A program made the translations under genes and the position numbers. A DNA stretch of 64,000 bases from Rhodococcus rhodnii NBRC 100604 (GTDB lineage: Bacteria; Actinomycetota; Actinomycetes; Mycobacteriales; Mycobacteriaceae), in contig NZ_BCXD01000014.1 of assembly GCF_001894925.1 (NCBI RefSeq), forward strand, positions 1-64,000, read 5' to 3'. The notes beneath the pieces were generated by a model. It was not told the DNA's origin. It made no database searches and saw nothing but the letters and a program-made list of their open reading frames with translations. Positions 1-64,000 of this stretch are shown in pieces. The stretch's first letter is position 1, and every line of letters begins with the position of its first letter.

Positions 1-388
1 CCAACTGGCCCTCGATCGACGCCAACGACGACAACTTGAACAGATTCCGCACACCCGTCGCGTTCTCCGCGACCATCGTCATGTGCGTGTACGCACCACT
101 ACCCGACACATCGTCCGACTTCTGCCCCGGATCACCCCACTTGACCCGCTTCGACGAGAACCGCGACTCCGGCGCCACATACGCCTCGATCCCGATGATC
201 GGCTTGATCCCGTGCTTCGTCGCGACGTTGTAGAACTCGCTCGCCCCGTACATGTTGCCGTGATCGGTCATCCCGACCGCCGACATCCCCAACCGCTCCG
301 CCTCCGCGAACAACGGCCCCACCTTCGCCGCACCATCGAGCATCGAATACTCGGTGTGATTGTGAAGATGCACGAACGAGTCAGCCAC
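1..388 (-). CDS. dnaE1: DNA polymerase III alpha subunit (5' end only)
   Basis: This is the first ~129 residues of the replicative polymerase; the rest lies off the left edge. The GTG start is followed by [19 protein letters not shown], the opening of the PHP domain that begins bacterial DnaE proteins, then '[15 protein letters not shown]' and '[12 protein letters not shown]', both typical PHP-domain blocks. The His-rich motif HLHNHTEYS supplies metal ligands in this family. In mycobacteria dnaE1 lies in the same neighbourhood as lspA, dinX and ileS, which supports dnaE1 rather than the mutasome paralogue dnaE2. The 76 bases between its start and the upstream permease gene contain two copies of a 14-base direct repeat (418-445) and no clear promoter. 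Confidence 0.93.
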
Positions 389-464
389 GAACGCCTCTTT
401 CGTCTCGTCGTCGGCCGGTGTCGTCGCGTCGGTGTCGTCGCGTCGGCCTGGGGGCGCACCGAGT

Positions 465-1387
465 CTAAGCCCTGCCTCCGACACCACCCGGGGTGCCGCG
501 CCGTCGCCGCAGGCGAACTGTCACGTCTGTGGTGAAAATCGCGAGCGCGACCCAGATCAGAGCGAATCCGGCCCACCGCGACGCGGGCATCTCCTCGTGC
601 GCGACGAGCACTCCCCACGCCATCTGGAGGGTCGGTGTGAGGTACTGGAACATCCCCATCGCCGCGAGCGGAACGCGCTTGGCCGCGAACCCGAACAGCA
701 GGGGCGGCGCCGCGGTGACAGGCCCCGCGGCGAGCAGCAGCAGAGTGTGCCCGAGCCCGTCCGCCACGAACGTGCTCGTCCCGGTGACCGCGAGGAAAAC
801 GAGATATCCGATCGCGAACGGCGCCGCGACGATGCCCTCGGCGGTGAGCGACGAGCGCGGGTCGAGCGGAACGACCTTCTTGACGAGCCCGTACGTCGCG
901 AACGAGCCGGCGAGCAGCAGCGCGACGACCGGCACGCGGCCGTAGTCGACAGTGATGACGACGACGGCCGCGAACGCGAGAACCAGGGCGACGGCGACGG
1001 GCCGGGTGAGTCGTTCACGGAAGATCACGACGCCGAAGATCACGCTCACGAGGGGGTTGACGAAATACCCGAGCGCGGCCTCGACGACACGTCCCGACGT
1101 CGCGGCGTAGATGTAGACGCCCCAGTTCAGCGAGATCGCCGCCGACGCCGCGGCGACGATCGCCCACGTCCGCAGCGGCAGCCCGCGCAGCAGCCCGAGC
1201 CGGCGGGTGGGCGCACCCACGACGAGCATCAGCACGAGCGTCCACACGACGCGATGCGCGAGAATCTCGACCGGGCCCGCGCCCGTGAGCAACCCGAAGT
1301 AGGCGGGGAACGCACCCCAGATCGGTAGGCGCCGACGGCTGCGGCGGCCCCGATCCCGACGCCTGTCGCGGCGTCGGGGTGTGTCAC
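465..1387 (-). pseudogene. rarD: RarD-like EamA/DMT-family permease, apparent frameshift near its N-terminus
   Basis: An inner-membrane drug/metabolite-type transporter of the RarD subfamily, with about ten hydrophobic segments. Most of it is read in one frame, from 'IWGAFPAYFGLL' and 'GPVEILAHRVVW' (RarD hallmarks) to the stop at 465. The expected N-terminus, VTHPDAATGVGIGAAAAVGAY, is in another frame: it starts at GTG 1387, which overlaps the upstream stop (1384-1387) as GTGA. The two frames meet at 1320-1327, where the codons read TAC, then two bases, then ATC TGG. Restoring one base gives GAYxIWGAF, the family consensus. So either the gene lost one base or the sequence has an error here. 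Substrate unknown. Confidence 0.8.
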
Positions 1388-2040
1388 GGACCGACCGCCG
1401 GGATCGGCCCGTCGTCGGGTCCGGGAGCGATCGTGCGGGTCTGCTCGGGTTCGAGCGGCCGCACCGCGAACCTGCCGGCGACGGCGTCGGCGGGCGCCAC
1501 CTCCACGGCCCGCACGACGGGCTCGGCGGCGAGCGCGCGCAACGCGTCCGCCTCACCGCGCACCACCGCGGTGAGCACGCACCGGCAGTTCTCGCCGAGT
1601 TCGGCGGACGTGTACGCGAGGGCGGCCGACGCCCGATCCGACGACGCGACCATTCCCTGCGCCCGGCCCTGGGCCAGAGCGGGGGCGCGGAGCAGCGCGT
1701 CCTCCCCCGCCGCGACCGACAGCGTCACGACGGGCATCTGGACTCGATCGAGTTGCGCGCGGAAGAGCACCTGCGCGACCCGGACGTCGGCGGCCTCGGT
1801 CACCGCGGCGAGCGTCGGCACGTCGATCTGCTCGGTGAACGACACCAGCGCCCACCGCGTGCCGTCGGCGGCGTCGAGGCCGTCCCGCGCCGTACTCAGA
1901 TAGTCGTCGACCTGTGCGCGCCCGTCGGGCCCGAGCGAGTCCGACATCGCGACGTGGGTCCGTGTCGACGGGGTCGCGATGCCGACACCGACGACGAGCG
2001 CCAGCAACGCCACGACCCCGATCACGACCCGGCGAGACAC
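1384..2040 (-). CDS. conserved N-terminally anchored protein of unknown function
   Basis: 218 residues. A single N-terminal hydrophobic segment (about residues 4-22, 'VVIGVVALLALVVGVGIA') suggests a membrane anchor or uncleaved signal, followed by a soluble, alanine-rich extracytoplasmic domain. Two cysteines sit close together ('ENCRCVL') about two thirds along. I do not recognise the domain. The GTG start at 2040 lies one base from the stop of the pseudouridine synthase upstream, and its own stop overlaps the permease start, so it belongs to the lspA-rluD-type operon. Nothing in the sequence indicates a catalytic role. Confidence 0.7.
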   Translation of the reverse strand: MSRRVVIGVVALLALVVGVGIATPSTRTHVAMSDSLGPDGRAQVDDYLSTARDGLDAADGTRWALVSFTEQIDVPTLAAVTEAADVRVAQVLFRAQLDRVQMPVVTLSVAAGEDALLRAPALAQGRAQGMVASSDRASAALAYTSAELGENCRCVLTAVVRGEADALRALAAEPVVRAVEVAPADAVAGRFAVRPLEPEQTRTIAPGPDDGPIPAVGP

Positions 2041-2041
2041 C

Positions 2042-2968
2042 TCACACGTTCCGGAGGACGTCGAGCGCGTGCTCGAGATCGGCGGGATAGTCGCTCGTGA
2101 TCTCGATCCAGCGGCCGTCCGCGGGATGCGCGAAGCCGAGGGAGCGGGCGTGCAACCACTGGCGCTGCAGGCCGAGCCGCTCGGCGAGCCGCGGGTCGGC
2201 CCCGTACGTCAGATCGCCGCAGCACGGATGCCGCAACGCGGAGAAGTGGACGCGGATCTGATGCGTCCGGCCCGTCTCGAGGTGGATGTCGAGCAGGCTC
2301 GCCGCCTGGAACGCCTCGACGGTGTCGTAGTGCGTGACGCTGGGCTTGCCGTCCGCGGTGACCGTGAACTTCCAGTCGCTGCTGCGGTGCCGTCCGATCG
2401 GCGCGTCGATCGTGCCGCTGCTCGGATCGGGATGCCCCTGCACGAGGGCGTGGTACCGCTTGTCGATCGTGCGCTCCTTGAAGGCACGCTTGAGGACGGT
2501 GTACGCACGCTCGGACGTCGCGACGACCATGACGCCGGACGTCCCGACGTCGAGGCGGTGGACGATGCCCTGCCGTTCGTGCGCTCCGGACGTGCTGATC
2601 CGGAAGCCGGCCGCGGCGAGACCGCCCACGACGGTCGGCCCGGTCCAGCCGACGCTCGCGTGCGCAGCGACACCGACGGGCTTGTCGACGGCGACGATGT
2701 CGTCGTCCGCGTAGAGGATCTCCATCCCCTCGACGGGTTCGGCTTCGACGGTGAGCGGCCGCGGGGGCTCGGGCAACTGCACCTCGAGCCACGACCCGCT
2801 GGGGAGCCGATCCGACTTGCCGGCCGGCCCGCCGTCGAGGGCGACCGCTCCTTCGTCGCAGAGCGCGGCGACCGCGGTGCGCGAGAGCCCGAGCAGGCGC
2901 GACAGGCCGGCGTCGACCCGCATGCCGTCGAGTCCGTCGGGGACGGGCATCGACCGCGTCTCCCTCAT
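2042..2968 (-). CDS. rluD: RluA/RluD-family 23S rRNA pseudouridine synthase
   Basis: 308 residues, usual length for the family. It should isomerise specific uridines of structured RNA, probably 23S rRNA, to pseudouridine in the cytoplasm. An N-terminal S4-like RNA-binding region ('[21 protein letters not shown]') is followed by the catalytic domain containing '[17 protein letters not shown]', where the Asp of HRLD is the catalytic residue, and by '[12 protein letters not shown]', another family signature. The ATG start overlaps the lspA stop by four bases (ATGA, 2965-2968), so translation is probably coupled. The order lspA then this gene is the same as Rv1539-Rv1540 in M. tuberculosis. Exact rRNA target cannot be told from sequence. 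Confidence 0.92.
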
Positions 2969-3630
2969 TCCGCGGTCTCCGCGCCGGGCTGCTTCGCCTC
3001 GGACTTCTGCGTCGTCTCGGACTTCTGCGCGTCACCCGACTTGCCGTCGCGCTCGTACCGGGTGCCGTTCGGCTCGATGCCGAAGAGCGTGAGCACGACG
3101 AGCAGGATCGCGCCGCACACGATCGACGAGTCGGCGACGTTGAAGACGGGCCACCAGCCCACCGACACGAAGTCGACGACGTGGCCCTGCATGAACCCGG
3201 GGGCACGGAAGAGCCGGTCGACGAGGTTGCCGAGGGCGCTGCCGAGGACGAGTCCGAGGCCGAGCGCCCACCACCCCGACCGCAGCCGCCGTCCCATGCG
3301 GATCACGCCGATCACGACGGCGACGGCGACGAGCGTCAGCAGCCACGTCATCCCGGTCGCCATCGAGAACGCAGCGCCGGGGTTGCGGACGAGCGTGAGC
3401 GTCACGGTGTCGCCGATGATCTCGACGGGATCGCGCGGATCGATGAACTCGACCGCGGCGATCTTGGTGACGAGGTCGGCGACGAGAATCGACAGGGCGA
3501 GCGCGACGAGCGTCGTCATACGCGGCCGACCCGCGGGTTCGGCGTCGTCGTGCGGCCGCGTCGCGGCCTCGCTGTCGGGCGTGTCGTGTCCGGTCGCGGA
3601 CGCGCGATCGTGGGGGACGTCGGGGCTCAC
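2965..3630 (-). CDS. lspA: lipoprotein signal peptidase (signal peptidase II)
   Basis: 221 residues. An inner-membrane aspartyl protease that removes the signal peptide of diacylglyceryl-modified prolipoproteins. Four transmembrane segments are visible, and the two catalytic aspartates lie in 'GNLVDRL' and 'VFNVADSS'. The substrate-binding asparagine region '[10 protein letters not shown]' is also present. A charged cytoplasmic N-terminus of about 38 residues and a basic, Lys/Gln-rich C-terminal tail are longer than in E. coli but common in actinobacteria. I chose GTG 3630 because the open frame further upstream encodes only Arg/Pro-rich sequence running under the divergent lipoprotein gene. 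Three probable substrates (3690, 4703 and 5577-6089) lie next door. Confidence 0.95.
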
Positions 3631-3689
3631 CCCTCCATCATCCACGATGCGCGAGCCGATGGCCGCCCCCCGGTCCGTAACCTGGACGG

Positions 3690-4706
3690 GTGTCTGCCGC
3701 GCCGCCCCTCCCCGCAGCCCGTGTCCGTCCCCGATCGGCTCCGTTTCGCGGTCGCGTGGCGTCGAGCGGCGAACGCGGCCGCCGGCTGCGCCGCGTCGGT
3801 GCGGCCGCCGTCGCGGCGGTGGCCTCGCTCTCGCTCGTCGCCGCGTGTTCGTCCGAGGACGAGCCCGCCACGGCACCCCCGGCGGGCGGAGCGACCGGTG
3901 AGGTGACGGTCCCGATCTCGGCGATGACGACGCGACTGCTCGATCCGGGCGCCGAACCGCACGCCACGATCGAGGTCGCCCCCGCCGACGGGACCTCGCA
4001 GCGGATACGTATGACGACCGAATCCGGTGTCCATCAGCAGATCGGAACCCAGCCGACGCAGGACTTCTCGTCCCCCGAACTCACGCTCGATCTCGATGCG
4101 CGGACGCACACCGAGCCCACCGGCGGCTACCGCGTCGAGATGACCATCGCGGACACCTCCAGCCCCGACGAGACACTCGGTCGCGCGCTCGAGGACGCTG
4201 CCGGTTCCGGCGCCGGCCTCACTGTCGCACCCGACGGCTCGGTCACCGCACTCCGACTCCGGCCGGCACCCGACTCGCAGGACATCGCGCGCTCGGCCAT
4301 CGAGCAGGCCTTCTACACGGCCGTGTATCGGATGATCGCGTTCCCGGCCGAGCCGATCGGCGTCGGCGCGCAGTGGACGATCCACCAGAACGTGCAGAGC
4401 GGAATCGCGCTCGACCAGACGACGACGGCGACACTGACCGCACTCGACGGCGACGTCGCGACAGTGGAGTTCAGCGTCGACCAGACCCCGCAGTCACCGA
4501 CGTGGACGCTGCCCGGCGACGGCGGCACCCTCGACGTCGACCGCTACGTCATGCAGGGAACCGGGACGGCGCGAGTCGACATCGGCTCACCGCTGCCCAC
4601 GCTCCTCGACGTGTCGGTGGGCGGCGAACAGTCGTACAGCGATCCGGCGGGGACGACGGCGCTGCACCAGACCACCACCAACAGTGTCGAGCTGAGCGAG
4701 CAGTGA
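3690..4706 (+). CDS. secreted lipoprotein, beta-rich, unknown function
   Basis: 338 residues. A basic N-terminus, a hydrophobic stretch and a lipobox 'LVAAC' (Cys about residue 53) mark a prolipoprotein exported and anchored on the outer face of the membrane. The mature part is rich in short polar beta-strands and Thr/Asp, resembling what I recall of the DUF6263 family, but I cannot confirm that. The GTG start at 3690 sits seven bases after a TAACCT hexamer (3678-3683), so the mRNA may be leaderless. It is divergent from lspA and overlaps the next lipoprotein gene by GTGA (4703-4706), so the two are probably co-expressed. Confidence 0.8.
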
Positions 4707-5491
4707 GACCGGCTTCACGAGCAGTACTGCGGCGCACAGCACCGGGCCGCACAGTACTGGGGCGCACAGTACTGCGGCGCACCGCGTTCGGCGCCGTCGC
4801 CGCGGTGGCACTCATGGCCGCGGGCTGCGGCGACGACGACGGCACGGGAGCCGAACCGATCGGAGCGCCGGTCACCGCGAACCCCGAGGCACCCGGAACG
4901 CCGATCCTCGGCGACGACGCGCTCGCGGCGACGCTGCTCGACGTCGCAGATCTGCCGCCCGGGTTCGTCGCGCAGCCCGATCCGGTCGCGGACCTCGGCC
5001 TCGATCCCGAACCGGGACCCGACGACTCGCGCACCGATCCCGCACAGTGTGGTGACGTGCTCGCGCCGCTGGACCGGCAGAGCGATCCCGAGTCCGCAGC
5101 CGCACGCGCGTTCACGGGACCAGGCTTCACGAGCATCGATCAGGACAGCGCGTCGTACGGCGACTCCGCCGCCGCGGCCGACGCGTTCGCCGCGGTGCAG
5201 CGCACGCTCGCCGAATGCTCCGAGTACAGCGGTACGGACGCCGACGGCTACTCGATCGAGTACCGCGTCGGTGCGGGCGAGGACGTCGCCGTGCCGGGCG
5301 ATCCGGCGCCGCCGAGCGCGACGGTCCGGGTGGAGTCGACGAGCGAAGGAATCACCCTCTACTCGGACGCCGTACTCGTCGCCGTCGGGCCGACCCTCAC
5401 CCAGGTCGTCGTGACCGGCACCGAACCCGCCGACTCCGGTGAGGTCACGGATCTCGTCGATGCCGCGGTGGCGCGGCTCGACGCGCCCTGA
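4703..5491 (+). CDS. secreted lipoprotein, unknown function
   Basis: 262 residues. The lipobox 'LMAAGC' follows an N-terminal region built from four near-identical pentapeptides (VLRRT/APGRT/VLGRT/VLRRT). The mature domain begins with acidic sequence, then 'LLDVADLPPGFVA', a motif reminiscent of extracytoplasmic sensor domains found in actinobacterial lipoproteins and PknH-type proteins; that resemblance is only an impression. Two further cysteines ('AQCGDVL', 'AECSEYS') could form a disulfide outside the cell. The GTG start overlaps the stop of the preceding lipoprotein gene. A strong palindromic terminator follows 27 bases after the stop. Confidence 0.78.
   Translation: MRPASRAVLRRTAPGRTVLGRTVLRRTAFGAVAAVALMAAGCGDDDGTGAEPIGAPVTANPEAPGTPILGDDALAATLLDVADLPPGFVAQPDPVADLGLDPEPGPDDSRTDPAQCGDVLAPLDRQSDPESAAARAFTGPGFTSIDQDSASYGDSAAAADAFAAVQRTLAECSEYSGTDADGYSIEYRVGAGEDVAVPGDPAPPSATVRVESTSEGITLYSDAVLVAVGPTLTQVVVTGTEPADSGEVTDLVDAAVARLDAP
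4724..4783 (+). repeat. four imperfect 15-base tandem repeats inside a lipoprotein signal sequence
   Basis: Units at 4724-4738, 4739-4753, 4754-4768 and 4769-4783 follow the pattern GTACTGCGGCGCACA. The first, third and fourth units are almost identical; the second is diverged. Being a multiple of three, the array keeps the reading frame and adds Arg/Thr-rich pentapeptides ahead of the hydrophobic core of the signal peptide. Confidence 0.9.
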
Positions 5492-5518
5492 CCCGGTAGG
5501 CCCGAGCCCCTGACGCCC

Positions 5519-5552
5519 GTGGGCCCCGGAACCGTACGGTTCCGGGGCCCAC
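5519..5552. terminator. perfect 34-base palindrome, bidirectional terminator
   Basis: Two 17-base arms with no mismatch and essentially no loop (GTGGGCCCCGGAACCGT and its complement) lie between the converging lipoprotein gene (ends 5491) and the MTB12-like gene (ends 5577). No T-tract follows, as is usual in actinobacterial factor-independent terminators. The symmetry would let it serve both strands. Confidence 0.8.
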
Positions 5553-5576
5553 GAGAGGTCGTTCGCGTGCCGTGTG

Positions 5577-6089
5577 TCAGGCGGGGCACGCAGGCGACGT
5601 GAGGCCCGCGAGCGTCACAATCTGGCACGCGCTGGCCTGCGCGAGCTGCCACTCGCCGTCCGGCGTGGGCACGAACTGCGCCGCCGGGCCGCCCTGCTGC
5701 GGCTGGCCGTTGATCGTCAGCTGCAACTGGCCCGAGGCCGAGCCGTCACCGTTGTCGATGATCGGGTCGAGCACCTGGACCTGCACGCCGTTCTGCTGTG
5801 CGGCAGCGACGACCTGGTTGATCAGCTCCGGATCCTGCTCGGCGCCCTCGACCCAGCCGACCTTCTCCTCCAGCGGGACGGCGGGGTCCAGCGCCCGGTT
5901 GAGCAGGTCGTTGAAGTAGGCGGCGTCGGGCAGCTCGGCGATCACGGCGTCCTCGGTCGTCGTGGCGGCGGCCGTGGTCGTCGTGGTCTCGGTCGTACCC
6001 GAATCGTCGGAGCCGCAGGCCGTCATCGTCAACGCAGCGGCCACGGCGACGGTGGCAACAGACATGGTCCGGAACTTGCGAAGCTTCAA
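5577..6089 (-). CDS. MTB12-like secreted lipoprotein
   Basis: 170 residues. The start chosen is TTG 6089, which has AAGGA seven bases upstream; the alternative is ATG 6065. A short signal segment ends in the lipobox 'TMTACGS', followed by a Thr-rich linker. The folded C-terminal part, 'LLNRALDPAVPLEEKVGWVEG' through 'WQLAQASACQI', matches the layout of the low-molecular-weight antigen MTB12/CFP-2 of mycobacteria: an N-terminal 'LN..LDP.VP...K...VEG' block and a final 'W.L..ASA' block. Function unknown; the family is exported and immunogenic in mycobacteria. It is single-gene, bounded by a shared terminator downstream and the polymerase gene's end upstream. Confidence 0.82.
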   Translation of the reverse strand: MKLRKFRTMSVATVAVAAALTMTACGSDDSGTTETTTTTAAATTTEDAVIAELPDAAYFNDLLNRALDPAVPLEEKVGWVEGAEQDPELINQVVAAAQQNGVQVQVLDPIIDNGDGSASGQLQLTINGQPQQGGPAAQFVPTPDGEWQLAQASACQIVTLAGLTSPACPA

Positions 6090-6311
6090 CTCGATATCCT
6101 TCTTCGTCTCGGGGATCGGCGGTCTCGCACGATCGTGGCATGACCGCCACACGCGTCCACGACGAGGGCGACGGGCCGGTTCAGCGTATCGGACCCCCAC
6201 CACCGGTCGGGGACACACGTGGCTTCCGTCGGCGCACGCTACCGGCCGCACCTGTGGACTCTCTGAGAGACCGGCGGGCAGGCCGACGCGCCGCACGGCG
6301 CCGGCGGCGCG

Positions 6312-7676
6312 TCAGGCGAGACTGTCGAGCGCATCGGCGAGAATGAGATCGGGATCGTCGGCGGAGAATGTGCGCGCGACGCCGGGACCGGTCGTGCGGG
6401 TCTCGAATCGGACGGTGAGCACGCCGTGTCCCGCTCCCTGCACCCAGCCGTGCCCGTGCTCGGGGTGGCGCACGTCGAGCCCCGGATACCAGCGGTCGGT
6501 GGGACGGCGCGCGGACGCCGGAACCTCGCCGATCGTCTCGGGCCCCGCCGGCGTGTCGGGGTCTCCGCCGGTGGTGAGCGCGACCGATCCCCCGTCCCGA
6601 CAGAGCGAGTCGAGATCCGGGAAGAGCGATCCCTGGCTCGCCGTCGACAGGCCCGAGTACCCCACTCCGACGAGCCGAATCGGCCCGATCTCCGCGGGAT
6701 CGAGGATGCTGCGCCGTGCCGCCGCGGCGAGGACCTCGGGGTCGGCGCTCGCGTACGCCAGCGTCGTCGATCGTGTCAGCACCGACATGTCGGACTTCTT
6801 GAGCTTCACGACGACGGTCCGCGCGGCCCGGCCGTCGGCACGCAGCCGCCCGAACGCCTGGGCGGCACTCGCGTCGACCGCCGCCCGCAGTTGCGCGAGC
6901 GTCACGATGTCGCTCGCGAAGGTCGTTTCGGCGCTGATCTGTTTGGCCTCCGCGCGCTCCGCCACAGTGCGATCGTCGAGGCCCCGCGCGATGCGGTGCA
7001 GTGCGGGGCCGATCGTCGCGCCGAGCAGGGACGCGACCTCGACCTCCGGTGTCCGGGCGAACTCCCCGATCGTGTCGATCCCGACGCGCGCGAGCTTCTG
7101 CTCCGCGACCGGGCCGACGCCCCACAGCTTCCGGACGGGAAGCGGGTCGAGCACGGCGTGCTGGTCGTCGCGCCCGATCACCAGCACACCGTTCGGTTTC
7201 GCGAGGCCCGACGCGATCTTCGCGGCCTGCTTGCCGGGCCCGCCGCCGAGCGACGCGACGAGTCCGGTCTCCTCGAGGACGCGGGCGCGCATCCGTTCGC
7301 ACCACTGCCGCACCTCGTCGGCAGAGGCACCCGCGAGGTCCGCCGGTTCGGCGAACGCCTCGTCGACCGACAGCTGCTCGACGACGGGAACGAACGACCG
7401 GACCACCTCGAAGACCCTGCCGCTCAGCGCCGAGTACAACGCGCCGCGAGGCGGCAGCACGACACCGGCCGGCCCGACGAGCCTGCGGGCACGGTGCATC
7501 GGCATCGCCGACCTGGCGCCGAACACGCGCGCCTCGTAGCTCGCACCCGCGACGACGCCACGGCCGCCCAGCCCTCCCACGAGGACGGGGCGACCGCGCA
7601 GCGTCGGTCTGCTGAGCTGCTCGGCGGACGCGAAGAACGCATCCATGTCGAGATGCAGCACCCAGCGGGCGGTCAC
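6312..7676 (-). CDS. dinB: Y-family DNA polymerase (DNA polymerase IV, DinX position)
   Basis: 454 residues. A translesion polymerase that should insert nucleotides opposite damaged bases. '[12 protein letters not shown]' holds the first catalytic Asp and '[11 protein letters not shown]' holds the second acidic pair; '[22 protein letters not shown]' is the thumb helix-hairpin-helix. The little-finger domain follows, with a C-terminal extension of about 100 residues. The GTG at 7676 is eight bases from the ileS stop, matching Rv1536 (ileS)-Rv1537 (dinX), so orthology with DinX is likely. ansA, which lies between dinX and lspA in M. tuberculosis, is absent; lipoprotein genes are in its place. 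Confidence 0.92.
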
Positions 7677-7683
7677 CGCACGC

Positions 7684-10600
7684 TCAGTCCCGCGCCACCC
7701 GCGCGAGCGACGCGCGCACCCCGTCGCCGAGGTCCACGCCGTCGTCGCCGACGGTGCTGAACTCGAGCGACGTCGCGAGGACCTCGCCCGCGACGAGGTC
7801 GCGATGACGCTCGGCCCAGTCCCGCCGCGCGCCCGGGACATCGAGCACGACGGCGATGCGGTCGGACACGTCGAGCCCGGCGGCACGGCGGGCCTCCTGC
7901 AGCTCGCGGATCCGGTCCTTCGCCCAGCCCTCGGCCTCGAGCTCCTCGGTCACGTGCGAATCGAGCACGACGACACCGGTTCCCGCGGGCAGCGCCGCCG
8001 TCGACTCGGGTTCGACCGCCACGAGCTTGCGCGTGAACTCGGCGGGCTCGAGCGCGATCCCGGCGGCGACGACCGTGCCGTCCGCCTCCTCGTGCCAGTC
8101 CCCCGCCTTGACGGCCTTGATGACGGTCTGCACGTCCTTGCCGAGCCGCGGGCCCGCAGCACGAGCGTTGACCGCGATCTCGAACCGGCCGTGCGCACCG
8201 ACGTCGTCGGTGAGATCGACCTTCTTGACGTTGACCTCGTCGGCGATGAGGCCCGCGAACGGCGCGAGCCGCTCGGCGTCCTGCGCCGCGACGGTCACCT
8301 CGGACAGCGGCAGCCGCACCCGAAGCTGCTGCGCCTTGCGCAGGCTCAGCACCGTCGAACACACCGTGCGGACCTCGTCCATCGTGTCGACGAGGTCGGT
8401 GTCGGAGGTGAGTTCGTCCGCGGTCGGCCAGTCGGCGAGATGCACCGAACGGCCGCCCGTGAGGCCACGCCACACGACCTCGCTCATCATCGGCAGCAAC
8501 GGCGCCGCGAGCCGCGTCGTCACCTCGAGGACGGTGTGCAACGTGTCGATCGCGTCCTCGTCCTCGTCCCAGAACCGCGTCCGCGACCGCCGCACGTACC
8601 AGTTGGTGAGCGCGTCCGCGAACTGCCGCAACTCGTCGCACGCACCCGCGATGTCGATCGCCTCGAGCGCGCGAGTCATCTCGTCCCGCGTCGCCGCGAG
8701 CTTCGCGAGGATGTACCGATCGAGGACGTTCGGCGAATCCGTCCGCCACACACCCGGTTTCGGTGCGTACAGCTGCAGGAAGCTCCACGCGTTCCACAAC
8801 GGCAGCAGCGCCTGCCGCACGCCGTCGCGGATCCCCTGCTCGGTGACGACGAGATTGCCGCCACGCAGGATCGGCGAGGACATCAGGAACCAGCGCATCG
8901 CGTCCGAGCCGTCACGATCGAAGACCTCGTTGACGTTCGGGTAGTTGCCCTTGGACTTGCTCATCTTCAGGCCGTCGTCGCCGAGCACGATGCCGTGCGC
9001 GGCGACCGACTGGAACGCCGGCCGGTCGAACAGCGCCGTCGCGAGCACGTGCAGATTGTAGAACCAGCCGCGGGTCTGCCCGTTGTACTCGACGATGAAG
9101 TCGCCCGGGTAGTGCGTCTCGAACCAGTCCTGGTTCTCGAACGGGTAGTGCACCTGCGCGAAGGGCATCGATCCCGACTCGAACCAGCAGTCGAGCACCT
9201 CCGGCACCCGGCGCATCGTCGACCTGCCGGTCGGATCGTCCGGATTGGGCCTGGTCAGCTCGTCGATCGCCGGCCGGTGCAGGTCGTCCGGACGCACCCC
9301 GAAGTCCCGTTCGAGTTCGTCGAGCGAGCCGTACACGTCCGTACGCGGGTACGCCGGATCGTCCGAGACCCACACGGGGATCGGGCTGCCCCAGTAGCGG
9401 TTCCGGCTGATGTTCCAGTCGCGAGCGCCCTCGAGCCACTTGCCGAACTGCCCGTCGCGGATGTGATCGGGCACCCACCGGATCTGCTGGTTGAGCTCGA
9501 CCATCCGGTCACGGAACTCGGTGACGGCGACGAACCACGACGGCACCGCCATGTAGATCAGCGGCTGTCCGCTGCGCCAGCTGTGCGGGTACGAATGCTC
9601 GATCGTCTCGTGCCGCAGCAGCCGGCCGTTCGCCTTGAGGTCCTTGATGATCACCGGGTTCGCGTCGAACACCTGGAGGCCCTCGTACTGCGGCACCATC
9701 GAGGTGAACTTCCCGCCCGCGTCGAGCGGCTGGACGAGCTCGATGCCGTTCGCCGTCGCGACGTCCATGTCCTCCTCGCCGAACGCCGGCGCGAGATGCA
9801 CGACGCCCGTACCGGAGTCGGTCGTGACGTAGTCCGCGGCAAGGATCCGGTGCGCGTTCTCGCGACCCACGAAGAAGTCGAACGGCGGGTCGTACGCCAG
9901 TCCGACGAGGTCGGCGCCGGTGTGCTCGGAGAGGATCGCGGGCTCGGCGCCGAGCTCCCGCGCGTAGTGCGCGAGCCGTTCCTTCGCGAGGATGTACCGC
10001 GCGCCGTCGACCTCGACCTGCACGTACGTCAGCTCGGGGTGTACGGCCATCGCGAGGTTCGACGGCAGCGTCCACGGCGTCGTCGTCCAGACGAGCGCGG
10101 CGGCGCCGTCGAGTTCCGATCCCGGTGCCCGCAGCGGCATCGTGACCGTGACGGCGGGGTCCTGCCGCATCTTGTACGCGTCGTCGAGCTTCGACTCCTG
10201 ATTCGACAACGGCGTCTGCTCGTACCACGAGTACGGGAGCACCCGGAAGCCCTGGTAGATCAGGCCCTTGTCCCACAGTCGTTTGAACGCCCACATCACC
10301 GACTCCATGAAGTCGAGATCGAGCGTCTTGTAGTCGTTGTCGAAGTCGACCCACCGAGCCTGGCGCGTGACGTAGTCACGCCACTGGTCGGTGTAACGCA
10401 GGACCGACTGCCGGCAGTAGTCGTTGAACCGGGCGATGCCCATGTCCGAGATGTCGCCGGTCTTGATGCCGAGTTGCTTCTCCGCTTCGAGCTCGGCGGG
10501 CAGACCGTGCGTATCCCAGCCGAACCGGCGATCGACCTTCTTGCCGAGCATCGTCTGGAAGCGCGGGACGACGTCCTTGACGTAGCCCGTCAGCAGATGG

Positions 10601-10827
10601 CCGTAGTGCGGCAGCCCGTTCGCGAACGGCGGGCCGTCGTAGAAGACGAACTCGTCGTTGCCCTCGCGCTGCGTGATCGACGCGCGGAAGGTGTCGTCGG
10701 CCTCCCAGTCGGCGAGGACCTGCTCTTCGAGACGCGGAAACGACACGCCGGAGTCACGCGGCATGTCGTAGGCGATGCGCGGGTACCCGTCGCGAACGTC
10801 CCGCGGTGTCGGGGTGTCGGCAGTCAT
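7684..10827 (-). CDS. ileS: isoleucyl-tRNA synthetase
   Basis: 1047 residues; charges tRNA-Ile in the cytoplasm. The class I signatures are '[14 protein letters not shown]' (HYGH at residues 74-77) and '[11 protein letters not shown]'. Between them is the CP1 editing domain ('[12 protein letters not shown]'), and the C-terminal part holds the anticodon-binding fold. Its length and HYGH variant fit the eukaryote-like IleRS2 clade rather than the E. coli type. I chose ATG 10827 because GAGGAGA lies just upstream; the longer open frame runs through the T-box leader. Expression is probably controlled by uncharged tRNA-Ile at the level of translation. Confidence 0.97.
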
Positions 10828-11069
10828 CGTGGCTCGTCTCCTCGTGCCCGTCGTGTCCGGCACGGGGACGACGCGGCGCATCTCGCGCCGGGCCGCGGTA
10901 CCACCCCGCTTGCGCCGCTCGCCGGTGACGGCAGCGCCTCTCTCACGGACTGTGACGGGTCCACCCGTTCGGTTCTACTGAGCCGCGTCGGCGGCCGTTC
11001 TTCCGAAAGACTCCCCGGTGATGGCCGGATCGGTGCCTGCGCGTGCGCCGACGAATCGGAGCACCCGAT
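10828..11069 (-). promoter_or_regulatory. T-box leader of ileS (tRNA-Ile sensing)
   Basis: Reading the minus strand, the leader carries the T-box sequence GGGGTGGTACCGCGG (complement of 10893-10907), followed by a GC-rich hairpin and then the ribosome-binding site of ileS. Upstream, 'CCGGCCATCACCGGGGAG' forms a very short Stem I whose ATC (complement of 11020-11022) is the likely isoleucine specifier codon. A TAATCT hexamer (complement of 11076-11081) could be the -10 element. Actinobacterial ileS T-boxes with ultrashort Stem I are known to act on translation; no intrinsic terminator is visible here, in agreement. Confidence 0.9.
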
Positions 11070-11150
11070 GTGTCGAGATTAGCAGTCCGTGACCACGGAG
11101 CCGACGAGCGTGCAGACCCGACGAGCGTGCGCACGCCCCACCGGGCGTAC

Positions 11151-11354
11151 TCAGCGACGATGGCGGTGCGCTGACCGATCCGGCTCGTCACGCGGCCCGG
11201 CGTGCTTGCCACCGAGTGCCGACACGAGCAGCAGCACTGCGCCCGCGAGACACACGGCGATACACGCCCAGGCCCACGCGACCGAGCCGGTCGTCACGGC
11301 CACCACGAGCAGGGCGAACCCGATCGCGGCGAGCGCGAGAGTCGCGATCAGCAC
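11151..11354 (-). CDS. small two-helix membrane protein, Rv2144c position
   Basis: 67 residues if GTG 11354 is the start. Two hydrophobic segments ('VLIATLALAAIGFALLVVAV' and 'WACIAVCLAGAVLLLVSAL') are followed by a polar, His/Arg-rich tail. It directly follows wag31, as Rv2144c follows wag31 (Rv2145c) in M. tuberculosis, and the size is in the same class. A longer version starting at 11447 would overlap wag31 by about 70 bases; its extra residues are Arg/Pro-rich and look like wag31 read in another frame. Function unknown. Confidence 0.6.
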   Translation of the reverse strand: MLIATLALAAIGFALLVVAVTTGSVAWAWACIAVCLAGAVLLLVSALGGKHAGPRDEPDRSAHRHRR

Positions 11355-11376
11355 GGCGCGCCGGCCGACCGTCGGC

Positions 11377-12201
11377 TCAGTTGCCGCCCTTCGCGTAGGA
11401 CTGGGTGAACGACTCCTGGCTGCCTTCCGCGGGCGCGGCCGAGCCACGCTGCTCGAGCTCTTCGAGCTGCGACTCCAGGTACGACTTCAGGCGCACCCGG
11501 TACTCCCGCTCGAAGGTCTTGAGCCGCTCGATGCGGCCCTCGAGAACGGAACGCTGCTGGTTGATCGTCGCCATGATCTCGGTGTGCTTCTTCTCGGCAT
11601 CGCTCTGCAGCGCATCGGCCTTCTCCTTGGCCTGGCGCAGCTGCGTCTCCGAGCGGGTGCGCGCGTCGGCCAGCAGTGTGTCCGACTTCTCACGCGCCTC
11701 GGCGATCATCGACTCCGAACGTGTACGCGCATCGCTCACGAGCTGCTCGGAATTGGTGCGAGCACTGCCCAGCAGCTGCTCCGACTCCGCCTTGGCGTCG
11801 CTGGTGAGCCGATCGGCCATCTCCTGTGCGAGGCCGAGGACCTTCGCGGCCTGCATGTGCGCATCCGAACCGGAGGACGCAGCGGCGGGCGCCGCCGCAG
11901 GAGCGCGGGCCGGTGCTGGTGCCGGTGCCGGTGCCGGGACGGGCTTGGTCTCGGCAGGACGCGGAGTCTCGGCCTTGACGGGAGCCGAGTCCGACGCGGA
12001 ACGGCCGTTCTTGGCCTCTGCGAGCTCCTGGTCGAGTTCGGTCACCCGCTGACGCAGATCCGTGTTCTCCTCGATCAGATGTGCGAGTTCCTGCTCGACG
12101 AGATCGAGGAACGCGTCGACCTCGTCTTCGTTGTAGCCACGCTTCCCGATCGGCGGCTTGCTGAACGCGACGTTGTGCACATCAGCTGGGGTCAGCGGCA
12201 T
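11377..12201 (-). CDS. wag31: DivIVA-family polar growth protein
   Basis: 274 residues. A cytoplasmic coiled-coil scaffold that binds curved membrane at the poles and organises tip growth in mycolate bacteria. The N-terminal DivIVA domain reads '[19 protein letters not shown]' then '[12 protein letters not shown]'. An Ala/Pro-rich linker (about residues 75-115) separates it from a long coiled coil with heptad-like repeats ('[19 protein letters not shown]') ending near residue 260. Length and linker fit the actinobacterial family. It closes the division cluster, downstream of sepF and yggT. Confidence 0.96.
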
Positions 12202-12288
12202 GGACGGATCCCTTCACGCGGTTACTTGGCGGGCGAGCAGCCCGGACACTTTCCGGACGACTCTTCATCGTCAATTGTCACCATTGTG

Positions 12289-12591
12289 TCACACCACGCC
12301 CGCGGCACGGGCTTGTCCTTGCACGATCGACATCAGAATGAACACGAGAAACAGCAGCACCATGATCGACAGATCGAGACGGACGCCACCGAGATTGATC
12401 GGCGGAATCACGCGGCGCAGCAGCTTCACGGGCGGGTCCGTGACGGTGAAGATCGCTTCGAGCACGATGACGACGAAGCCGCTCGGCCGCCAGTCTCGTG
12501 CGAAGGTCCGGACGAACTCCACGACGATCCGGCCGATGAGCAGCAACCAGAACAGGAACAGCAGCAGGTACAGCACCGAGAACAAGGCCAC
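12289..12591 (-). CDS. yggT: YggT-family membrane protein
   Basis: 100 residues, two YggT segments: a first helix 'LYLLLFLFWLLLIGRIVVEF', the conserved 'FARDWRPSG' loop, 'ITDPP'-type motif ('TVTDPPVKLLRRVIPP'), and a last helix 'DLSIMVLLFLVFILMSI'. The family is found beside sepF and divIVA in Gram-positive bacteria and is thought to act in cell division or envelope assembly; the biochemical role is not established. Start GTG 12591 gives the usual length; a TTG at 12627 is also possible. About 190 bases and a hairpin separate it from sepF, so it may have its own promoter. Confidence 0.9.
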   Translation of the reverse strand: MALFSVLYLLLFLFWLLLIGRIVVEFVRTFARDWRPSGFVVIVLEAIFTVTDPPVKLLRRVIPPINLGGVRLDLSIMVLLFLVFILMSIVQGQARAAGVV

Positions 12592-12638
12592 ATCCTCACT
12601 CTGCCCGAAACTCGCGGGCTGGTCCAAACCACAGGCAC

Positions 12639-12679
12639 ACTCTCGGCCCCCGGACCGTTGAGATCCGGGGGCCGAGAGT
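12639..12679 (-). terminator. 16-bp perfect stem terminator after sepF
   Basis: Arms at 12639-12654 and 12664-12679 are perfectly complementary (ACTCTCGGCCCCCGGA on the plus strand) with a nine-base loop. It lies between the sepF stop and the yggT start on the minus strand. Very stable, no T-tract. It suggests that sepF and yggT-wag31 form separate transcripts. Confidence 0.75.
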
Positions 12680-12782
12680 CGCGCTGGAAGATCTTGCAGG
12701 ACAGGTCGTCCGGACGGCGCCGCGTGGGTCGATCGCCCCGGCGCTCGTCATCCGGTCGGTCTCACCGCCGGGTGCGGCGTCG

Positions 12783-13418
12783 TCACTTCTGGCTGTAGAA
12801 GCCCGTCTCCGCGATACGGCGACGTTCCTCCGCCGACACGTCGATGTCGGCCGGCGACAGCAGGAAGACCTTCGTCGCGACCTTGTCGAACGATCCGCGC
12901 AACGCGAACGCGAGACCCGCCGCGAAGTCCACGAGTCTCTTGGCGTCGGCGTTGCTCATCTCGACGAGATCCATGATGACGGGCGTGCCGTCACGGAAGC
13001 GCTCACCGATCGTGCGGGCCTCGCTGTAATCACGCGGACGCAGCGTCGTGATCTTCGACAGCGGACCACCCTCGTCGAACAACGGCGACCGGCCGTCGCC
13101 ACGCGACGCGAAGCCGCCACCGGACGCGCGAACCGGCCGCGGGCCCGGTGCCGCCGGACGGGGACGCACGGGTGCGGCTTCGCTGCGCGGCGCACGGCGC
13201 TCGTAGCGGTCGTAGTCGGCATCCGCGTCGTCTCGCCGCGACGCGTATCCGGCTGCGCTGTAGGAAGGTTCGAACTCGCGGTCCTCGGGACGGTACGAGG
13301 CCGGCTCACGTGCGGGCCGCGGCGCGCGGCGCGGCTCCGGCTCGTCGATGTAGTCGTCCTCGTAGTCGTCGAGCGGGACCATGCCGAAGTACGCCTTGAA
13401 CTTGTGCAAGCTGCTCAT
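12783..13418 (-). CDS. sepF: SepF cell-division protein
   Basis: 211 residues. A membrane-binding partner of FtsZ that tethers the ring in actinobacteria, which lack FtsA. The N-terminal amphipathic helix '[15 protein letters not shown]' is the membrane anchor, followed by an acidic stretch ('[13 protein letters not shown]') and a long Arg/Pro-rich disordered linker. The C-terminal SepF core starts at about residue 120: '[24 protein letters not shown]' region, with '[18 protein letters not shown]' as the FtsZ-binding fold, ending 'GFYSQK'. It lies just after yggS, in the usual order. Confidence 0.95.
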
Positions 13419-13445
13419 TGTCGACCTTCCTTCGCGCGGCGAGAA

Positions 13446-14198
13446 CTAGGGCGAGACTATCGGCCGTGATCCGAGGATCGCGGTTCCGACACGCACGAGC
13501 GTCGACCCGTGTGCGATCGCGGCCTCGAGATCTCCGGTCATCCCCGCCGACAGCGCGCCCGAGTGCGGAAACTCCGCGACGAAGCGGTCGCGGATCCCCG
13601 CGAGATCGGCGAACGCGCGTTCGGCGTCGGCGCCGAGCGGGGCGACCGCCATCAGCCCCGCGCAGTCGAGGGAGTCGCTCGCCGACACCCGCTCGCCGAG
13701 ACTCGCGAGGTCGGCCGCCGCGACGCCACCCCGCGACGTGTCGCCGTCGAGACTGACCTGGAGATACACGGACAGCGGCCCGGACCGCGCGCCGTCGTCG
13801 AGCGCGGCGCGCACGCCCCTCTCGAGTGCGTCGACGAGCTTGTGGCCGTCCACCGACTGCACGACCGACGCCCAGCGGGCAACGGCCTTCGCCTTGTTGC
13901 GTTGCAGCCGCCCCACCATGTGCCAGCGGATGTCGGGGGCGTCCAGCGCCGCGGCGACGTCGGCGACCTTGACGGAAGCCTCCTGCTCGCGCGATTCGGC
14001 GAACGCCCGGGCACCGAGCCCGTAGAGGATCTCGACGTCGGAGCTCGGGAAGAACTTGGTGACGGGCAGCAGTTCGACCGCGTCGCGCGCGCGACCCGCG
14101 TCGGCGCACGCCCGTGCGACCCGCGCCTCGACGGCGGCCAGCGACTCCGCGAGCTCGGCGCGGCGAGCCCCGCTCACCCCCGGCTCCACCCGATTCAC
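13446..14198 (-). CDS. yggS: YggS-family pyridoxal-phosphate homeostasis protein
   Basis: 250 residues. A single-domain PLP-binding TIM-barrel protein of the YggS/PROSC family involved in vitamin B6 homeostasis; no enzymatic activity is established for the family. The PLP lysine is in 'LLPVTKFFPSSDV', and 'WHMVGRLQRNKAK' and 'SMDxE'-equivalent 'GMTGDLEAAIAHGSTLVRVG' are the other family blocks. The start GTG 14198 overlaps the stop of pgeF (GTGA, 14195-14198). The open frame extends far upstream but that part is Arg-rich antisense reading of the neighbouring gene. Confidence 0.93.
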   Translation of the reverse strand: MNRVEPGVSGARRAELAESLAAVEARVARACADAGRARDAVELLPVTKFFPSSDVEILYGLGARAFAESREQEASVKVADVAAALDAPDIRWHMVGRLQRNKAKAVARWASVVQSVDGHKLVDALERGVRAALDDGARSGPLSVYLQVSLDGDTSRGGVAAADLASLGERVSASDSLDCAGLMAVAPLGADAERAFADLAGIRDRFVAEFPHSGALSAGMTGDLEAAIAHGSTLVRVGTAILGSRPIVSP

Positions 14199-14929
14199 GC
14201 CGATTCCATCCAGATCACCGCGGCGAGCCGTCCCGTCGGTGCGTCGCGACGATGGCTGAACAGTTCGGTGTCCTCGATCGTGCAGCGCGGATCCTCCGCG
14301 ACGGCGCCGACGCCGGCCGTGGTCAGCTGGCGCCGCAGTCCGGCGCGCAGATCGAGCCCCGGCGTGCCCTTCTCGGTACGGCTCGCGCTGCCGGGCAGAT
14401 GCGTCTCGACGTCCTGCTGCATCGCGAGCGGAACCTCGTACCGCCGACCGCTCGCCGCCGGGCCGAGCAGGGCTCCGATCCGGGCGGGTTCGGCGCCGAG
14501 TCCGATCATCGCGTCGAGGACACGCGGCACGATCCCGATTCGTGCGCCGATCCGGCCCGCGTGCACGGCGGCGATCACGCCCGCGTCGTCGTCGGACAAC
14601 AGGATCGGGACGCAGTCGGCGCTGAGCGTGACGAGCGCGAGATTCGGCACCGTCGTGACGAGAGCGTCCGTCGCGGCGACGGGCCCGTCCTGCGGTTCCG
14701 TCACGACGGCGACGTTGCGGCTGTGGATCTGCTCCATCCAGACGAGCCGATCGGGCGGAAGCCCGATGCCCTCCGCGAGCCGGCGCCGATTGACGGCGAC
14801 CGCCTCGGGATCGTCGCCGACGTGATCGCCGAGGTTGAAGCTGTCGTACGGTGCCGCCGACACACCGCCCCGCCGGGTCGTGACGACCCGGCGGACACGG
14901 CGTGCGTTCGAGGTGTGTGCGTCGTTCAC
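14195..14929 (-). CDS. pgeF: PgeF/YfiH-family peptidoglycan-editing or laccase-domain protein
   Basis: 244 residues. Family members (also called laccase-domain or multicopper polyphenol oxidoreductase) have been assigned both purine-nucleoside phosphorolysis and, in E. coli, removal of wrongly incorporated amino acids from UDP-MurNAc peptides; which applies here is open. Zn/Cu-ligand motifs are '[12 protein letters not shown]', '[10 protein letters not shown]' and '[19 protein letters not shown]'. In most homologues the last block reads HAGWRG; here the W is replaced by R-I. The start overlaps the ftsZ stop by four bases, so it is co-translated with ftsZ. Confidence 0.9.
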
Positions 14930-16137
14930 CGCTGCATGAACGTCGGAACGTTGATCTCGTCCTCGTCGTCCCCGATGTCGGTGACGGGCTCACGGCGGCC
15001 GTGATCGGGCTTCGGCGGGGTGCCGCGAACCGGATCCGGCAGCGGCGGCAACGTGCTCCCGCCGGTCGCGCCTGCGGGCTGCGACGGCGCCTCCTCACGC
15101 GAGCCGTGTCCGTCGACGTCGCCGGCCCGTCCCACACCGATCGCGGTGCGGCCCGCCTTGTCGCCACCCTCGCCCTGGCGGCGCGTGGGAGTCCCGCCGT
15201 CGAAGCCGGCGGCGATGACCGTGACCCGAACCTCGTCGCCGAGCGAATCGTCGATCACGGTGCCGAAGATGATGTTGGCGTCGACGTGCGCCGCCTCCTG
15301 GACGAGCGACGCGGCCTCGTTGATCTCGAAGAGACCGAGGTCGCTACCACCGGCGATCGACAGCAGCACGCCCTTGGCGCCTTCCATCGACGCCTCGAGG
15401 AGCGGCGAGTTGATGGCCGACTCGGCCGCCTTGATCGCGCGGCCCTCGCCCCGCGAGCTGCCGATGCCCATGAGCGCGCTGCCGGCTCCCGACATCACAC
15501 CCTTGACGTCGGCGAAGTCGACGTTGATCAGGCCCGGCGTCGTGATGAGATCCGTGATGCCCTGCACGCCGTTGAGCAGGACCTCGTCGGCCGAGCGGAA
15601 CGCGTCCATGAGGCTCACGGCGGCGTCGCCGAGCTGGAGCAGGCGGTCGTTCGGGATCACGATGAGCGTGTCGCACGACTCGCGCAGCGACTGGATACCC
15701 GCGTCCGCCTGCGATCCGCGGCGCTTGCCCTCGAACGAGAACGGGCGCGTGACGACGCCGACGGTGAGCGCGCCGAGCTTGCGGGCGATGCTCGCGACCA
15801 CGGGAGCGCCACCGGTTCCGGTGCCACCACCCTCGCCCGCGGTGACGAAGACCATGTCGGCGCCCTTGAGCACCTCTTCGATCTCGTCCTTGTGGTCCTC
15901 GGCGGCCTTGCGCCCGACCTCGGGGTCGGCACCCGCGCCGAGACCACGGGTGAGTTCGCGGCCGACGTCGAGCTTGACGTCGGCGTCGCTCATGAGCAGC
16001 GCCTGCGCGTCGGTGTTCACCGCGATGAACTCGACGCCCTTGAGGCCCTGCTCGATCATGCGATTGACAGCGTTCACGCCGCCGCCGCCGATGCCGACGA
16101 CCTTGATTACGGCGAGGTAGTTGTGCGGGGGCGTCAT
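14926..16137 (-). CDS. ftsZ: cell division GTPase FtsZ
   Basis: 403 residues. Tubulin-like GTPase forming the division ring. The N-terminal nucleotide-binding part has '[14 protein letters not shown]' and the tubulin signature '[13 protein letters not shown]'; the T7 loop '[15 protein letters not shown]' completes the active site of the neighbouring subunit. A Gly/Arg-rich linker of about 80 residues leads to the C-terminal peptide '[13 protein letters not shown]', which binds SepF and FtsW in mycolate bacteria. ATG 16137 is preceded by GAAGGCGAG; the longer frame upstream is non-coding leader. The ~300 bases before it suggest a dedicated promoter region. Confidence 0.98.
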
Positions 16138-16435
16138 CGGCTCTCGCCTTCCGTGAGTGTGTTTCGCGTGCTCGTGCTGGTGGTGCTGGTACTGCTGCGG
16201 ATGGTCAACTATCGCCTTCCCGGTGTGCGGGCCGCCGAGACCGCCCCGACCTGTCGTGTTCCGGTCCGGGCCGAACCCTCGACCACAACCCTCAACCTCA
16301 ACCATAGGGTTAGCGTTATGTCAAGTGCTCGACTGCGACCGAACGTTAGGTGGCCACGGGGCTCGATGCCATTAGGCGCGCCGCTCGCGGACGAATTCTC
16401 GTGTCGCGCGTTCCGGTACCGGCGGGGACCCGGCG
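16138..16435 (-). promoter_or_regulatory. ftsQ-ftsZ intergenic region with possible ftsZ promoters
   Basis: About 300 bases without a credible gene. Near 16290-16325 the base composition drops to unusually AT-rich for this genome; on the minus strand TTGACA (complement of 16319-16324) is followed by TATGGT (complement of 16301-16306), but the 12-base spacing is too short for a standard sigma-A pair, so which hexamers are used is unclear. Closer to the start is a CAC/CAG-rich stretch (16165-16200). Dedicated ftsZ promoters between ftsQ and ftsZ are known in mycobacteria. Confidence 0.4.
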
Positions 16436-17302
16436 TCATCGCACCGTCGGCAGGTCGGGACTCGACACGTCGAAGGTCCCGCCCGGCTGGGTGAGCAGTG
16501 CCAGGGTCACCGCCGCCTTGCGCTCGGCGTTCTCGTCGGCACCCCACAGCACGATCCGTTCGTCCGCGAGGGTGAACTCGACATCCGAGATCGTCGAGGC
16601 CCGCACGACCGTCACCTGATCGCGCAGCGGCGCCGGCAGACCGCTCAGGGCACCCAGCGCCGCCTCCGTCGCGGGATCACCGAATCCGGCGTTCTCGGCG
16701 ACCAGCTCCGGGACGCCGGGCGGCGGCGGGGCGGTCTCGAAGTCGACGCCGTCGCGGTCGAGCAGATGCGGGCCGTCGTCCGCCTGCACGAAGACCATGG
16801 GCGTGCGTTCCTCGACCGTGACGCGGACGGTGGACGGATAGACCCGCTGGACCCGGGCCGACGCGACCTTGCGGAGCTCCGCGACGCGCATCGCCGCCGC
16901 GCCCGTGTCGACACGCGCCAGCGGCTGCCCGTCGGGAACGGCCAGCGCCGTGCGCACGTCCGATTCCGGGACGGTCGCTGCACCGGTCACCTCGATCTCG
17001 CGGACCGACAACACCGGCGTGAAGAAGACGACGGCACCGAGTCCCAGCACGACGACGAGCACCGCGACCGCGATCGGGAGCGGACGGGCGTACCACGACC
17101 GCCGCGGACGCTCGGGCCGTTCCGTGTGCTCGCGACGCTCGGCACCGGGCCCACGTCCGGGCTTCTCGCGGCGCTCGGCCTTTCCCGCGCGCCGGGCTCG
17201 CTCGTCCGGCCGCTCGCCGCCCACCCGCTCCGGGCGCGCGCGGCGCTGCTCGCTCTCGCGCCGCCCCCGCTGCGACGCCGCATCTCGGCGGTCCCGCGTC
17301 AC
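16436..17302 (-). CDS. ftsQ: cell division protein FtsQ
   Basis: 288 residues. Bitopic divisome protein that bridges early and late components. A highly basic cytoplasmic tail of about 70 residues precedes the transmembrane helix ('[20 protein letters not shown]'), then the POTRA domain begins with '[20 protein letters not shown]', followed by the FtsQ beta domain ('[18 protein letters not shown]'). GTG 17302 overlaps the murC stop by four bases. Length is normal for actinobacteria, whose FtsQ tails are long. Confidence 0.93.
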
Positions 17303-18810
17303 CGCGGACTCTCGAGCCGCGGCGCCGAGCCGAGCGCGCCGAGGATCTGGTTGCCGAGCATCGTGACGTCGCCCGCGCCCATCGTGATGACGATGTCGCC
17401 GCGCCGGGCGAGGTCGGCGACCTGCCTCGGCACGAGCGAGAGGTCGGGCTGATAGTGGACGGGACGCGTCACCGACCGCGCGATGAGCGCGCCGCTGACC
17501 CCGGGAATCGGCTCCTCACGGGCACCGAAGACGTCGAGCACCACGACCTCGTCCGCGAGATCGAGCGCCTGCGCGAACTCCTCGGCGAACGACGCCGTCC
17601 GGGAGTACAGGTGCGGCTGGAAGACGACGATCACGCGGCCGTCGCCACCCGTGTGCGACGACGCGACGAGTTCGCGTGCGGCGCTCAGCACGGCCCGCAC
17701 CTCGGTCGGATGATGCGCGTAGTCGTCGAACACCCGCACGTCGTGCTCACGGCCCGTGAACTGGAAGCGCCGGTGCACTCCCCCGAAGCCCGCGATGCCG
17801 TCCAGGATCTCGTCGGTCGACGGCGCCTCACCGGTGTCGGTGACGGCGTCGCGCGCCGCGAGGAACGCTCCGAGCGCGTTGAGCGCCATGTGCCGGCCGG
17901 GAACGCCGAGCCGGACGGTGCGCGGCCGCGACTCCCCCGCGACGTGCACGCGCATGACGCCGCCGACGTCGCGCGGCTCGAAACCGACGAGCCGCACCCC
18001 GACCTCGACCCCGTCGACGGGCGCGAACGGATCGCCGTCGTCGGCCGTCGCACCCGTGTAGCCGACGACGCGGATGTCGTCGCGCGCCGCCGCGACCCGG
18101 GCGCCGAGCGCGTGGGCGCCGGGATCGTCGAGACAGACCACGAGCAGCCCGCCGGGCTGGATGCGCGTCGCGAAGTCGTCGAACACCTGCACGTACGCCT
18201 GCGCCGTCCCGAAGAAGTCGAGGTGATCGGCCTCGATGTTCGTCACGACGACGACGTCGGGGGTGTACTGGAGCAGCGAGCCGTCGGATTCGTCGGCCTC
18301 CGCGACGAAGACGGCGCCGCTGCCGTGATGGGCGTTGGTCCCCGCTTCGTTGAGCTCGCCGCCGACCGCGAACGACGGATCGACACCGCAGTGCTGCAGG
18401 GCGACGACGAGCATCGACGTCGTGGACGTCTTGCCGTGCGTGCCCGAGACGAGCAGCGTCCGGTCACCCGCCATGAGGGCCGCGAGGACCGCGGGCCGCA
18501 ACGAGATCGGGATGCCGCGTCGCCGAGCCTCGACGAGCTCGGGATTGTCCTGCGGGATCGCGGCGTGCGTCGTGACGACCGTCGTCGGGCCGCCCTCGAC
18601 GAGGTCGAGTGCGCTGGCGTCGTGACCCACGCGCACCTGCGCCCCGCGCGCCCGCAGCGCGAGGACGGACCTGCTCTCCTTCGCGTCGGACCCGGACACC
18701 TTGCCGCCGCGCGAGAGCAGAATGCGCGCGATCCCCGACATGCCCGCCCCGCCGATTCCGACCATGTGGACTCGCTCGAGTTCCGGCGGCAGGCTTTCCG
18801 ACGCGCTCAT
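17299..18810 (-). CDS. murC: UDP-N-acetylmuramate--L-alanine ligase
   Basis: 503 residues. Adds L-alanine to UDP-MurNAc using ATP, the first peptide step of peptidoglycan precursor synthesis, in the cytoplasm. The N-terminal UDP-binding motif '[15 protein letters not shown]' and ATP loop '[13 protein letters not shown]' are clear, with 'EADESDGSL' for the Mg/ATP site and '[11 protein letters not shown]' in the C-terminal domain. ATG 18810 opens the frame. Thirty-eight bases separate it from murG, the only notable gap in this half of the cluster. Confidence 0.97.
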
Positions 18811-18848
18811 CGTTCGCTATCCCTCTACTCGTGTCGCTCGTGTATCGG

Positions 18849-19988
18849 TCAGGTGCGCTCGCGCGCGGTGCTCGCGGCGATCTCGAGTGCCACACGCGCG
18901 ACGTCGTGTGCGGCGGTGCGGTGCCCCGTTCCCGAGGCCGCGGCGCTCATCTCGGCGAGCCGCGTCGCGTCGGTCGCCACGGCGACCACGGTAGTCGCGA
19001 CGAACTCCGGGGTGAGGTCGCCGTCGGCGACGAGGACGCCGCCGCCCGCGGCCACGACGGGGCGCGCGTTGAGTTCCTGTTCGCCGTTGCCGTGCGGCAG
19101 CGGGACGTAGAACGCGGGCAGGCCGGTCGCCGACACCTCCGCAACCGTCATCGCCCCGGAACGACAGATCACGAGGTCCGCCGCCGCGTACGCGAGATCC
19201 ATCCGATCGAGATACGGGACGGCGACGTACGGCGCGCCGCCCGGATCACCTGGCACCTCGACGGAGTTCTTGGGGCCGTGGGCGTGCAGTACCGCGACGC
19301 CCGCGTCCGACAGGGCGCGCGCCGCGCCGGACACCGCGACGTTGAGCGAACGGGCGCCCTGCGAGCCGCCGAAGACGAGCAGCACCGGGCCGTCGTCCGG
19401 GAGGCCGAAGAACCGCCGTGCCTCGGCGCGCAGTCCGGCGCGATCGAGACCGGTGATCGACCCGCGCACGGGAATCCCGACGATCTGCGCGTCGGCGGCG
19501 ACGCCCGATCCCTCGACCGCCGCGAGCGTGCGCACGGCGAGCCGGGAGCCGATCTTGTTGGCGATGCCGGCACTCGCGTTCGCCTCGTGCACGACGACGG
19601 GGATCCGGCGGCGGCGGCGCAGCGGGCCGCCCGTGGACGCGAGATATGCGGGCAGTGCGACGTAGCCGCCGAAGCCGACGACGACGTCCGCCGAGGTGCG
19701 ATCGAGCACCTCGCGGGTGCGGCGTACCGACCGGACGACACGCGCCGGAAGGCGCAGCAGGTCGGCGGTGAGCCGCCGGGGCAGCGGCACCGGCGGGATG
19801 AGTTCGAGCGGATACCCGCGCGCGGGGACCAGCGTCGTCTCCAGACCTCGCTCGGTGCCCAGCGCGGTCACGGTCGCCGTCGGGTCGAGTTCGCGCACGG
19901 CATCCGCCACGGCGAGCGCCGGCTCGATGTGACCCGCCGTGCCACCGCCCGCCACCACGATCGACGGGCCTGTCCTCGGCTCGCTCAC
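18849..19988 (-). CDS. murG: UDP-N-acetylglucosamine transferase MurG
   Basis: 379 residues. A membrane-associated GT-B glycosyltransferase that adds GlcNAc to lipid I to make lipid II. The N-terminal loop '[20 protein letters not shown]' is diagnostic; '[16 protein letters not shown]' and '[12 protein letters not shown]' follow, and the donor-binding block '[19 protein letters not shown]' is in the C-terminal domain. GTG 19988 overlaps the ftsW stop (GTGA). Confidence 0.97.
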
Positions 19989-21505
19989 CGCCGTTGTCCT
20001 CGCTCTCGTCGTTCTCGTGGATCTCGTCGCCGCCGGGTGTCGGATGCATCCGGCCGCCGCGGGCGCCCGCGGGCGGGGCCGTCGTCGCGGCGCCGCTCGG
20101 CCGTCCGCCTGCCGTCACCACCGTATGTCGCCGCGCGCGGCGCCGAGGAACGACCCCGGCTCTGCGCCTGCGCCTTGCGCACGGCGGCGTTGCGCGCGAC
20201 TGCCGGATCGACGGGCAGGTACGGCTCGGGCACGGGGAGCCGGAAGAGCTTGCCGGCCCGCTTGTCGCGTCCGGCGCGCAGCGCGGCGATCGCCTCCGGT
20301 TCGTGGCGCGCCGCCGACGCGATGATGCCGAACATCACGAGGGTGATCGCGAGCGACGACCCGCCCGCCGAGACGAGCGGCAGCTGCAGACCGGTGACCG
20401 GCAGCAGCCCGACGACGTACCCGATGTTGATCATGGCCTGGGCCAGGATCCACGTCGTGGCCGTCGCCGTGAGCAGCTTCAGGAACGGATCGACCGACCG
20501 GACCGCGATGCGCAGGCCCGTGTAGACGAACAGCGCGAAGAGCCCGACGACGGCGGCGCAGCCGATGAGGCCGAGCTCCTCGCCGATGATCGCGAAGATG
20601 AAGTCGTTGTGCGCATTCGGGAGATAACTCCACTTCGCGCGGCTCTGGCCGAGCCCGCGGCCGAACACTCCCCCGTCGGCGAGCGAGAAGCTCGCCTGCC
20701 GGGCCTGGTAGTTCATACCCTGCGGGTCCGCGCCGGGATTGAAGAACGCCTGCACGCGGCTCGACCGGTACCCGGCCGTCACCGCGAGGACGCCCGCCGC
20801 GATCACACCACCGAGCGCGAGCCCGCCGAAGAGCTTGCCCGGCAGCCCGCCGAACCACAGCAGCGCCGCGAGGATGATGCCCAGCGCGATGGTCGTCGAC
20901 AGGTTCGGCTGCGACACGACGAGCAGGCAGACGAGCAGGCCCATCGGGACCAGCGGGAACAGGATCGTCTTGAGCGGTGCGCCCGGCCGCCGGGACGCGA
21001 GCAGATGCGCGCCCCACAGGGCGAGCGCGACCTTCATGAGCTCCGACGGCTGCAGCGAGAATCCGGCGACCTGGAACCACCGCGTCGAACCCTGGACCTC
21101 GGTGCCGACACCGGGAATCAGGATCAGCACCAGCATCAGCAGACACACGGCGAACAGGGGGAACGACAGCCGCCGCCACACCCGGATCGGGACGCGCAGC
21201 GCGACGTAGAACAGGACGGCGCCGAGCAGCGCGTACACGAGTTGCTGTACGAACAGCGAGTAGGCCGAGCCGGACGCCGCGTACTGCTCGACGCTCGACG
21301 ACGACAGCACCATCACGAGGCCGAGCACCGTGAGCAGGAACGCGATGGTGACGACGAGGTGGAACGACGCGAGCGGCCGCGCGAGCCACAGCCCGATGCG
21401 CGTGCGCACACCGGCGAGCGGACCCGACGCGGCGTCGCGTGCCGGCGCGGGGCGCCGCTGCGGAGCCCGCGTCACGTCGCGGGGCGGCGCCTCACGGCTC
21501 GTCAT
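19985..21505 (-). CDS. ftsW: septal SEDS glycosyltransferase FtsW
   Basis: 506 residues. Polytopic SEDS-family peptidoglycan polymerase acting with FtsI at the septum. About ten hydrophobic helices; conserved blocks '[19 protein letters not shown]' and '[18 protein letters not shown]' contain the catalytic-region residues, and '[17 protein letters not shown]' is the SEDS C-terminal signature. The last ~100 residues are an Arg/Ala-rich cytoplasmic tail of low complexity, longer than in most FtsW and likely disordered. The start overlaps the murD stop by 14 bases. Confidence 0.95.
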
Positions 21506-23030
21506 ACCGCTCGTCCCGGTTCCGGCCCGCGGTCACGGCCGCAGCGAACGCGTCGCCGCGGTGCCCGTAGCTGCGGAACATGTCGAGCGACGCCGCCGCC
21601 GGCGCGAGGACGACAGCCGTGCCCGGCGTCGCGAGCGCGGCCGCCTCGCGGACCGCTGCCGCCATCACGTCGTCGGCGGAGGTTCGCGGCGGCAGCACGC
21701 GTGTCCTGGACGGCTGCTCGGCCTGGACGGCCGGGTCGGGGCGCTGCTGCACGTCCCCATCGTCACCCGCGACGACCCGAACGACGGGGACCCCCGGCGC
21801 GTGTCGCGCGAGCGCGGCTGCGATCTTCGCCGCATCGACTCCGATGAGCACGGCGCCTGCCAGGCGTGGCCCGACCTCGGCGACGAGCGCGTCGACGGCG
21901 GCACCCTTGAGCTGGCCCCCGCCCACCCACACGACGCGATCGTGCGCGAGCAGTGCCGGACGTGCAGCGTGCGGATTGGTCGCCTTCGAGTCGTCGATCC
22001 ACGTCACGCCGTCCGTTGCAGCGACGACCTGGCCTCGGTGCGGGCCGACCTCGTGCGCCGCGAGCCCCGCCGCGACAGCGTCCGCGGACACTCCTGCCGC
22101 ACGGGCCAGCGCGGCGGCGGCGAGCGCGTCGAGCAGACCCGCCGGCCCCGGCGGCGTGATGCCCGATGCGGGGCCGAGGGCGACCCGGGCTCCGTCGCCG
22201 AACACACCGCCGTCACCGAACGCGCGATCGACCAGCGAGTCCCCGGCGACACCGAGTTCCCCGGGAGCGGGCTCGCCGAGCCGGAATCCGACGACCCGCC
22301 CCGACGCCTGCGGGGCGAGCGCCGCCGCGTTCTCGTCGTCGAGACCGACGACGGCGACGTCACCCGAGAGCGCGCGGGCCTTCGCCGCGACGTATCCGGG
22401 CATCCCGCCGTGCCAGTCGAGGTGGTCCTCGGCGATGTTGAGCACGGCGCCCGCGTCGGGACGCACCGACGGCGCCCAGTACAGCTGGAACGACGACAGC
22501 TCGACGGCGAGCCACTCGACGCGCGGCTCCGCCGTCAGGGCGTCGAGCACGGGCAGGCCGATGTTGCCGCACGCCGCGGCACTGCGGTCGGCGGCACCGA
22601 GGATCGACCGCAGCATCGACGTCGTCGTCGTCTTGCCGTTCGTGCCCGTCACGACGAGCCAGTGGCGCGGCGGGCCGTACACCCCCGCGCGGTCGATCCG
22701 CCAGGACAGTTCGACGTCCCCCCACACCGCGACGCCGGCGCCCGCGGCCGCCGACAGCAACGGTGTGTCGGGCCGGAAACCGGGACTCGTGACGACGAGC
22801 GAGAACTCGCCGATACGGGCAGGGACGTCGTCGTCGAGCACGACGGTGTCGGCGCCGAGCGCCGCGCACGCAGCGAGCGCGGCGGGATCGGTGTCGGTCA
22901 CGGTGACCCGCGCACCGAGCGCCTGCAACGGGGCGATCGTCGCGCGGCCCGACACACCGGCGCCCGCGACGAGCACACGTTCTCGCGCCGGGGCGAGGTC
23001 GTCGCCGTCCGGCCGCTGCGACTGCGCCAT
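21492..23030 (-). CDS. murD: UDP-N-acetylmuramoyl-L-alanine--D-glutamate ligase
   Basis: 512 residues. Adds D-glutamate to UDP-MurNAc-L-Ala. The N-terminal Rossmann motif '[17 protein letters not shown]', ATP loop '[15 protein letters not shown]' and '[13 protein letters not shown]' are seen, with '[13 protein letters not shown]' in the C-terminal domain. ATG 23030 shares one base with the mraY stop (TGATG); GTG 23033 would give the GTGA overlap common in this operon, so the start is uncertain by one codon. Slightly longer than E. coli MurD, owing to an insertion around '[18 protein letters not shown]' in the C-terminal domain. Confidence 0.96.
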
Positions 23031-24109
23031 CACGTGCCGATCGCCGCGAGATACTCGCTGTAGAACAGCGCGAGACCGATCGCCGAGGCGATCGCCCCGA
23101 GCAACCAGAATCTGATGATCACCGTGGTTTCCGCCCACCCGGCCAACTCGAAGTGATGATGGAACGGGGCCATCCGGAACACGCGCCGTCGGCTCGACCG
23201 GAAAACCGCGACCTGGATCATGACCGACGCCGCCTCCGCGACGAACAGCGCGCCGATGACGACCATGAGCAGTTCGGTGCGCGTCGTGACGGACAGGCCC
23301 GCGAGCAGACCGCCGAGCGCGAGCGAGCCGGTGTCGCCCATGAAGATCTTCGCCGGTGCGGCGTTCCACCACAGGAAGCCGATGCACGCGCCCGCACCCG
23401 CCGCGCAGATCAACGCGAGATCGAGCGGATCGCGGACGTCGTAACAGCCGATCCCCGGACTCGTCTCGCACGCGTTGCGGTACTGCCAGAACGTGATGAC
23501 GACGTACGACCCGAGCACGAGGCTCATCGAACCCGCGGCCAGGCCGTCGAGCCCGTCGGTGAGGTTGACGGCATTCGACCACGCGACGACGAGGAACACG
23601 CACAGCAGCACGAACACGAGGGCGCCGAACGTCACCGTCGTGATGTCGCGGACGTACGACAGATTGGTGCTGCCGGGCGTGAGCCCGCTGCCACCGCGGA
23701 ACTGCAGCGCCAGCACCGCGAAGATCACGGCGGCGAGGATCTGGCCGACGTACTTACCCGTCGCGGTCAGCCCCAGATTGCGCTGTTTGCGGATCTTGAT
23801 GAAGTCGTCGAGGAAGCCGACCATGCCGAGCGCCGTCGCGAGGCCGAGCACGAGCATGCCCGACGCCGACGGTCCCGGCGCGTCGTATCCGATGCCGATG
23901 AGGTGCGAGCCGAAATACCCGGCCCACAGGCCGATGATGATCGCGACGCCGCCCATCGTGGGCGTGCCGCGCTTGGACTGGTGGCTCTGCGGGCCCTCGA
24001 CACGGATCTCCTGCCCGAAGCCCTGCCGGGAAAACGCCTTGATCAGGACGGGAGTCAACAGGATCGACACGGCGAGCGCGATGCCCGCCGCGAACAGTAT
24101 CTGCCTCAC
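23030..24109 (-). CDS. mraY: phospho-N-acetylmuramoyl-pentapeptide transferase
   Basis: 359 residues, typical size. Integral membrane enzyme that transfers phospho-MurNAc-pentapeptide to undecaprenyl phosphate to give lipid I. Ten helices; signatures '[10 protein letters not shown]', 'GFLDDFIKI' (catalytic Asp pair), '[12 protein letters not shown]' and '[13 protein letters not shown]' are intact. GTG 24109 overlaps the murF stop by four bases. Confidence 0.98.
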
Positions 24110-25653
24110 GCGCGGCCACCTGCCTCGTTGTCCGTGCCGTCACCGTTGTCCGTGCCGTCACCGTTGTCCGTGCCGTCACCGGTGATCGCCTCCGCGACCC
24201 GCCACAGTCCTGCGGCCTGCGACGCCTTCACCAGCACGACGTCGCCCGGCGCGAGTTCTTCGCGCAGCAACGCGACCGCGGCGTCGACGTCGGGGACGAG
24301 TACGGCCTCGTCGCCCCACGATCCCTCCATCACCGCACCCTGGTGCAGGGCGCGCGTCGGGCGCTCGGTGCCGACGACCACGAGCCGGCTCACGTCGAGA
24401 CGCACCGCGAGCCGCCCCAGCGCGTCGTGGGAGGTGATCGTGTCGTCGCCGAGTTCGGCCATCTCGCCGAGGACGGCCCAACTGCGGCGCTCGCTGGTGC
24501 GGTCCGACTTCGCCATCGTGACGAGCGCCTTGAGCGCCGCGCGCATCGAATCCGGGTTCGCGTTGTACGAGTCGTCGACGACGGTCACGCCGTCGGGGCG
24601 CTCGTGAACCGCCATGCGCCGCGCGGACACGGGCCCGGCTCCCTCGAGCGCGCGGACCACCGTCGCGAGATCGGCGCCGCATTCGAGACCGACGGCCGCG
24701 GCGGCGAGCGCGTTGCCGACCTGGTGTTCGCCGTGGACCGCGAGCCGCACGGGCGCGCTCTCGGTCTGCGTCGTCAGCGTGAACTGTGCGCGGGCGCTCG
24801 GGTCGAGCACGACGTCGGTGGCGCGGACTCCGGCCGAGGCGTTGAGCCCCACGTAGACGACGCGCGCGGTGGTCCGCAGGCTCATCGGGACGACGCGCGA
24901 GTCGTCGCCGTTGAGGATCGCGATGCCGCCGTCGTCCGCGGCCGGAAGTGCTTCGACGAGTTCGCCCTTCGCCTGCGCGATCGCGTCGCGCGACCCGAAC
25001 TCGCCCAGGTGCGCGGTGCCGACGTTGAGAACGACGCCGATCCGCGGCGGCGCGATGCGGGCGAGCTGCGCGATGTGCCCGGTCCCGCGCGCCGACATCT
25101 CGAGGACGAGGAAGCGGGTCGACTCGTCGGCCCGCAGCGCCGTCCACGGATGGCCGAGTTCGTTGTTGAACGACCCCGGTGGCGCGACGACCTCGCCGAG
25201 CGGCGCGAGGACGGCGGCGACGAGGTCCTTCGTCGACGTCTTGCCCGCCGACCCCGTGATCCCGACGACGGTGAGGCCGCGCTCGGCGAGTTCGCGCGTC
25301 GAGACGCGGGCGAGTTCGGCGAGGGCGTGCAGGACGGCGGCGCCCGCGCCGTCACGGTCGTGTTCGAGGGCCATCGCACGGCTCGGGCCCGAGTCCGGCG
25401 CGGGCGGCACCACGATCGCGGGGCCGTCGACGGGACGTGCCGCGATCACCGCGAGTGCTCCCGCGTCCACCGCCGTGCGCGCGTAGTCGTGCCCGTCGAC
25501 ACGCTCGCCGGGCAGCGCGAGGAACAGCCCGCCCGGCGTCACCGTGCGCGAGTCGAACTCGACCGTGCCCGTCACGAGCGCCGACGGGTCGTCGACGCCG
25601 TCGAGCCGTCCGCCGACGATCTCGGCGACGCGTGCGAGCGTCATCGGGATCAT
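24106..25653 (-). CDS. murF: UDP-N-acetylmuramoyl-tripeptide--D-alanyl-D-alanine ligase
   Basis: 515 residues. Adds D-Ala-D-Ala to the UDP-MurNAc tripeptide. N-terminal domain '[16 protein letters not shown]', ATP loop '[16 protein letters not shown]', and '[17 protein letters not shown]' in the C-terminal domain are diagnostic. ATG 25653 overlaps the murE stop (ATGA); a second ATG three codons later is also possible. The C-terminus carries an extra tail made of three exact DGTDNG repeats (encoded by an 18-base tandem array), which is not part of the fold. Confidence 0.96.
24126..24179 (-). repeat. three perfect 18-base tandem repeats at the 3' end of murF
   Basis: Units CGTTGTCCGTGCCGTCAC (plus strand) at 24126-24143, 24144-24161 and 24162-24179 are identical. 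They encode repeats of a six-residue acidic peptide (D-G-T-D-N-G) near the MurF C-terminus. Exact identity over three copies points to recent slippage-type expansion. Confidence 0.95.
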
Positions 25654-27272
25654 GAGCGCTCTCCCAGAACGTGGTCGATCGCCGCACTCGTGACGTCACG
25701 ATCGTCGAATGGGTGCTTCACCCCGTGGATCTCCTGACCAATCTCGTGTCCCTTGCCGGCGACGAGGACGACGTCACCGCTTCGTGCCCAGCGCACCGCG
25801 TCCGCGATCGCGTGCGCGCGGTCCGCGATCTCGCGTACCTCGCCGCGCTCGGTGACCGGCACAGCGAGCGCGCCCGCCATCACCTCCCGGCGGATCTCGG
25901 CGGGGTTCTCGCTGCGGGGATTGTCGTCGGTGACGACGAGCAGATCCGCGCTGCGTGCCGCGACCTCCCCCATCTGCGGCCGCTTGCCGGTGTCGCGGTC
26001 GCCGCCCGCACCGACGACGACGGCGAGTCGCCCCGCGCTCTGCCCGCGCAGCGTCGCGATGACCGCCTCGAGCGCGGCCGGCTTGTGCGCGTAGTCGACG
26101 ACGGCGAGGAATTCCTGGCCGCGCTCGATGCGCTGCACGCGTCCCGGCACGTCGACGTCGGCGATTCCCCGGGCCGCGTCGTCGACGGCGACACCGAGTT
26201 CGGCGGCGCACGCGAGCGCGAGCGAGGCGTTCGCGACGTTGTACGCACCCGGCAGCCGAGTCGAGACGGTGTGGCTCGCGCCGTCGGGGCCGACGAGCGT
26301 GAAGGTCTGCGTTCCGGACGCCGACGCCTCCGGAGCACCGGCCGCCCAGTCGGCGTCGGCTCCGCGCGTCGCGACGGTGACGACGACGCCGTCGCCCGAA
26401 CCGGCACGCGCGGCCATCGCCTCGCCCCAGCGGTCGTCCACGCACACGACGGCGCGGTCCGCGTGTACCGGCGACTCGGGGTCGAACAGCCGGGCCTTGG
26501 CCTCGAAGTAGTCGTCGAGATCGCGGTGGAAGTCCAGGTGGTCCTGCGAGAGATTCGTGAACGCGCCGATGTCGAAGTGCACGCCGTCGACGCGGCCGAG
26601 TGCGAGCGCGTGGCTCGACACCTCCATCACGACGGTGTCGACGCCCGCCTCGAGCACGAGGGCGAACAGTGCGTGGAGTTGCGGTGCCTCGGGGGTCGTC
26701 AGTGCGCTCGGCACGCGCCGCCCCTCGACGCGCGTCTCGATCGTCCCGACGAGCGCACACCGGCGACCGGCGGCGGCGAGCGCGGCCTCGACGAGATAGG
26801 ACGTCGTCGTCTTGCCGGACGTTCCGGTGATCCCGACGACGCTCATGCGCTGCGACGGGTTCCCGTAGATCGCTGCAGAGATCACGCCGAGCACCGAGCG
26901 CGGAGCGTCGTGCACGAGAATCGGCACGGTCTGCGGAATCCCGGACTCCCGGGCCAGCGCGAGCCCCGCCTCGTCGGTGAGGACGGCCACGGCCCCCGCG
27001 GCGACGGCGTCGGCCGCGAAGCGGGCGCCGTGCGAACGCGTCCCGGGCAGCGCGGCGAAGAGATCGCCGGGCTCGATGTCCTGTGCTCGCAGATCCACGC
27101 CCGTGACGGCCGCGCCGCCGTCGGCGGGATCGTCCGGTGCGGGCAGTTCGAGGCGGGCCTGCGCGAGTCGCGCGAGATCCCGGAGCGGGGTACTGATCCG
27201 CCGCTCCGGGCGCAGACGACCCGACGCCATCCTCGCTGCGAGGTCGGGCGACGGATCGGAGTCCGGCGACAC
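25650..27272 (-). CDS. murE: UDP-N-acetylmuramoyl-tripeptide synthetase (meso-DAP adding)
   Basis: 540 residues. Adds the third peptide residue. '[12 protein letters not shown]' contains the DNPR motif that marks meso-diaminopimelate-specific MurE, agreeing with the wall chemistry of mycolate bacteria. ATP loop '[16 protein letters not shown]' and '[17 protein letters not shown]' are present. I chose GTG 27272, nine bases after AGGAAGG; TTG 27278 is too close to that site. The long upstream frame is not coding. It is separated by 244 bases from ftsI, the largest gap between the rsmH and ftsQ genes. Confidence 0.96.
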
Positions 27273-27516
27273 TGGCAAACGCCTTCCTTTCTGTGCCGAG
27301 TCATCTTCCGCCGGTCCCACCCCCGTACCGGCGTCCTCTCGTGTGATCGTCGTTGCATCCGGTCGTCTCGCGCAGCACATCCGCGCGCGAATCGACCACG
27401 CGCGAAACGGCCCCGGGGCGATCCCGATCCGGGGAGTCAGCGTACCGCGCGAGGGTGCTCGCTCAGGACCGGTGACCGCCGTGCCGCCCGGCGGCACTCC
27501 GCCCGTGCGCCACCCC
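27273..27516 (-). promoter_or_regulatory. ftsI-murE intergenic region: hairpin and possible murE promoter
   Basis: A compact GC palindrome (27481-27497, GTGCCGC/GCGGCAC around three bases) starts 20 bases after the ftsI stop and may attenuate transcription. Downstream on the minus strand TACGCT (complement of 27439-27444) is a plausible -10 element, though no good -35 is visible. The rest of the region has no gene. This would allow murE onwards to be transcribed apart from ftsI. Confidence 0.4.
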
Positions 27517-29424
27517 TCAGTCCGCTTCGAGAACCAACTCCCGCCCCGGGTCCGGCGACATCGGGACGCTGTCGCGTTGCAGCATCCACGACGCGATGTC
27601 GTGGAAGAGCGGCGCGGCCGACTGTCCACCCGAACCGTCCGAGCTCCTGGTCGGCGCATCGAGCATGATGCCGATGACGAAGCGGGGATCGTCCGACGGG
27701 GCGATGCCCGCGAACGTGATCCAGTAGTTCGAGTTGGAGTAGCACCCGCACGCGGGATCGACCTGCTGCGCGGTGCCCGTCTTGCCGCTGATCTGATATC
27801 CCTCGACGGCGGCCTGCACGCCGGTCCCCTGCTGGACACCCATCGGGTCGCTCTGGGTGACGGAACGGAACATGTCCCGCACCGTGTCCGCGGTGTCGGG
27901 ACTCACGACGCGCACCCCTTCCGGCCGTTCGGCCTCGGTCCGTGTGCCGTCGGGATCCACGACGGCACGCACGACGCGCGGCGGCACGCGGACGCCGTCG
28001 TTCGCGATGGCCTGATAGATGCCCGTCATCTGCAGCAGCGTCATCGACAGACCCTGCCCGATCGGGAGATTCGCGAACGTGCCGCCCGACCACTGGTCGC
28101 GCGCCGGGACGCTGCCGGCGCTCTCGCCGGGAAGCCCGACGTCCGTGCGCGCGCCGAGCCCGAACCGCGACAGCATGTCGGCGAAGCGATCCTCGCCCAC
28201 CCGCTCCGCGAGCATCAGCGTCCCGACGTTCGAGGACTTCCCGAAGATTCCGGTGGTCGTGTACGGCTCGACGCCGTGGTCCCACGCGTCCTTGACGCTG
28301 ACCCCGGACATCTCGATCGACCCCGGGACCTGCAGCACCTCGTCGGGATTCGTCAGCCCGTACTCGATCGCCGCCGCGGCCGTGATCATCTTGTTCACCG
28401 ACCCCGGCTCGAACGGGGTGCTCACGGGAAGATTGCCCATCTGCACGTCGCGCGGATTGTTGCCGACGCCGATCCCGGCGTTGAAGGTGTTGTCGTTCGA
28501 CATCGCCATGACCTCGCCCGACTTCGCGTCCAGGACGACGGCGGACGCGTTCTGCGCGCCGGAGCGGTCCTTCGCGAGCTGCACCTGCTGCTGGACGTAG
28601 TACTGCAGATCCGAGTCGATCGTGAGCTCGACGCCGGAGCCGTCGACGGCGGGCCGCCGGTCACGCCAGCTGCCCGGGATCACGGCGCCGTCGGAACCTC
28701 GGTCGTAGGTCTGCGAGCCGTCGGTACCCGCGAGGATCGAGTCCATCGACTCCTCGAGTCCGAGGAGGCCGTGCCCGTCCCAGCCCGTCGCGCCGATCAT
28801 GTTCGCCGCGAGCGAGCCGCCCGGATACTGACGGATGTCCTGCCGTTCGAGTCCGACCTCGGGGAACTCGTCCGCGATGCGTGCTGCCGTCGCCGGATCC
28901 ACGCTGCGCGCGAGATAGACGAACGTCTCGTCGCTGCGCAGCTTCTCGAGCACGTCCTCGGCGGACGGCGCCGACGTCACCTGCTCGGCCGCGGCGTCGG
29001 ATTCGGCGGCGGCGAGTTCGTCGTGGACCTTGTCGGCGATCGCCTCGAGCCGGGCGTCGACCTCGGGTTCGCTCGGATCCTGCTCGTGCGCCTCGGCCAG
29101 CTCCTCGCGGACCCGCTGCGGCTGGAACGTGAGGGCGCGCGCCTCCATCGTGAAGGCGATCGGATCGCCGTCGCGATCGTTGATCGGGCCACGCAGCGCC
29201 TTCTCCACCATGGTCGTGGTGCGCTGGTTCGCGCCCTCGGCGGACAGCGCGGGTGCCTCGAACACCTGGACACGGACGAGCTGTGCGAGGGCGACGGCGA
29301 CCACGACGAACATGACGACACGTGCGGCACGCGTCCGGGACGCGAACATGGTGCCGGCGGATCCGGCGCCGCGCCGCGGGTCGCGGCGCGGCGGCTGCGG
29401 ATATCCGCGGGAGGAGCCGGCCAC
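27517..29424 (-). CDS. ftsI: septal penicillin-binding protein 3 (class B transpeptidase)
   Basis: 635 residues. Bitopic transpeptidase that cross-links septal peptidoglycan with FtsW. A basic cytoplasmic tail and one helix ('[17 protein letters not shown]') precede the PBP dimerisation domain ('[13 protein letters not shown]'). The transpeptidase motifs are complete: SxxK in '[13 protein letters not shown]', SxN in 'KSSNVGTLM', and KTG in '[12 protein letters not shown]'. Two cysteines ('DPACGCYSN') follow the KTG motif. GTG 29424 is three bases after the stop of the FtsL-like gene. Confidence 0.97.
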
Positions 29425-29427
29425 GGA

Positions 29428-30165
29428 TCAGTCTCCCGGTGCGTCCGATGCGGGCACGGCCCCGGCGGGCGCGGACTCCGCGCGTTCCGCGTCGTCGGTC
29501 TGCGGCGCCTCGGCGGGTTCGGCCGAATCTGAACGAGGACTCACGGGTACCAATTGTCCTTCCTGCGCCGCGATCTCCCGGTCATTGCCGGTGTGCGGCG
29601 TGGCGGACCCGCGTCCGGGACCGGACGACCGCACGTCCGGATGCGACGGCGTCGTCACCGATCCCGAGACGGGCCGGTCGAGCGGCGGAGCGGGCGTGCC
29701 CTCCGCGGGTGCGGGCGTACCCACGACGTCGACGGCGCCGTCCGGATGCACGATGAGCCGGGCCGGATCGATCGCCGGCACCATGCCGAGTTCGGCGGCC
29801 CGATTGGCGAGCTGCGGAGCCGAGTTCGCGGACTCGACGTCCCGCGCGAGCGCGGCCTTCTGCTCCGACAGCGACTGGTTGTGTTCCATCGCGGCGCCGA
29901 GCCGGTACGAGTTCTCCGCCGAGCGCGTCGTGAGCACGAGCGTCACGGCGAGGCCGCACACGAGCAGCGCGAGCACGATCGCGACGAACGGCACCCGGCC
30001 GACGAGTGTTCCGCTGGTTCCGGCGGACGACGACACTCCCCCGACGTGCGCTGCACGCTGCTGCCGGCGCTCGTAGGCACGCGCCGCGGCACCCGACCGC
30101 CGCGACCGCGTCGCCCGGCGGGTCCCGGAGGTTCCCTGAGACGTGGTGGAACCTTGAACAGTCAT
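29428..30165 (-). CDS. ftsL: FtsL-like septum formation protein
   Basis: 245 residues. The position between rsmH and ftsI and the layout identify it as FtsL: a basic Ser/Thr/Arg-rich cytoplasmic tail, one transmembrane helix ('[20 protein letters not shown]'), then a leucine-zipper-like periplasmic helix ('[18 protein letters not shown]', 'ELGMVPA'). The final ~90 residues are Pro/Ser/Glu-rich and probably disordered; this C-terminal extension is common in mycolate bacteria but not in E. coli FtsL. ATG 30165 overlaps the rsmH stop (ATGA). Sequence identity in this family is too low for a firm call from motifs alone. Confidence 0.85.
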
Positions 30166-31154
30166 GCCGACCTCCTGGCGATTCGCTCGGCGGCCCGAAG
30201 GCGCACGGGAGCCGATCGGGGGTTGAACTCGATTTCCCCTTCCGTTGCGCGCTCGGCGCCTCGGGTGAGAATGCGCAGCTCGGGACCCGTGCCGGGCAGT
30301 TCGACCGGGAGCCCCTCGGGGCTGGTCGACCGGGCACGCGGGGCGAGCTCCTGCTTGACGACGCGATCTTCGAGCGACTGGTAGGACATGAACACGACGC
30401 GTCCACCGACCGTGAGGGCGTCGAGCGCGGCCGGAACCGCGGCTCTCAGCGAGTCGAGCTCGCCGTTGACCTCGACGCGCAGCGCCTGGAACGTACGCTT
30501 CGCCGGGTGCCCGCCGGTCCGTCGCGACGCCGCCGGGATGACGCGATACAGCAGTTCGACGAGCTGTGCGCTCGTCTCGAACGGAGCGCGCTCGCGCTGC
30601 CGCAGGACTTCGCTCGCGATCTTTCCCGCGAACCGCTCCTCGCCGTACGTCTTGAGGATCCGCGCGAGGTCGCCGTGCGAGTAGGTGTTGAGGACGTCGG
30701 CGGCCGTCGTCCCGGCCGTGGGGTCCATCCGCATGTCGAGCGGAGCGTCGACGGAGTACGCGAAGCCACGATCCGCCTCGTCGAGCTGCATCGACGACAC
30801 GCCGAGGTCGAACAGTGCGGCGTGCACCGAATCGGTCGGCGAGAATCCGGCGCCGGCGAGTGCCCCAGCGATGCCGTCGTACCGCGTGTGGACGAGCACG
30901 ACCCGATCGCCGAACCGCGCGAGACGTTCCCCCGCGATGCGCAGCGCATCGGGATCGCGATCGAGACCGACGAGCGTCAGGCCGGGGAACCTGGTGAGGA
31001 AGTGTTCGGAGTGACCGCCGAGGCCGAGTGTTCCGTCGACCATGACGGCGCCGGTTCCGTCGGGCGAGACCGACTCGATCGCGGGTGCGAGCAACTCGTC
31101 GGCGCGCGTCAGCATGACGGGAACGTGGGCGAATTCGCCGTTCGCCTCGTCCAC
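30162..31154 (-). CDS. rsmH: 16S rRNA (cytosine-N4) methyltransferase RsmH
   Basis: 330 residues. SAM-dependent methyltransferase acting on C1402 of 16S rRNA in E. coli numbering. '[14 protein letters not shown]' opens the protein, '[16 protein letters not shown]' is the SAM loop, and '[19 protein letters not shown]' is the family signature. Two in-frame GTGs are possible; I chose 31154 because GGAGG lies five bases before it, whereas 31166 lies inside that site. It follows mraZ as in most dcw clusters, about 200 bases downstream. Confidence 0.95.
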
Positions 31155-31356
31155 GCTGACCTCCACGGGGTGTACTGAGAAGCAGGTTCGGTCTGATCGC
31201 TGGAATCGCACTGATGGCCGGGATTGCGTCACCGGGGTGAGCCCGAGCCCTGGGATCGGTTGTGGCAGCGAATGTTTCGTGGTCCCTGTCCGAGCGGCCA
31301 CCTGGCGCTGGGGAAGTGCGCCAGGGTGCCGTCGGGCAGAGGCCGCGAGACACTCG

Positions 31357-31794
31357 TCAGACGATCTCGCCGAGAGCCTCTCCCGTCGCCTTCGAGTACT
31401 CCTCCTCGTTGGCGGCGAGATAGTCGTTCCATGCGTCGGGGTTCCAGATTTCGAGGAAGTCGACCGAGCCCGTCACGATGCATTCGGTCTCGCGTTCGAG
31501 GCCGGCCCACGCACGGTGCGCCGCGGGAATCGTGATCCGGCCCTGCCTGTCGAGCTTCTGTTCGTCGGTTCCGGCTGCGAGAGCACGCACGAAGGCGCGC
31601 GCCTCGGGATCGCGTCGTGACGCCGCTGCCGCACGCCGAGCGAGCTCGGCGAACTCGTCCCGCGGATACACGGCGAGGCTGTGGTCCTGGCCTTTCGTCA
31701 CCATCAACCCCTCCTCGAGTGCGTCGCGAAACTTCGCCGGCAGCGTGAGCCGCCACTTGTCGTCGAGCTTGGGCGTGTAGGTACCGAGGAACAC
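31357..31794 (-). CDS. mraZ: MraZ transcriptional regulator
   Basis: 145 residues, usual size. A ring-forming DNA-binding repressor of the division cluster, with two tandem AbrB/SpoVT-like folds: '[21 protein letters not shown]' for the first and '[18 protein letters not shown]' for the second; the DxxGR-type turns carry the DNA-contacting Arg (W in place of G in the first). GTG 31794 is eight bases after GGAGG. Its own operator-like boxes lie 107-131 bases upstream, so autoregulation is likely. Confidence 0.96.
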
Positions 31795-31900
31795 TCGACA
31801 CCTCCAGCCCGCGCTCGCCAGCCGAATCCTGTTCGATCCCCACGACCCTCGCCGTGTGCACCGAACCCGATGCTGTGCGGACCCCTGCTCTCCGCCGTGC

Positions 31901-31925
31901 CCCACATTACCCCACTGTCACCCAC
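31901..31925 (-). promoter_or_regulatory. MraZ operator: three GTGGG boxes at 10-base spacing
   Basis: On the minus strand GTGGG occurs at the complements of 31921-31925, 31911-31915 and 31901-31905, each separated by exactly five bases. This matches the known MraZ site, tandem TGGGN pentamers with five-base spacers. A TAATGT hexamer (complement of 31904-31909) overlaps the promoter-proximal boxes and could be the -10, placing the operator on the promoter. Confidence 0.8.
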
Positions 31926-32094
31926 CACTGGGGGAAGTTCGCGAGTCACCTGCCGTTGCGGGTTCCGAACTCACAGCTCACAGCGATTTCGACAGGTGGG
32001 GAACAGTGGGGCGGCGCGCGTCGGCATCGGGCGAATCGGACCACAGGGTGTCGTCGTCCGGCTCACGGAACCCGGGCCCGGCCCGTCGGCAGCG

Positions 32095-32136
32095 CCCTGC
32101 CACGGCAGGTCGCGACCCTGCCACGGCATGCCGCGA
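32095..32136 (+). repeat. two 21-base tandem repeats in an intergenic region
   Basis: CCCTGCCACGGCAGGTCGCGA (32095-32115) is followed at once by a copy differing at two positions (32116-32136). Each contains a small inverted repeat, CTGCC/GGCAG or its variant. No gene covers it. Confidence 0.85.
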
Positions 32137-32292
32137 CGCCGCGGCGGCCGGATTCCCGCCACACGAGTACGCGAGTGGAGCGCAGTGGGGTGTCCGGAGA
32201 AGCGCGGGTGGGGCGGTGTGGGCGGAGTGGTGTGCGTGGGGTTCTTCGGTGGTTCGCGACGGCGCCGGCACCCGACCCCCGGACACACGACA

Positions 32293-32328
32293 GCGCCGGT
32301 GATGCAGCATGTGCTGCATCACCGGCGC
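32293..32328 (-). terminator. 17-bp perfect stem terminator after DUF3040 gene
   Basis: Arms 32293-32309 and 32312-32328 are exactly complementary (GCGCCGGTGATGCAGCA on the plus strand) with a two-base centre. It follows the DUF3040 stop on the minus strand by about 125 bases and isolates it from the mraZ promoter region. Confidence 0.75.
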
Positions 32329-32454
32329 CGACTACGTGAAGCGTCGCTGTGTCTCGTCGACAGCCTTCGCGCTACGAGAGGTCGAGCTGCGGGAGAGCCC
32401 CGAGCCGGTGGGTGTCGGTGGCGGCGACCGATGTCGCGTCGCGCCGGACGGCCC

Positions 32455-32886
32455 CTACTGCTCGAAGCGCTTGCGGAAGCGTTCTTCCATGCGGGACGAG
32501 AAGCCGCCCCCGCCGCCGTTCGCGCGTTTCTTCGGACCTCGTCCGCCCGAGCCGCCGTTCTTCGGCGCGGGCGCGGCGTCGGACTCACCGTTCTGCTGCG
32601 TGCCCGACTTGCCGCCTCCCCACAGCAGCAGCACTCCGGCCCCGAACATCACGAGGAAGCCGACGAGACTGATGACGGGGAATCCGCCGGGCTGCAGCGG
32701 AAGCGCGACGCCTGCGACGAGCAGAACCAGCCCCAGCACGAAGAGTGCGATGGACTGCATGCGTCGCCTGCTGGATGCTCCGCGAATGCGACCACCGCGC
32801 ACGTGCGACGCGAACTTGGGGTCCTCGGCATAGAGCGCGCTCTCGATCTGGTCGAGCATGCGCTGCTCGTGCTCGGAGAGTGGCAC
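32455..32886 (-). CDS. DUF3040 small membrane protein, Rv2169c-like
   Basis: 143 residues. The opening 'PLSEHEQRMLDQIESALYAEDP' is the signature of the DUF3040 family, followed by two closely spaced transmembrane helices ('SIALFVLGLVLLVAGVAL' and 'VISLVGFLVMFGAGVLLLW') and a Gly/Arg-rich cytoplasmic tail. It corresponds to Rv2169c at the start of the conserved Rv2169c-Rv2175c block. GTG 32886 is preceded by GGGGGAGG. Function unknown; family members are restricted to actinobacteria. A TATCAT hexamer (complement of 32970-32975) is a weak promoter candidate. Confidence 0.88.
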   Translation of the reverse strand: MPLSEHEQRMLDQIESALYAEDPKFASHVRGGRIRGASSRRRMQSIALFVLGLVLLVAGVALPLQPGGFPVISLVGFLVMFGAGVLLLWGGGKSGTQQNGESDAAPAPKNGGSGGRGPKKRANGGGGGFSSRMEERFRKRFEQ

Positions 32887-33083
32887 GGTACCTCCCCCGG
32901 CACTTGGTGGATCCACTTGCCCCGCCGGACGATGCAAGTGGGGTAACCCTGCGCGGCTACCTACTGTCGATGATAGGAGTCGAACGGGTCCCGTACCACC
33001 GACTCGGTGTACGAGTTCCGTCTCCGATCGTACTGGAAGACGGACACGCGGCGGGGACACCCTCCCACCGAGCGGATGAGGCG

Positions 33084-33647
33084 CTATGCGGGCCGGCGTG
33101 CGGCGGGCTCCGGCGCGGATCCTCGATCGAGTTCCGCTTCGACGTCGTGGAGAAAGCGGGCCGTCTCGTCGAAGAACTCCGTCGCCGCCTCGCTCGTGAC
33201 CGTCCGCACCCCGGCGTCGACACCCGTACGCAGGGCCGAGTGATCGGCGAACCACGAAGCCCAGCCGGAGAACTCGGGCACGGCGCGTGCGAGCGCGACC
33301 CATGCACCGCCGGCCGCGCCCCGGCGACCGGTGCTCGAGGCGTCGACGAGGGCGCCCGCCCCGCGGAGTGCCGCGAGATAGGCGGCACGGAACCGCTCCT
33401 CCGGAACGTCCGCCGCGTAGGCCTGCGCCATGAGTCCGTCCGCACGGCGCAGGAGCGACCGGCCGTGGCGCGGACCGGGCCCGTTCCGCACGGCACACGC
33501 CGGCCGCGCGGGGGCCTCCCCCGACGCGACCCCGAGACTCCCGGTGCCGGCGATCGCCTCGCCGCGGATCCCGGTGCGCGCACGCCCGACGAGGGCAGTC
33601 GAACGTGCCGTGGACCGTGACCGAGCAGCCCCTGATCGTGTGGACAT
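33084..33647 (-). CDS. SAV_6107-type HEPN-domain protein
   Basis: 187 residues. After an Arg/Ser/Ala-rich N-terminus of about 65 residues comes an all-helical domain starting 'LLRRADGLMAQAYAADVPEE', with 'RFRAAYLAALRGAGALVDAS' and 'EFSGWASWFADHSALRTGVD', which fits the actinobacterial SAV_6107 HEPN family. HEPN domains are often RNases or nucleotide-binding partners; the RxxxxH motif of active HEPN RNases is not evident, so no activity is claimed. ATG 33647 has AAGGGG upstream; an internal start would also give a full domain. Divergent from the GNAT gene, with 92 bases between. Confidence 0.72.
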   Translation of the reverse strand: MSTRSGAARSRSTARSTALVGRARTGIRGEAIAGTGSLGVASGEAPARPACAVRNGPGPRHGRSLLRRADGLMAQAYAADVPEERFRAAYLAALRGAGALVDASSTGRRGAAGGAWVALARAVPEFSGWASWFADHSALRTGVDAGVRTVTSEAATEFFDETARFLHDVEAELDRGSAPEPAARRPA

Positions 33648-33739
33648 CGCACACCCCTTCTCGTCGGTACGTGTCGTGTCGGGATCCGGTGGAGCCCGCT
33701 TCCCTCGGGCCCCACCGGATCGCCGATGTCATCGAACTC

Positions 33740-34432
33740 TTGTTCGACACGTTCAATATAGCCGTACCCACCGACACCGGAAAGGGGACCGTCGTCAACG
33801 CCGTCACGCCGCCGCGCGTCATCGACCTCGACGCCGAGTCGTTCCACGCCCACATGGGCGAAGCGCTCTCGGTGTACGTCGCGGCGATGAACTATCCCCG
33901 CGGCACCGAGACCCACCGGGCACCGATGTGGGCCGAGCACGTCCACCGCCCCGGATGGGCGGCCGTCGGCGCGTTCGCGCAGGCCGACGATCCCGCGATC
34001 GGACCCGCGGGCCGGCTCGTCGGCATCGCCTACGGCTATCGCGGCGAGCCCCGGCAGTGGTGGCACCAGCAGGTGAGGACGGGTCTGCGCCACAGCGGCT
34101 GGACGCACTCCGCGATCGACGCGCTGCTCGGCGACTACTTCGAACTCACCGAACTCCATGTCGATCCGGCGGCGCAGGGAGCGCGGATCGGCGAGATGCT
34201 GCTGCTGCGCCTGCTCACCGGCCGTCCCGAGAGCGCCGTCCTCCTCTCGACCCCGGAGGTGCACGCCGAGGACAACCGCGCCTGGCGGCTCTACCGCCGT
34301 CACGGATTCCGCGACGTGCTCCGCCGTTTTCGTTTCGCCGGCGACGCCCGCCCCTTCGCGGTGCTCGGCCGCGCACTGCCGCTCGGCACAGACCCCACGG
34401 AGCCGCAGCCGGCTCGGGAAGGACGCTCGTGA
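33740..34432 (+). CDS. GNAT-family acetyltransferase, Rv2170-like
   Basis: About 230 residues from TTG 33740, but the start is unclear. The fold begins at 'PPRVIDLDAESFHAHMGEAL' and 'YVAAMNYPRGTETHRAPMW'; the acetyl-CoA loop is 'ELHVDPAAQGARIGEMLL' and 'NRAWRLYRRHGF' is the usual last helix. The best ribosome-binding site (GGAAAGGGGA, 33779-33788) is followed only by GTC codons (33791, 33794); the first ATG is 33854, within the conserved part. Position next to lppM-type genes matches Rv2170. The stop overlaps crtO (GTGA), so it heads the carotenoid operon. Acceptor substrate unknown. Confidence 0.75.
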   Translation: MFDTFNIAVPTDTGKGTVVNAVTPPRVIDLDAESFHAHMGEALSVYVAAMNYPRGTETHRAPMWAEHVHRPGWAAVGAFAQADDPAIGPAGRLVGIAYGYRGEPRQWWHQQVRTGLRHSGWTHSAIDALLGDYFELTELHVDPAAQGARIGEMLLLRLLTGRPESAVLLSTPEVHAEDNRAWRLYRRHGFRDVLRRFRFAGDARPFAVLGRALPLGTDPTEPQPAREGRS

Positions 34433-35994
34433 CCACCGACGCCGTCGTCATCGGATCGGGGCACAACGCGCTCGTCGCGGCGTGCTACCTCGCGGACGCG
34501 GGCTGGTCCGTGGAGGTGCTCGAGAAGGACACCGTCGTGGGCGGCGCGACCTCGACCGTCGAGCGCTTCCCCGGTCATCGCGTCGACCGCGGCTCGTCCG
34601 CGCACCTCATGATCCGGCACACCGGCATCGTCGAGGAACTGGGACTTGGCGATCACGGCCTGCGCTATCTCGACTGCGACCCGTGGGCGTTCGCACCGCC
34701 GCCGCCCGGCGAGGACGGTCCGGGCATCGTGTTCCGTCACGACCTCGACGCGACGTGCGCGTCGATCGCGGCGGCGTGCGGCGACCGCGACGCCCGCGCC
34801 TATCGCCGGTTCGTCGAGATCTGGGGGCCGCGCAGTGCGCGCGTGCTGCGCGCCTTCTCGTCGCCGCCGACCGGCGGCGCGCTCGTGTCGTCGTTCTGGG
34901 GAATCGGCGACGCCGACGGCGGCGGTGACCTGAGCCGCCAGTTCCTCACGACGGGCGACGCGCTGCTCGACGAGTTCTTCGACAGCGAGCGACTCAAGGC
35001 CGCGCTGTCGTGGTTCGGCGCGCAGTCGGGGCCGCCGATGTCCGAGCCCGGCACCGCCCCGATGGTCGGGTTCGCAGCGCTCATGCACACCCTTCCCCCG
35101 GGCAGGGCCGTCGGGGGCAGCGGTGCGCTCGCCGACGCACTCGTGTCGCGGCTCCGCGCGTCCGGCGGCATCGTCGCACCCGGCGACGCCGCGGTGTCGG
35201 TCCGGCGCGAGGGCGACGCGTGGGTCACCGTCACGGCAGCGGGGCGGGCCGTGCGCTCGCGCGTCGTCGTCGCCGGCTGCCACATCGCGACGACGCTCGA
35301 TCTCCTCGGCAGGGGCGGTTACGACGCCGACCGCATCGCCCGGTGGCGGCGGTCGATCCGGGTCGGCCCGGGCCTGGGCTTCGTCGTCCGGCTCGCGACG
35401 ACCGACGTCCCCCGCTACGGCGAGCACGACGTCGCCGAGACGGCGACGGGACTGCAACTGCTCGCCCACGACCGCGCGGCCCTGCACGCGGCGCACGGCG
35501 CGGCGATGGGCGGCGAACTCCCCCCGCGCCCCGTCGTCCTCGCGATGAGTTTCAGCGCGCTCGATCCGACGATCGCACCCGAGGGCCGTCATCAGGTGAC
35601 GGCGTGGTCGCAGTGGCACCCGTACCGGCTCTCGGGCGGACGCTCGTGGGACGACGTCGGCGACGCCGAGGCGGACCGCGTTCTCGCGGAACTGGATCGG
35701 TACGCCCCCGGGTTCTCCGGCGGCGTGCTCGATCGCCACGTGCAGACTCCCGCGGACATCGAACGCGAACTGGGGATGATCGGCGGGAACGTCATGCACG
35801 TCGAGATGTCGCTCGACCAGATGCTGCTGTGGCGGCCGCTCCCCGAGCTCGCGCGGTATCGCGTTCCGGATGCACCCGGCCTGTATCTCACGGGAGCCTC
35901 GACGCACCCGGGCGGCGGTGTCAACGGCGCCTCGGGACGCAGTGCCGCACGCGCCGCGCTGCGTGACCGCCGTCGCCGCCGGTGGCGCCGGTGA
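34429..35994 (+). CDS. crtO: CrtO-type beta-carotene ketolase
   Basis: 521 residues. An FAD-dependent oxidoreductase of the phytoene-desaturase superfamily. The dinucleotide loop 'AVVIGSGHNALVAACYLADAG', then 'LEKDTVVGGATSTVERFPGH', 'DRGSSAHLMIRHTGI', 'GMIGGNVMHVEMSLDQM' and 'YLTGASTHPGGGVNGASGR' agree block for block with the R. erythropolis CrtO I recall, which adds a 4-keto group to beta- or gamma-carotene rings. By contrast a plain CrtI is shorter in the middle part. The GTG start overlaps the GNAT stop (34429-34432) and its stop overlaps cruF. The substrate ring must come from a cyclase encoded elsewhere. Confidence 0.88.
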   Translation: MTTDAVVIGSGHNALVAACYLADAGWSVEVLEKDTVVGGATSTVERFPGHRVDRGSSAHLMIRHTGIVEELGLGDHGLRYLDCDPWAFAPPPPGEDGPGIVFRHDLDATCASIAAACGDRDARAYRRFVEIWGPRSARVLRAFSSPPTGGALVSSFWGIGDADGGGDLSRQFLTTGDALLDEFFDSERLKAALSWFGAQSGPPMSEPGTAPMVGFAALMHTLPPGRAVGGSGALADALVSRLRASGGIVAPGDAAVSVRREGDAWVTVTAAGRAVRSRVVVAGCHIATTLDLLGRGGYDADRIARWRRSIRVGPGLGFVVRLATTDVPRYGEHDVAETATGLQLLAHDRAALHAAHGAAMGGELPPRPVVLAMSFSALDPTIAPEGRHQVTAWSQWHPYRLSGGRSWDDVGDAEADRVLAELDRYAPGFSGGVLDRHVQTPADIERELGMIGGNVMHVEMSLDQMLLWRPLPELARYRVPDAPGLYLTGASTHPGGGVNGASGRSAARAALRDRRRRRWRR

Positions 35995-36833
35995 CGCGGC
36001 TCGCGATGGCCGCGAGCATCGTCGGTGGGGCGGCGATCGCCGCGCAGATCCTGTACCCGCTCGTGTCGGGTCGCGCGCTCGACGCCGTGACCGTCGCCGT
36101 CGTCGTCCTGCTCGCGAGTGCGTCGATCGTGCACGCGCTCGCGACGCGGGGCCTGCGGTTCGCGGTGGTGCTCGTCGTCGCGACGGCGGGAGTGGGTTAC
36201 GCCTCCGAGGTGCTGGGCACGATCACCGGTATTCCCTACGGCGCGTACCACTACGTTCCCGACGGGCTCGGGCCTGTCGTCGCGGACGTGCCGGTCGTCG
36301 TTCCGTTCGCGTGGACGGCGGGGTTCTATCCGGTGTGGATCGTCGCGACGATCGTGTGCTCGCGCCTTCGGCCCCGTATGCGGGCCGTCGCACGGGTCCC
36401 GCTCGTCGCGGTGGGAATGGTCGGCTGGGATCTCTACCTCGACCCGCAGATGGTCGCGGACGGCAGGTGGGTGTGGCATCGCGCCGACGCGGGACTGCCG
36501 GGCCTCGAGCACATCCCGCTGACGAACTACGCGGGCTGGTTCGCCGTCGCGATCCTCATGGCGATCGTCGTGACCGTCGGTGGCGGCGACGGCGCGCGCC
36601 GAGGCGCCGATCTCGCGCGCGACGCACTGCCCGTCGTGCTGTTCGCGTGGACGTGGCTCGGCTCTGCGCTCGCGCACGCAGTCTTCCTCGACGCCCCCGA
36701 GCTCCGGTGGTCCGCGATGTACGGATTCGTCGGGATGGGCCTGCTCGGTGTTCCCGCCGTCGTGGTGTTCGCGGCACGTACACACCGAACCCCGCCAACT
36801 GCCGGACAGTCCGGGTCCCGGCTGGCACGATGA
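35991..36833 (+). CDS. cruF: carotenoid biosynthesis membrane protein, CruF-type 1',2'-hydratase
   Basis: 280 residues with about seven hydrophobic helices (DUF422). Conserved blocks: 'GYASEVLGTITGIPYGAYHY', 'WTAGFYPVWIV', 'GWDLYLDPQMV' and 'HIPLTNYAGWF'. Characterised CruF proteins of cyanobacteria and Deinococcus hydrate the psi end of a monocyclic carotene to a tertiary 1'-hydroxyl, which is then glycosylated. The glycosyltransferase two genes downstream fits that. I chose GTG 35991 because it overlaps the crtO stop as GTGA; GTG 35982 is also in frame. The acidic residues inside helices are likely catalytic, but the mechanism is not certain. Confidence 0.85.
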   Translation: MTRLAMAASIVGGAAIAAQILYPLVSGRALDAVTVAVVVLLASASIVHALATRGLRFAVVLVVATAGVGYASEVLGTITGIPYGAYHYVPDGLGPVVADVPVVVPFAWTAGFYPVWIVATIVCSRLRPRMRAVARVPLVAVGMVGWDLYLDPQMVADGRWVWHRADAGLPGLEHIPLTNYAGWFAVAILMAIVVTVGGGDGARRGADLARDALPVVLFAWTWLGSALAHAVFLDAPELRWSAMYGFVGMGLLGVPAVVVFAARTHRTPPTAGQSGSRLAR

Positions 36834-37624
36834 CCTCCGTGCCCGCCACCTCCTCGCCCCCGCGGGGCGCCGCCGTACCGCCGCGCCGTCGCCGCCGGCT
36901 GGTGACGATTCTGGCGCTGCTCGCGCTCGTGGTCCCCGCGCTGACCGGCTGCCTGCGCGTACAGGTGTCGATGGGGGTGTCGGCGGACGATCGCGTGTCC
37001 GGCCAGATCGTCGCGGCCGCGATGCCCACGGGTCCCGACGACGTCGGCCCGCAGCTCACCCCGCCGGATTCGCTGGCCGGCAAGATCCGGGTCGCACCGT
37101 ATTCGCAGGACGGGTACGTCGGCACGCAGGCGTTCTTCACCGATCTGTCGTTCGGCGACGTCGACCAGCTCGCGACGATGTACCCGCAGGCGGCGGGTGC
37201 GTTTCAGCTGTCGCTGAGCCGCTCGGGCGACGAGGTGACACTCGACGGACTCGTCGACCTCGAGAGCCTGCCCGCGCAGGGGTCCGACGTCCAGCTGACG
37301 GTCGCCTTCCCCACCCGGGTCGGGACGACCGACGGGATCCGGGAGGGCGATTCGATCGTCTCGTGGCGGCTGCCGCCGGGTGAGCAGTCGAGCGTCTCCG
37401 CGGAGGTCCGCTATCAGGATCCGACGACGCGCAGCCTCGCGGGCTGGGCGGCCCTGCTGATCGGGGTGTCGCTGGCGTTCGCGGCGATCGTCGGCGGACT
37501 CGCGTATCTGGGCCGCAACCGCGAACCCGCCGTCGGCAGCGGCCGCTCCTCCGGCGCCGGTGACGATCACGGCGCGGATCCCGACGATCCGGCTGCCGAA
37601 CCGCACGACCGCGTCTCCGTGTGA
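36830..37624 (+). CDS. lppM: LppM-family lipoprotein
   Basis: 264 residues. After a basic tail, the hydrophobic segment ends in lipobox 'VPALTGC', giving an exported lipoprotein. The DUF3153 domain begins 'LRVQVSMGVSADDRVSGQIVA' and ends near residue 210; a second, C-terminal transmembrane helix ('WAALLIGVSLAFAAIVGGLAY') and an acidic tail follow. This lipoprotein-plus-C-terminal-helix layout is that of mycobacterial LppM (Rv2171), which is linked to intracellular trafficking of M. tuberculosis; its biochemical role is unknown. Here it is translationally coupled at both ends (ATGA 36830-36833, GTGA 37621-37624) to carotenoid genes. Confidence 0.88.
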   Translation: MTSVPATSSPPRGAAVPPRRRRRLVTILALLALVVPALTGCLRVQVSMGVSADDRVSGQIVAAAMPTGPDDVGPQLTPPDSLAGKIRVAPYSQDGYVGTQAFFTDLSFGDVDQLATMYPQAAGAFQLSLSRSGDEVTLDGLVDLESLPAQGSDVQLTVAFPTRVGTTDGIREGDSIVSWRLPPGEQSSVSAEVRYQDPTTRSLAGWAALLIGVSLAFAAIVGGLAYLGRNREPAVGSGRSSGAGDDHGADPDDPAAEPHDRVSV

Positions 37625-38790
37625 CGCTCGCCGAACCGTGGGCTCGCGGCGTGCGCGGCGCCGTCGGGGCGGGCTCGTCGCTCGCGGTCGCGAGTGCCGT
37701 CGTCACCGCGGTCAACGCCGTCACCGCTCCTGTCCTCCGGCTCGGCGCCGCACAAGGGACGGTCGGCGAGCCGGTGGCGGTGATCGTGCCCGCGCGCGAC
37801 GAAGCCACCCGAATCGCCGCCGTCGTCGGCGATCTGCGCCGCCAGCGCGGCGTCCCGGACCTGCGGATCGTGGTGGTCGACGACGACTCGCGCGACGGCA
37901 CCGCCGCCCTCGCCCGGGGCGCGGCGGGCGACGACGAGCGGGTGTCGGTCGTCCGGCTCACCGAGGATCCGCCCGGTGGCTGGCTGGGCAAGCAGTGGGC
38001 GTGCGCCCGCGGCGTCGCGCATGCCGGGGCCGCCGGGATCGTCGTGTTCGTGGACGCCGACGTGCGGCTCGGCCCGGACGCCGTCGCGCGGGCGTGCGCG
38101 GCGCTGCGCGACCGGGACGCGGCGCTCGTGTCGCCGTGGCCGTTCCAGGTCGCGGGGTCGTGGGGCGAGCAGTTGATGCAACCGATGCTGTGCTGGTCGT
38201 GGGCGTCGACGTTGCCGCTGGTCGCCGCTGCGCGATCGCAGCGCCGCTCGACGGTGGTGGCCGTCGGGCAGTTCCTCGTGGTCGACCGCGCCGCGTACGA
38301 CGCCGTCGGCGGCCACGGCGCCGTCGCGGCGAGCCCGACCGAGGATCTGGCTCTGGCGCGAGCGCTGCGCGACGCGGGCGGACGCACGACGGTGCTGTGG
38401 GCGGGCGGCGACGCCCGCTGCCGCATGTACGACGACGCGCGCGCGGCGCGCGAGGGCTACTCGCGCTGGCTGTGGTCGGCGTTCGGCGGGGGTGGAGGGG
38501 CGCTCGCGGTGTCGGGTCTCGCGGCACTCGCGTATCTCGTCCCGCCCGTCGCACTGGTGACCTGCCGTGGACCCGAGCGACGCTGGGCCGCAGCGGGAAC
38601 CGCGGCGGCCGTCGCCTCTCGCGCGACGGCGCGCGCGCTCGAGCGGGGACGACCCCACGTCGCCGACGTCGCGGCCGGCGCGGCTCATCCGCTCGCCGTC
38701 GTCACCGCCCTCGTGCTCACTGCGCGCTCGCACGCGCTGAGACGGCGCCGGCGACTCGAGTGGAAAGGCCGCAGGACGGCTCGTGAGTGA
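37621..38790 (+). CDS. GT2 glycosyltransferase, probable carotenoid glycosyltransferase
   Basis: 389 residues. GT-A fold: 'EPVAVIVPARDEATRI' and 'VVVDDDSRDGTAALA' bind the nucleotide sugar, 'VVFVDADVRLGPDAV' carries the DxD metal site, 'PPGGWLGKQWACARG' is the block seen in CrtQ/CruG-type enzymes that act on polyprenoid alcohols, and 'ASPTEDLALARALR' holds the catalytic ED. Hydrophobic segments at the N-terminus (about residues 14-35) and near 'LAALAYLVPPVALV' anchor it in the membrane. Its neighbours crtO and cruF suggest that it glycosylates the 1'-hydroxyl made by CruF. The sugar donor cannot be told. GTG start overlaps the lppM stop. Confidence 0.8.
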   Translation: MTLAEPWARGVRGAVGAGSSLAVASAVVTAVNAVTAPVLRLGAAQGTVGEPVAVIVPARDEATRIAAVVGDLRRQRGVPDLRIVVVDDDSRDGTAALARGAAGDDERVSVVRLTEDPPGGWLGKQWACARGVAHAGAAGIVVFVDADVRLGPDAVARACAALRDRDAALVSPWPFQVAGSWGEQLMQPMLCWSWASTLPLVAAARSQRRSTVVAVGQFLVVDRAAYDAVGGHGAVAASPTEDLALARALRDAGGRTTVLWAGGDARCRMYDDARAAREGYSRWLWSAFGGGGGALAVSGLAALAYLVPPVALVTCRGPERRWAAAGTAAAVASRATARALERGRPHVADVAAGAAHPLAVVTALVLTARSHALRRRRRLEWKGRRTARE

Positions 38791-38835
38791 TCTTCCGGCG
38801 CGGGGACCGGACACTCATGCACGAGCGCGAAGCGC

Positions 38836-39846
38836 CTACCCGACGGAACGGACGGGCGCGGAATCGGCCGCGGTGCGGATCCGGCCACCGAGCCGTTCGA
38901 GCACCTCGCCCGTCGCCCGCGCGAAGTTCAGTGTGATGAAGTGCAGCCCGGGCGCGCCCTCGTCGACGAGCCGCTCGCACATCTCCGTCGCGATGTCGAT
39001 TCCTTCGGCACGCACGGCGGCGCGGTCCTCCTCGGGACCCGAGCCCGCGGCACGCACGAGGCGCTCCTCGAGGTGACGAGGCAGCCGCGAACCCGAGAGT
39101 TCCATCATGCGGCGCACCGAGCGCAACGACGTGATCGGCATGATCTCGGGAACGATCGGCTTCGCGCCCTGCTCGGGGTCGAACGCCGCGACCCGATCGC
39201 GCAGCCGCAGATAGTCCTCGACGTCGAAGAACACCTGGGTGATCGAATACTCCGCGCCCGCACGCAGTTTCGCCGTGAGGTACCGCGTGTCGTGGTCGAG
39301 GTCCGGCGAACGGTGATGTCCCTCGGGGAACGATGCGACGCCGACGTGGAAGTCGCCGAGATCGCGGACGAGCCGCACGAGTTCGTGCGCGTACTCCACG
39401 CCCTCGGGGTGGCGACGCCACTCGCCGAGCGGATCGCCGGGCGGATCCCCCCGGAGCACGAGGATGTTGCTGATCCCCCGGTCGGCGTACGCACCCACCA
39501 TCGAGCGCAGTTCGTCGATCGAATGATCGACCGCCGTGAGGTGCGCGACGGGCAGCAGCGTCGTCTCCTCCGCGAGCTGTCCCGTGACCCGGACCGTGCG
39601 ATCCCGCGTCGAGCCGCCCGCGCCGTACGTCATGGACACGAACGCAGGCCCGAGCCGCTCGAACACCCGCACCGCGCGCCACAGCCGCTGCTCGGCCGCT
39701 TCGTCACGCGGGGGCGAGAACTCGACGGAGAACGGGATCCTGGTGTCGTCGCCGCCGCGCAGCCGATCCACGATCGACGGCGTGGTGGTGCGCCAGCCCG
39801 CACTCGCGCGGCCCCGGACGGTATCGAAGATCACGTCGTCCAGCAT
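38836..39846 (-). CDS. methylenetetrahydrofolate reductase family protein, Rv2172c-like
   Basis: 336 residues. TIM-barrel of the MTHFR family: 'FSVEFSPPRDEAAEQRLW' has the catalytic Glu, 'FVSMTYGAGGSTRDRT' and 'HLTAVDHSIDEL' bind folate, 'ILVLRGDPPGD' and 'QVFFDVEDYLR' follow, and 'HFITLNFARATGEVLERL' closes the barrel. It would reduce 5,10-methylene-THF to 5-methyl-THF for methionine synthesis. It holds the place of Rv2172c, between lppM and idsA2; mycobacterial members of this subgroup have been reported to lack flavin, so cofactor use should not be assumed. Convergent to the glycosyltransferase (45 bases) and divergent from idsA. Confidence 0.88.
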   Translation of the reverse strand: MLDDVIFDTVRGRASAGWRTTTPSIVDRLRGGDDTRIPFSVEFSPPRDEAAEQRLWRAVRVFERLGPAFVSMTYGAGGSTRDRTVRVTGQLAEETTLLPVAHLTAVDHSIDELRSMVGAYADRGISNILVLRGDPPGDPLGEWRRHPEGVEYAHELVRLVRDLGDFHVGVASFPEGHHRSPDLDHDTRYLTAKLRAGAEYSITQVFFDVEDYLRLRDRVAAFDPEQGAKPIVPEIMPITSLRSVRRMMELSGSRLPRHLEERLVRAAGSGPEEDRAAVRAEGIDIATEMCERLVDEGAPGLHFITLNFARATGEVLERLGGRIRTAADSAPVRSVG

Positions 39847-39977
39847 AGAGACGACGTCGCGGGGCCCGGGCAGGTGGCCGGGCGCCGCAGCCCATCCCGG
39901 CCGCCGTGCGCGCGCCGATACAGTGGGGGCACCCGTCGGCCGGTCCTGTCCGCTGCCCGTCCTGCCTGGAGGAAGCC

Positions 39978-41093
39978 CTGTCCACACCCACCACGCCCGG
40001 CCCCGCGGGGCAGGACGCATCCGCCGCAGTCCTCTCGCCCGCCCGAGTCGAAACTGCGCTCGCCGACTTCCTCGCGCTGCGTGCGCCCACCGCACGCACC
40101 ATCGGCGCGTCCTACGCCGCGGGCCTCGACGCGCTGTCGCGGTTCGTGCTGCGCGGCGGCAAGCGAGTCCGGCCGGCGTTCGCGTGGACGGGCTGGGTCG
40201 GCGCCGGCGGCGATCCCGCACACGACGCCGCGGACGCCGTCGTCTCGGCCGTCTCGTCGCTCGAACTGATCCAGGGCTGCGCCCTCGTCCACGACGACAT
40301 CATCGACGCGTCCACGACGCGCCGGGGCTTCCCCACCGTGCACGTCGAGTACGCCGGACTGCACCGCGAGCAGGGCTGGTCGGGCGATCCGCTGCACTTC
40401 GGGACGTCCGCAGCGATCCTGCTCGGCGATCTCGCGCTCGCGATGGCCGACGACATGCTGCGCGAGTCGGGCATCGACGACGCCGCGCTGCGTCGCGCCC
40501 AGCCGGTGTGGTCGGCGATGCGCACCGAGGTGCTCGGCGGGCAGTTCCTCGACATCGTCGCCGAGGCGTCGCGCGACGAGTCGATCGACACCGCGTACGC
40601 GATCGACCGCTACAAGACGGCCGCGTACACGATCGAACGGCCGCTGCATCTGGGTGCCGCGATCGCGGGTGCCGACGAGGGCCTCGTCGCGTCGTACCGG
40701 GAGTTCGGCACCGACATCGGCGTCGCGTTCCAGTTGCGTGACGACCTGCTCGGCGTCTTCGGCGATCCCGAGCTCACCGGTAAGCCGTCCGGTGACGATC
40801 TGCGCGCGGGCAAGCGCACGGTCCTCGTCGCGAGTGCGCTCGAGACGGCCGACCGCGACGATCCCGTGGCGGCCGCCGACATCCGGGCGTCGCTCGGGAC
40901 GGCACTCACCGACGGCGACGTCGCACGCCTGCGTGCCCGGCTGACCGATCTCGGCGCCGTCGCGGACGTCGAGGCGCAGATCGACCGGCTCACCGGACGC
41001 GCGCTCACGGCCCTGGCCGAGTCGACGGCGACGCCCGACGCGAAGGACGCCCTCGCGGCAATGGCCGAGACCGCGACGCGGCGGACTGCGTGA
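39978..41093 (+). CDS. idsA: geranylgeranyl diphosphate synthase (IdsA/CrtE-type)
   Basis: 371 residues. Trans-prenyltransferase making a C20 (possibly C15-C25) diphosphate from IPP. First Asp-rich motif 'ALVHDDIIDASTTRRG', second 'FQLRDDLLGVFGDP', and 'LRGGKRVRPAFAW' for substrate binding. The apparent start is CTG 39978, four bases after GGAGGA (39968-39973); the only upstream in-frame GTG (39906) lies before a TACAGT hexamer (39919-39924) that looks like the -10, so it would not be transcribed. It is in the Rv2173 (idsA2) position and overlaps crtI by GTGA, so it should supply GGPP to the carotenoid route. Confidence 0.9.
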   Translation: MSTPTTPGPAGQDASAAVLSPARVETALADFLALRAPTARTIGASYAAGLDALSRFVLRGGKRVRPAFAWTGWVGAGGDPAHDAADAVVSAVSSLELIQGCALVHDDIIDASTTRRGFPTVHVEYAGLHREQGWSGDPLHFGTSAAILLGDLALAMADDMLRESGIDDAALRRAQPVWSAMRTEVLGGQFLDIVAEASRDESIDTAYAIDRYKTAAYTIERPLHLGAAIAGADEGLVASYREFGTDIGVAFQLRDDLLGVFGDPELTGKPSGDDLRAGKRTVLVASALETADRDDPVAAADIRASLGTALTDGDVARLRARLTDLGAVADVEAQIDRLTGRALTALAESTATPDAKDALAAMAETATRRTA

Positions 41094-42670
41094 GCACCAG
41101 GGCCGTTCCCGGCCCGGTGCGCCACGTCGTCGTGGTCGGCGCCGGACTCGCGGGCCTGTCGGCCGCGCTGCATCTGCGTGCCTCGGGCCGCGACGTCACG
41201 CTCCTCGAGGCCGCCGGCACCCCCGGTGGCCGCGTCGGCACGTACCGGCTCCGCACCCCCGACGGCGACGAGTTCGACATCGACTCCGGCGCGACCGTCC
41301 TCACGATGCCCTCGCTGGTCACCGCGGCGATCGGCGGCGTCGAGACGGATCCACCGCTGCGGATCACCCGCCTCGATCCCGCCTATCACGCACGGTTCGC
41401 CGACGGCGCGTCGCTCGACGTCCACAGCGAGCCGGACCGGATGGCGGCGGAGGTGACCCGGTTCGCCGGGCCCGACGAGGCGATCCGGTACCGGCGGCTG
41501 CGACGGTGGCTCGGCGACGTCTTCGAGGCCGAGTTCGACGACTTCATGGACGCCGACTTCGACTCGCCGCTCGACCTCGTGGCGTCACCGCGCTCGCTGC
41601 GGGCGATCGTCCGGCTCGTCCGGCTCGGCGGCTTCGGCAGCCTCGGCCGGCGCGTCGGCTCGATCCTCCGGGACGACCGGCTGGCCCGGATCTTCACGTT
41701 CCAGGCGCTGTACGCGGGCGTCGCGCCGCGCGACGCGCTCGGCGTCTACGGCGCGATCGGCCACATGGACACGAGCATGGGCGTGTGGTTCCCGTCGGGC
41801 GGGATGCGGTCGATCGCCGAGGCGATGACCGACGCCGCGCGCCGGGCGGGCGTCGACGTCGTGTTCGACGCGCGGGTCGACGCGCTCGACGTCGCGGGTG
41901 GCCGCGTCACCGCGGTCCGGACCGCCGACGCGGTGTATCCGTGCGACGCCGTCGTCCTCACCCCGGACACCCACGTCGTGGACTCTCTGCTGGCCCCGCA
42001 CGGGCTGGCTCCCCGGCGGCCGGTGCGGTCGTCGCCGTCGGCGGTCGTGCTGCACGGGTCGATCCCGGTGAGCGTCACCGACCGGTGGCCGGCACGCCGT
42101 CACCACACGATCGACTTCGGGGACGCGTGGGATGCGACGTTCCGCGAGATCACGGCGCGCGCGGGCCGCGGCAGGCTCATGACGGATCCGTCGTTCCTCG
42201 TCACCCGTCCCGCGACGACCGATCCGGACCTGATCATCGGGTCCGGTGAGACCGCCCGCGAGCCGTTGTCGGTACTCGCGCCGTGCCCCAACCTGCGGAG
42301 CGCGCCGTTCGACTGGGACCGGCTCGGCCCGCACTACGCGCGCGAGATCGTCACGACGCTCGAGCGGCGCGGCTTCACCGGAATCGCCGCGCACTTCGAC
42401 GTCGCCCGCGTCGACACCCCCGCGACGTGGCTCGCCGACGGGATGCGGGACGGCTCGCCGTTCGCCGCCGCACACGTCTTCGCCCAGACCGGACCCTTCC
42501 GGCGCCGCAACACGGTGCGCGGGCTCGCCAACGCGCTGCTCGCCGGATCGAGCACCGTCCCCGGCGTCGGCGTCCCGACCGTCCTGCTGTCGGGCAAGCT
42601 CGCCGCGGAGCGGATCACGGGCAGCCACACGCGAGCTCGGGACGTCGATTCGACCGTTTCGCCCGATTGA
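41090..42670 (+). CDS. crtI: phytoene desaturase CrtI
   Basis: 526 residues. FAD-dependent desaturase turning phytoene into lycopene-type polyenes. N-terminal 'HVVVVGAGLAGLSAALHL' and 'TLLEAAGTPGGRVGTY' bind FAD; 'FTFQALYAGVAPRDALGVYG' and 'GVWFPSGGMRSIAEAMTDA' are CrtI blocks; the C-terminal 'TVPGVGVPTVLLSGKLAAERI' is the second flavin motif. It differs clearly from the CrtO-type paralogue at 34429 (shorter, different middle). The GTG start overlaps the idsA stop. The last ~15 residues after 'RITGSHTR' look non-conserved. Confidence 0.9.
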   Translation: MSTRAVPGPVRHVVVVGAGLAGLSAALHLRASGRDVTLLEAAGTPGGRVGTYRLRTPDGDEFDIDSGATVLTMPSLVTAAIGGVETDPPLRITRLDPAYHARFADGASLDVHSEPDRMAAEVTRFAGPDEAIRYRRLRRWLGDVFEAEFDDFMDADFDSPLDLVASPRSLRAIVRLVRLGGFGSLGRRVGSILRDDRLARIFTFQALYAGVAPRDALGVYGAIGHMDTSMGVWFPSGGMRSIAEAMTDAARRAGVDVVFDARVDALDVAGGRVTAVRTADAVYPCDAVVLTPDTHVVDSLLAPHGLAPRRPVRSSPSAVVLHGSIPVSVTDRWPARRHHTIDFGDAWDATFREITARAGRGRLMTDPSFLVTRPATTDPDLIIGSGETAREPLSVLAPCPNLRSAPFDWDRLGPHYAREIVTTLERRGFTGIAAHFDVARVDTPATWLADGMRDGSPFAAAHVFAQTGPFRRRNTVRGLANALLAGSSTVPGVGVPTVLLSGKLAAERITGSHTRARDVDSTVSPD

Positions 42671-42841
42671 TTTCGGCATCGCGCGAGTGGACTCGCATCG
42701 CCGACGCGGCGTGGGGCGCGTACGTCACACCCGGAGGTGGCACTAGACTGACCGGGCGATCACGCAGTTCGGAGCTCCCGGGGCGTGTCCACACCGACAC
42801 CGTCCACACGACATCGAGTCCGCGGGGAGGAACTGAAAACG

Positions 42842-44416
42842 ATGGCATCCGCTGACGGCAGTGCCTTGCGTGTCCGTGCCCGGAGCTGGGCGGACTTCGT
42901 CCGCGCACCCGAGGGACACGCTGCACTGCTCGGCGTCCTCGGCGCGGTTCTCATCACCTTCGGCGGATTCGGTGCCGGTTCCGTCCGCCGCGAGGACCCG
43001 CTGCTCGAAGCGCTGTTCCTGTCGTGGCTGCGATTCGGCCACGGTCAGTGGATCTCGACCGTCCTCGTGTGGGGCGGCGTCATCGCGATGATCACGGCAT
43101 GGGTGCGGCTCGGCCGCCGCACCATCGCGGGCGACGTCTCGGTCCGCTGCCTCATCGGCGTGTGCGCCGCCTGGGTGACCCCGCTGCTCGTCGCGGTCCC
43201 GATGTTCAGCCGGGACGCGTACTCCTACCTCGCCCAGGGCGCGCTGCTCCGCGACGGCTTCGACCCCTACGCCGTCGGCCCCGTCGTCAACCCGGGCCTG
43301 CTGCTCGACAACGTCTCCAACGTCTGGACGACGACGACGGCCCCGTACGGCCCGCTGTTCCTGCTCATCGCGCAGGGAATCACGATGATCTCGGGCGACA
43401 ACGTCGTCGTCGGCACGCTGCTGCTGCGGCTCGTCATGCTGCCCGGTCTCGTCCTGACGCTGTGGGCGGTGCCACGGCTCGCGCGCTACCTCGGCGGCAG
43501 CGCGTCCGTCGCCGTGTGGCTCGCCGTCCTCAACCCGCTCGTCCTCGTCCACCTCATCGGTGGCGTGCACAACGAGGTCCTCATGGTCGGCCTGATGACG
43601 GCCGGCCTCGTCCTCGCCCTCGAGCGCAAGCACCTCGCGGGCATCGCGCTCGTGTCGGCCGGTGTCGCCGTCAAGGCCACCGCGGGTGCGGCGCTGCCGT
43701 TCATCGTCTGGATCTGGATGGCGCACCGGCGCAAGCAGGCCGCCGAGGAGGGCAAGCCGCCGCCCAATCCGTTCACGTCGTTCGTGCGCACCGCCGGCGC
43801 GGGCGCGGGCCTGTTCGTCGCGATCTTCGGTGCAGTCTCGTTCGCGGCGGGCGTCGGGCTGGGCTGGATGACAGCCCTGTCCGGCTCCGCGAAGATCATC
43901 AACTGGCTGTCGCTGCCGACGATCCTCGCCCACATCGTGACGGTCGGGACGTCGTGGTTCGCCGATCTGCGGCTCACCGAGGTCCTGGGCGTGACGCGCA
44001 CGATCTGCGGCGCGGCGATGGTCGCGATCGCCATCGCCGCGTGGTGGCGGTTCCGCCGCACCGAACGCGACGCCGTCCTCGGCACGCTGGTCGTGCTCGT
44101 CGCGATCGTCGTCCTCTCCCCCGCCGCGCTGCCGTGGTACTACTCCTGGCCGCTCGCGATCGCCGCGTGCTTCCCGCTCGGCGCGCGCACCCTCACCGTG
44201 CTCGTCGGCCTGTCGACGTGGCTCATGCTCGTGTTCAACCCCGACGGCTCGATCGGCCTGTACAACCTCGCCCACGTCGCCGTCGCGACGCTCGTCGCCC
44301 TGGTCGCGGCCCGCTCGCTGTACACGATCGATCCGCTGCGGCTGCGGAGTCAGCGGCCACCGGGTGGTGACGCCGTGTCCGCGTCCGGCGAGCGCCCGCC
44401 CGTGGGCGCAGCATGA
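42842..44416 (+). CDS. mptA: alpha-(1->6)-mannopyranosyltransferase MptA
   Basis: 524 residues with about a dozen membrane helices. GT-C polyprenyl-phosphomannose-dependent enzyme that extends the alpha-1,6-mannan core of lipomannan and lipoarabinomannan. The acidic catalytic loop is 'FSRDAYSYLAQGALL'; 'GGVHNEVLMVGLMTAGL' and 'PWYYSWPLAIAACFPLG' are family blocks. It matches Rv2174 in position. ATG 42842 is 11 bases after GGGGAGGA; an upstream in-frame GTG is possible. A TAGACT hexamer (42744-42749) may be its own promoter, 170 bases after crtI. The C-terminal ~30 residues are polar and probably cytoplasmic. Confidence 0.92.
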   Translation: MASADGSALRVRARSWADFVRAPEGHAALLGVLGAVLITFGGFGAGSVRREDPLLEALFLSWLRFGHGQWISTVLVWGGVIAMITAWVRLGRRTIAGDVSVRCLIGVCAAWVTPLLVAVPMFSRDAYSYLAQGALLRDGFDPYAVGPVVNPGLLLDNVSNVWTTTTAPYGPLFLLIAQGITMISGDNVVVGTLLLRLVMLPGLVLTLWAVPRLARYLGGSASVAVWLAVLNPLVLVHLIGGVHNEVLMVGLMTAGLVLALERKHLAGIALVSAGVAVKATAGAALPFIVWIWMAHRRKQAAEEGKPPPNPFTSFVRTAGAGAGLFVAIFGAVSFAAGVGLGWMTALSGSAKIINWLSLPTILAHIVTVGTSWFADLRLTEVLGVTRTICGAAMVAIAIAAWWRFRRTERDAVLGTLVVLVAIVVLSPAALPWYYSWPLAIAACFPLGARTLTVLVGLSTWLMLVFNPDGSIGLYNLAHVAVATLVALVAARSLYTIDPLRLRSQRPPGGDAVSASGERPPVGAA

Positions 44417-44435
44417 CGTGCGCGCCGCCCCTGCC

Positions 44436-45374
44436 GTGACCACCGAGTCGTACCGCCACTGCCGGAACCTCGCCGCGTCGCACGGCCGCACGTACTTCCT
44501 CGCGACCCGGTTGCTCGCACGCGAGCACCGGCCCGCGATCCACGCGCTCTACGGCTTCGCACGCGCGACCGACGACATCGTGGACACCGGCACCATGGAC
44601 GACGCGGGGGCCGCCCCGGACGCCGTGCGCGACGCCGCACTCGACGCGATCGAGCGCGCGCTGCGCGACGAGTGGTCCGGCTCCGGCTCACCCGGTTCTC
44701 TCGTCGACGGGCCGGCGAGCACGCTGGGGCCCGTCCTGCCGGCGTTCTTCGACACCGTCGCGGCCTACGGCATCGAGCACGACTACTTCTTCGCGTTTCT
44801 CGAGTCGATGCGGATGGACGTCCCCGGTTCGCGCCTGCACCGGCGCGCGTACCGGACGATGGCCGAACTCGACGAGTACATGTACGGGTCGGCGGCGGTC
44901 ATCGGCCTGCAGGTGCTTCCCGTGCTCGGCGCCGACACCGCTACGCGTCCCTACGCGGCGGCACTCGGCGAGGCGTTCCAGCTCACCAACTTCGTCCGCG
45001 ACGTCGGCGAGGATCTCGATCGCGGACGTCTCTATCTGCCGGCCGACGAACTCGCGGCGTTCGGTGTCGACGAGGAGTTGCTGCGGCGCTGCCGCCGCGA
45101 CGGCCACGACGATCCGCGGGTGCGGCGAGCCCTCGCCCACGTCGTCGCGCACACGCGCGCCCGGTATCGGGCCGCGGAACCGGGCCTCACGATGCTCGGC
45201 CGGCGGGCGGGCGCCACCGTGACGGCCGCCTTCACCCTCTACGGTGAGATTCTCGACCGGATCGAGGCCGAGGACTTCGCGGTGCTGCATCGCCGCGCCG
45301 TCGTTCCGCGCAGCAGGCGCCTCGCCGTCGCGGCACGCGAGCTCGCGAAGATGACGGCGCCCCGCGCGTGCTGA
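44436..45374 (+). CDS. crtB: phytoene synthase CrtB
   Basis: 312 residues. Condenses two GGPP molecules to phytoene. Squalene/phytoene synthase motifs: 'YGFARATDDIVDTG' (first Asp-rich), 'YMYGSAAVIGLQVLPVLG', 'LTNFVRDVGEDLDRGRLYLP' (second Asp-rich, DVGED) and 'YRAAEPGLTMLG'. I chose GTG 44436; GTG 44418 just after the mptA stop is also in frame. Only 19 bases separate it from mptA, so the mannosyltransferase and phytoene synthase are probably co-transcribed. Confidence 0.93.
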   Translation: MTTESYRHCRNLAASHGRTYFLATRLLAREHRPAIHALYGFARATDDIVDTGTMDDAGAAPDAVRDAALDAIERALRDEWSGSGSPGSLVDGPASTLGPVLPAFFDTVAAYGIEHDYFFAFLESMRMDVPGSRLHRRAYRTMAELDEYMYGSAAVIGLQVLPVLGADTATRPYAAALGEAFQLTNFVRDVGEDLDRGRLYLPADELAAFGVDEELLRRCRRDGHDDPRVRRALAHVVAHTRARYRAAEPGLTMLGRRAGATVTAAFTLYGEILDRIEAEDFAVLHRRAVVPRSRRLAVAARELAKMTAPRAC

Positions 45375-45402
45375 GCGCGGCTGCGGGGCGCGGTCGGCGG
45401 CG

Positions 45403-45771
45403 TCAGAAGGCCATCGCCTGAGCGCGGCGAACGACCTCGCGGGCGGAGTCGGTGTGCAACGCGTCCACCGGCCGTCCCGGCAGCGACTCGTCCTCGCGGA
45501 AGAGCCACTCGAGCGCCTCCTCGTCGTCGAAACCTCCGTCGCGCAGCACCGACACCAGCCCGGGGACCCAGCGCAGGATGTCGCCGGCGTCGTCGAGGAA
45601 CAGCGCGGGAACACCGATGATGCCGTTGCGACGGACGGCGAGCAGCTGATGGTCGCGCAGCATCTGGTGCACCTTGGTGACGCTGACGCCGAGATGCTCT
45701 GCCACGTCGGGCAACGGAAGGAGGGAGACGGACTCGTCGAGAATGTCCTGGACGTACGGGATGGCGCTCAC
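45403..45771 (-). CDS. Rv2175c-like DNA-binding regulator
   Basis: 122 residues. N-terminal winged helix-turn-helix ('LPLPDVAEHLGVSVTKVHQML', then 'RDHQLLAVRRNGIIGVPALFL') followed by a short helical domain ('GFDDEEALEWLFREDESL'). It matches Rv2175c, a DNA-binding protein phosphorylated by PknL in M. tuberculosis, and like there it is divergent from pknL. GTG 45771 was chosen: the longer frame upstream lacks conservation. The 174 bases shared with pknL probably hold promoters for both, e.g. TACGAT (45884-45889) for pknL. Confidence 0.88.
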   Translation of the reverse strand: MSAIPYVQDILDESVSLLPLPDVAEHLGVSVTKVHQMLRDHQLLAVRRNGIIGVPALFLDDAGDILRWVPGLVSVLRDGGFDDEEALEWLFREDESLPGRPVDALHTDSAREVVRRAQAMAF

Positions 45772-45944
45772 ACCGTCAACCGTAGCGACGCGACCGCGCC
45801 GCAGCCACCACGGGTCGGCGCAGTGCGCCGGGTCTGCGGGGCGCACGACGGCTCGAGCACACCGGGCTGTCCGCGCGAGTCGTTACGATGGGGTGTTCTT
45901 CGACGACGCTGTATCCGACAACACACTGTGGACGAGGGGGTTTC

Positions 45945-47975
45945 GTGATCGGCCAGCTGCTCGATCGTCGCTACCGAGTGGACGCGCCGATCGCCCGGGG
46001 CGGGATGTCGACCGTGTATCGGGGGCTCGATCTCCGGCTCGACCGCCCCGTCGCGATCAAGGTCATGGATCCCCAGTTCGCCGCCGACCCGGCGTTCGTC
46101 TCGCGGTTCGAGTTCGAGGCGCGGTCGGTCGCGCGGCTCAAGCATCCGTCGCTCGTCGCCGTCTACGACCAGGGCCACGACGGCGGGCACGCGTTCCTCG
46201 TCATGGAACTCGTCGAGGGCGGCACGCTGCGCGAGTTGCTCCGCGAGCGCGGTCCGATGCCCCCGCACGCGGTCGCCGCGGTCGCGGGCCCCGTGCTCGA
46301 CGCCCTCGCCGTCGCTCACCGCGCCGGGCTCGTGCACCGCGACGTCAAGCCCGAGAACGTGCTCGTCTCGGACACCGGCGAGGTGAAGATCGCCGACTTC
46401 GGACTCGTCCGCGCCGCGGCGGCGTCCACCACGACCTCCGACAGTGTGATCCTCGGCACGGCCGCGTATCTCTCGCCCGAGCAGGTCACGACCGGCTCCG
46501 CCGACACGCGCAGCGACGTCTACGCGATGGGTGTCCTGATCTTCGAACTGCTCACGGGCAGACCGCCCTTCACGGGCGACACGTCACTGTCCGTCGCGTA
46601 TCAGCGGGTCAATCAGGACGTTCCACGGCCCAGTTCCTTCATCGTGGGCGTGCCCGCGCAGTTCGACGACCTCGTCGCCGAGGCGACGCACCGCGAGCCG
46701 TCGCACCGGTTCCACGACGCCGCGGCGATGGCGCAGGCTCTGCGGACGATCGCCCGCGAACTCGATCTTCCCGACTACCGCGTCCCCGCACCGCGGCGTT
46801 CGGCCGAACACCGTTCGCAGTCGCTCACGCGCCCGCCCGCATCACCGGGTTTCGCGGCACCCGGGCTCGCCGCGGCGGGTTCGGACGACCCGACGCGCCG
46901 CGTCCCGTCCGCCGTATCTCCCCACGGCGCGCCGCCGCACGACGCGTCGCCCACCACCGCCGTTGCGGGCGACGTCGGCCGCTCGCCGGCGCATCACACC
47001 CGCATGCTCACGGAAGCCGCTCCCCGCCCGTCCGACGACGAACCGGACGAGCCCGGCGGCGGCTTCCCGTTCCCCGACTACCGCAGCGATCGCCGGCGCT
47101 CACGCCGATCGGGCATCGTCTGGATGCTCGTCGTCCTGCTCGTCGCGCTCGCACTGGGCGCGGGCGGATGGTGGCTCGGATCCGGGCGCTTCACGGCCGT
47201 CCCGGCCACCGACGGGCTCGATCGCGACGGCGCCGTGCAGGCGCTCACGTCGGCCGGTCTCACGACCGAGATCGAGGGACGGTATTCCGACGAGGCGGCA
47301 CCCGAGGTCGTGCTGGGCACCGACCCCGGCTCGGGCGCGCGGATCGGGCGCGGCGACTCCGTCGCACTCGTCGTGTCGCTGGGGCGGCCGGTCGTCCCGA
47401 GCATTCCGGGCGGCGGGTCGAGCGAGCAGGTACGCCGCCTGCTCGAGGAGCGCACCCTCGCCGCCGAGGACGGCGGCGAGGCGTACAGCACGACGGTTCC
47501 CGTCGGCGGCGTCGCCGCACTCGAGCCGCCACCGGGTACTGCCGTCGACACCGGCTCGACGGTCACGCTCGTCTACAGCAAGGGAGCACCGCCCGTCGAG
47601 ATCCCCGATCTCGAGGGCGAGACCGAGGCGCAGGCCCGCGCCGAGCTCGAAGAGCTGGGGCTGATCGTGCGCGACGTCGTGATCGAGTTCGACGACGACG
47701 TCGCGGGCGGCTCGGTCGTCGAGGTCTCCCCCGAGCCCGGCACGACGGTCAAGGCCGGATCGACGGTGTCGCTCACGGTCTCCGATGCCGTCGAGTTGCC
47801 TTCGCTGCTCGGTCGTTCCGTCGGTCAGGCGCGCGACGAACTCGGCCGGCTCGGCCTCGACGTGCGCGTGCGTCAGCTGACCGAATCCGACAGCTCGCGT
47901 GTCATCCGCCAGCGGCCGTCGAGCGGGGATCTCGTGCGCCCCGGGAGCACGGTCGAGTTGTACTCGCTTCCGTGA
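45945..47975 (+). CDS. pknL: serine/threonine protein kinase PknL with four PASTA domains
   Basis: 676 residues. Hanks-type kinase: Gly loop 'IARGGMSTVYRGLD', invariant Lys in 'PVAIKVMDP', 'GLVHRDVKPENVLV', 'KIADFGLVRAA' and 'GTAAYLSPEQVTTG'. A Pro/Ala-rich juxtamembrane region (about residues 275-385) leads to one helix ('GIVWMLVVLLVALALGAGGWW'). Outside the cell are four ~65-residue PASTA repeats, starting near 'FTAVPATDGLDRDGAV', 'PVVPSIPGGGSSEQV', 'VEIPDLEGETEAQA' and 'VELPSLLGRSVGQA'. PASTA domains bind muropeptides or lipid II. M. tuberculosis PknL lacks them. GTG 45945 has GAGGGGG upstream. Convergent with aroG, 18 bases apart. Confidence 0.93.
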   Translation: MIGQLLDRRYRVDAPIARGGMSTVYRGLDLRLDRPVAIKVMDPQFAADPAFVSRFEFEARSVARLKHPSLVAVYDQGHDGGHAFLVMELVEGGTLRELLRERGPMPPHAVAAVAGPVLDALAVAHRAGLVHRDVKPENVLVSDTGEVKIADFGLVRAAAASTTTSDSVILGTAAYLSPEQVTTGSADTRSDVYAMGVLIFELLTGRPPFTGDTSLSVAYQRVNQDVPRPSSFIVGVPAQFDDLVAEATHREPSHRFHDAAAMAQALRTIARELDLPDYRVPAPRRSAEHRSQSLTRPPASPGFAAPGLAAAGSDDPTRRVPSAVSPHGAPPHDASPTTAVAGDVGRSPAHHTRMLTEAAPRPSDDEPDEPGGGFPFPDYRSDRRRSRRSGIVWMLVVLLVALALGAGGWWLGSGRFTAVPATDGLDRDGAVQALTSAGLTTEIEGRYSDEAAPEVVLGTDPGSGARIGRGDSVALVVSLGRPVVPSIPGGGSSEQVRRLLEERTLAAEDGGEAYSTTVPVGGVAALEPPPGTAVDTGSTVTLVYSKGAPPVEIPDLEGETEAQARAELEELGLIVRDVVIEFDDDVAGGSVVEVSPEPGTTVKAGSTVSLTVSDAVELPSLLGRSVGQARDELGRLGLDVRVRQLTESDSSRVIRQRPSSGDLVRPGSTVELYSLP

Positions 47976-47993
47976 TCACCGCGTGTACCCGCG

Positions 47994-49400
<1,407 letters not shown>

Positions 49401-49441
49401 CTATCGGTCACGCGGACGGCGACCGTCGTCGGTGTCCGCCG

Positions 49442-49936
49442 TCACCTGCCCGCGCGACCGTACTCCTCGATCGCGCGGAACTTCGCGAGATTGTGCCGGG
49501 CGTCGGCGAGCGCGTCGTGCGCGTCGTCGGGAGCGGGAGGCAGCATCGGCTGCCCACTGTCCTCCCAGTACTGCTTGAGCTCGCGGGTGAACCGGGGCAG
49601 GTCGGTGGGCAGTTCGGTCATCGCACCCCAGAGCTGGCACAGCGCGACGTGGTCGTACGCCGCTACCCACGCCCACAGCTGCGGACGCGACCCCGCTCGG
49701 GGAACCAGGAACTCGAACAGTTCGTCGCGGATGCGGCTTCGGCTCATCCACGCCTTCGAGGAGGGCGACGGCAGCTTGGGGAGCACGTTGCGCCGCACCC
49801 ACCGGCCCGCGCGGTCGGGATCGAACTCCGTCGAGACGGCGTAGAACTCACGTCCGTCCTCGGCGACGACTCCGATCGACACGAGGTCGATCGTCGTGCC
49901 GTCCTCGATGAACTCGCAGTCGTAGAAGTAGCGCAC
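49442..49936 (-). CDS. RNase AS, 3'-5' exoribonuclease
   Basis: 164 residues. A DEDDh exonuclease of the Rv2179c type, reported to digest adenylate-containing RNA 3' ends. The acidic residues are in 'YFYDCEFIEDGTTIDLVSIG', 'AAYDHVALCQLWG' and 'DDAHDALADARHNLAKF' (catalytic His and last Asp). GTG 49936 places FYDCEF at the N-terminus as in the family. It sits directly after aroG, the same as Rv2178c-Rv2179c. Confidence 0.92.
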   Translation of the reverse strand: MRYFYDCEFIEDGTTIDLVSIGVVAEDGREFYAVSTEFDPDRAGRWVRRNVLPKLPSPSSKAWMSRSRIRDELFEFLVPRAGSRPQLWAWVAAYDHVALCQLWGAMTELPTDLPRFTRELKQYWEDSGQPMLPPAPDDAHDALADARHNLAKFRAIEEYGRAGR

Positions 49937-49985
49937 ACGCCGACTATGCCGTACGAGCGGCCGATCGCCGGAATCGCGCAGCGCG

Positions 49986-50777
49986 TCAGCTCGCGCGCGA
50001 GTCGGGGACGCGGTCGGCGGGCTCGTCGCCCTGCGCACCGACAGGGCGGCCCGACGAGTCGACGGGCAGCGTCGGGGCGAGCCCGTCGCCGATCGGCAGC
50101 GGCGCGGGTGCCTTCTTCAGCGTTGCGGCGTAGACGTCGACGTACTCCTGCCCGCTCATCTGCATGAGCCGGTACATGATCTCGTCGGTGACGGCGCGCT
50201 CGACGAAGCGGTTTCCGCCCATCCCCTCGTATCGAGAGAAGTCGAGCGGTTCGCCGAACTTCACGGTGACGCGGCGCCGGCGCCAGCGGAACGGCCCGGG
50301 CGGGCTGACCTCGTTGGTGCCGATCATCGCGACCGGGATGACGGGCACACCGGTCTCGAGCGCGACGCGAGCGACGCCGGTCTTGCCCTTGTAGAGCCGT
50401 CCGTCGGGCGAGCGGGTGCCCTCCGGGTAGAGGCCGACGAGGCGACCCTCGGCGAGCATCCGCTTCGCCGTCACGAGGGCACCCTCCGCGGCGTCGCCGC
50501 CGCTACGGTCGATCGGGACCTGGCCCGTCTTGGAATAGAAGAACTTCTGCAGCGCGCCGCGGAATCCGGGCGTCGTGAAGTAGTCGCTCTTCGCGAGGTA
50601 ACTGACGCGGCGACGAATCGCCAGCGGCGCGAACAGCCAGTCGGCGATGGAGAGATGGTTACCGGCGAGCACGGCTGGCCCGTCCTTCGGGACGTTCGCC
50701 AGTCCCTCGACGCGGGGCCGGTTGTACAGCTTGATGAACGGCCCGACGAACACGAACTTGACCAGCCAATAGAACAT
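49986..50777 (-). CDS. plsC: 1-acyl-sn-glycerol-3-phosphate acyltransferase
   Basis: 263 residues. Membrane-associated acyltransferase making phosphatidic acid or a related acylated lipid. N-terminal hydrophobic helix 'MFYWLVKFVFVGPFIKLYN', catalytic motif 'LAGNHLSIADWLFA' (NHxxxxD) and phosphate-binding 'GLYPEGTRSPDG' are intact, followed by 'VIPVAMIGTNEV'. The C-terminal 45 residues are polar and variable. It is in the position of Rv2182c. Start ATG 50777 is clear; the upstream frame is not coding. Confidence 0.92.
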   Translation of the reverse strand: MFYWLVKFVFVGPFIKLYNRPRVEGLANVPKDGPAVLAGNHLSIADWLFAPLAIRRRVSYLAKSDYFTTPGFRGALQKFFYSKTGQVPIDRSGGDAAEGALVTAKRMLAEGRLVGLYPEGTRSPDGRLYKGKTGVARVALETGVPVIPVAMIGTNEVSPPGPFRWRRRRVTVKFGEPLDFSRYEGMGGNRFVERAVTDEIMYRLMQMSGQEYVDVYAATLKKAPAPLPIGDGLAPTLPVDSSGRPVGAQGDEPADRVPDSRAS

Positions 50778-50938
50778 GGCACCCTTTCTCGGTGTCGACC
50801 CGTTCCGTGCCACGCCGATGCGGGCCGGCCCGGACGACCGTGTCGCGGACCTCACGCCGATACGCATGGAACTGTACCGCCCGCTCCTGGCGCCAGCCAG
50901 CGAACCCACGGCGCCGGCGGGCGAACCCCGGGCTGTCG

Positions 50939-51931
50939 TCAGCGCGCGATGGTGGCGCGTGCGATGTCGGCGGCACCGATCATTCCGGCAGCCTCCCCCA
51001 GTTGCGAACTTCGGATCCGGGCACGGGGCCGGAAACTGCCTCCCGTCGACAGTTCCGCCCACCGTTCCCGCGCGCGATCGAGGAAGAGGGGCCCGGACGC
51101 CCCTGCCCCACCGCCGATCACGACGAGCTCCGGATCGAAGACATCGACGACGACGGCGAGTCCGACGGCGAGCCAGTCGGCGAAATCGTCGATCACCGCC
51201 ACCGCGAGCGCGTCACCGTCCTGTGCCGCGGCCGCGATCCGCCGTCCGGTGAGGCTCCCGGGATCGACCGCGACGTCGTGGGCGAGGACCGAGGTCGAGG
51301 GGTCGGCGGCGAGCATGTCGATCGCCGTGTCGACGAGAGCCGTTCCGCTGCAGTACCTCTCCCAGCAGCCGCGTTTGCCGCACGGGCAGGCGCGTCCGCC
51401 GGGGACGACCTGGATGTGCCCCAGTTCCGGTGCGATGCCGTAGGTTCCGCGGAACAACTCGCCGTCGCGCAGATACGCGGCGCCGATCCCCGTTCCGATG
51501 GCGAGGAGCACGACCCCGCGCGCCCCCGACGCCGCGCCGTAGCGGTACTCGGCGTGGCCCGCGGCGTTCGCGTCGTGCTCGACGACGACGGGAACACCCA
51601 CCCGCTCCGAGAGCCGGGCGCCGACAGGAGCGTCGCGCCACGGCAGGTGCGGCGCGAAGCGGACCCGGCTGCGGTCGGCGGTGAGGAAGCCCGCGACGGC
51701 GAGACCGACGGCCGCGATGTCGTGACGCGACTGCAGATCGCGTACCGCGCGGACGAGGGCGTCGTCGAGTGCCTGCTCCGACGACGGCGTCGGGGCGCGC
51801 ACGGTGTCGAGCACGGTGCCGAACCGATCCACCACGGCCGCACGGATGCTCGTACCGCCGACGTCGATACCGACGGCCTGGCCACCCGGCCGGCCGTGCC
51901 GCCTGTTCGCCACGAACCCCATGGTCGTCAC
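50939..51931 (-). CDS. ROK-family sugar kinase (glucokinase-like)
   Basis: 330 residues. Phosphate-binding loop 'AVGIDVGGTSIRAAVVDRFG', substrate block 'PVVVEHDANAAGHAEYRYGA', 'VLLAIGTGIGAAYLRDGEL' and the ROK zinc motif 'GRACPCGKRGCWERYCSG' (C-x-C-G-x-x-G-C-x-E). No N-terminal helix-turn-helix, so it is a kinase rather than a NagC-type repressor. Glucose is the most likely substrate in actinobacteria, but N-acetyl sugars are possible. Start may be GTG 51931 or ATG 51922. I recall no counterpart between Rv2182c and Rv2183c in M. tuberculosis, so it looks like a lineage-specific insertion or a loss there. Confidence 0.85.
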   Translation of the reverse strand: MTTMGFVANRRHGRPGGQAVGIDVGGTSIRAAVVDRFGTVLDTVRAPTPSSEQALDDALVRAVRDLQSRHDIAAVGLAVAGFLTADRSRVRFAPHLPWRDAPVGARLSERVGVPVVVEHDANAAGHAEYRYGAASGARGVVLLAIGTGIGAAYLRDGELFRGTYGIAPELGHIQVVPGGRACPCGKRGCWERYCSGTALVDTAIDMLAADPSTSVLAHDVAVDPGSLTGRRIAAAAQDGDALAVAVIDDFADWLAVGLAVVVDVFDPELVVIGGGAGASGPLFLDRARERWAELSTGGSFRPRARIRSSQLGEAAGMIGAADIARATIAR

Positions 51932-51952
51932 GCTAGCCGACGCGGTGCGGCG

Positions 51953-52468
51953 TCAGTCGTCGGTGACGGTGACGGTGACCGAGATCGGCTGGTAGCCGCT
52001 CGGCGGGCGCGGCTCGGCCGCGTCGTCGTTCGGTGCAGCCGGGGCGCCGTCCGTGCCGCGGTCCGCATCGCGCGGTGCCGCGGCATGCGGGGACGCCGGG
52101 TTCACGTGCGGGGGCACGTGCCCGTCGAGCATCTCCCGCAGCACGGTGACGAGCACGCTCGACTGGACCGACAGCATCGTCACGAGATCGTGCCGCTCGC
52201 CACGCAGCGTCGCCGCGAGCGCGCACACCGGGCACCAACTGCAGCCGTCCCACCGTGGCGCGTCCGACGCGGCGTCCTCGGCAGCGGCCTCCGCGTGCGC
52301 CTGTGCCGACACCGTCGCGATGCGCGCGACCATCGGCTCGACGCGCTCGCACAGTGCCTCGACGAGCGCACGCCACTCCGCCGTGAGCCGCTCGTGTGTC
52401 GCGGGGTCGTCGTAGCCGCTCACGCCGTCTTCGCCCACGTCGTCTTCGCCCACGCCGTCTTCGCCCAC
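51953..52468 (-). CDS. conserved actinobacterial protein of unknown function, Rv2183c position
   Basis: 171 residues. A helical middle part ('RLTAEWRALVEALCERVEPM', 'ARIATVSAQAHAEAAAEDAA') leads to 'CSWCPVCALAATLRGE', a three-cysteine cluster that could bind metal, then 'VTMLSVQSSVLVTVLREML' and a Pro/Ala-rich tail. No domain recognised. The N-terminus is a GEDGV repeat, and each repeat supplies an in-frame GTG, so up to four starts are possible. It is 13 bases downstream of the ArsA-like gene, the same neighbour as Rv2183c-Rv2184c, and should be co-transcribed. Confidence 0.75.
   Translation of the reverse strand: MGEDGVGEDDVGEDGVSGYDDPATHERLTAEWRALVEALCERVEPMVARIATVSAQAHAEAAAEDAASDAPRWDGCSWCPVCALAATLRGERHDLVTMLSVQSSVLVTVLREMLDGHVPPHVNPASPHAAAPRDADRGTDGAPAAPNDDAAEPRPPSGYQPISVTVTVTDD
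52422..52466 (-). repeat. three 15-base tandem repeats at a gene start
   Basis: Units ACGCCGTCTTCGCCC, ACGTCGTCTTCGCCC and ACGCCGTCTTCGCCC (52422-52436, 52437-52451, 52452-52466) differ by one base. On the coding (minus) strand each reads GTGGGCGAAGACGRC, so the array multiplies the possible start codon. Confidence 0.92.
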
Positions 52469-52481
52469 GCCGTCGATCCGC

Positions 52482-53729
52482 TCACTCGGGCCACACCCGC
52501 GAGTCGGGCCGGAACCGGACGACGAGATCGGTGCCGTCGAGTTCTGCCCCGGTCACGACGCACCGTCGCAAGACCGATGCGAGTCGTACGCGCCGGCGCA
52601 CACCTTCCGCCCCCACGATCACGTCGTCCTCCACTCGTCCCAGGGTGAGCGTCGCGGGGTCGGTGAGCGGTAGGTGCACGCGCATCGCGTAGACCGAATC
52701 CAGCCCCTCCCCGGACTCAAGTTCGACCCGTATCGGCGCGGCCGGCTCGTCCGGACGAGCGAGCACGTCGGCGTCGTCGCGGTACAGCCGCCTCCCGAAA
52801 CGGGTGAGGTCGGCCAACCCTATCGGCTCCTCGCCGAAGTCGCTCGCGGCGAGCAGTTTCGCGCCGGGTGCCGCACGGCGCAGCACCGCGGCGACGTCGG
52901 CGGGAATCTCGTGCCCCTCCCCTGCACGGTCCGCCACGACTGCACGGTTCACCACGACAGCACGGTTCACCACGACAGCGTCGATACGCAGCGAGCACAA
53001 CGCCGCCACCGCGAGCAGCCGTCGGGTGTGCGCGAGCGCGAGTGTGCCGGTGCCACCGACGATCCGGACAGTCGTGCGCGGATCGGCGAGCAGTGCGGCG
53101 GCGCGTTCTGCGACACCGAGCACGCGTTCGATCGCGGACACGATCACGACGGAACGCGCGTCCCCGTCGGCGAGCCGCGCCATCCGGCGGTGCTTCGGCC
53201 ACACCCGCTCGGCGTAGTCGAGCAGCGCGCGCGGCACGTCGATCATGCGCAGCATCTCGTGCGTCGCAGGACAATCGAGGACGACGACGTCGTAGTCGCC
53301 GCTGTCGGCGAGATCGACGATCCCGCTCAGCGCGACGATCTCCTCCGCCGCGGGGACGCTCGTCAACTCGTCGGGTTCGAGCGAACCGAGCCCGAGTCGT
53401 TCGCCGTGATCGTGACGGCCCGCCGCGGCGAGCAGCGCGGTGATCGCGCGGAGCCGGTCGGCGACGAGTCCCACGGCGTCGGGCTCGAACGCATCGACGC
53501 GCGGCGCGATCGGCGTGACGTCCCGGAAGCCGCCGCCACCGCCCGGGGCCGAGCCCAGCGGTGCGCGCGTGCCCAGCACGTCGGCAAGAGTGTGCGCGCC
53601 GCCGAGTCCGACGAGCAGAACGCGGGCACCGGTGTCGGCGGCCCGGATCGCGGTCGCCGCGGCGACCGTCGTCTTCCCTGCTCCGCCCTTGCCCGCGACG
53701 GCGACGATCCGGGCGCGCTGCGCGCTCAG
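52482..53729 (-). CDS. ArsA/GET3-like ATPase, Rv2184c-like
   Basis: 415 residues. The deviant Walker A 'AVAGKGGAGKTTVAAATA' (two lysines) marks the SIMIBI/ArsA class of P-loop ATPases; 'VVLDCPATHEMLRMIDVP' is the switch/Walker B region. Arsenite-binding cysteines of true ArsA are not evident, so arsenic transport is unlikely; a targeting or chaperone role is possible. The apparent start is CTG 53729, which overlaps the SRPBCC stop as CTGA (53726-53729), in the manner of the GTGA junctions elsewhere. An 18-base repeat adds 'AVVVNR' units mid-protein. It matches Rv2184c, beside the SRPBCC gene Rv2185c. Confidence 0.85.
   Translation of the reverse strand: MSAQRARIVAVAGKGGAGKTTVAAATAIRAADTGARVLLVGLGGAHTLADVLGTRAPLGSAPGGGGGFRDVTPIAPRVDAFEPDAVGLVADRLRAITALLAAAGRHDHGERLGLGSLEPDELTSVPAAEEIVALSGIVDLADSGDYDVVVLDCPATHEMLRMIDVPRALLDYAERVWPKHRRMARLADGDARSVVIVSAIERVLGVAERAAALLADPRTTVRIVGGTGTLALAHTRRLLAVAALCSLRIDAVVVNRAVVVNRAVVADRAGEGHEIPADVAAVLRRAAPGAKLLAASDFGEEPIGLADLTRFGRRLYRDDADVLARPDEPAAPIRVELESGEGLDSVYAMRVHLPLTDPATLTLGRVEDDVIVGAEGVRRRVRLASVLRRCVVTGAELDGTDLVVRFRPDSRVWPE
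52926..52979 (-). repeat. 18-base tandem repeat inside the ArsA-like gene
   Basis: Two identical units (ACGGTTCACCACGACAGC, 52944-52961 and 52962-52979) plus a diverged third (52926-52943). In-frame; encodes two copies of AVVVNR then AVVADR in the nucleotide-binding fold. Confidence 0.92.
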
Positions 53730-54163
53730 CCCTCGACCCGCTTCTTGAGTTCCTTGAGGGCGGTGTCGGTGACGACCTTCTCCGCTTTGCGCTTGAACAG
53801 ACCGATCATGGGGATCGTGAGATCGACCGTGAGCTCGTACGTGACGGTCGTCGAACCGTCCGGACCCGGTTCGAGGCTGTACGACCCGTACTGCGACTTC
53901 TGGATCTCGCCCTCGATCAGTTCCCAGCTCACCGAGCGGCCGTCGGGAGCCCAGTCGTAGCGCAGCGTGTACGTGTCCTTCACGATGCCGGCGTCGAGAA
54001 CGAACCGGACCGTCGAGGCGCGGCCGTCCGGACCCGAGGTGAGCACCTCGACGGACTTCGCGGCCTCGACCCACTCCGGGTACTCGTCGAACGCCGCGAT
54101 CGCCGCCATCACGCGATCGGCGGGGGCGTCGACGGTGATCGACCTCTTGGTCCTGTCCGACAT
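53726..54163 (-). CDS. SRPBCC-family protein, Rv2185c-like
   Basis: 145 residues, one START/Bet v 1-like domain with a hydrophobic pocket: 'ITVDAPADRVMAAIAAFDEYPEW', 'VLDAGIVKDTYTLRYDW', 'SWELIEGEIQKSQYGSYSLE' and the long C-terminal helix 'TDTALKELKKRVEG'. Such domains bind lipids or aromatic compounds; no catalytic residues are evident. It is next to, and coupled by a four-base overlap with, the ArsA-like ATPase, suggesting that the two proteins act together. ATG 54163. Confidence 0.88.
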   Translation of the reverse strand: MSDRTKRSITVDAPADRVMAAIAAFDEYPEWVEAAKSVEVLTSGPDGRASTVRFVLDAGIVKDTYTLRYDWAPDGRSVSWELIEGEIQKSQYGSYSLEPGPDGSTTVTYELTVDLTIPMIGLFKRKAEKVVTDTALKELKKRVEG

Positions 54164-54284
54164 GTGCGCAGCGCTCCCTCTCGTCGTGCGGATCTCGCGG
54201 TCTTCGCGGTGAACGGGTGGATCGACGTCCGACCATCACACACGGAACGCCGTCGCGGTGCACGCGCGGGGTCGCTCCCGCCGG

Positions 54285-54668
54285 TCAGGACGCCGGCGCG
54301 GGGCCTTCCGGCGGCTCCCCGGCCGCACGGCCGCGTTCGAGTTCCGCCTTGATCTCGAACGACATCCGCTTGCCCTGGACGCGACGCACCCGGTTCTCGG
54401 CAACGGGATCGACCTCCCGGGTGGGTTCGGCGTGCACGAAGTAATGGACGACGGTCCCGTCGAGCACCGGTTCGAGCCACACCTCCATCGTGCCGTCGAG
54501 CGGCCCGCCGATCGTCCACCGAACGCCCTTGTCGCCACGGTTCTCCCCGACCGTGACGGCGAGATCGGGCCACCACGACCGCCACCGCCCCCGGCGGTCC
54601 ACCGCCGCCGCGACACGGGCGGGCGCCGCCGCGACGAATGTCTGATCCGCCACCTGAATCGTGCTCAT
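54285..54668 (-). CDS. second SRPBCC-family (polyketide cyclase-like) protein
   Basis: 127 residues. Starts 'MSTIQVADQTFVAAAPARVAAAV', then 'RWRSWWPDLAVTVGENRGDKG', 'GTMEVWLEPVLDGTVVHYFVH' and a C-terminal helix 'VQGKRMSFEIKAELE'. It resembles the coat-type SRPBCC proteins found beside fadD15 in mycobacteria. ATG 54668 was preferred over an upstream frame extension that runs into the fadD15 promoter region. Ligand unknown. Divergent from fadD15 with 158 bases between; 120 bases separate it from the other SRPBCC gene. Confidence 0.82.
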   Translation of the reverse strand: MSTIQVADQTFVAAAPARVAAAVDRRGRWRSWWPDLAVTVGENRGDKGVRWTIGGPLDGTMEVWLEPVLDGTVVHYFVHAEPTREVDPVAENRVRRVQGKRMSFEIKAELERGRAAGEPPEGPAPAS

Positions 54669-54826
54669 GAGAACAGCTTCACATATCACGGCATTCCGCC
54701 CGTCCCAGGGCCGCGACCTGCGGTGTTGCCGGGCGAATGAATGGCGCGTCACAACCCGCTCGGCGGCGGGGCTAGAGTCGAGGGCAACAGCTACTCGTCA
54801 GTATCTTTCAGTGCCCGGAGGTTTTC

Positions 54827-56641
54827 GTGCCCGAATCCAGCGTTCCCCAGTCGTTCACGATCCCCGACGACGCGTCCGCAGTCGATTCGGTGTTCTCACA
54901 CGCGAAGAACCGTCCTTCCGCCGTCGTGTACCGCCGTCAGCAGGGCGGCTCGTGGGTGGACGTCACGGCCGCCGACTTCGCCGCACAGGTGACCGCCGTG
55001 GCGAAGGGTCTGATCGCACTCGGTGTCGGGCAGGGCGAGCGCGTCGCGCTGATGTCCGCGACCCGCTTCGAGTGGCCGCTCGTCGACTACGCCGTGTGGG
55101 CCGCAGGCGGCGTCACCGTCCCGATCTACGAGACGTCGTCCGCCGACCAGGTCTCATGGATCCTCGAGGACTCCGCGGCCGTGACGCTCGTCGTCGAGAA
55201 CGACGCGCACACCGAGACCGTCTCCACCGTGGCCCAGGCAGCGGCGTCGCTGCGCAGGACGCTGCAGATCGAGGCACCCGCGAACGGCACCGGCGCGATC
55301 GACGAACTCGTCGAACTGGGCAAGAACGTCCCCGACGAGGACCTGAAGGCCCGCACCGACGCGCTGCGGTCGTCGGATCCCGCGACCCTCATCTACACGT
55401 CCGGCACGACCGGCCGCCCCAAGGGCTGTGCCCTCACGCACGCGAACTTCATCGCCGAGTCCCAGGGCATCCTCGCCTCGACCCTCGGCGACCTGCTCAA
55501 GCAGGACGGCGTCACGACGCTGATGTTCCTGCCGATGGCCCACGTGCTCGCGCGTGCCGTCGCCGTCGCCGCGTTCGACGCCGGCGCGGCCCTCGGCCAC
55601 ACGAGCGACATCAAGAACCTCGTCCCGACGTTCGGCGAGTTCGAGCCGGACTTCATCCTCTCGGTGCCGCGCGTGTTCGAGAAGGTCTACAACACCGCAC
55701 GCCAGCAGGCCGTGACCGGCGGCAAGGGCAAGATCTTCGACGCCGCGGCCGAGACCGCGATCGCCTACAGCAAGGCGACGGAGGACGACGGCAAGGCCGG
55801 ACTCCTGCTCACCGCCAAGCACTTCGTGTTCGACAAGCTCGTCTACGCGAAGCTCAAGTCCGCCCTCGGCGGCAAGTGCCAGCTCGCGATCTCGGGCGGC
55901 GCGCCGCTCGGCGCCCGGCTCGGCCACTTCTTCCGCGGCATGGGCGTTCCGGTGTACGAGGGCTACGGCCTGACCGAGACCACGGCCGCGTTCGCGGTGA
56001 ACACCCCGGGTGCGCACCGCGTCGGCACCGTCGGCCGTCCGCTCGCCGGCAACACGGCACGGATCGCCGAGGACGGCGAGATCATGCTGTCGGGTCCCGT
56101 CGTCTTCAACGGCTACTGGAACAACGAGGAAGCCACGAAGGACGCGATCGAGGACGGCTGGTTCCACACCGGCGACCTCGGCGACATCGACGCCGACGGG
56201 TACATCTCGATCACGGGCCGCAAGAAGGAGATCCTCGTGACGGCGGGCGGCAAGAACGTCTCGCCGGCCCAGCTCGAGGACTCGCTGCGCGCGAACCCGA
56301 TCATCAGCCAGGCACTCGTCGTCGGCGACCAGAAGCCGTTCATCGCGGCGCTCGTCACGATCGACGAGGAGACGCTGCCGGCATGGAACGAGGCGCACGG
56401 CAAGCCGAAGGAGACCGCGGCGGCGGATCTGCTCGCCGACCCGGATCTCATCGCCGAAATCGACGCCGCGGTCGCGGAGGCGAACACGCACGTCTCGCAC
56501 GCCGAGGCGATCAAGAAGTACCGGATCCTCGCGACCGACTTCACCGAGGACACCGGCGAGATGACGCCGACGATGAAGCTCAAGCGCAACGTCATCACCG
56601 CGCAGCGCGCCGACGAGATCGAGAAGATCTACGCCAAGTAG
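54827..56641 (+). CDS. fadD15: long-chain acyl-CoA synthetase FadD15-type
   Basis: 604 residues. ANL-superfamily enzyme activating fatty acids through an acyl-adenylate. 'LIYTSGTTGRPKGCALTH' (P-loop-like), 'YEGYGLTETTAAFAVN', 'GWFHTGDLGDIDADGYISIT' and 'KNVSPAQLEDSLRANP' are all present; the catalytic Lys is expected in 'MKLKRNVI' near the end. The GTG at 54827 is five bases after GGAGG. It is in the Rv2187 position, upstream of the convergent pimB. A TAGAGT hexamer (54773-54778) is a promoter candidate, giving a ~45-base leader. Confidence 0.93.
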   Translation: MPESSVPQSFTIPDDASAVDSVFSHAKNRPSAVVYRRQQGGSWVDVTAADFAAQVTAVAKGLIALGVGQGERVALMSATRFEWPLVDYAVWAAGGVTVPIYETSSADQVSWILEDSAAVTLVVENDAHTETVSTVAQAAASLRRTLQIEAPANGTGAIDELVELGKNVPDEDLKARTDALRSSDPATLIYTSGTTGRPKGCALTHANFIAESQGILASTLGDLLKQDGVTTLMFLPMAHVLARAVAVAAFDAGAALGHTSDIKNLVPTFGEFEPDFILSVPRVFEKVYNTARQQAVTGGKGKIFDAAAETAIAYSKATEDDGKAGLLLTAKHFVFDKLVYAKLKSALGGKCQLAISGGAPLGARLGHFFRGMGVPVYEGYGLTETTAAFAVNTPGAHRVGTVGRPLAGNTARIAEDGEIMLSGPVVFNGYWNNEEATKDAIEDGWFHTGDLGDIDADGYISITGRKKEILVTAGGKNVSPAQLEDSLRANPIISQALVVGDQKPFIAALVTIDEETLPAWNEAHGKPKETAAADLLADPDLIAEIDAAVAEANTHVSHAEAIKKYRILATDFTEDTGEMTPTMKLKRNVITAQRADEIEKIYAK

Positions 56642-56669
56642 CCGCGCCCCGGCGACGAGCCACCGACGA

Positions 56670-56709
56670 CGGGCGGGCACGGAATCCGATCGGGTTCCGT
56701 GCCCGCCCG
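56670..56709. terminator. 15-bp stem terminator between fadD15 and pimB
   Basis: Arms 56670-56684 and 56695-56709 (CGGGCGGGCACGGAA and complement) with a ten-base loop lie exactly between converging genes ending at 56641 and 56721. Flanking ACGAC/GTCGT bases extend the stem. It can serve both directions. Confidence 0.8.
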
Positions 56710-56720
56710 CCGTCGTCGTG

Positions 56721-57851
56721 TCAGCCCGCGAGCAGTTCGCGGAGCCGCTCGCCGAGAACGTCCCAGCGCCAGGACGATTCGATCCACTCGCGCCCAGCCG
56801 CTCCCATCTCCGCCGCCCGGCCGCGATCCGAGAGCGTCTCGACGATCGCCGCGGCGACCTCGCCCGTCCTGCGGCCGTCGACGACGAAACCGGTGCGCCC
56901 GGGCAGCACCGTCTCGGGAGCACCGCCGGACTCGCCCGCGACGACGGGCACCCCGGTCGCCGACGCTTCGAGATACACGATGCCGAGGCCCTCGACGTCG
57001 AGACCGCCGCCACGCGTGCGTGCCGGCATCGCGAAGACGTCGGCCATCGCGTGATGCGCGGCGAGTTCGTCCTCGGGCACGCCGCCGGTGAACACGACGT
57101 GGTCGCTCACCCCCGTGCGCTCGGCCATCGCGCGCAGCGTGTCGCCGTACGGCCCGCCGCCGACGATCACGAGGACGGCGTCGGCAATCTCCCGGCGTAC
57201 CGCGGGAAGCGCCGCCACGAGCACGTCCTGGCCCTTGCGCGGGACGAGTCGCGAGAGACACAGCACGACGGGCCGCTCCCCCAGCCCGTACCGCTCGCGC
57301 AGCCGGGCGCGGGCCTTCGGGTCGGGCGCGAACCGCACCGTGTCGACGCCGGGCGGAAGGTGTTCGAGCGCCGCCGTCGGCCCGAAGGCCGCCGCGAACC
57401 TGCTGCGCGTGTACTTGCTCACGTAGGTGACGACGTCGCTCGTGTCGCCGATCCGGCGCAACGCCTGCCGCGCGACGGGGAGCATCGACCAGCCGACCTC
57501 GTGGCCGTGCGTGCTCGCGACGATGCGGCGCGCACCCGCCCTGCGCATCGCGGGGCCCAGGAGCGCGAGCGGGGCGGCGGCGCCGAACCACACCGTCTCG
57601 ATGTCGCGGCTGCGCACGATCTCCCGCGCGCGCCGGGCGACGAAGGGCGTCGGCAGCATCAACGTCGTGGGGTGCCGGACGATCTCGAACGGCGCCGCGG
57701 CGTCGTACCGGGTGTGCGAGTCCTCGCGCCAGCGCGGTGCGTACACGACGAGTTCGTCCGGCGGCAACTGCCGGGCGAACGACTCGAGGTACGACTGGAT
57801 GCCGCCGGGGCGCGGGGGAAAATCGTTGGTCACCAGCAGAGTTCGTGGCAC
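56721..57851 (-). CDS. pimB: phosphatidylinositol mannosyltransferase PimB
   Basis: 376 residues. GT4 family GT-B enzyme that adds the second mannose to phosphatidylinositol mannoside (Rv2188c-type PimB'). 'TLLVTNDFPPRPGGIQSYL' and 'STHGHEVGWSMLP' are acceptor-side blocks; 'LCLSRLVPRKGQDVLVAALP' starts the GDP-mannose domain and 'EGLGIVYLEASATGVPVVAG' carries the EX7E motif. GTG 57851 is chosen as the frame upstream is non-conserved. With mptA it provides two steps of the PIM/LM/LAM route in this window. Confidence 0.94.
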   Translation of the reverse strand: MPRTLLVTNDFPPRPGGIQSYLESFARQLPPDELVVYAPRWREDSHTRYDAAAPFEIVRHPTTLMLPTPFVARRAREIVRSRDIETVWFGAAAPLALLGPAMRRAGARRIVASTHGHEVGWSMLPVARQALRRIGDTSDVVTYVSKYTRSRFAAAFGPTAALEHLPPGVDTVRFAPDPKARARLRERYGLGERPVVLCLSRLVPRKGQDVLVAALPAVRREIADAVLVIVGGGPYGDTLRAMAERTGVSDHVVFTGGVPEDELAAHHAMADVFAMPARTRGGGLDVEGLGIVYLEASATGVPVVAGESGGAPETVLPGRTGFVVDGRRTGEVAAAIVETLSDRGRAAEMGAAGREWIESSWRWDVLGERLRELLAG

Positions 57852-57900
57852 TCGTCCACCGTAGACGGTCCACGGCGGCCGCGGCCGCTGCGCCCGTCGC

Positions 57901-59259
57901 TCAGCCCAGCGTCGACGCCGTCCACGAGCGCCACGCGGCGAGCACGTCGGTCTCGCTCGCGCCCAGCACCGACTCGAACACCCCGGCGACGTCCGCGTCC
58001 GGGCCGGTCGCGAGGGCGCGGTAGAGCCGGGTGAGGGTGTTCTCGCCGTAGCGATCGGCGACGAACGCACTCATCGACCAGGACACCTCGTACGCCGGTG
58101 GACCGGCTCCGGCGTCGGTGAACGCCGCGTCGTCCGGGAGCGACTCGGGGACCTCGCCCGCGCGCACCCGGCGCGCGAGTTCCGGCGCGATCTGGGCGGG
58201 CGCGCGGTCGCCACGATTCGCGACGTACTCGGCGTATCCCTCGAGCATCCAGAGCGGCGAACCGTCCACCGTCTCGGTCCGCGCGGCGATGTGCGTCATC
58301 TCGTGCCGCAGCACGACGGCCCGCGAGCGCGCGTCGAGCCGCTCGCGCGAGGCCGGCGAGAACACGATGCGCTGACCGGTCGCGACGCCCGCCTCGCGGT
58401 CGACGGAGTCCGACACCGAGACGGCGGCGACGTTCGCGCCCGCGTGCCCGGAACCCACGAGCGCCGCGAACTCGTCGTGGGTCGCGGTGAGGACGACCGC
58501 TGCGCGCCGGGGCCACTCGCCGTCCCACATCCGCGACACCGCGGCGATCGCGTCCGGGAGTGCCTCGGCGACGCTCTCGGTGAGTGCTGCGTCGGACTCG
58601 TGACCGACGACGAGCGATCCGTCCCGGGTACGGACGACACCGTGGGTGCCGAAGTCCCACGGTCCGCGCCACCGGCCGTCGCCGGCGGTCTCGTCCTCCG
58701 CGGGCGCATCGCCCACGAGCGCGTCGGACACGACGGTCCAGCGGTCGCCGCGGCGCGCGAGAAGGACAGGTGCGGGCTCGGTCATCGGCCGCGGATCGAT
58801 GCCGTCGATCGCGTACCGGAGTTCGACGTCGGGTGCGAGGACGGCGTCCGCACCGATCGACTCGGCGAGCCCGGCCGGGACCGTGGCGTCGGCGCCGTCC
58901 GCGAGAACGTAGTCGAAGGTCGACATGCCGATCGCCGCCACCGTCGCCGCGCGCATGCGTTCGGCGTCGAGAAACCCTGCGGGAGCGGATCTGTCGACGA
59001 CGGCGCCGAGGGCACGGTCGTCGGCGGTGCGGACGGCGTCGCCCCACCGTGCGAGCAGCGCCGCGACCGCGACGGCATCCTCGCCCGTCAGGTGGTGTGC
59101 GCCGGTCTCGTCGTCGCCGCGCGCCGTGACGGTGATGGCGACGGACACCGCGACCGCGAGGACGAGGCCGACGAGCGCGAACCGTTCCCAGGGCCGGATC
59201 CGGCGCCGCGCGCGCCGCTGCGGGTCACGCGTCGAGGCGGACGGATCGGGTCGGGGCAC
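57901..59259 (-). CDS. membrane-anchored gluzincin-like metallopeptidase
   Basis: 452 residues. One N-terminal helix ('FALVGLVLAVAVSVAITVTA') anchors an extracytoplasmic protein. The C-terminal half has 'VLRHEMTHIAARTE' (HExxH zinc motif) and, 23-25 residues later, 'LWMLEGYAEYVANRGD', whose Glu is the expected third ligand of gluzincins; this is the pattern of 'peptidase MA'-type proteins. The N-terminal half resembles an NTF2-like domain ('LTGEDAVAVAALLARWGDAV'). Substrate unknown. It follows pimB by 49 bases (upstream in transcription), similar to Rv2189c's place in mycobacteria, though I cannot assert orthology. Confidence 0.8.
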   Translation of the reverse strand: MPRPDPSASTRDPQRRARRRIRPWERFALVGLVLAVAVSVAITVTARGDDETGAHHLTGEDAVAVAALLARWGDAVRTADDRALGAVVDRSAPAGFLDAERMRAATVAAIGMSTFDYVLADGADATVPAGLAESIGADAVLAPDVELRYAIDGIDPRPMTEPAPVLLARRGDRWTVVSDALVGDAPAEDETAGDGRWRGPWDFGTHGVVRTRDGSLVVGHESDAALTESVAEALPDAIAAVSRMWDGEWPRRAAVVLTATHDEFAALVGSGHAGANVAAVSVSDSVDREAGVATGQRIVFSPASRERLDARSRAVVLRHEMTHIAARTETVDGSPLWMLEGYAEYVANRGDRAPAQIAPELARRVRAGEVPESLPDDAAFTDAGAGPPAYEVSWSMSAFVADRYGENTLTRLYRALATGPDADVAGVFESVLGASETDVLAAWRSWTASTLG

Positions 59260-59307
59260 GCCGTGAGTGTAGGGGCACGGCGGGCCTCGCGACGGACCGA
59301 GGTCCGG

Positions 59308-60387
59308 TCAGTAGCGGCGTGCTCCCGCGTACTGCATACCGTCCATGGACTCCACCTTGACGGGCACTCCGAACGTCGACGCATGGAGCACATTGCCGTT
59401 GCCCGCGTAGAGGCCGACGTGCGATGCGTCGTCGTAGAAGACGACGACGTCGCCGGGCTGGAGCTGATCGCGCGAGACCGGGGTGCCGCCCGACGCCTGC
59501 GCCTGGCTCGACCGCGGCAGCGACTTGCCGATCTGCTGATACGACCACACGACCAGGCCGGAGCAGTCGAAGGACCCGGGACCGGTCGCGCCCCACGAGT
59601 ACGGGCTTCCGACGCGGGTCATGCCGGCCTGCAGGGCTCCCGACGAGGAGCCCGGGAGTGCGCCGGCGAGGATCTGGCCGGGATCGAACCCGTCCGGGAA
59701 CGGCGTTCCGGCGAGCTGATCGCGTTCGGCGCTCGTGAGCGACTCGAACGCGCGCGTCACCTCCCCGATCTGCGCGTCGAGGTCGGACTGTTTGCGCGCG
59801 AGCTCGTCGCTCACGGCCTGTGCGGCCGCGGTGGCGGCGCGCGCGGCGCCCGCCGCCTGCTCGGCCCTCGCGGTGGCGGCGTCCGCCTCCGCCGACGCGT
59901 CGGTGAAGCCGCCGACGCGGTCCGCTGTCTGCTTGGAGATGACGTCGAGCGCGGACATCTGATCGAGCATCTGCTGCGGCGAATCGCTCACCATGAGCGC
60001 GAAGAGCCGATTGGTCCGTGCGCCTTGATAGTTCGCGAGCGCCACGCGGTCGACGGCGGGCCGCATCTCGTCCACCCGGCCGTGGGCCTCGTCCGCCGCC
60101 GCGGCCGCCGCGGCGACCAGCGACTCGGCGTCGTGCTGCGCGGCCTGCTTGGCGTCGAGGTCCATCTGCGCCGCGTGCATGGCCTCGGTCGTCTGCTCGG
60201 ATTCGCGCGAGAGTTCGGAGAGCCGGTCGAGTGCGGCCGTGGGGTTCTCGAGGGCCGGGTCCGCCGACGCCGGACCGACGGGCGAGAGGACGGCCCCGGC
60301 GACGAGTACTCCGGCGGCGAGGGCGATGCGTCGACGGCCGCGCCACCGAGGAGTGGCCTGCCGGTGGGGGTTGGTGTGTGCACCCAC
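59308..60387 (-). CDS. NlpC/P60 peptidoglycan endopeptidase with coiled coil (RipC-like)
   Basis: 359 residues. Signal peptide ending 'GPASADPAL' (about residue 43), a coiled coil of ~150 residues ('LDRLSELSRESEQTTEAM', 'HDAESLVAAAAAAADEAHG'), and a C-terminal NlpC/P60 domain with Cys in 'SFDCSGLVVWSY', His in 'DASHVGLYAGNG' and the third polar residue in 'VLHASTFG'. It should cleave D-Glu-mDAP bonds in the wall. Long coiled coils in this family often mediate FtsEX control or autoinhibition. It matches Rv2190c. GTG 60387; no promoter recognised in the 108 bases to the terminator of the gene upstream. Confidence 0.93.
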   Translation of the reverse strand: MGAHTNPHRQATPRWRGRRRIALAAGVLVAGAVLSPVGPASADPALENPTAALDRLSELSRESEQTTEAMHAAQMDLDAKQAAQHDAESLVAAAAAAADEAHGRVDEMRPAVDRVALANYQGARTNRLFALMVSDSPQQMLDQMSALDVISKQTADRVGGFTDASAEADAATARAEQAAGAARAATAAAQAVSDELARKQSDLDAQIGEVTRAFESLTSAERDQLAGTPFPDGFDPGQILAGALPGSSSGALQAGMTRVGSPYSWGATGPGSFDCSGLVVWSYQQIGKSLPRSSQAQASGGTPVSRDQLQPGDVVVFYDDASHVGLYAGNGNVLHASTFGVPVKVESMDGMQYAGARRY

Positions 60388-60495
60388 GGGTGTTGTGCTC
60401 CGATCATCGAACGCCGCGGCGGCCGTGGCCGCGCGAAGGTCTCGGCAAGGTTACGGATTGCGCACGGGACGTGTCCAACCGGGGTGAGAACGACG

Positions 60496-60534
60496 ACGCG
60501 GGGCGGGCCCGGTGGTACCGAACCCGCCCCGCGT
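60496..60534 (-). terminator. terminator after the second NlpC/P60 gene
   Basis: Arms 60496-60507 and 60523-60534 (ACGCGGGGCGGG and complement) with a 15-base loop start about 29 bases after the NlpC/P60 stop on the minus strand. It separates the two hydrolase genes. Confidence 0.7.
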
Positions 60535-60562
60535 CACGCGCTCACCGTCGTCACGTCTCGTG

Positions 60563-61138
60563 TCAGAAACGGACCGCGCCGTCCGCCGGCATCGACGAGA
60601 GCGGTGCGAGCTTGACGGGCTGACCGGAGGTCGACGCGTGCACGACGTTGCCGCCGCCCGCGTAGATGCCCGAGTGCGAACCGCCGTAGAACGACACGAC
60701 GTCGCCGAGCTGCAGCGAACCGAGCGAGACGGGGGCACCCGCGCTCGCCTGGTCGTAGCTGGTCCGCGGGACGTTCAGGCCGGCCTGCTGGTAGGCCCAC
60801 TGCACGAGGCCGGAGCAGTCGAACGCATCCGGGCCCGCGGCGCCGTAGACGTACGGTGCGCCGATCTTGGACTCGGCGGCGCGCAGTGCCTGCTCGCCGA
60901 TGCTCTGCAGCGGGGCGACGTCCACCGGTGCGGGAAGCGCGTTCGGCGGGACGGCCTGATCGATCATGGCCTGGACCTCGGGCGGAACTGCCACGCCCGG
61001 GATGTCGAAGGTGCCCACACCCGGAACGGTCACGGGATCCGCCGAAGCGGGGGCTGCTGTCACGGTCAGTGCGCCCGCGGCGAGGGCGCCGACGGCGAGG
61101 GCCCGCCGGACCGACCGTGTGGTACTCGTGGTCGCCAC
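60563..61138 (-). CDS. secreted NlpC/P60 hydrolase under c-di-AMP riboswitch
   Basis: 191 residues. Signal peptide 'ALAVGALAAGALTVTAAPASA', a Pro/Val-rich linker of ~60 residues without a coiled coil, and an NlpC/P60 domain: 'GAAGPDAFDCSGLVQWAYQQ' (Cys), 'GGSHSGIYAGGG' (His) and 'VVHASTSGQPV'. Its catalytic domain is close to that of the neighbouring hydrolase, so the pair is probably an old duplication. GTG 61138. The long leader holds a c-di-AMP riboswitch, linking its expression to wall or osmotic state, as for rpf/rip genes of other actinobacteria. Confidence 0.93.
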   Translation of the reverse strand: MATTSTTRSVRRALAVGALAAGALTVTAAPASADPVTVPGVGTFDIPGVAVPPEVQAMIDQAVPPNALPAPVDVAPLQSIGEQALRAAESKIGAPYVYGAAGPDAFDCSGLVQWAYQQAGLNVPRTSYDQASAGAPVSLGSLQLGDVVSFYGGSHSGIYAGGGNVVHASTSGQPVKLAPLSSMPADGAVRF

Positions 61139-61154
61139 GTGAAGAACTCCGTTT

Positions 61155-61345
61155 CTTCCTGTCGTCCGCCGACCGGGTTAGCTGACGGGTTCGGGCTGGG
61201 AAGATCAGCCCTACCCTTCGGTCCGACCGGATCCGCTGTGCGCGTGGCGCAGTGGTTCCGTGCCGTTCCGTCGGGATTCACCCCGGTGGAATCGTGGGTT
61301 CCCGGTTCGGGACTCCGCGAGGAGTTCCGATTGAGCGGTGACCAG
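61155..61345 (-). promoter_or_regulatory. c-di-AMP (ydaO-type) riboswitch
   Basis: On the minus strand the leader contains, in order, CCGAACCGGGAACCCACG (complement of 61295-61312), CCACCGGGGTGAATCCCGAC, GACCGAAGGGTAGGGCTGAT, and CCCGTCAGCTAACCCGGTCGG (complement of 61169-61188). These are the conserved blocks of ydaO riboswitches: GGGAACCC, the GGGGTGAATC element, GTAGGG, and the closing CAGCTAACC. In actinobacteria this riboswitch controls rpf and NlpC/P60 wall-hydrolase genes and turns expression off when c-di-AMP is high. Boundaries are approximate. Confidence 0.9.
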
Positions 61346-61390
61346 GCGACGCCGCTCGGTGTGAGCGACCGACTCCGCAAGGTCTCGAAG

Positions 61391-61420
61391 AGATTACGAA
61401 ACGGCAACCGTCGATGTCGA
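61391..61420 (-). promoter_or_regulatory. candidate promoter for the riboswitch-NlpC/P60 transcript
   Basis: TCGACA (complement of 61415-61420), 18-base spacer, TAATCT (complement of 61391-61396). The same TAATCT hexamer precedes the ileS T-box leader. Transcription from here would start near 61384 and include the whole riboswitch. Confidence 0.5.
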
Positions 61421-61813
61421 CCCCGCCGCGCCGATTTTGTGGATCGTGGGCATTTCCCGGCCTTCGTGACGCCCGGACGAACGTTCGATAACGCCGGCAT
61501 AACAGCACGGGCGTCATCGCCGTTACCGAAACCGTGCGCCGCGGCTCACGCGCCGTGCCACCCACCGCCGCGCCGCGACGCCGCATCGGCGTTGCCGCTG
61601 TTCGCGCCCACAACGGCCGGTCGCGTCGCGAGCGCCGGCCGGCCGGGATTCGTGGCCCGCTTCGGTTCCGCGAACGGCCTTCGCCCGGCCGCCGGACGGA
61701 CCCGCGTTCCGACGGCGTTCGGCGGCCCGATCGGGGCACTGTGATCCTCGTCTCCTGGGGCTCCCGGCGGCGGGCGGGCGGGGTGTCGGAGGTCTTTCCT
61801 AGGCTGACCGACC
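61421..61813. other. gene-free stretch before the exonuclease gene
   Basis: About 390 bases with no credible coding sequence. Open frames are Arg/Pro-rich. AT-rich spots near 61490 (GTTCGATAACG, CATAACAG) may be promoter parts. TAGGCT (61800-61805) lies eight bases before the exonuclease GTG and could give a leaderless mRNA. Confidence 0.5.
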
Positions 61814-63532
61814 GTGGCATCTCACGCGCGGCAACTCACGTTCGACGAACTCGAGACTCCGTTGCGCGACACCACTTTCGTCGTCGTCGACCTCGAGACC
61901 ACCGGTGCCAGCGCCGAGGCCGACGCGATCACCGAGATCGGCGCTGTGAAGATCCGCGGCGGCGAGGTGCTCGGCGAACTCGCCACGCTCGTCGATCCCG
62001 GCCGTCCCGTCCCGCCCCACATCGTCGAGCTCACCGGCATCGACTCCGCGATGCTCGTGGACGCACCGCGGATCGAGCGCGTCCTGCCCGCGTTCCTCGA
62101 ATTCGCGCACGGCGCCGTCCTCGTCGCCCACAACGCGCCCTTCGACACCGGGTTCCTACGCGCCGCCGCACGGCGCTGCGGCGTCGACTGGCCCGCCTTC
62201 ACCGTCCTGTGCACCGTCAAGCTCGCACGCCGCGTCCTCACACGCGACGAGGCGCCGTCGGTGCGGCTGTCGAACCTCGCACGGATGTTCTCGGCCACGA
62301 CGCCCACACACCGCGCCCTCGACGACGCCCGCGCCACCGTGGACGTCCTGCACGCACTCATCGCGCGCGTCGGCAATCTGGGCGTCCACAGCCTCACCGA
62401 ACTCGTCGACTATCTCCCCGACGTGACACCGCAGCAACGAGCGAAGCGGGCGCTCGCGGCGTCGCTGCCGCGCTCCCCCGGCGTCTATCTGTTCCGCGGT
62501 CCGTCCGACGAGGTCCTCTACGTCGGTACCGCGGTCGATCTGCGGCGGCGCGTCCGCACCTACTTCACGGGCTCCGAGACGCGGGGGCGGATGAAGGAGA
62601 TGATCGGACTCGCCGAACGGGTCGACCACGTCGAGTGTGCGACGGCGCTCGAGGCGGGCGTCCGGGAACTGCGGCTCATCGCCGCCCACACTCCGCCCTA
62701 CAACCGACGCTCGAAGTACCCACTGCGCGGCTGGTGGCTCACCCTCACCGACGAGGCCTTTCCTCGCAGCACGGTGGTGCGGACGCCGGTGCCGGGCGCC
62801 CTGGGCCCGTTCCGGTCCCGCACCGCGGCCGCCGACGTCGCCGCGACCGTCGCCGAGTTCACGGGCCTGCGCACGTGCACGACGCGCATCGCCCGGCGCA
62901 GCGAACACGGACCCGCGTGCGCTCGCCGCGGCATCGGCGGCTGCCCCGCACCCGAGGGACTGAGCGCCGACGCCTACGCGGCGAACGCCGAGCGCGTGCG
63001 CCGCTTCTACGCGGGTCTCGACGCCGCGCCGCTGACAGCCATGACGACGCGCATCGACGAACTCTCCGCCGCAGGGCTGTACGAGAGTGCCGCGCGGCTG
63101 CGTGATCGCACCCGCGAGGTCGCCGAAGCCGCCACCGGGCTCGCGCGGCTCCGCAGTCTCGTCGAGCTCGACGAGTTCGTCGTCGCGCGCCCCGACGGGT
63201 CCGGCGGCTGGGAGTTCGCCGTCGTGCGGGCCGGCAGACTCGCCGCCGCGGGGCTCGCACCGCGCGGCACGCCGCCGATGCTCACCGTCGAGTCCCTCGT
63301 CCGCGGCGCACAGACGATCGTCGCCGACGACGGCCCGCTGCGCGGCGCGACCCGCGAGGAGGCCGCGCTCGTCCTGCGGTGGGTGTCGGCGCCCGACGCG
63401 CGCATCGTGGCGGCGTCGTCGCCGTACCGCTCGCTCGTCGCCGGTCCGGGCCCCTGGACGCCCTGGTGCGCACGAGCGAAGACCGCCCGCGACGCCGCCG
63501 CGCCACCCGTTCCCGCGGGCGAAGTCTCCTGA
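61814..63532 (+). CDS. DEDDh exonuclease fused to GIY-YIG (UvrC/Cho-like) domain, Rv2191-like
   Basis: 572 residues. N-terminal DnaQ-like exonuclease (about residues 15-190): 'FVVVDLETTGASAEAD', 'LVAHNAPFDTGFLRAA' and 'HRALDDARATVDVLHAL' carry the DEDDh residues. A GIY-YIG nuclease domain follows (about 215-300): 'SPGVYLFRGPSDEVLYVGTA', 'DLRRRVRTYFTGS', 'ELRLIAAHTPPYNRR', as in UvrC and Cho. The rest contains a four-cysteine-poor linker ('CARRGIGGCPAPEG') and a helical tail. The fusion is typical of actinobacteria and likely acts in DNA repair. GTG 61814 with TAGGCT at -14 suggests a leaderless start. Confidence 0.92.
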   Translation: MASHARQLTFDELETPLRDTTFVVVDLETTGASAEADAITEIGAVKIRGGEVLGELATLVDPGRPVPPHIVELTGIDSAMLVDAPRIERVLPAFLEFAHGAVLVAHNAPFDTGFLRAAARRCGVDWPAFTVLCTVKLARRVLTRDEAPSVRLSNLARMFSATTPTHRALDDARATVDVLHALIARVGNLGVHSLTELVDYLPDVTPQQRAKRALAASLPRSPGVYLFRGPSDEVLYVGTAVDLRRRVRTYFTGSETRGRMKEMIGLAERVDHVECATALEAGVRELRLIAAHTPPYNRRSKYPLRGWWLTLTDEAFPRSTVVRTPVPGALGPFRSRTAAADVAATVAEFTGLRTCTTRIARRSEHGPACARRGIGGCPAPEGLSADAYAANAERVRRFYAGLDAAPLTAMTTRIDELSAAGLYESAARLRDRTREVAEAATGLARLRSLVELDEFVVARPDGSGGWEFAVVRAGRLAAAGLAPRGTPPMLTVESLVRGAQTIVADDGPLRGATREEAALVLRWVSAPDARIVAASSPYRSLVAGPGPWTPWCARAKTARDAAAPPVPAGEVS

Positions 63533-63616
63533 ATCCCGGGCGGCTAGGCTTGGCTACCGGCCACGCCGCCGCCCACCGGCACACTGCGGCACCCACACGA
63601 CCCACCGGGAGTGCAC

Positions 63617-63892
63617 ATGATCAACGCGATCGTCCTGATCCACGCCGACGCGCATCGGATCCCCGAGACGGCTCAGGCGGTCGCCGATCTGCCCGGCGTG
63701 TCGACGGTGTACTCGTGCGCGGGCGACATCGATCTCATCGCCGTCGTGAAGGTCCGCGACCACGAGCAGATCGCCGAGGTCGTCACCGGCGGGATCAACA
63801 AGGTCGACGGTGTCGTGAAGACCGCGACGCACATCGCGTTCCAGTCGTACTCCAGCGCCGACGTCGAAGCGGGCTTCTCGATCGGCGAGTAG
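63617..63892 (+). CDS. stand-alone Lrp/AsnC ligand-binding (RAM) domain protein
   Basis: 91 residues. Only the alpha-beta ligand/oligomerisation domain of Lrp/AsnC regulators, with no helix-turn-helix: 'INAIVLIHADAHRIPETAQA', 'VSTVYSCAGDIDLIAVVKVRD' and 'GVVKTATHIAFQSYSS'. Such proteins bind amino acids or form heteromers with full Lrp proteins. ATG 63617 has GGGAG five bases upstream; GTG 63611 is an alternative. TAGGCT (63545-63550) may be its -10. Tail-to-tail with trpD, 11 bases apart, which makes an amino-acid-sensing role attractive but unproven. Confidence 0.9.
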   Translation: MINAIVLIHADAHRIPETAQAVADLPGVSTVYSCAGDIDLIAVVKVRDHEQIAEVVTGGINKVDGVVKTATHIAFQSYSSADVEAGFSIGE

Positions 63893-63903
63893 CCGCGCCT
63901 GGC

Positions 63904-64000
63904 TCAGCGCCCGAGGCGGTTCGACACCTCGGTCCAGATCTCGAGCCGGCGCGCGGCGTCGCCGCTGTCGAGGGCACGGGTCGCCTCGGCGAGGCCGTCC
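63904..64000 (-). CDS. trpD: anthranilate phosphoribosyltransferase (3' end only)
   Basis: The last ~31 residues of a gene entering from the right edge: 'GLAEATRALDSGDAARRLEI' then 'WTEVSNRLGR' and stop. The pattern A..AIDSG.A...L..W...S is the usual C-terminus of TrpD. In M. tuberculosis trpD (Rv2192c) follows Rv2190c-Rv2191, the same order as here. Call rests on this short end and synteny. Confidence 0.75.
   Translation of the reverse strand, partial: DGLAEATRALDSGDAARRLEIWTEVSNRLGR

What the first reader, a model, noticed from the sequence alone, without database searches (positions are those of the whole stretch)
33740..45374. Carotenoid pathway genes threaded one by one between conserved mycobacterial genes
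Seen: crtO, cruF, a GT2 gene, idsA/crtE, crtI and crtB lie between Rv2170-, lppM-, Rv2172c-, mptA- and Rv2175c-like genes. Known: in M. tuberculosis Rv2169c-Rv2175c is contiguous with only idsA2 left of this set. Inferred: the ancestor carried an interleaved carotenoid locus which slow-growing mycobacteria lost gene by gene, or mycolate relatives gained it. Predicted product: GGPP to phytoene (CrtB), polyene (CrtI), one ring made by a cyclase encoded elsewhere, 4-keto (CrtO), 1'-hydroxyl (CruF) and 1'-glycoside (GT2), possibly further acylated with mycolate as described for Rhodococcus carotenoid glucosides.
Basis: partly seen in the sequence, partly recalled or inferred. Interest (0 to 1): 0.75.

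Follow-up and report, generated by a model that had tools for sequence, protein, structure and literature searches.

The report
Ancient carotenoid locus behind mycobacterial genes
A pigment-making gene set in this bacterium sits woven among genes well known from the tuberculosis group, and comparison with many relatives indicates an old arrangement that mycobacteria and corynebacteria later stripped of its pigment genes.

Summary
Between 33689 and 45771 lie, in order: GNAT, CrtO, CruF, LppM, GT2, MetF(-), IdsA, CrtI, MptA, CrtB, Rv2175c-like(-), then PknL-like. The host is Rhodococcus-type (inferred); a full-length lycopene cyclase lies elsewhere. The order is standard for the family: 79 of 128 spanning loci are complete, 78 of 79 with the same order and strands. 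Seven other families of the order keep GNAT or CrtO, CruF, GT2, then an inverted MetF. In a class sample, opposite-strand MetF follows CruF in 39 of 63 CruF genomes, 35 of them outside the order. So the locus is old and its absence in Mycobacterium and Corynebacterium (inferred codes) is loss. CruF and GT2 vanish together although LppM lies between them (84 both, 43 neither, 1 CruF only of 128; independent pairs 6.7 of 7, p 0.016), supporting hydroxylation followed by glycosylation. Codon use is not foreign; CrtO, CruF, GT2 and CrtI follow the family's phylogeny, CrtB less so. The pathway is known in Rhodococcus and Nocardia; I did not find the age of the locus or the coupled losses in print.

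The parts
33689..34432 (+). GNAT acetyltransferase, Rv2170-like by position; overlaps CrtO by 4 bp
   Evidence: PF13508 27.1 bits; gene; an in-frame start giving a 4-bp overlap is available in 56 of 105 family junctions
34429..35994 (+). CrtO-type carotenoid ketolase
   Evidence: NF045689 281.6 bits, below the 1000 cut-off; just upstream of CruF in 7 outer loci; family split clean with 6 outer rows, support 0.997
35982..36833 (+). CruF, carotenoid 1'-hydratase
   Evidence: PF04240 113.5 bits; TIGR03460 88.1 bits, below its 154.7 cut-off; the only PF04240 match in the genome
36902..37624 (+). LppM
   Evidence: PF21946 188.7 bits
37621..38790 (+). GT2 glycosyltransferase, CruG/HpnB-like; overlaps LppM by 4 bp
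   Evidence: PF00535 69.6 bits; HpnB 123.5 bits, CruG 88.8 bits, both below cut-off; co-lost with CruF
38836..39846 (-). MetF, canonical methylenetetrahydrofolate reductase
   Evidence: PF02219 280.1 bits; divergent MetF/IdsA-like pair in 73 of the 95 class-sample genomes whose MetF was typed
39906..41093 (+). IdsA2-type prenyl diphosphate synthase, predicted GGPP synthase (Cys at FARM -5)
   Evidence: NF042416 422.9 bits, below the 600 cut-off; DDIID at residue 130; FARM -5 residue
41117..42670 (+). CrtI phytoene desaturase (alternative start 41090)
   Evidence: TIGR02734 397.5 bits, over cut-off; alternative start
42842..44416 (+). MptA, alpha-1,6-mannosyltransferase
   Evidence: TIGR03459 'crt_membr' 609.2 bits, over cut-off
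44436..45374 (+). CrtB phytoene synthase; the only PF00494 match in the genome
   Evidence: PF00494 218 bits; DxxxD motifs at residues 46 and 189
45403..45771 (-). Rv2175c-like DNA-binding protein
   Evidence: gene; a relative found in 127 of 129 rows; the name is by position, recalled
45945..47975 (+). PknL-like Ser/Thr kinase
   Evidence: gene; a relative found in 127 of 129 rows; the name is by position, recalled

Best explanation
This is the family's standard carotenoid locus, kept in an arrangement older than the mycolate bacteria. IdsA makes GGPP, CrtB phytoene, CrtI lycopene. A CrtL-type cyclase encoded elsewhere closes one end to gamma-carotene. CrtO adds a 4-keto group to the ring, CruF adds water at the open end (1'-OH) and the GT2 enzyme puts a sugar on that hydroxyl, giving a 1'-hydroxy-4-keto-gamma-carotene glycoside that may then be acylated. 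Shown here: gene content, order, age of the order, descent with the family for CrtO, CruF, GT2 and CrtI, co-loss of CruF with GT2. Inferred: each reaction, single-ended cyclisation, the sugar, acylation. In evolution, the older locus had CruF next to GT2, followed by an inverted MetF and IdsA; LppM came between CruF and GT2 in this family, and an MptA-type gene lies between CrtI and CrtB here and in some other families. Mycobacterium, Corynebacterium (inferred codes) and several other lineages later lost the carotenoid genes at this site, leaving GNAT, (LppM), IdsA, MptA, Rv2175c-like and PknL-like genes side by side; most of those sampled carry a phytoene synthase-type gene elsewhere.
For: Same order and strands in 78 of 79 complete family loci. 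CruF directly next to GT2 in 18 of 20 outer loci carrying both (9 families; the 18 lie in 8), with an inverted MetF downstream in 13 and IdsA behind it in 12. Class sample: CruF followed by opposite-strand MetF in 39 of 63 CruF genomes, 20 of 27 families, 35 genomes outside the order; CruF-MetF(-)-IdsA(+) in 33 of those 39. CrtO, CruF, GT2 and CrtI trees separate family from outer rows with none misplaced (support 0.993-1.0); for CrtI this holds also after dropping 6 outer rows that are probably CrtD (17 outer rows left, 0.993). Their distances follow the core genes (r 0.75-0.89, against 0.74-0.89 for core genes). Codon use of the five crt genes not foreign (z -1.73 to +1.30 among 53 window genes). 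CruF/GT2 84 both, 43 neither, 1 CruF only of 128; independent pairs same way 6.7 of 7, never opposite, median p 0.0156, against 1.2 for CrtI, 1.1 for CrtB, 1.3 for CrtO. Full-length cyclase in the own genome and in 17 of 18 genus mates. R. erythropolis NBRC 15567 (L105) has CrtO but no CruF/GT2, and strain AN12 of that species is described as making only monocyclic gamma-carotene derivatives (PMC7502451). C. glutamicum uses IdsA as main GGPP synthase for carotenoids although its crt operon lies elsewhere (PMC5401885).
Against: CrtO, CruF, GT2 and IdsA score below the NCBIfam equivalog cut-offs, so their exact substrates are not assured. CrtB fits vertical descent least: r 0.68, and three family rows (L022, L027, L103) fall with the outer families; two outer IdsA rows (L053, L055) fall with the family. 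At class level only CruF, MetF and IdsA-like genes were placed, not the whole set; 22 of 63 CruF genomes have no listed MetF on the CruF contig and 2 have it far away. The family tree is unrooted; direction rests on the outer families. MptA-like genes between CrtI and CrtB also occur in families f12 and f14, so when MptA came in is unresolved. Co-loss of CrtI with CrtB did not reach significance (3.6 of 6, p 0.125). R. rhodochrous, also listed in PMC7502451 as making monocyclic gamma-carotene derivatives and known for glycosides, was not among my named loci. No pigment was measured.
Confidence: 0.8

Rival explanations
1. The carotenoid genes entered the mycolate lineage late, one by one or as a block, by horizontal transfer into a conserved backbone; for CrtO this was proposed in print (PMC2889829).
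For: PMC2889829 (passages) infers horizontal transfer of CrtO into Rhodococcus, Nocardia and Dietzia from distant lineages. CrtB rows L022, L027 and L103 look replaced.
Against: CrtO sits just upstream of CruF in 7 outer loci of families f9, f11 and f16. No foreign codon use. Clean family splits for CrtO, CruF, GT2 and CrtI. The CruF-MetF-IdsA arrangement is found across the class. I had no CrtO from other phyla, so an older transfer into the ancestor is not excluded.
Confidence: 0.1
2. The interleaving is functional: carotenoid glycoside and lipoglycan (MptA, LppM) synthesis are co-expressed as one envelope programme.
For: Overlapping or near-overlapping reading frames across the two gene sets in the window (LppM/GT2 4 bp overlap; MptA/CrtB 19 bp apart), with an in-frame start for a 4-bp overlap in 37 of 84 LppM-GT2 and 41 of 95 MptA-CrtB junctions.
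Against: MptA and IdsA persist where all crt genes are gone (Mycobacterium and Corynebacterium codes). LppM mostly does not follow CruF in independent pairs. Shared transcripts can be a by-product of position. No expression data.
Confidence: 0.15
3. The locus makes a different product: for example a bicyclic keto-carotenoid (canthaxanthin-like) or an aromatic monocyclic glycoside.
For: CrtO of R. erythropolis AN12 gave canthaxanthin in a beta-carotene-making E. coli, and Rhodococcus sp. 1CP makes OH-chlorobactene glucosides by a route ascribed to CrtU (PMC7502451).
Against: One full-length CrtL-type cyclase in the genome; AN12's cyclase made almost only gamma-carotene (PMC7502451); CruF is expected to need an open end (recalled). 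CrtU was not searched for in this genome.
Confidence: 0.25

Closest known systems
Rhodococcus carotenoid genes (R. erythropolis AN12: crtLm, crtO; Rhodococcus sp. ANT_H53B locus tags crtO 09100, crtE 09125, crtI 09130, crtB 09140)
   Same: Same enzymes; the ANT_H53B tag numbers imply the same interleaved spacing (PMC7582328 table passages; my inference).
   Different: The passages read do not remark on the interleaving. AN12 (gamma-carotene derivatives) is of a species whose sampled member (L105) lacks CruF and GT2 here.
Nocardia carotenoid cluster family GCF 3 with separate cyclase family GCF 10 (PMC7413640)
   Same: CrtE, CrtB, CrtI without a cyclase in the cluster, cyclase elsewhere; glycosylation like sioxanthin suggested (passages).
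   Different: The passages give no gene order, age or loss history.
Sioxanthin pathway of Salinispora (Richter et al. 2015; not held; known from citing papers)
   Same: Glycosylated carotenoid from a sub-clustered pathway; family f15, which I take for Micromonosporaceae from genome size only, has GNAT-CruF-GT2-CrtD-like-MetF(-)-IdsA.
   Different: A CrtD-like gene present, and CrtO, LppM and MptA not found at the site, in the three f15 loci seen there (L054, L056, L057).
M. tuberculosis Rv2170-Rv2176 block (order recalled)
   Same: GNAT, LppM, MTHFR, IdsA2, MptA, Rv2175c, PknL in the same order.
   Different: No crt genes; MTHFR is of another Pfam family (PF19345) in the 4 of 12 spanning Mycobacterium-coded loci that have one; Trp at FARM -5 of Rv2173 (PMC12035560) where 128 of 129 rows here have Cys, Gly or Ala.

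Membership tests
C40 carotenoid pathway (CrtB, CrtI) | phytoene synthase of PF00494 with aspartate-rich motifs | tested here: met
   218 bits; DxxxD at 46 and 189
C40 carotenoid pathway (CrtB, CrtI) | CrtI-type desaturase over the curated cut-off | tested here: met
   TIGR02734 397.5 bits, cut-off 238.1
CrtO ketolase | NF045689 over its curated cut-off | tested here: not met
   281.6 of 1000 bits, best of its matches, nearly full length; so CrtO-like, not a filed equivalog
CruF hydratase | PF04240 over the gathering score | tested here: met
   113.5 bits, cut-off 25
CruF hydratase | NCBIfam CruF equivalog cut-offs | tested here: not met
   TIGR03460 88.1 of 154.7 bits; NF045693 67.6 of 400 bits; NF041333 56.9 of 300 bits
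CruG carotenoid glycosyltransferase | NF045692 over its curated cut-off | tested here: not met
   88.8 of 600 bits; HpnB 123.5 bits is closer, also below its 379.25 cut-off
CruG carotenoid glycosyltransferase | acts with CruF (present and absent together) | tested here: met
   84 both, 43 neither, 1 CruF only of 128; independent pairs median p 0.0156
Rhodococcus-type monocyclic carotenoid pathway | CrtL-type lycopene cyclase in the genome | tested here: met
   PF05834 165.6 bits at G000:C3:209163-210209; NF045687 163.7 of 500 bits and TIGR01790 198.4 of 209.5 bits, both below cut-off
Rhodococcus-type monocyclic carotenoid pathway | cyclase closes one end only | not testable with these tools
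   biochemical property; reported for AN12 CrtLm (PMC7502451)
Rhodococcus-type monocyclic carotenoid pathway | acylated, e.g. mycolated, glucoside | not testable with these tools
   reported for R. rhodochrous RNMS1 (PMC4365757); no obvious glycoside acyltransferase in the locus
MptA | TIGR03459 over its curated cut-off | tested here: met
   609.2 bits, cut-off 439.4
Mycobacterial MTHFR (Rv2172c, PF19345) | PF19345 match | tested here: not met
   at E <= 0.001 the window protein matches PF02219 only

The most novel reading that the evidence does not exclude
The interleaving is kept by selection: carotenoid glycolipid and lipoglycan synthesis form one co-expressed envelope unit, with IdsA serving both carotenoids (GGPP) and, in its short-chain form, the lipid carriers that MptA depends on; loss of CrtI and CrtB in Mycobacterium then turned IdsA2 from a pigment enzyme into a lipid-carrier enzyme.
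Probability: 0.15. Interest if true: 0.75.

Novelty: new member of a known kind. Interest (0 to 1): 0.5.

Why it matters
It gives direction to a piece of mycobacterial evolution: the conserved idsA2-mptA-lppM block studied in the tuberculosis bacterium looks like what remains of a much older carotenoid locus. This bears on inference from neighbourhood. PMC12035560 says that a role of Rv2173 in glycosyl carrier lipids is hinted at by its place next to MptA, but in 97 of 128 family loci CrtI stands between the two genes. It also speaks against the published idea that Rhodococcus, Nocardia and Dietzia took up CrtO from distant lineages after they had split from their relatives, and it supplies a partner for CruF that co-loss, not only annotation, supports.

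Tried and rejected
Foreign composition of the crt genes: codon use not aberrant. Late separate insertion: rejected by outer-family order and clean tree splits. CrtC as the hydratase: PF07143 in 0 of 21 genus genomes, but the control rang in no genome, so this shows little. Loss of crt genes as the driver of a chain-length change in IdsA: FARM -5 is Trp in only 1 of 129 family rows (L045) and Cys in the other 11 Mycobacterium-coded rows, so the change does not simply follow crt loss; this counts against the second half of my novel case. Carotenoid neighbours of the cyclase gene: none recognised by eye from the first residues of the gene calls around it (no family search of those neighbours). 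Reading g14 as Mycobacterium and g19 as Corynebacterium is my inference from PF19345 (4 of 12 loci), genome size and the C. glutamicum control.

Rows dropped before counts: of 224 loci, 4 (L001-L003, L224) and 21 duplicates were set aside, leaving 199; 168 were of the family or named, 128 of these spanned the site and were counted, 31 were of other families. The other 40 of the 168 did not meet the spanning test (an upstream marker, a downstream marker, IdsA and MptA all found), mostly loci that contig or fetch ends cut short. One automatic genus label ('Gloeocapsa', 3 spanning rows) is a look-up error; the record titles are all of mycolate genera. In one search, 6 of 23 outer CrtI rows are probably CrtD; the split was repeated without them. 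In one search, G061 was counted among the 30 although its locus (L044) was seen only from MptA onward.
Full report
What is there. With a codon-model gene call and Pfam and NCBIfam scans, the window holds in order: GNAT 33689-34432(+), CrtO-like 34429-35994(+), CruF 35982-36833(+), LppM 36902-37624(+), GT2 37621-38790(+), MetF 38836-39846(-), IdsA2-type synthase 39906-41093(+), CrtI 41117-42670(+), MptA 42842-44416(+), CrtB 44436-45374(+), an Rv2175c-like gene 45403-45771(-) and a PknL-like kinase 45945-47975(+). The last two are named by position, from recall. GNAT/CrtO and LppM/GT2 overlap by 4 bp, CrtO/CruF by 13 bp with the starts chosen. The genome (4.46 Mb, 70 contigs) has one PF00494 gene, CrtB of this locus, and one PF04240 gene, this CruF. 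A CrtL-type cyclase lies on another contig, and full-length matches occur in 17 of 18 other genomes of the same genus (the exception is 75% complete). The gene calls around it show no obvious carotenoid gene. Genus code g1 includes contigs of the same length, with identical MptA segments, as records of Rhodococcus wratislaviensis, R. tibetensis and Rhodococcus sp. HNM0569, so the host is Rhodococcus-type.

One correction. The gene in the place of Rv2172c is a canonical MetF (PF02219). Of the 12 spanning Mycobacterium-coded loci, 4 have room for a gene there, and all four match PF19345 (Mycobacterial MTHFR) instead; 8 have gaps of at most 169 bp. BLASTP between the window MetF and one of the four gives E 0.077.

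How common the arrangement is. I took 100 regions around MptA, IdsA or CruF, 40 more around MptA and 80 named loci around MptA, and marked genes by tblastn with the window proteins. After removing 21 duplicates and 4 unsuited loci, 199 remained; 168 belong to the family or to named relatives and 128 of these span the site. Of the 128, 79 carry all five (CrtO, CruF, GT2, CrtI, CrtB), 12 CrtO+CrtI+CrtB, 8 CrtO alone, 3 CrtI+CrtB, 3 lack CrtB only, 2 lack CrtI only, 1 has CrtO+CruF, and 20 have none, among them 12 of 12 Mycobacterium-coded and 3 of 3 Corynebacterium-coded loci. Of the 79 complete loci, 78 have the same order and strands; the exception, L103 (Antrihabitans stalactiti), has CrtB beyond the Rv2175c-like gene. 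Because the named scan kept the best matches to the window's MptA, the sample leans towards Rhodococcus and Nocardia.

Age. Twenty loci from nine other families of the order have both CruF and GT2. In 18 of 20 the two are neighbours within 251 bp (the two f4 loci have 1.8-2.1 kb between them); GNAT (7) or CrtO (7) stands just upstream in 14 of 20; an inverted MetF follows in 13, in seven families, and IdsA behind it in 12. In one locus each of f15 and f9 the gene after GT2 matches a CrtD model best (320.6 and 323 bits, below its 580 cut-off). LppM was never found between CruF and GT2 there, so its place between them is a feature of this family. MptA-like genes between CrtI and CrtB occur also in f12 and f14 loci (L058, L059, L067, L068), while other f9, f11 and f14 loci have none there, so the time of that insertion is open. 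Going wider, in 118 genomes of the class CruF occurs in 63, and in 39 of these MetF lies 0.15-13.7 kb downstream on the other strand; 35 of the 39 are outside the order, in 18 families; 22 of the 63 have no listed MetF on the CruF contig and 2 have it far away. A divergent MetF/IdsA-like pair is seen in 73 of 95 genomes with a typed MetF, 26 of them without CruF, and CruF-MetF(-)-IdsA(+) in 33 of the 39. The basic arrangement is thus shared across the class. I did not place CrtI, CrtB and GT2 at that level.

Vertical descent. Pairwise protein distances of CrtO (r 0.879), CruF (0.84), GT2 (0.752) and CrtI (0.892) follow the mean of the core genes about as well as core genes do (GNAT 0.758, MptA 0.794, Rv2175c-like 0.743, PknL 0.863, AroG 0.885). 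CrtB is lowest, 0.68. In FastTree trees family and outer rows separate with none misplaced for CrtO, CruF, GT2 and CrtI; for CrtB three family rows (L022, L027, L103) fall on the outer side, probably replacements; for IdsA two outer rows fall on the family side (L053, L055). Six of the 23 outer CrtI rows are probably CrtD; without them the split is unchanged (17 outer rows, none misplaced, 0.993). CrtO had only 6 outer rows. Codon-usage residuals of the five crt genes are -1.73 to +1.30 s.d. among 53 window genes. This speaks against the transfer of CrtO into Rhodococcus, Nocardia and Dietzia proposed in PMC2889829 (passages read), although I had no CrtO of other phyla and cannot exclude an older transfer into the ancestor.

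Loss by function. On a tree of seven non-carotenoid genes (129 rows, FastTree) the fewest changes are CrtO 5, CruF 10, GT2 11, CrtI 8, CrtB 7, LppM 2, MetF 2. In independent pairs that differ in CruF, GT2 goes the same way in 6.7 of 7 and never the other way (median p 0.0156), while CrtI (1.2), CrtB (1.1) and CrtO (1.3) do so rarely, and LppM, which lies between the two, mostly does not change (its summary line for LppM was cut, the listed pairings show it). CruF and GT2 are therefore lost as a unit without their intervening neighbour, as expected if GT2 uses the hydroxyl that CruF makes. CrtI with CrtB points the same way (3.6 of 6, never opposite) without significance (p 0.125). The one exception for CruF/GT2 is L215 (a genus mate with CrtO and CruF but neither GT2, CrtI nor CrtB at the site; its PF00494 gene is elsewhere).

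What the stripped lineages do. Of 30 genomes without CrtI and CrtB at the locus (one, G061, seen only in part), 22 have a PF00494 gene elsewhere; in Mycobacterium-coded genomes it is 10 of 13. Of the eight others put in the same search, seven have their match at the locus (two of them also elsewhere) and G401, which keeps CrtI but not CrtB at the locus, has it elsewhere. So the site was often vacated while the enzyme type stayed. In C. glutamicum the main GGPP synthase for carotenoids is IdsA, encoded apart from the crt operon (PMC5401885, passages), as if the first enzyme had stayed at the old site. In PMC12035560 (passages) a role of Rv2173 in glycosyl carrier lipids is said to be hinted at by its place beside MptA; in 97 of the 128 family loci CrtI is present, and in all 97 it lies between these two genes. 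The Trp that is held to limit chain length in Rv2173 (same paper) is rare: 1 of 129 family rows, while 113 (the window included) have Cys, 11 Gly and 4 Ala. That paper's short-chain assignment also rests on its structures and on other work, which this does not touch.

Product. Rhodococcus pigments of the predicted kind are known: R. rhodochrous RNMS1 makes a monocyclic carotenoid glucoside esterified with mycolic acid (PMC4365757, passages); Rhodococcus sp. [quoted passage not shown] R. erythropolis AN12 makes monocyclic gamma-carotene derivatives with a one-sided cyclase, and its CrtO is a ketolase (PMC7502451, section read). The sampled R. erythropolis NBRC 15567 (L105) keeps CrtO and lacks CruF and GT2. 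The single reactions, the sugar and acylation stay inferred.

What is in print. [quoted passage not shown] PMC7582328 (table passages) lists Rhodococcus locus tags that imply the same spacing. PMC5401885 names mptA in the legend of a figure of crt clusters. I found no statement of the interleaving as such, its age, or the coupled losses in searches, of which I saw listings and, for the papers cited, passages; the library holds only open-licence papers. So the gene set is a new member of a known kind; the evolutionary reading is one I did not find in print.

Noticed in passing
L050 8599-12365 (genus code g18): Between IdsA and MptA, where CrtI stands in relatives, lie four genes; the first resembles a ferric-siderophore binding lipoprotein, the rest look by eye like permeases and an ATPase.
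   Followed up: partly
L045, L046, L047, L196 between LppM and IdsA: Mycobacterium-coded loci carry PF19345 (MTHFR_2) in the place where relatives carry canonical MetF; 8 of 12 spanning loci have neither. An in-place exchange or extreme divergence of a folate enzyme.
   Followed up: partly
L176, L183 (genus code g74): The block is rearranged: AroG and PknL lie on one side, GNAT and mraZ on the other, inverted relative to IdsA and MptA; no crt genes at the site and no PF00494 match in either genome.
   Followed up: no
L186, L187 (Nocardia code g15): PknL and the Rv2175c-like gene are inverted relative to relatives.
   Followed up: no
L083 11480-14253 (family f7): Two MptA-like genes in tandem behind IdsA, no crt genes recognised at the site.
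   Followed up: no
L215 (G008, same genus): Keeps CrtO and CruF but lacks GT2, CrtI and CrtB at the locus; its only PF00494 match is on another contig.
   Followed up: partly
window 11377-31794: What looks like a division and cell-wall (dcw) cluster from a mraZ-like to a DivIVA-like gene lies just upstream, so the carotenoid locus sits at its flank; names recalled from the first residues of the gene calls.
   Followed up: no
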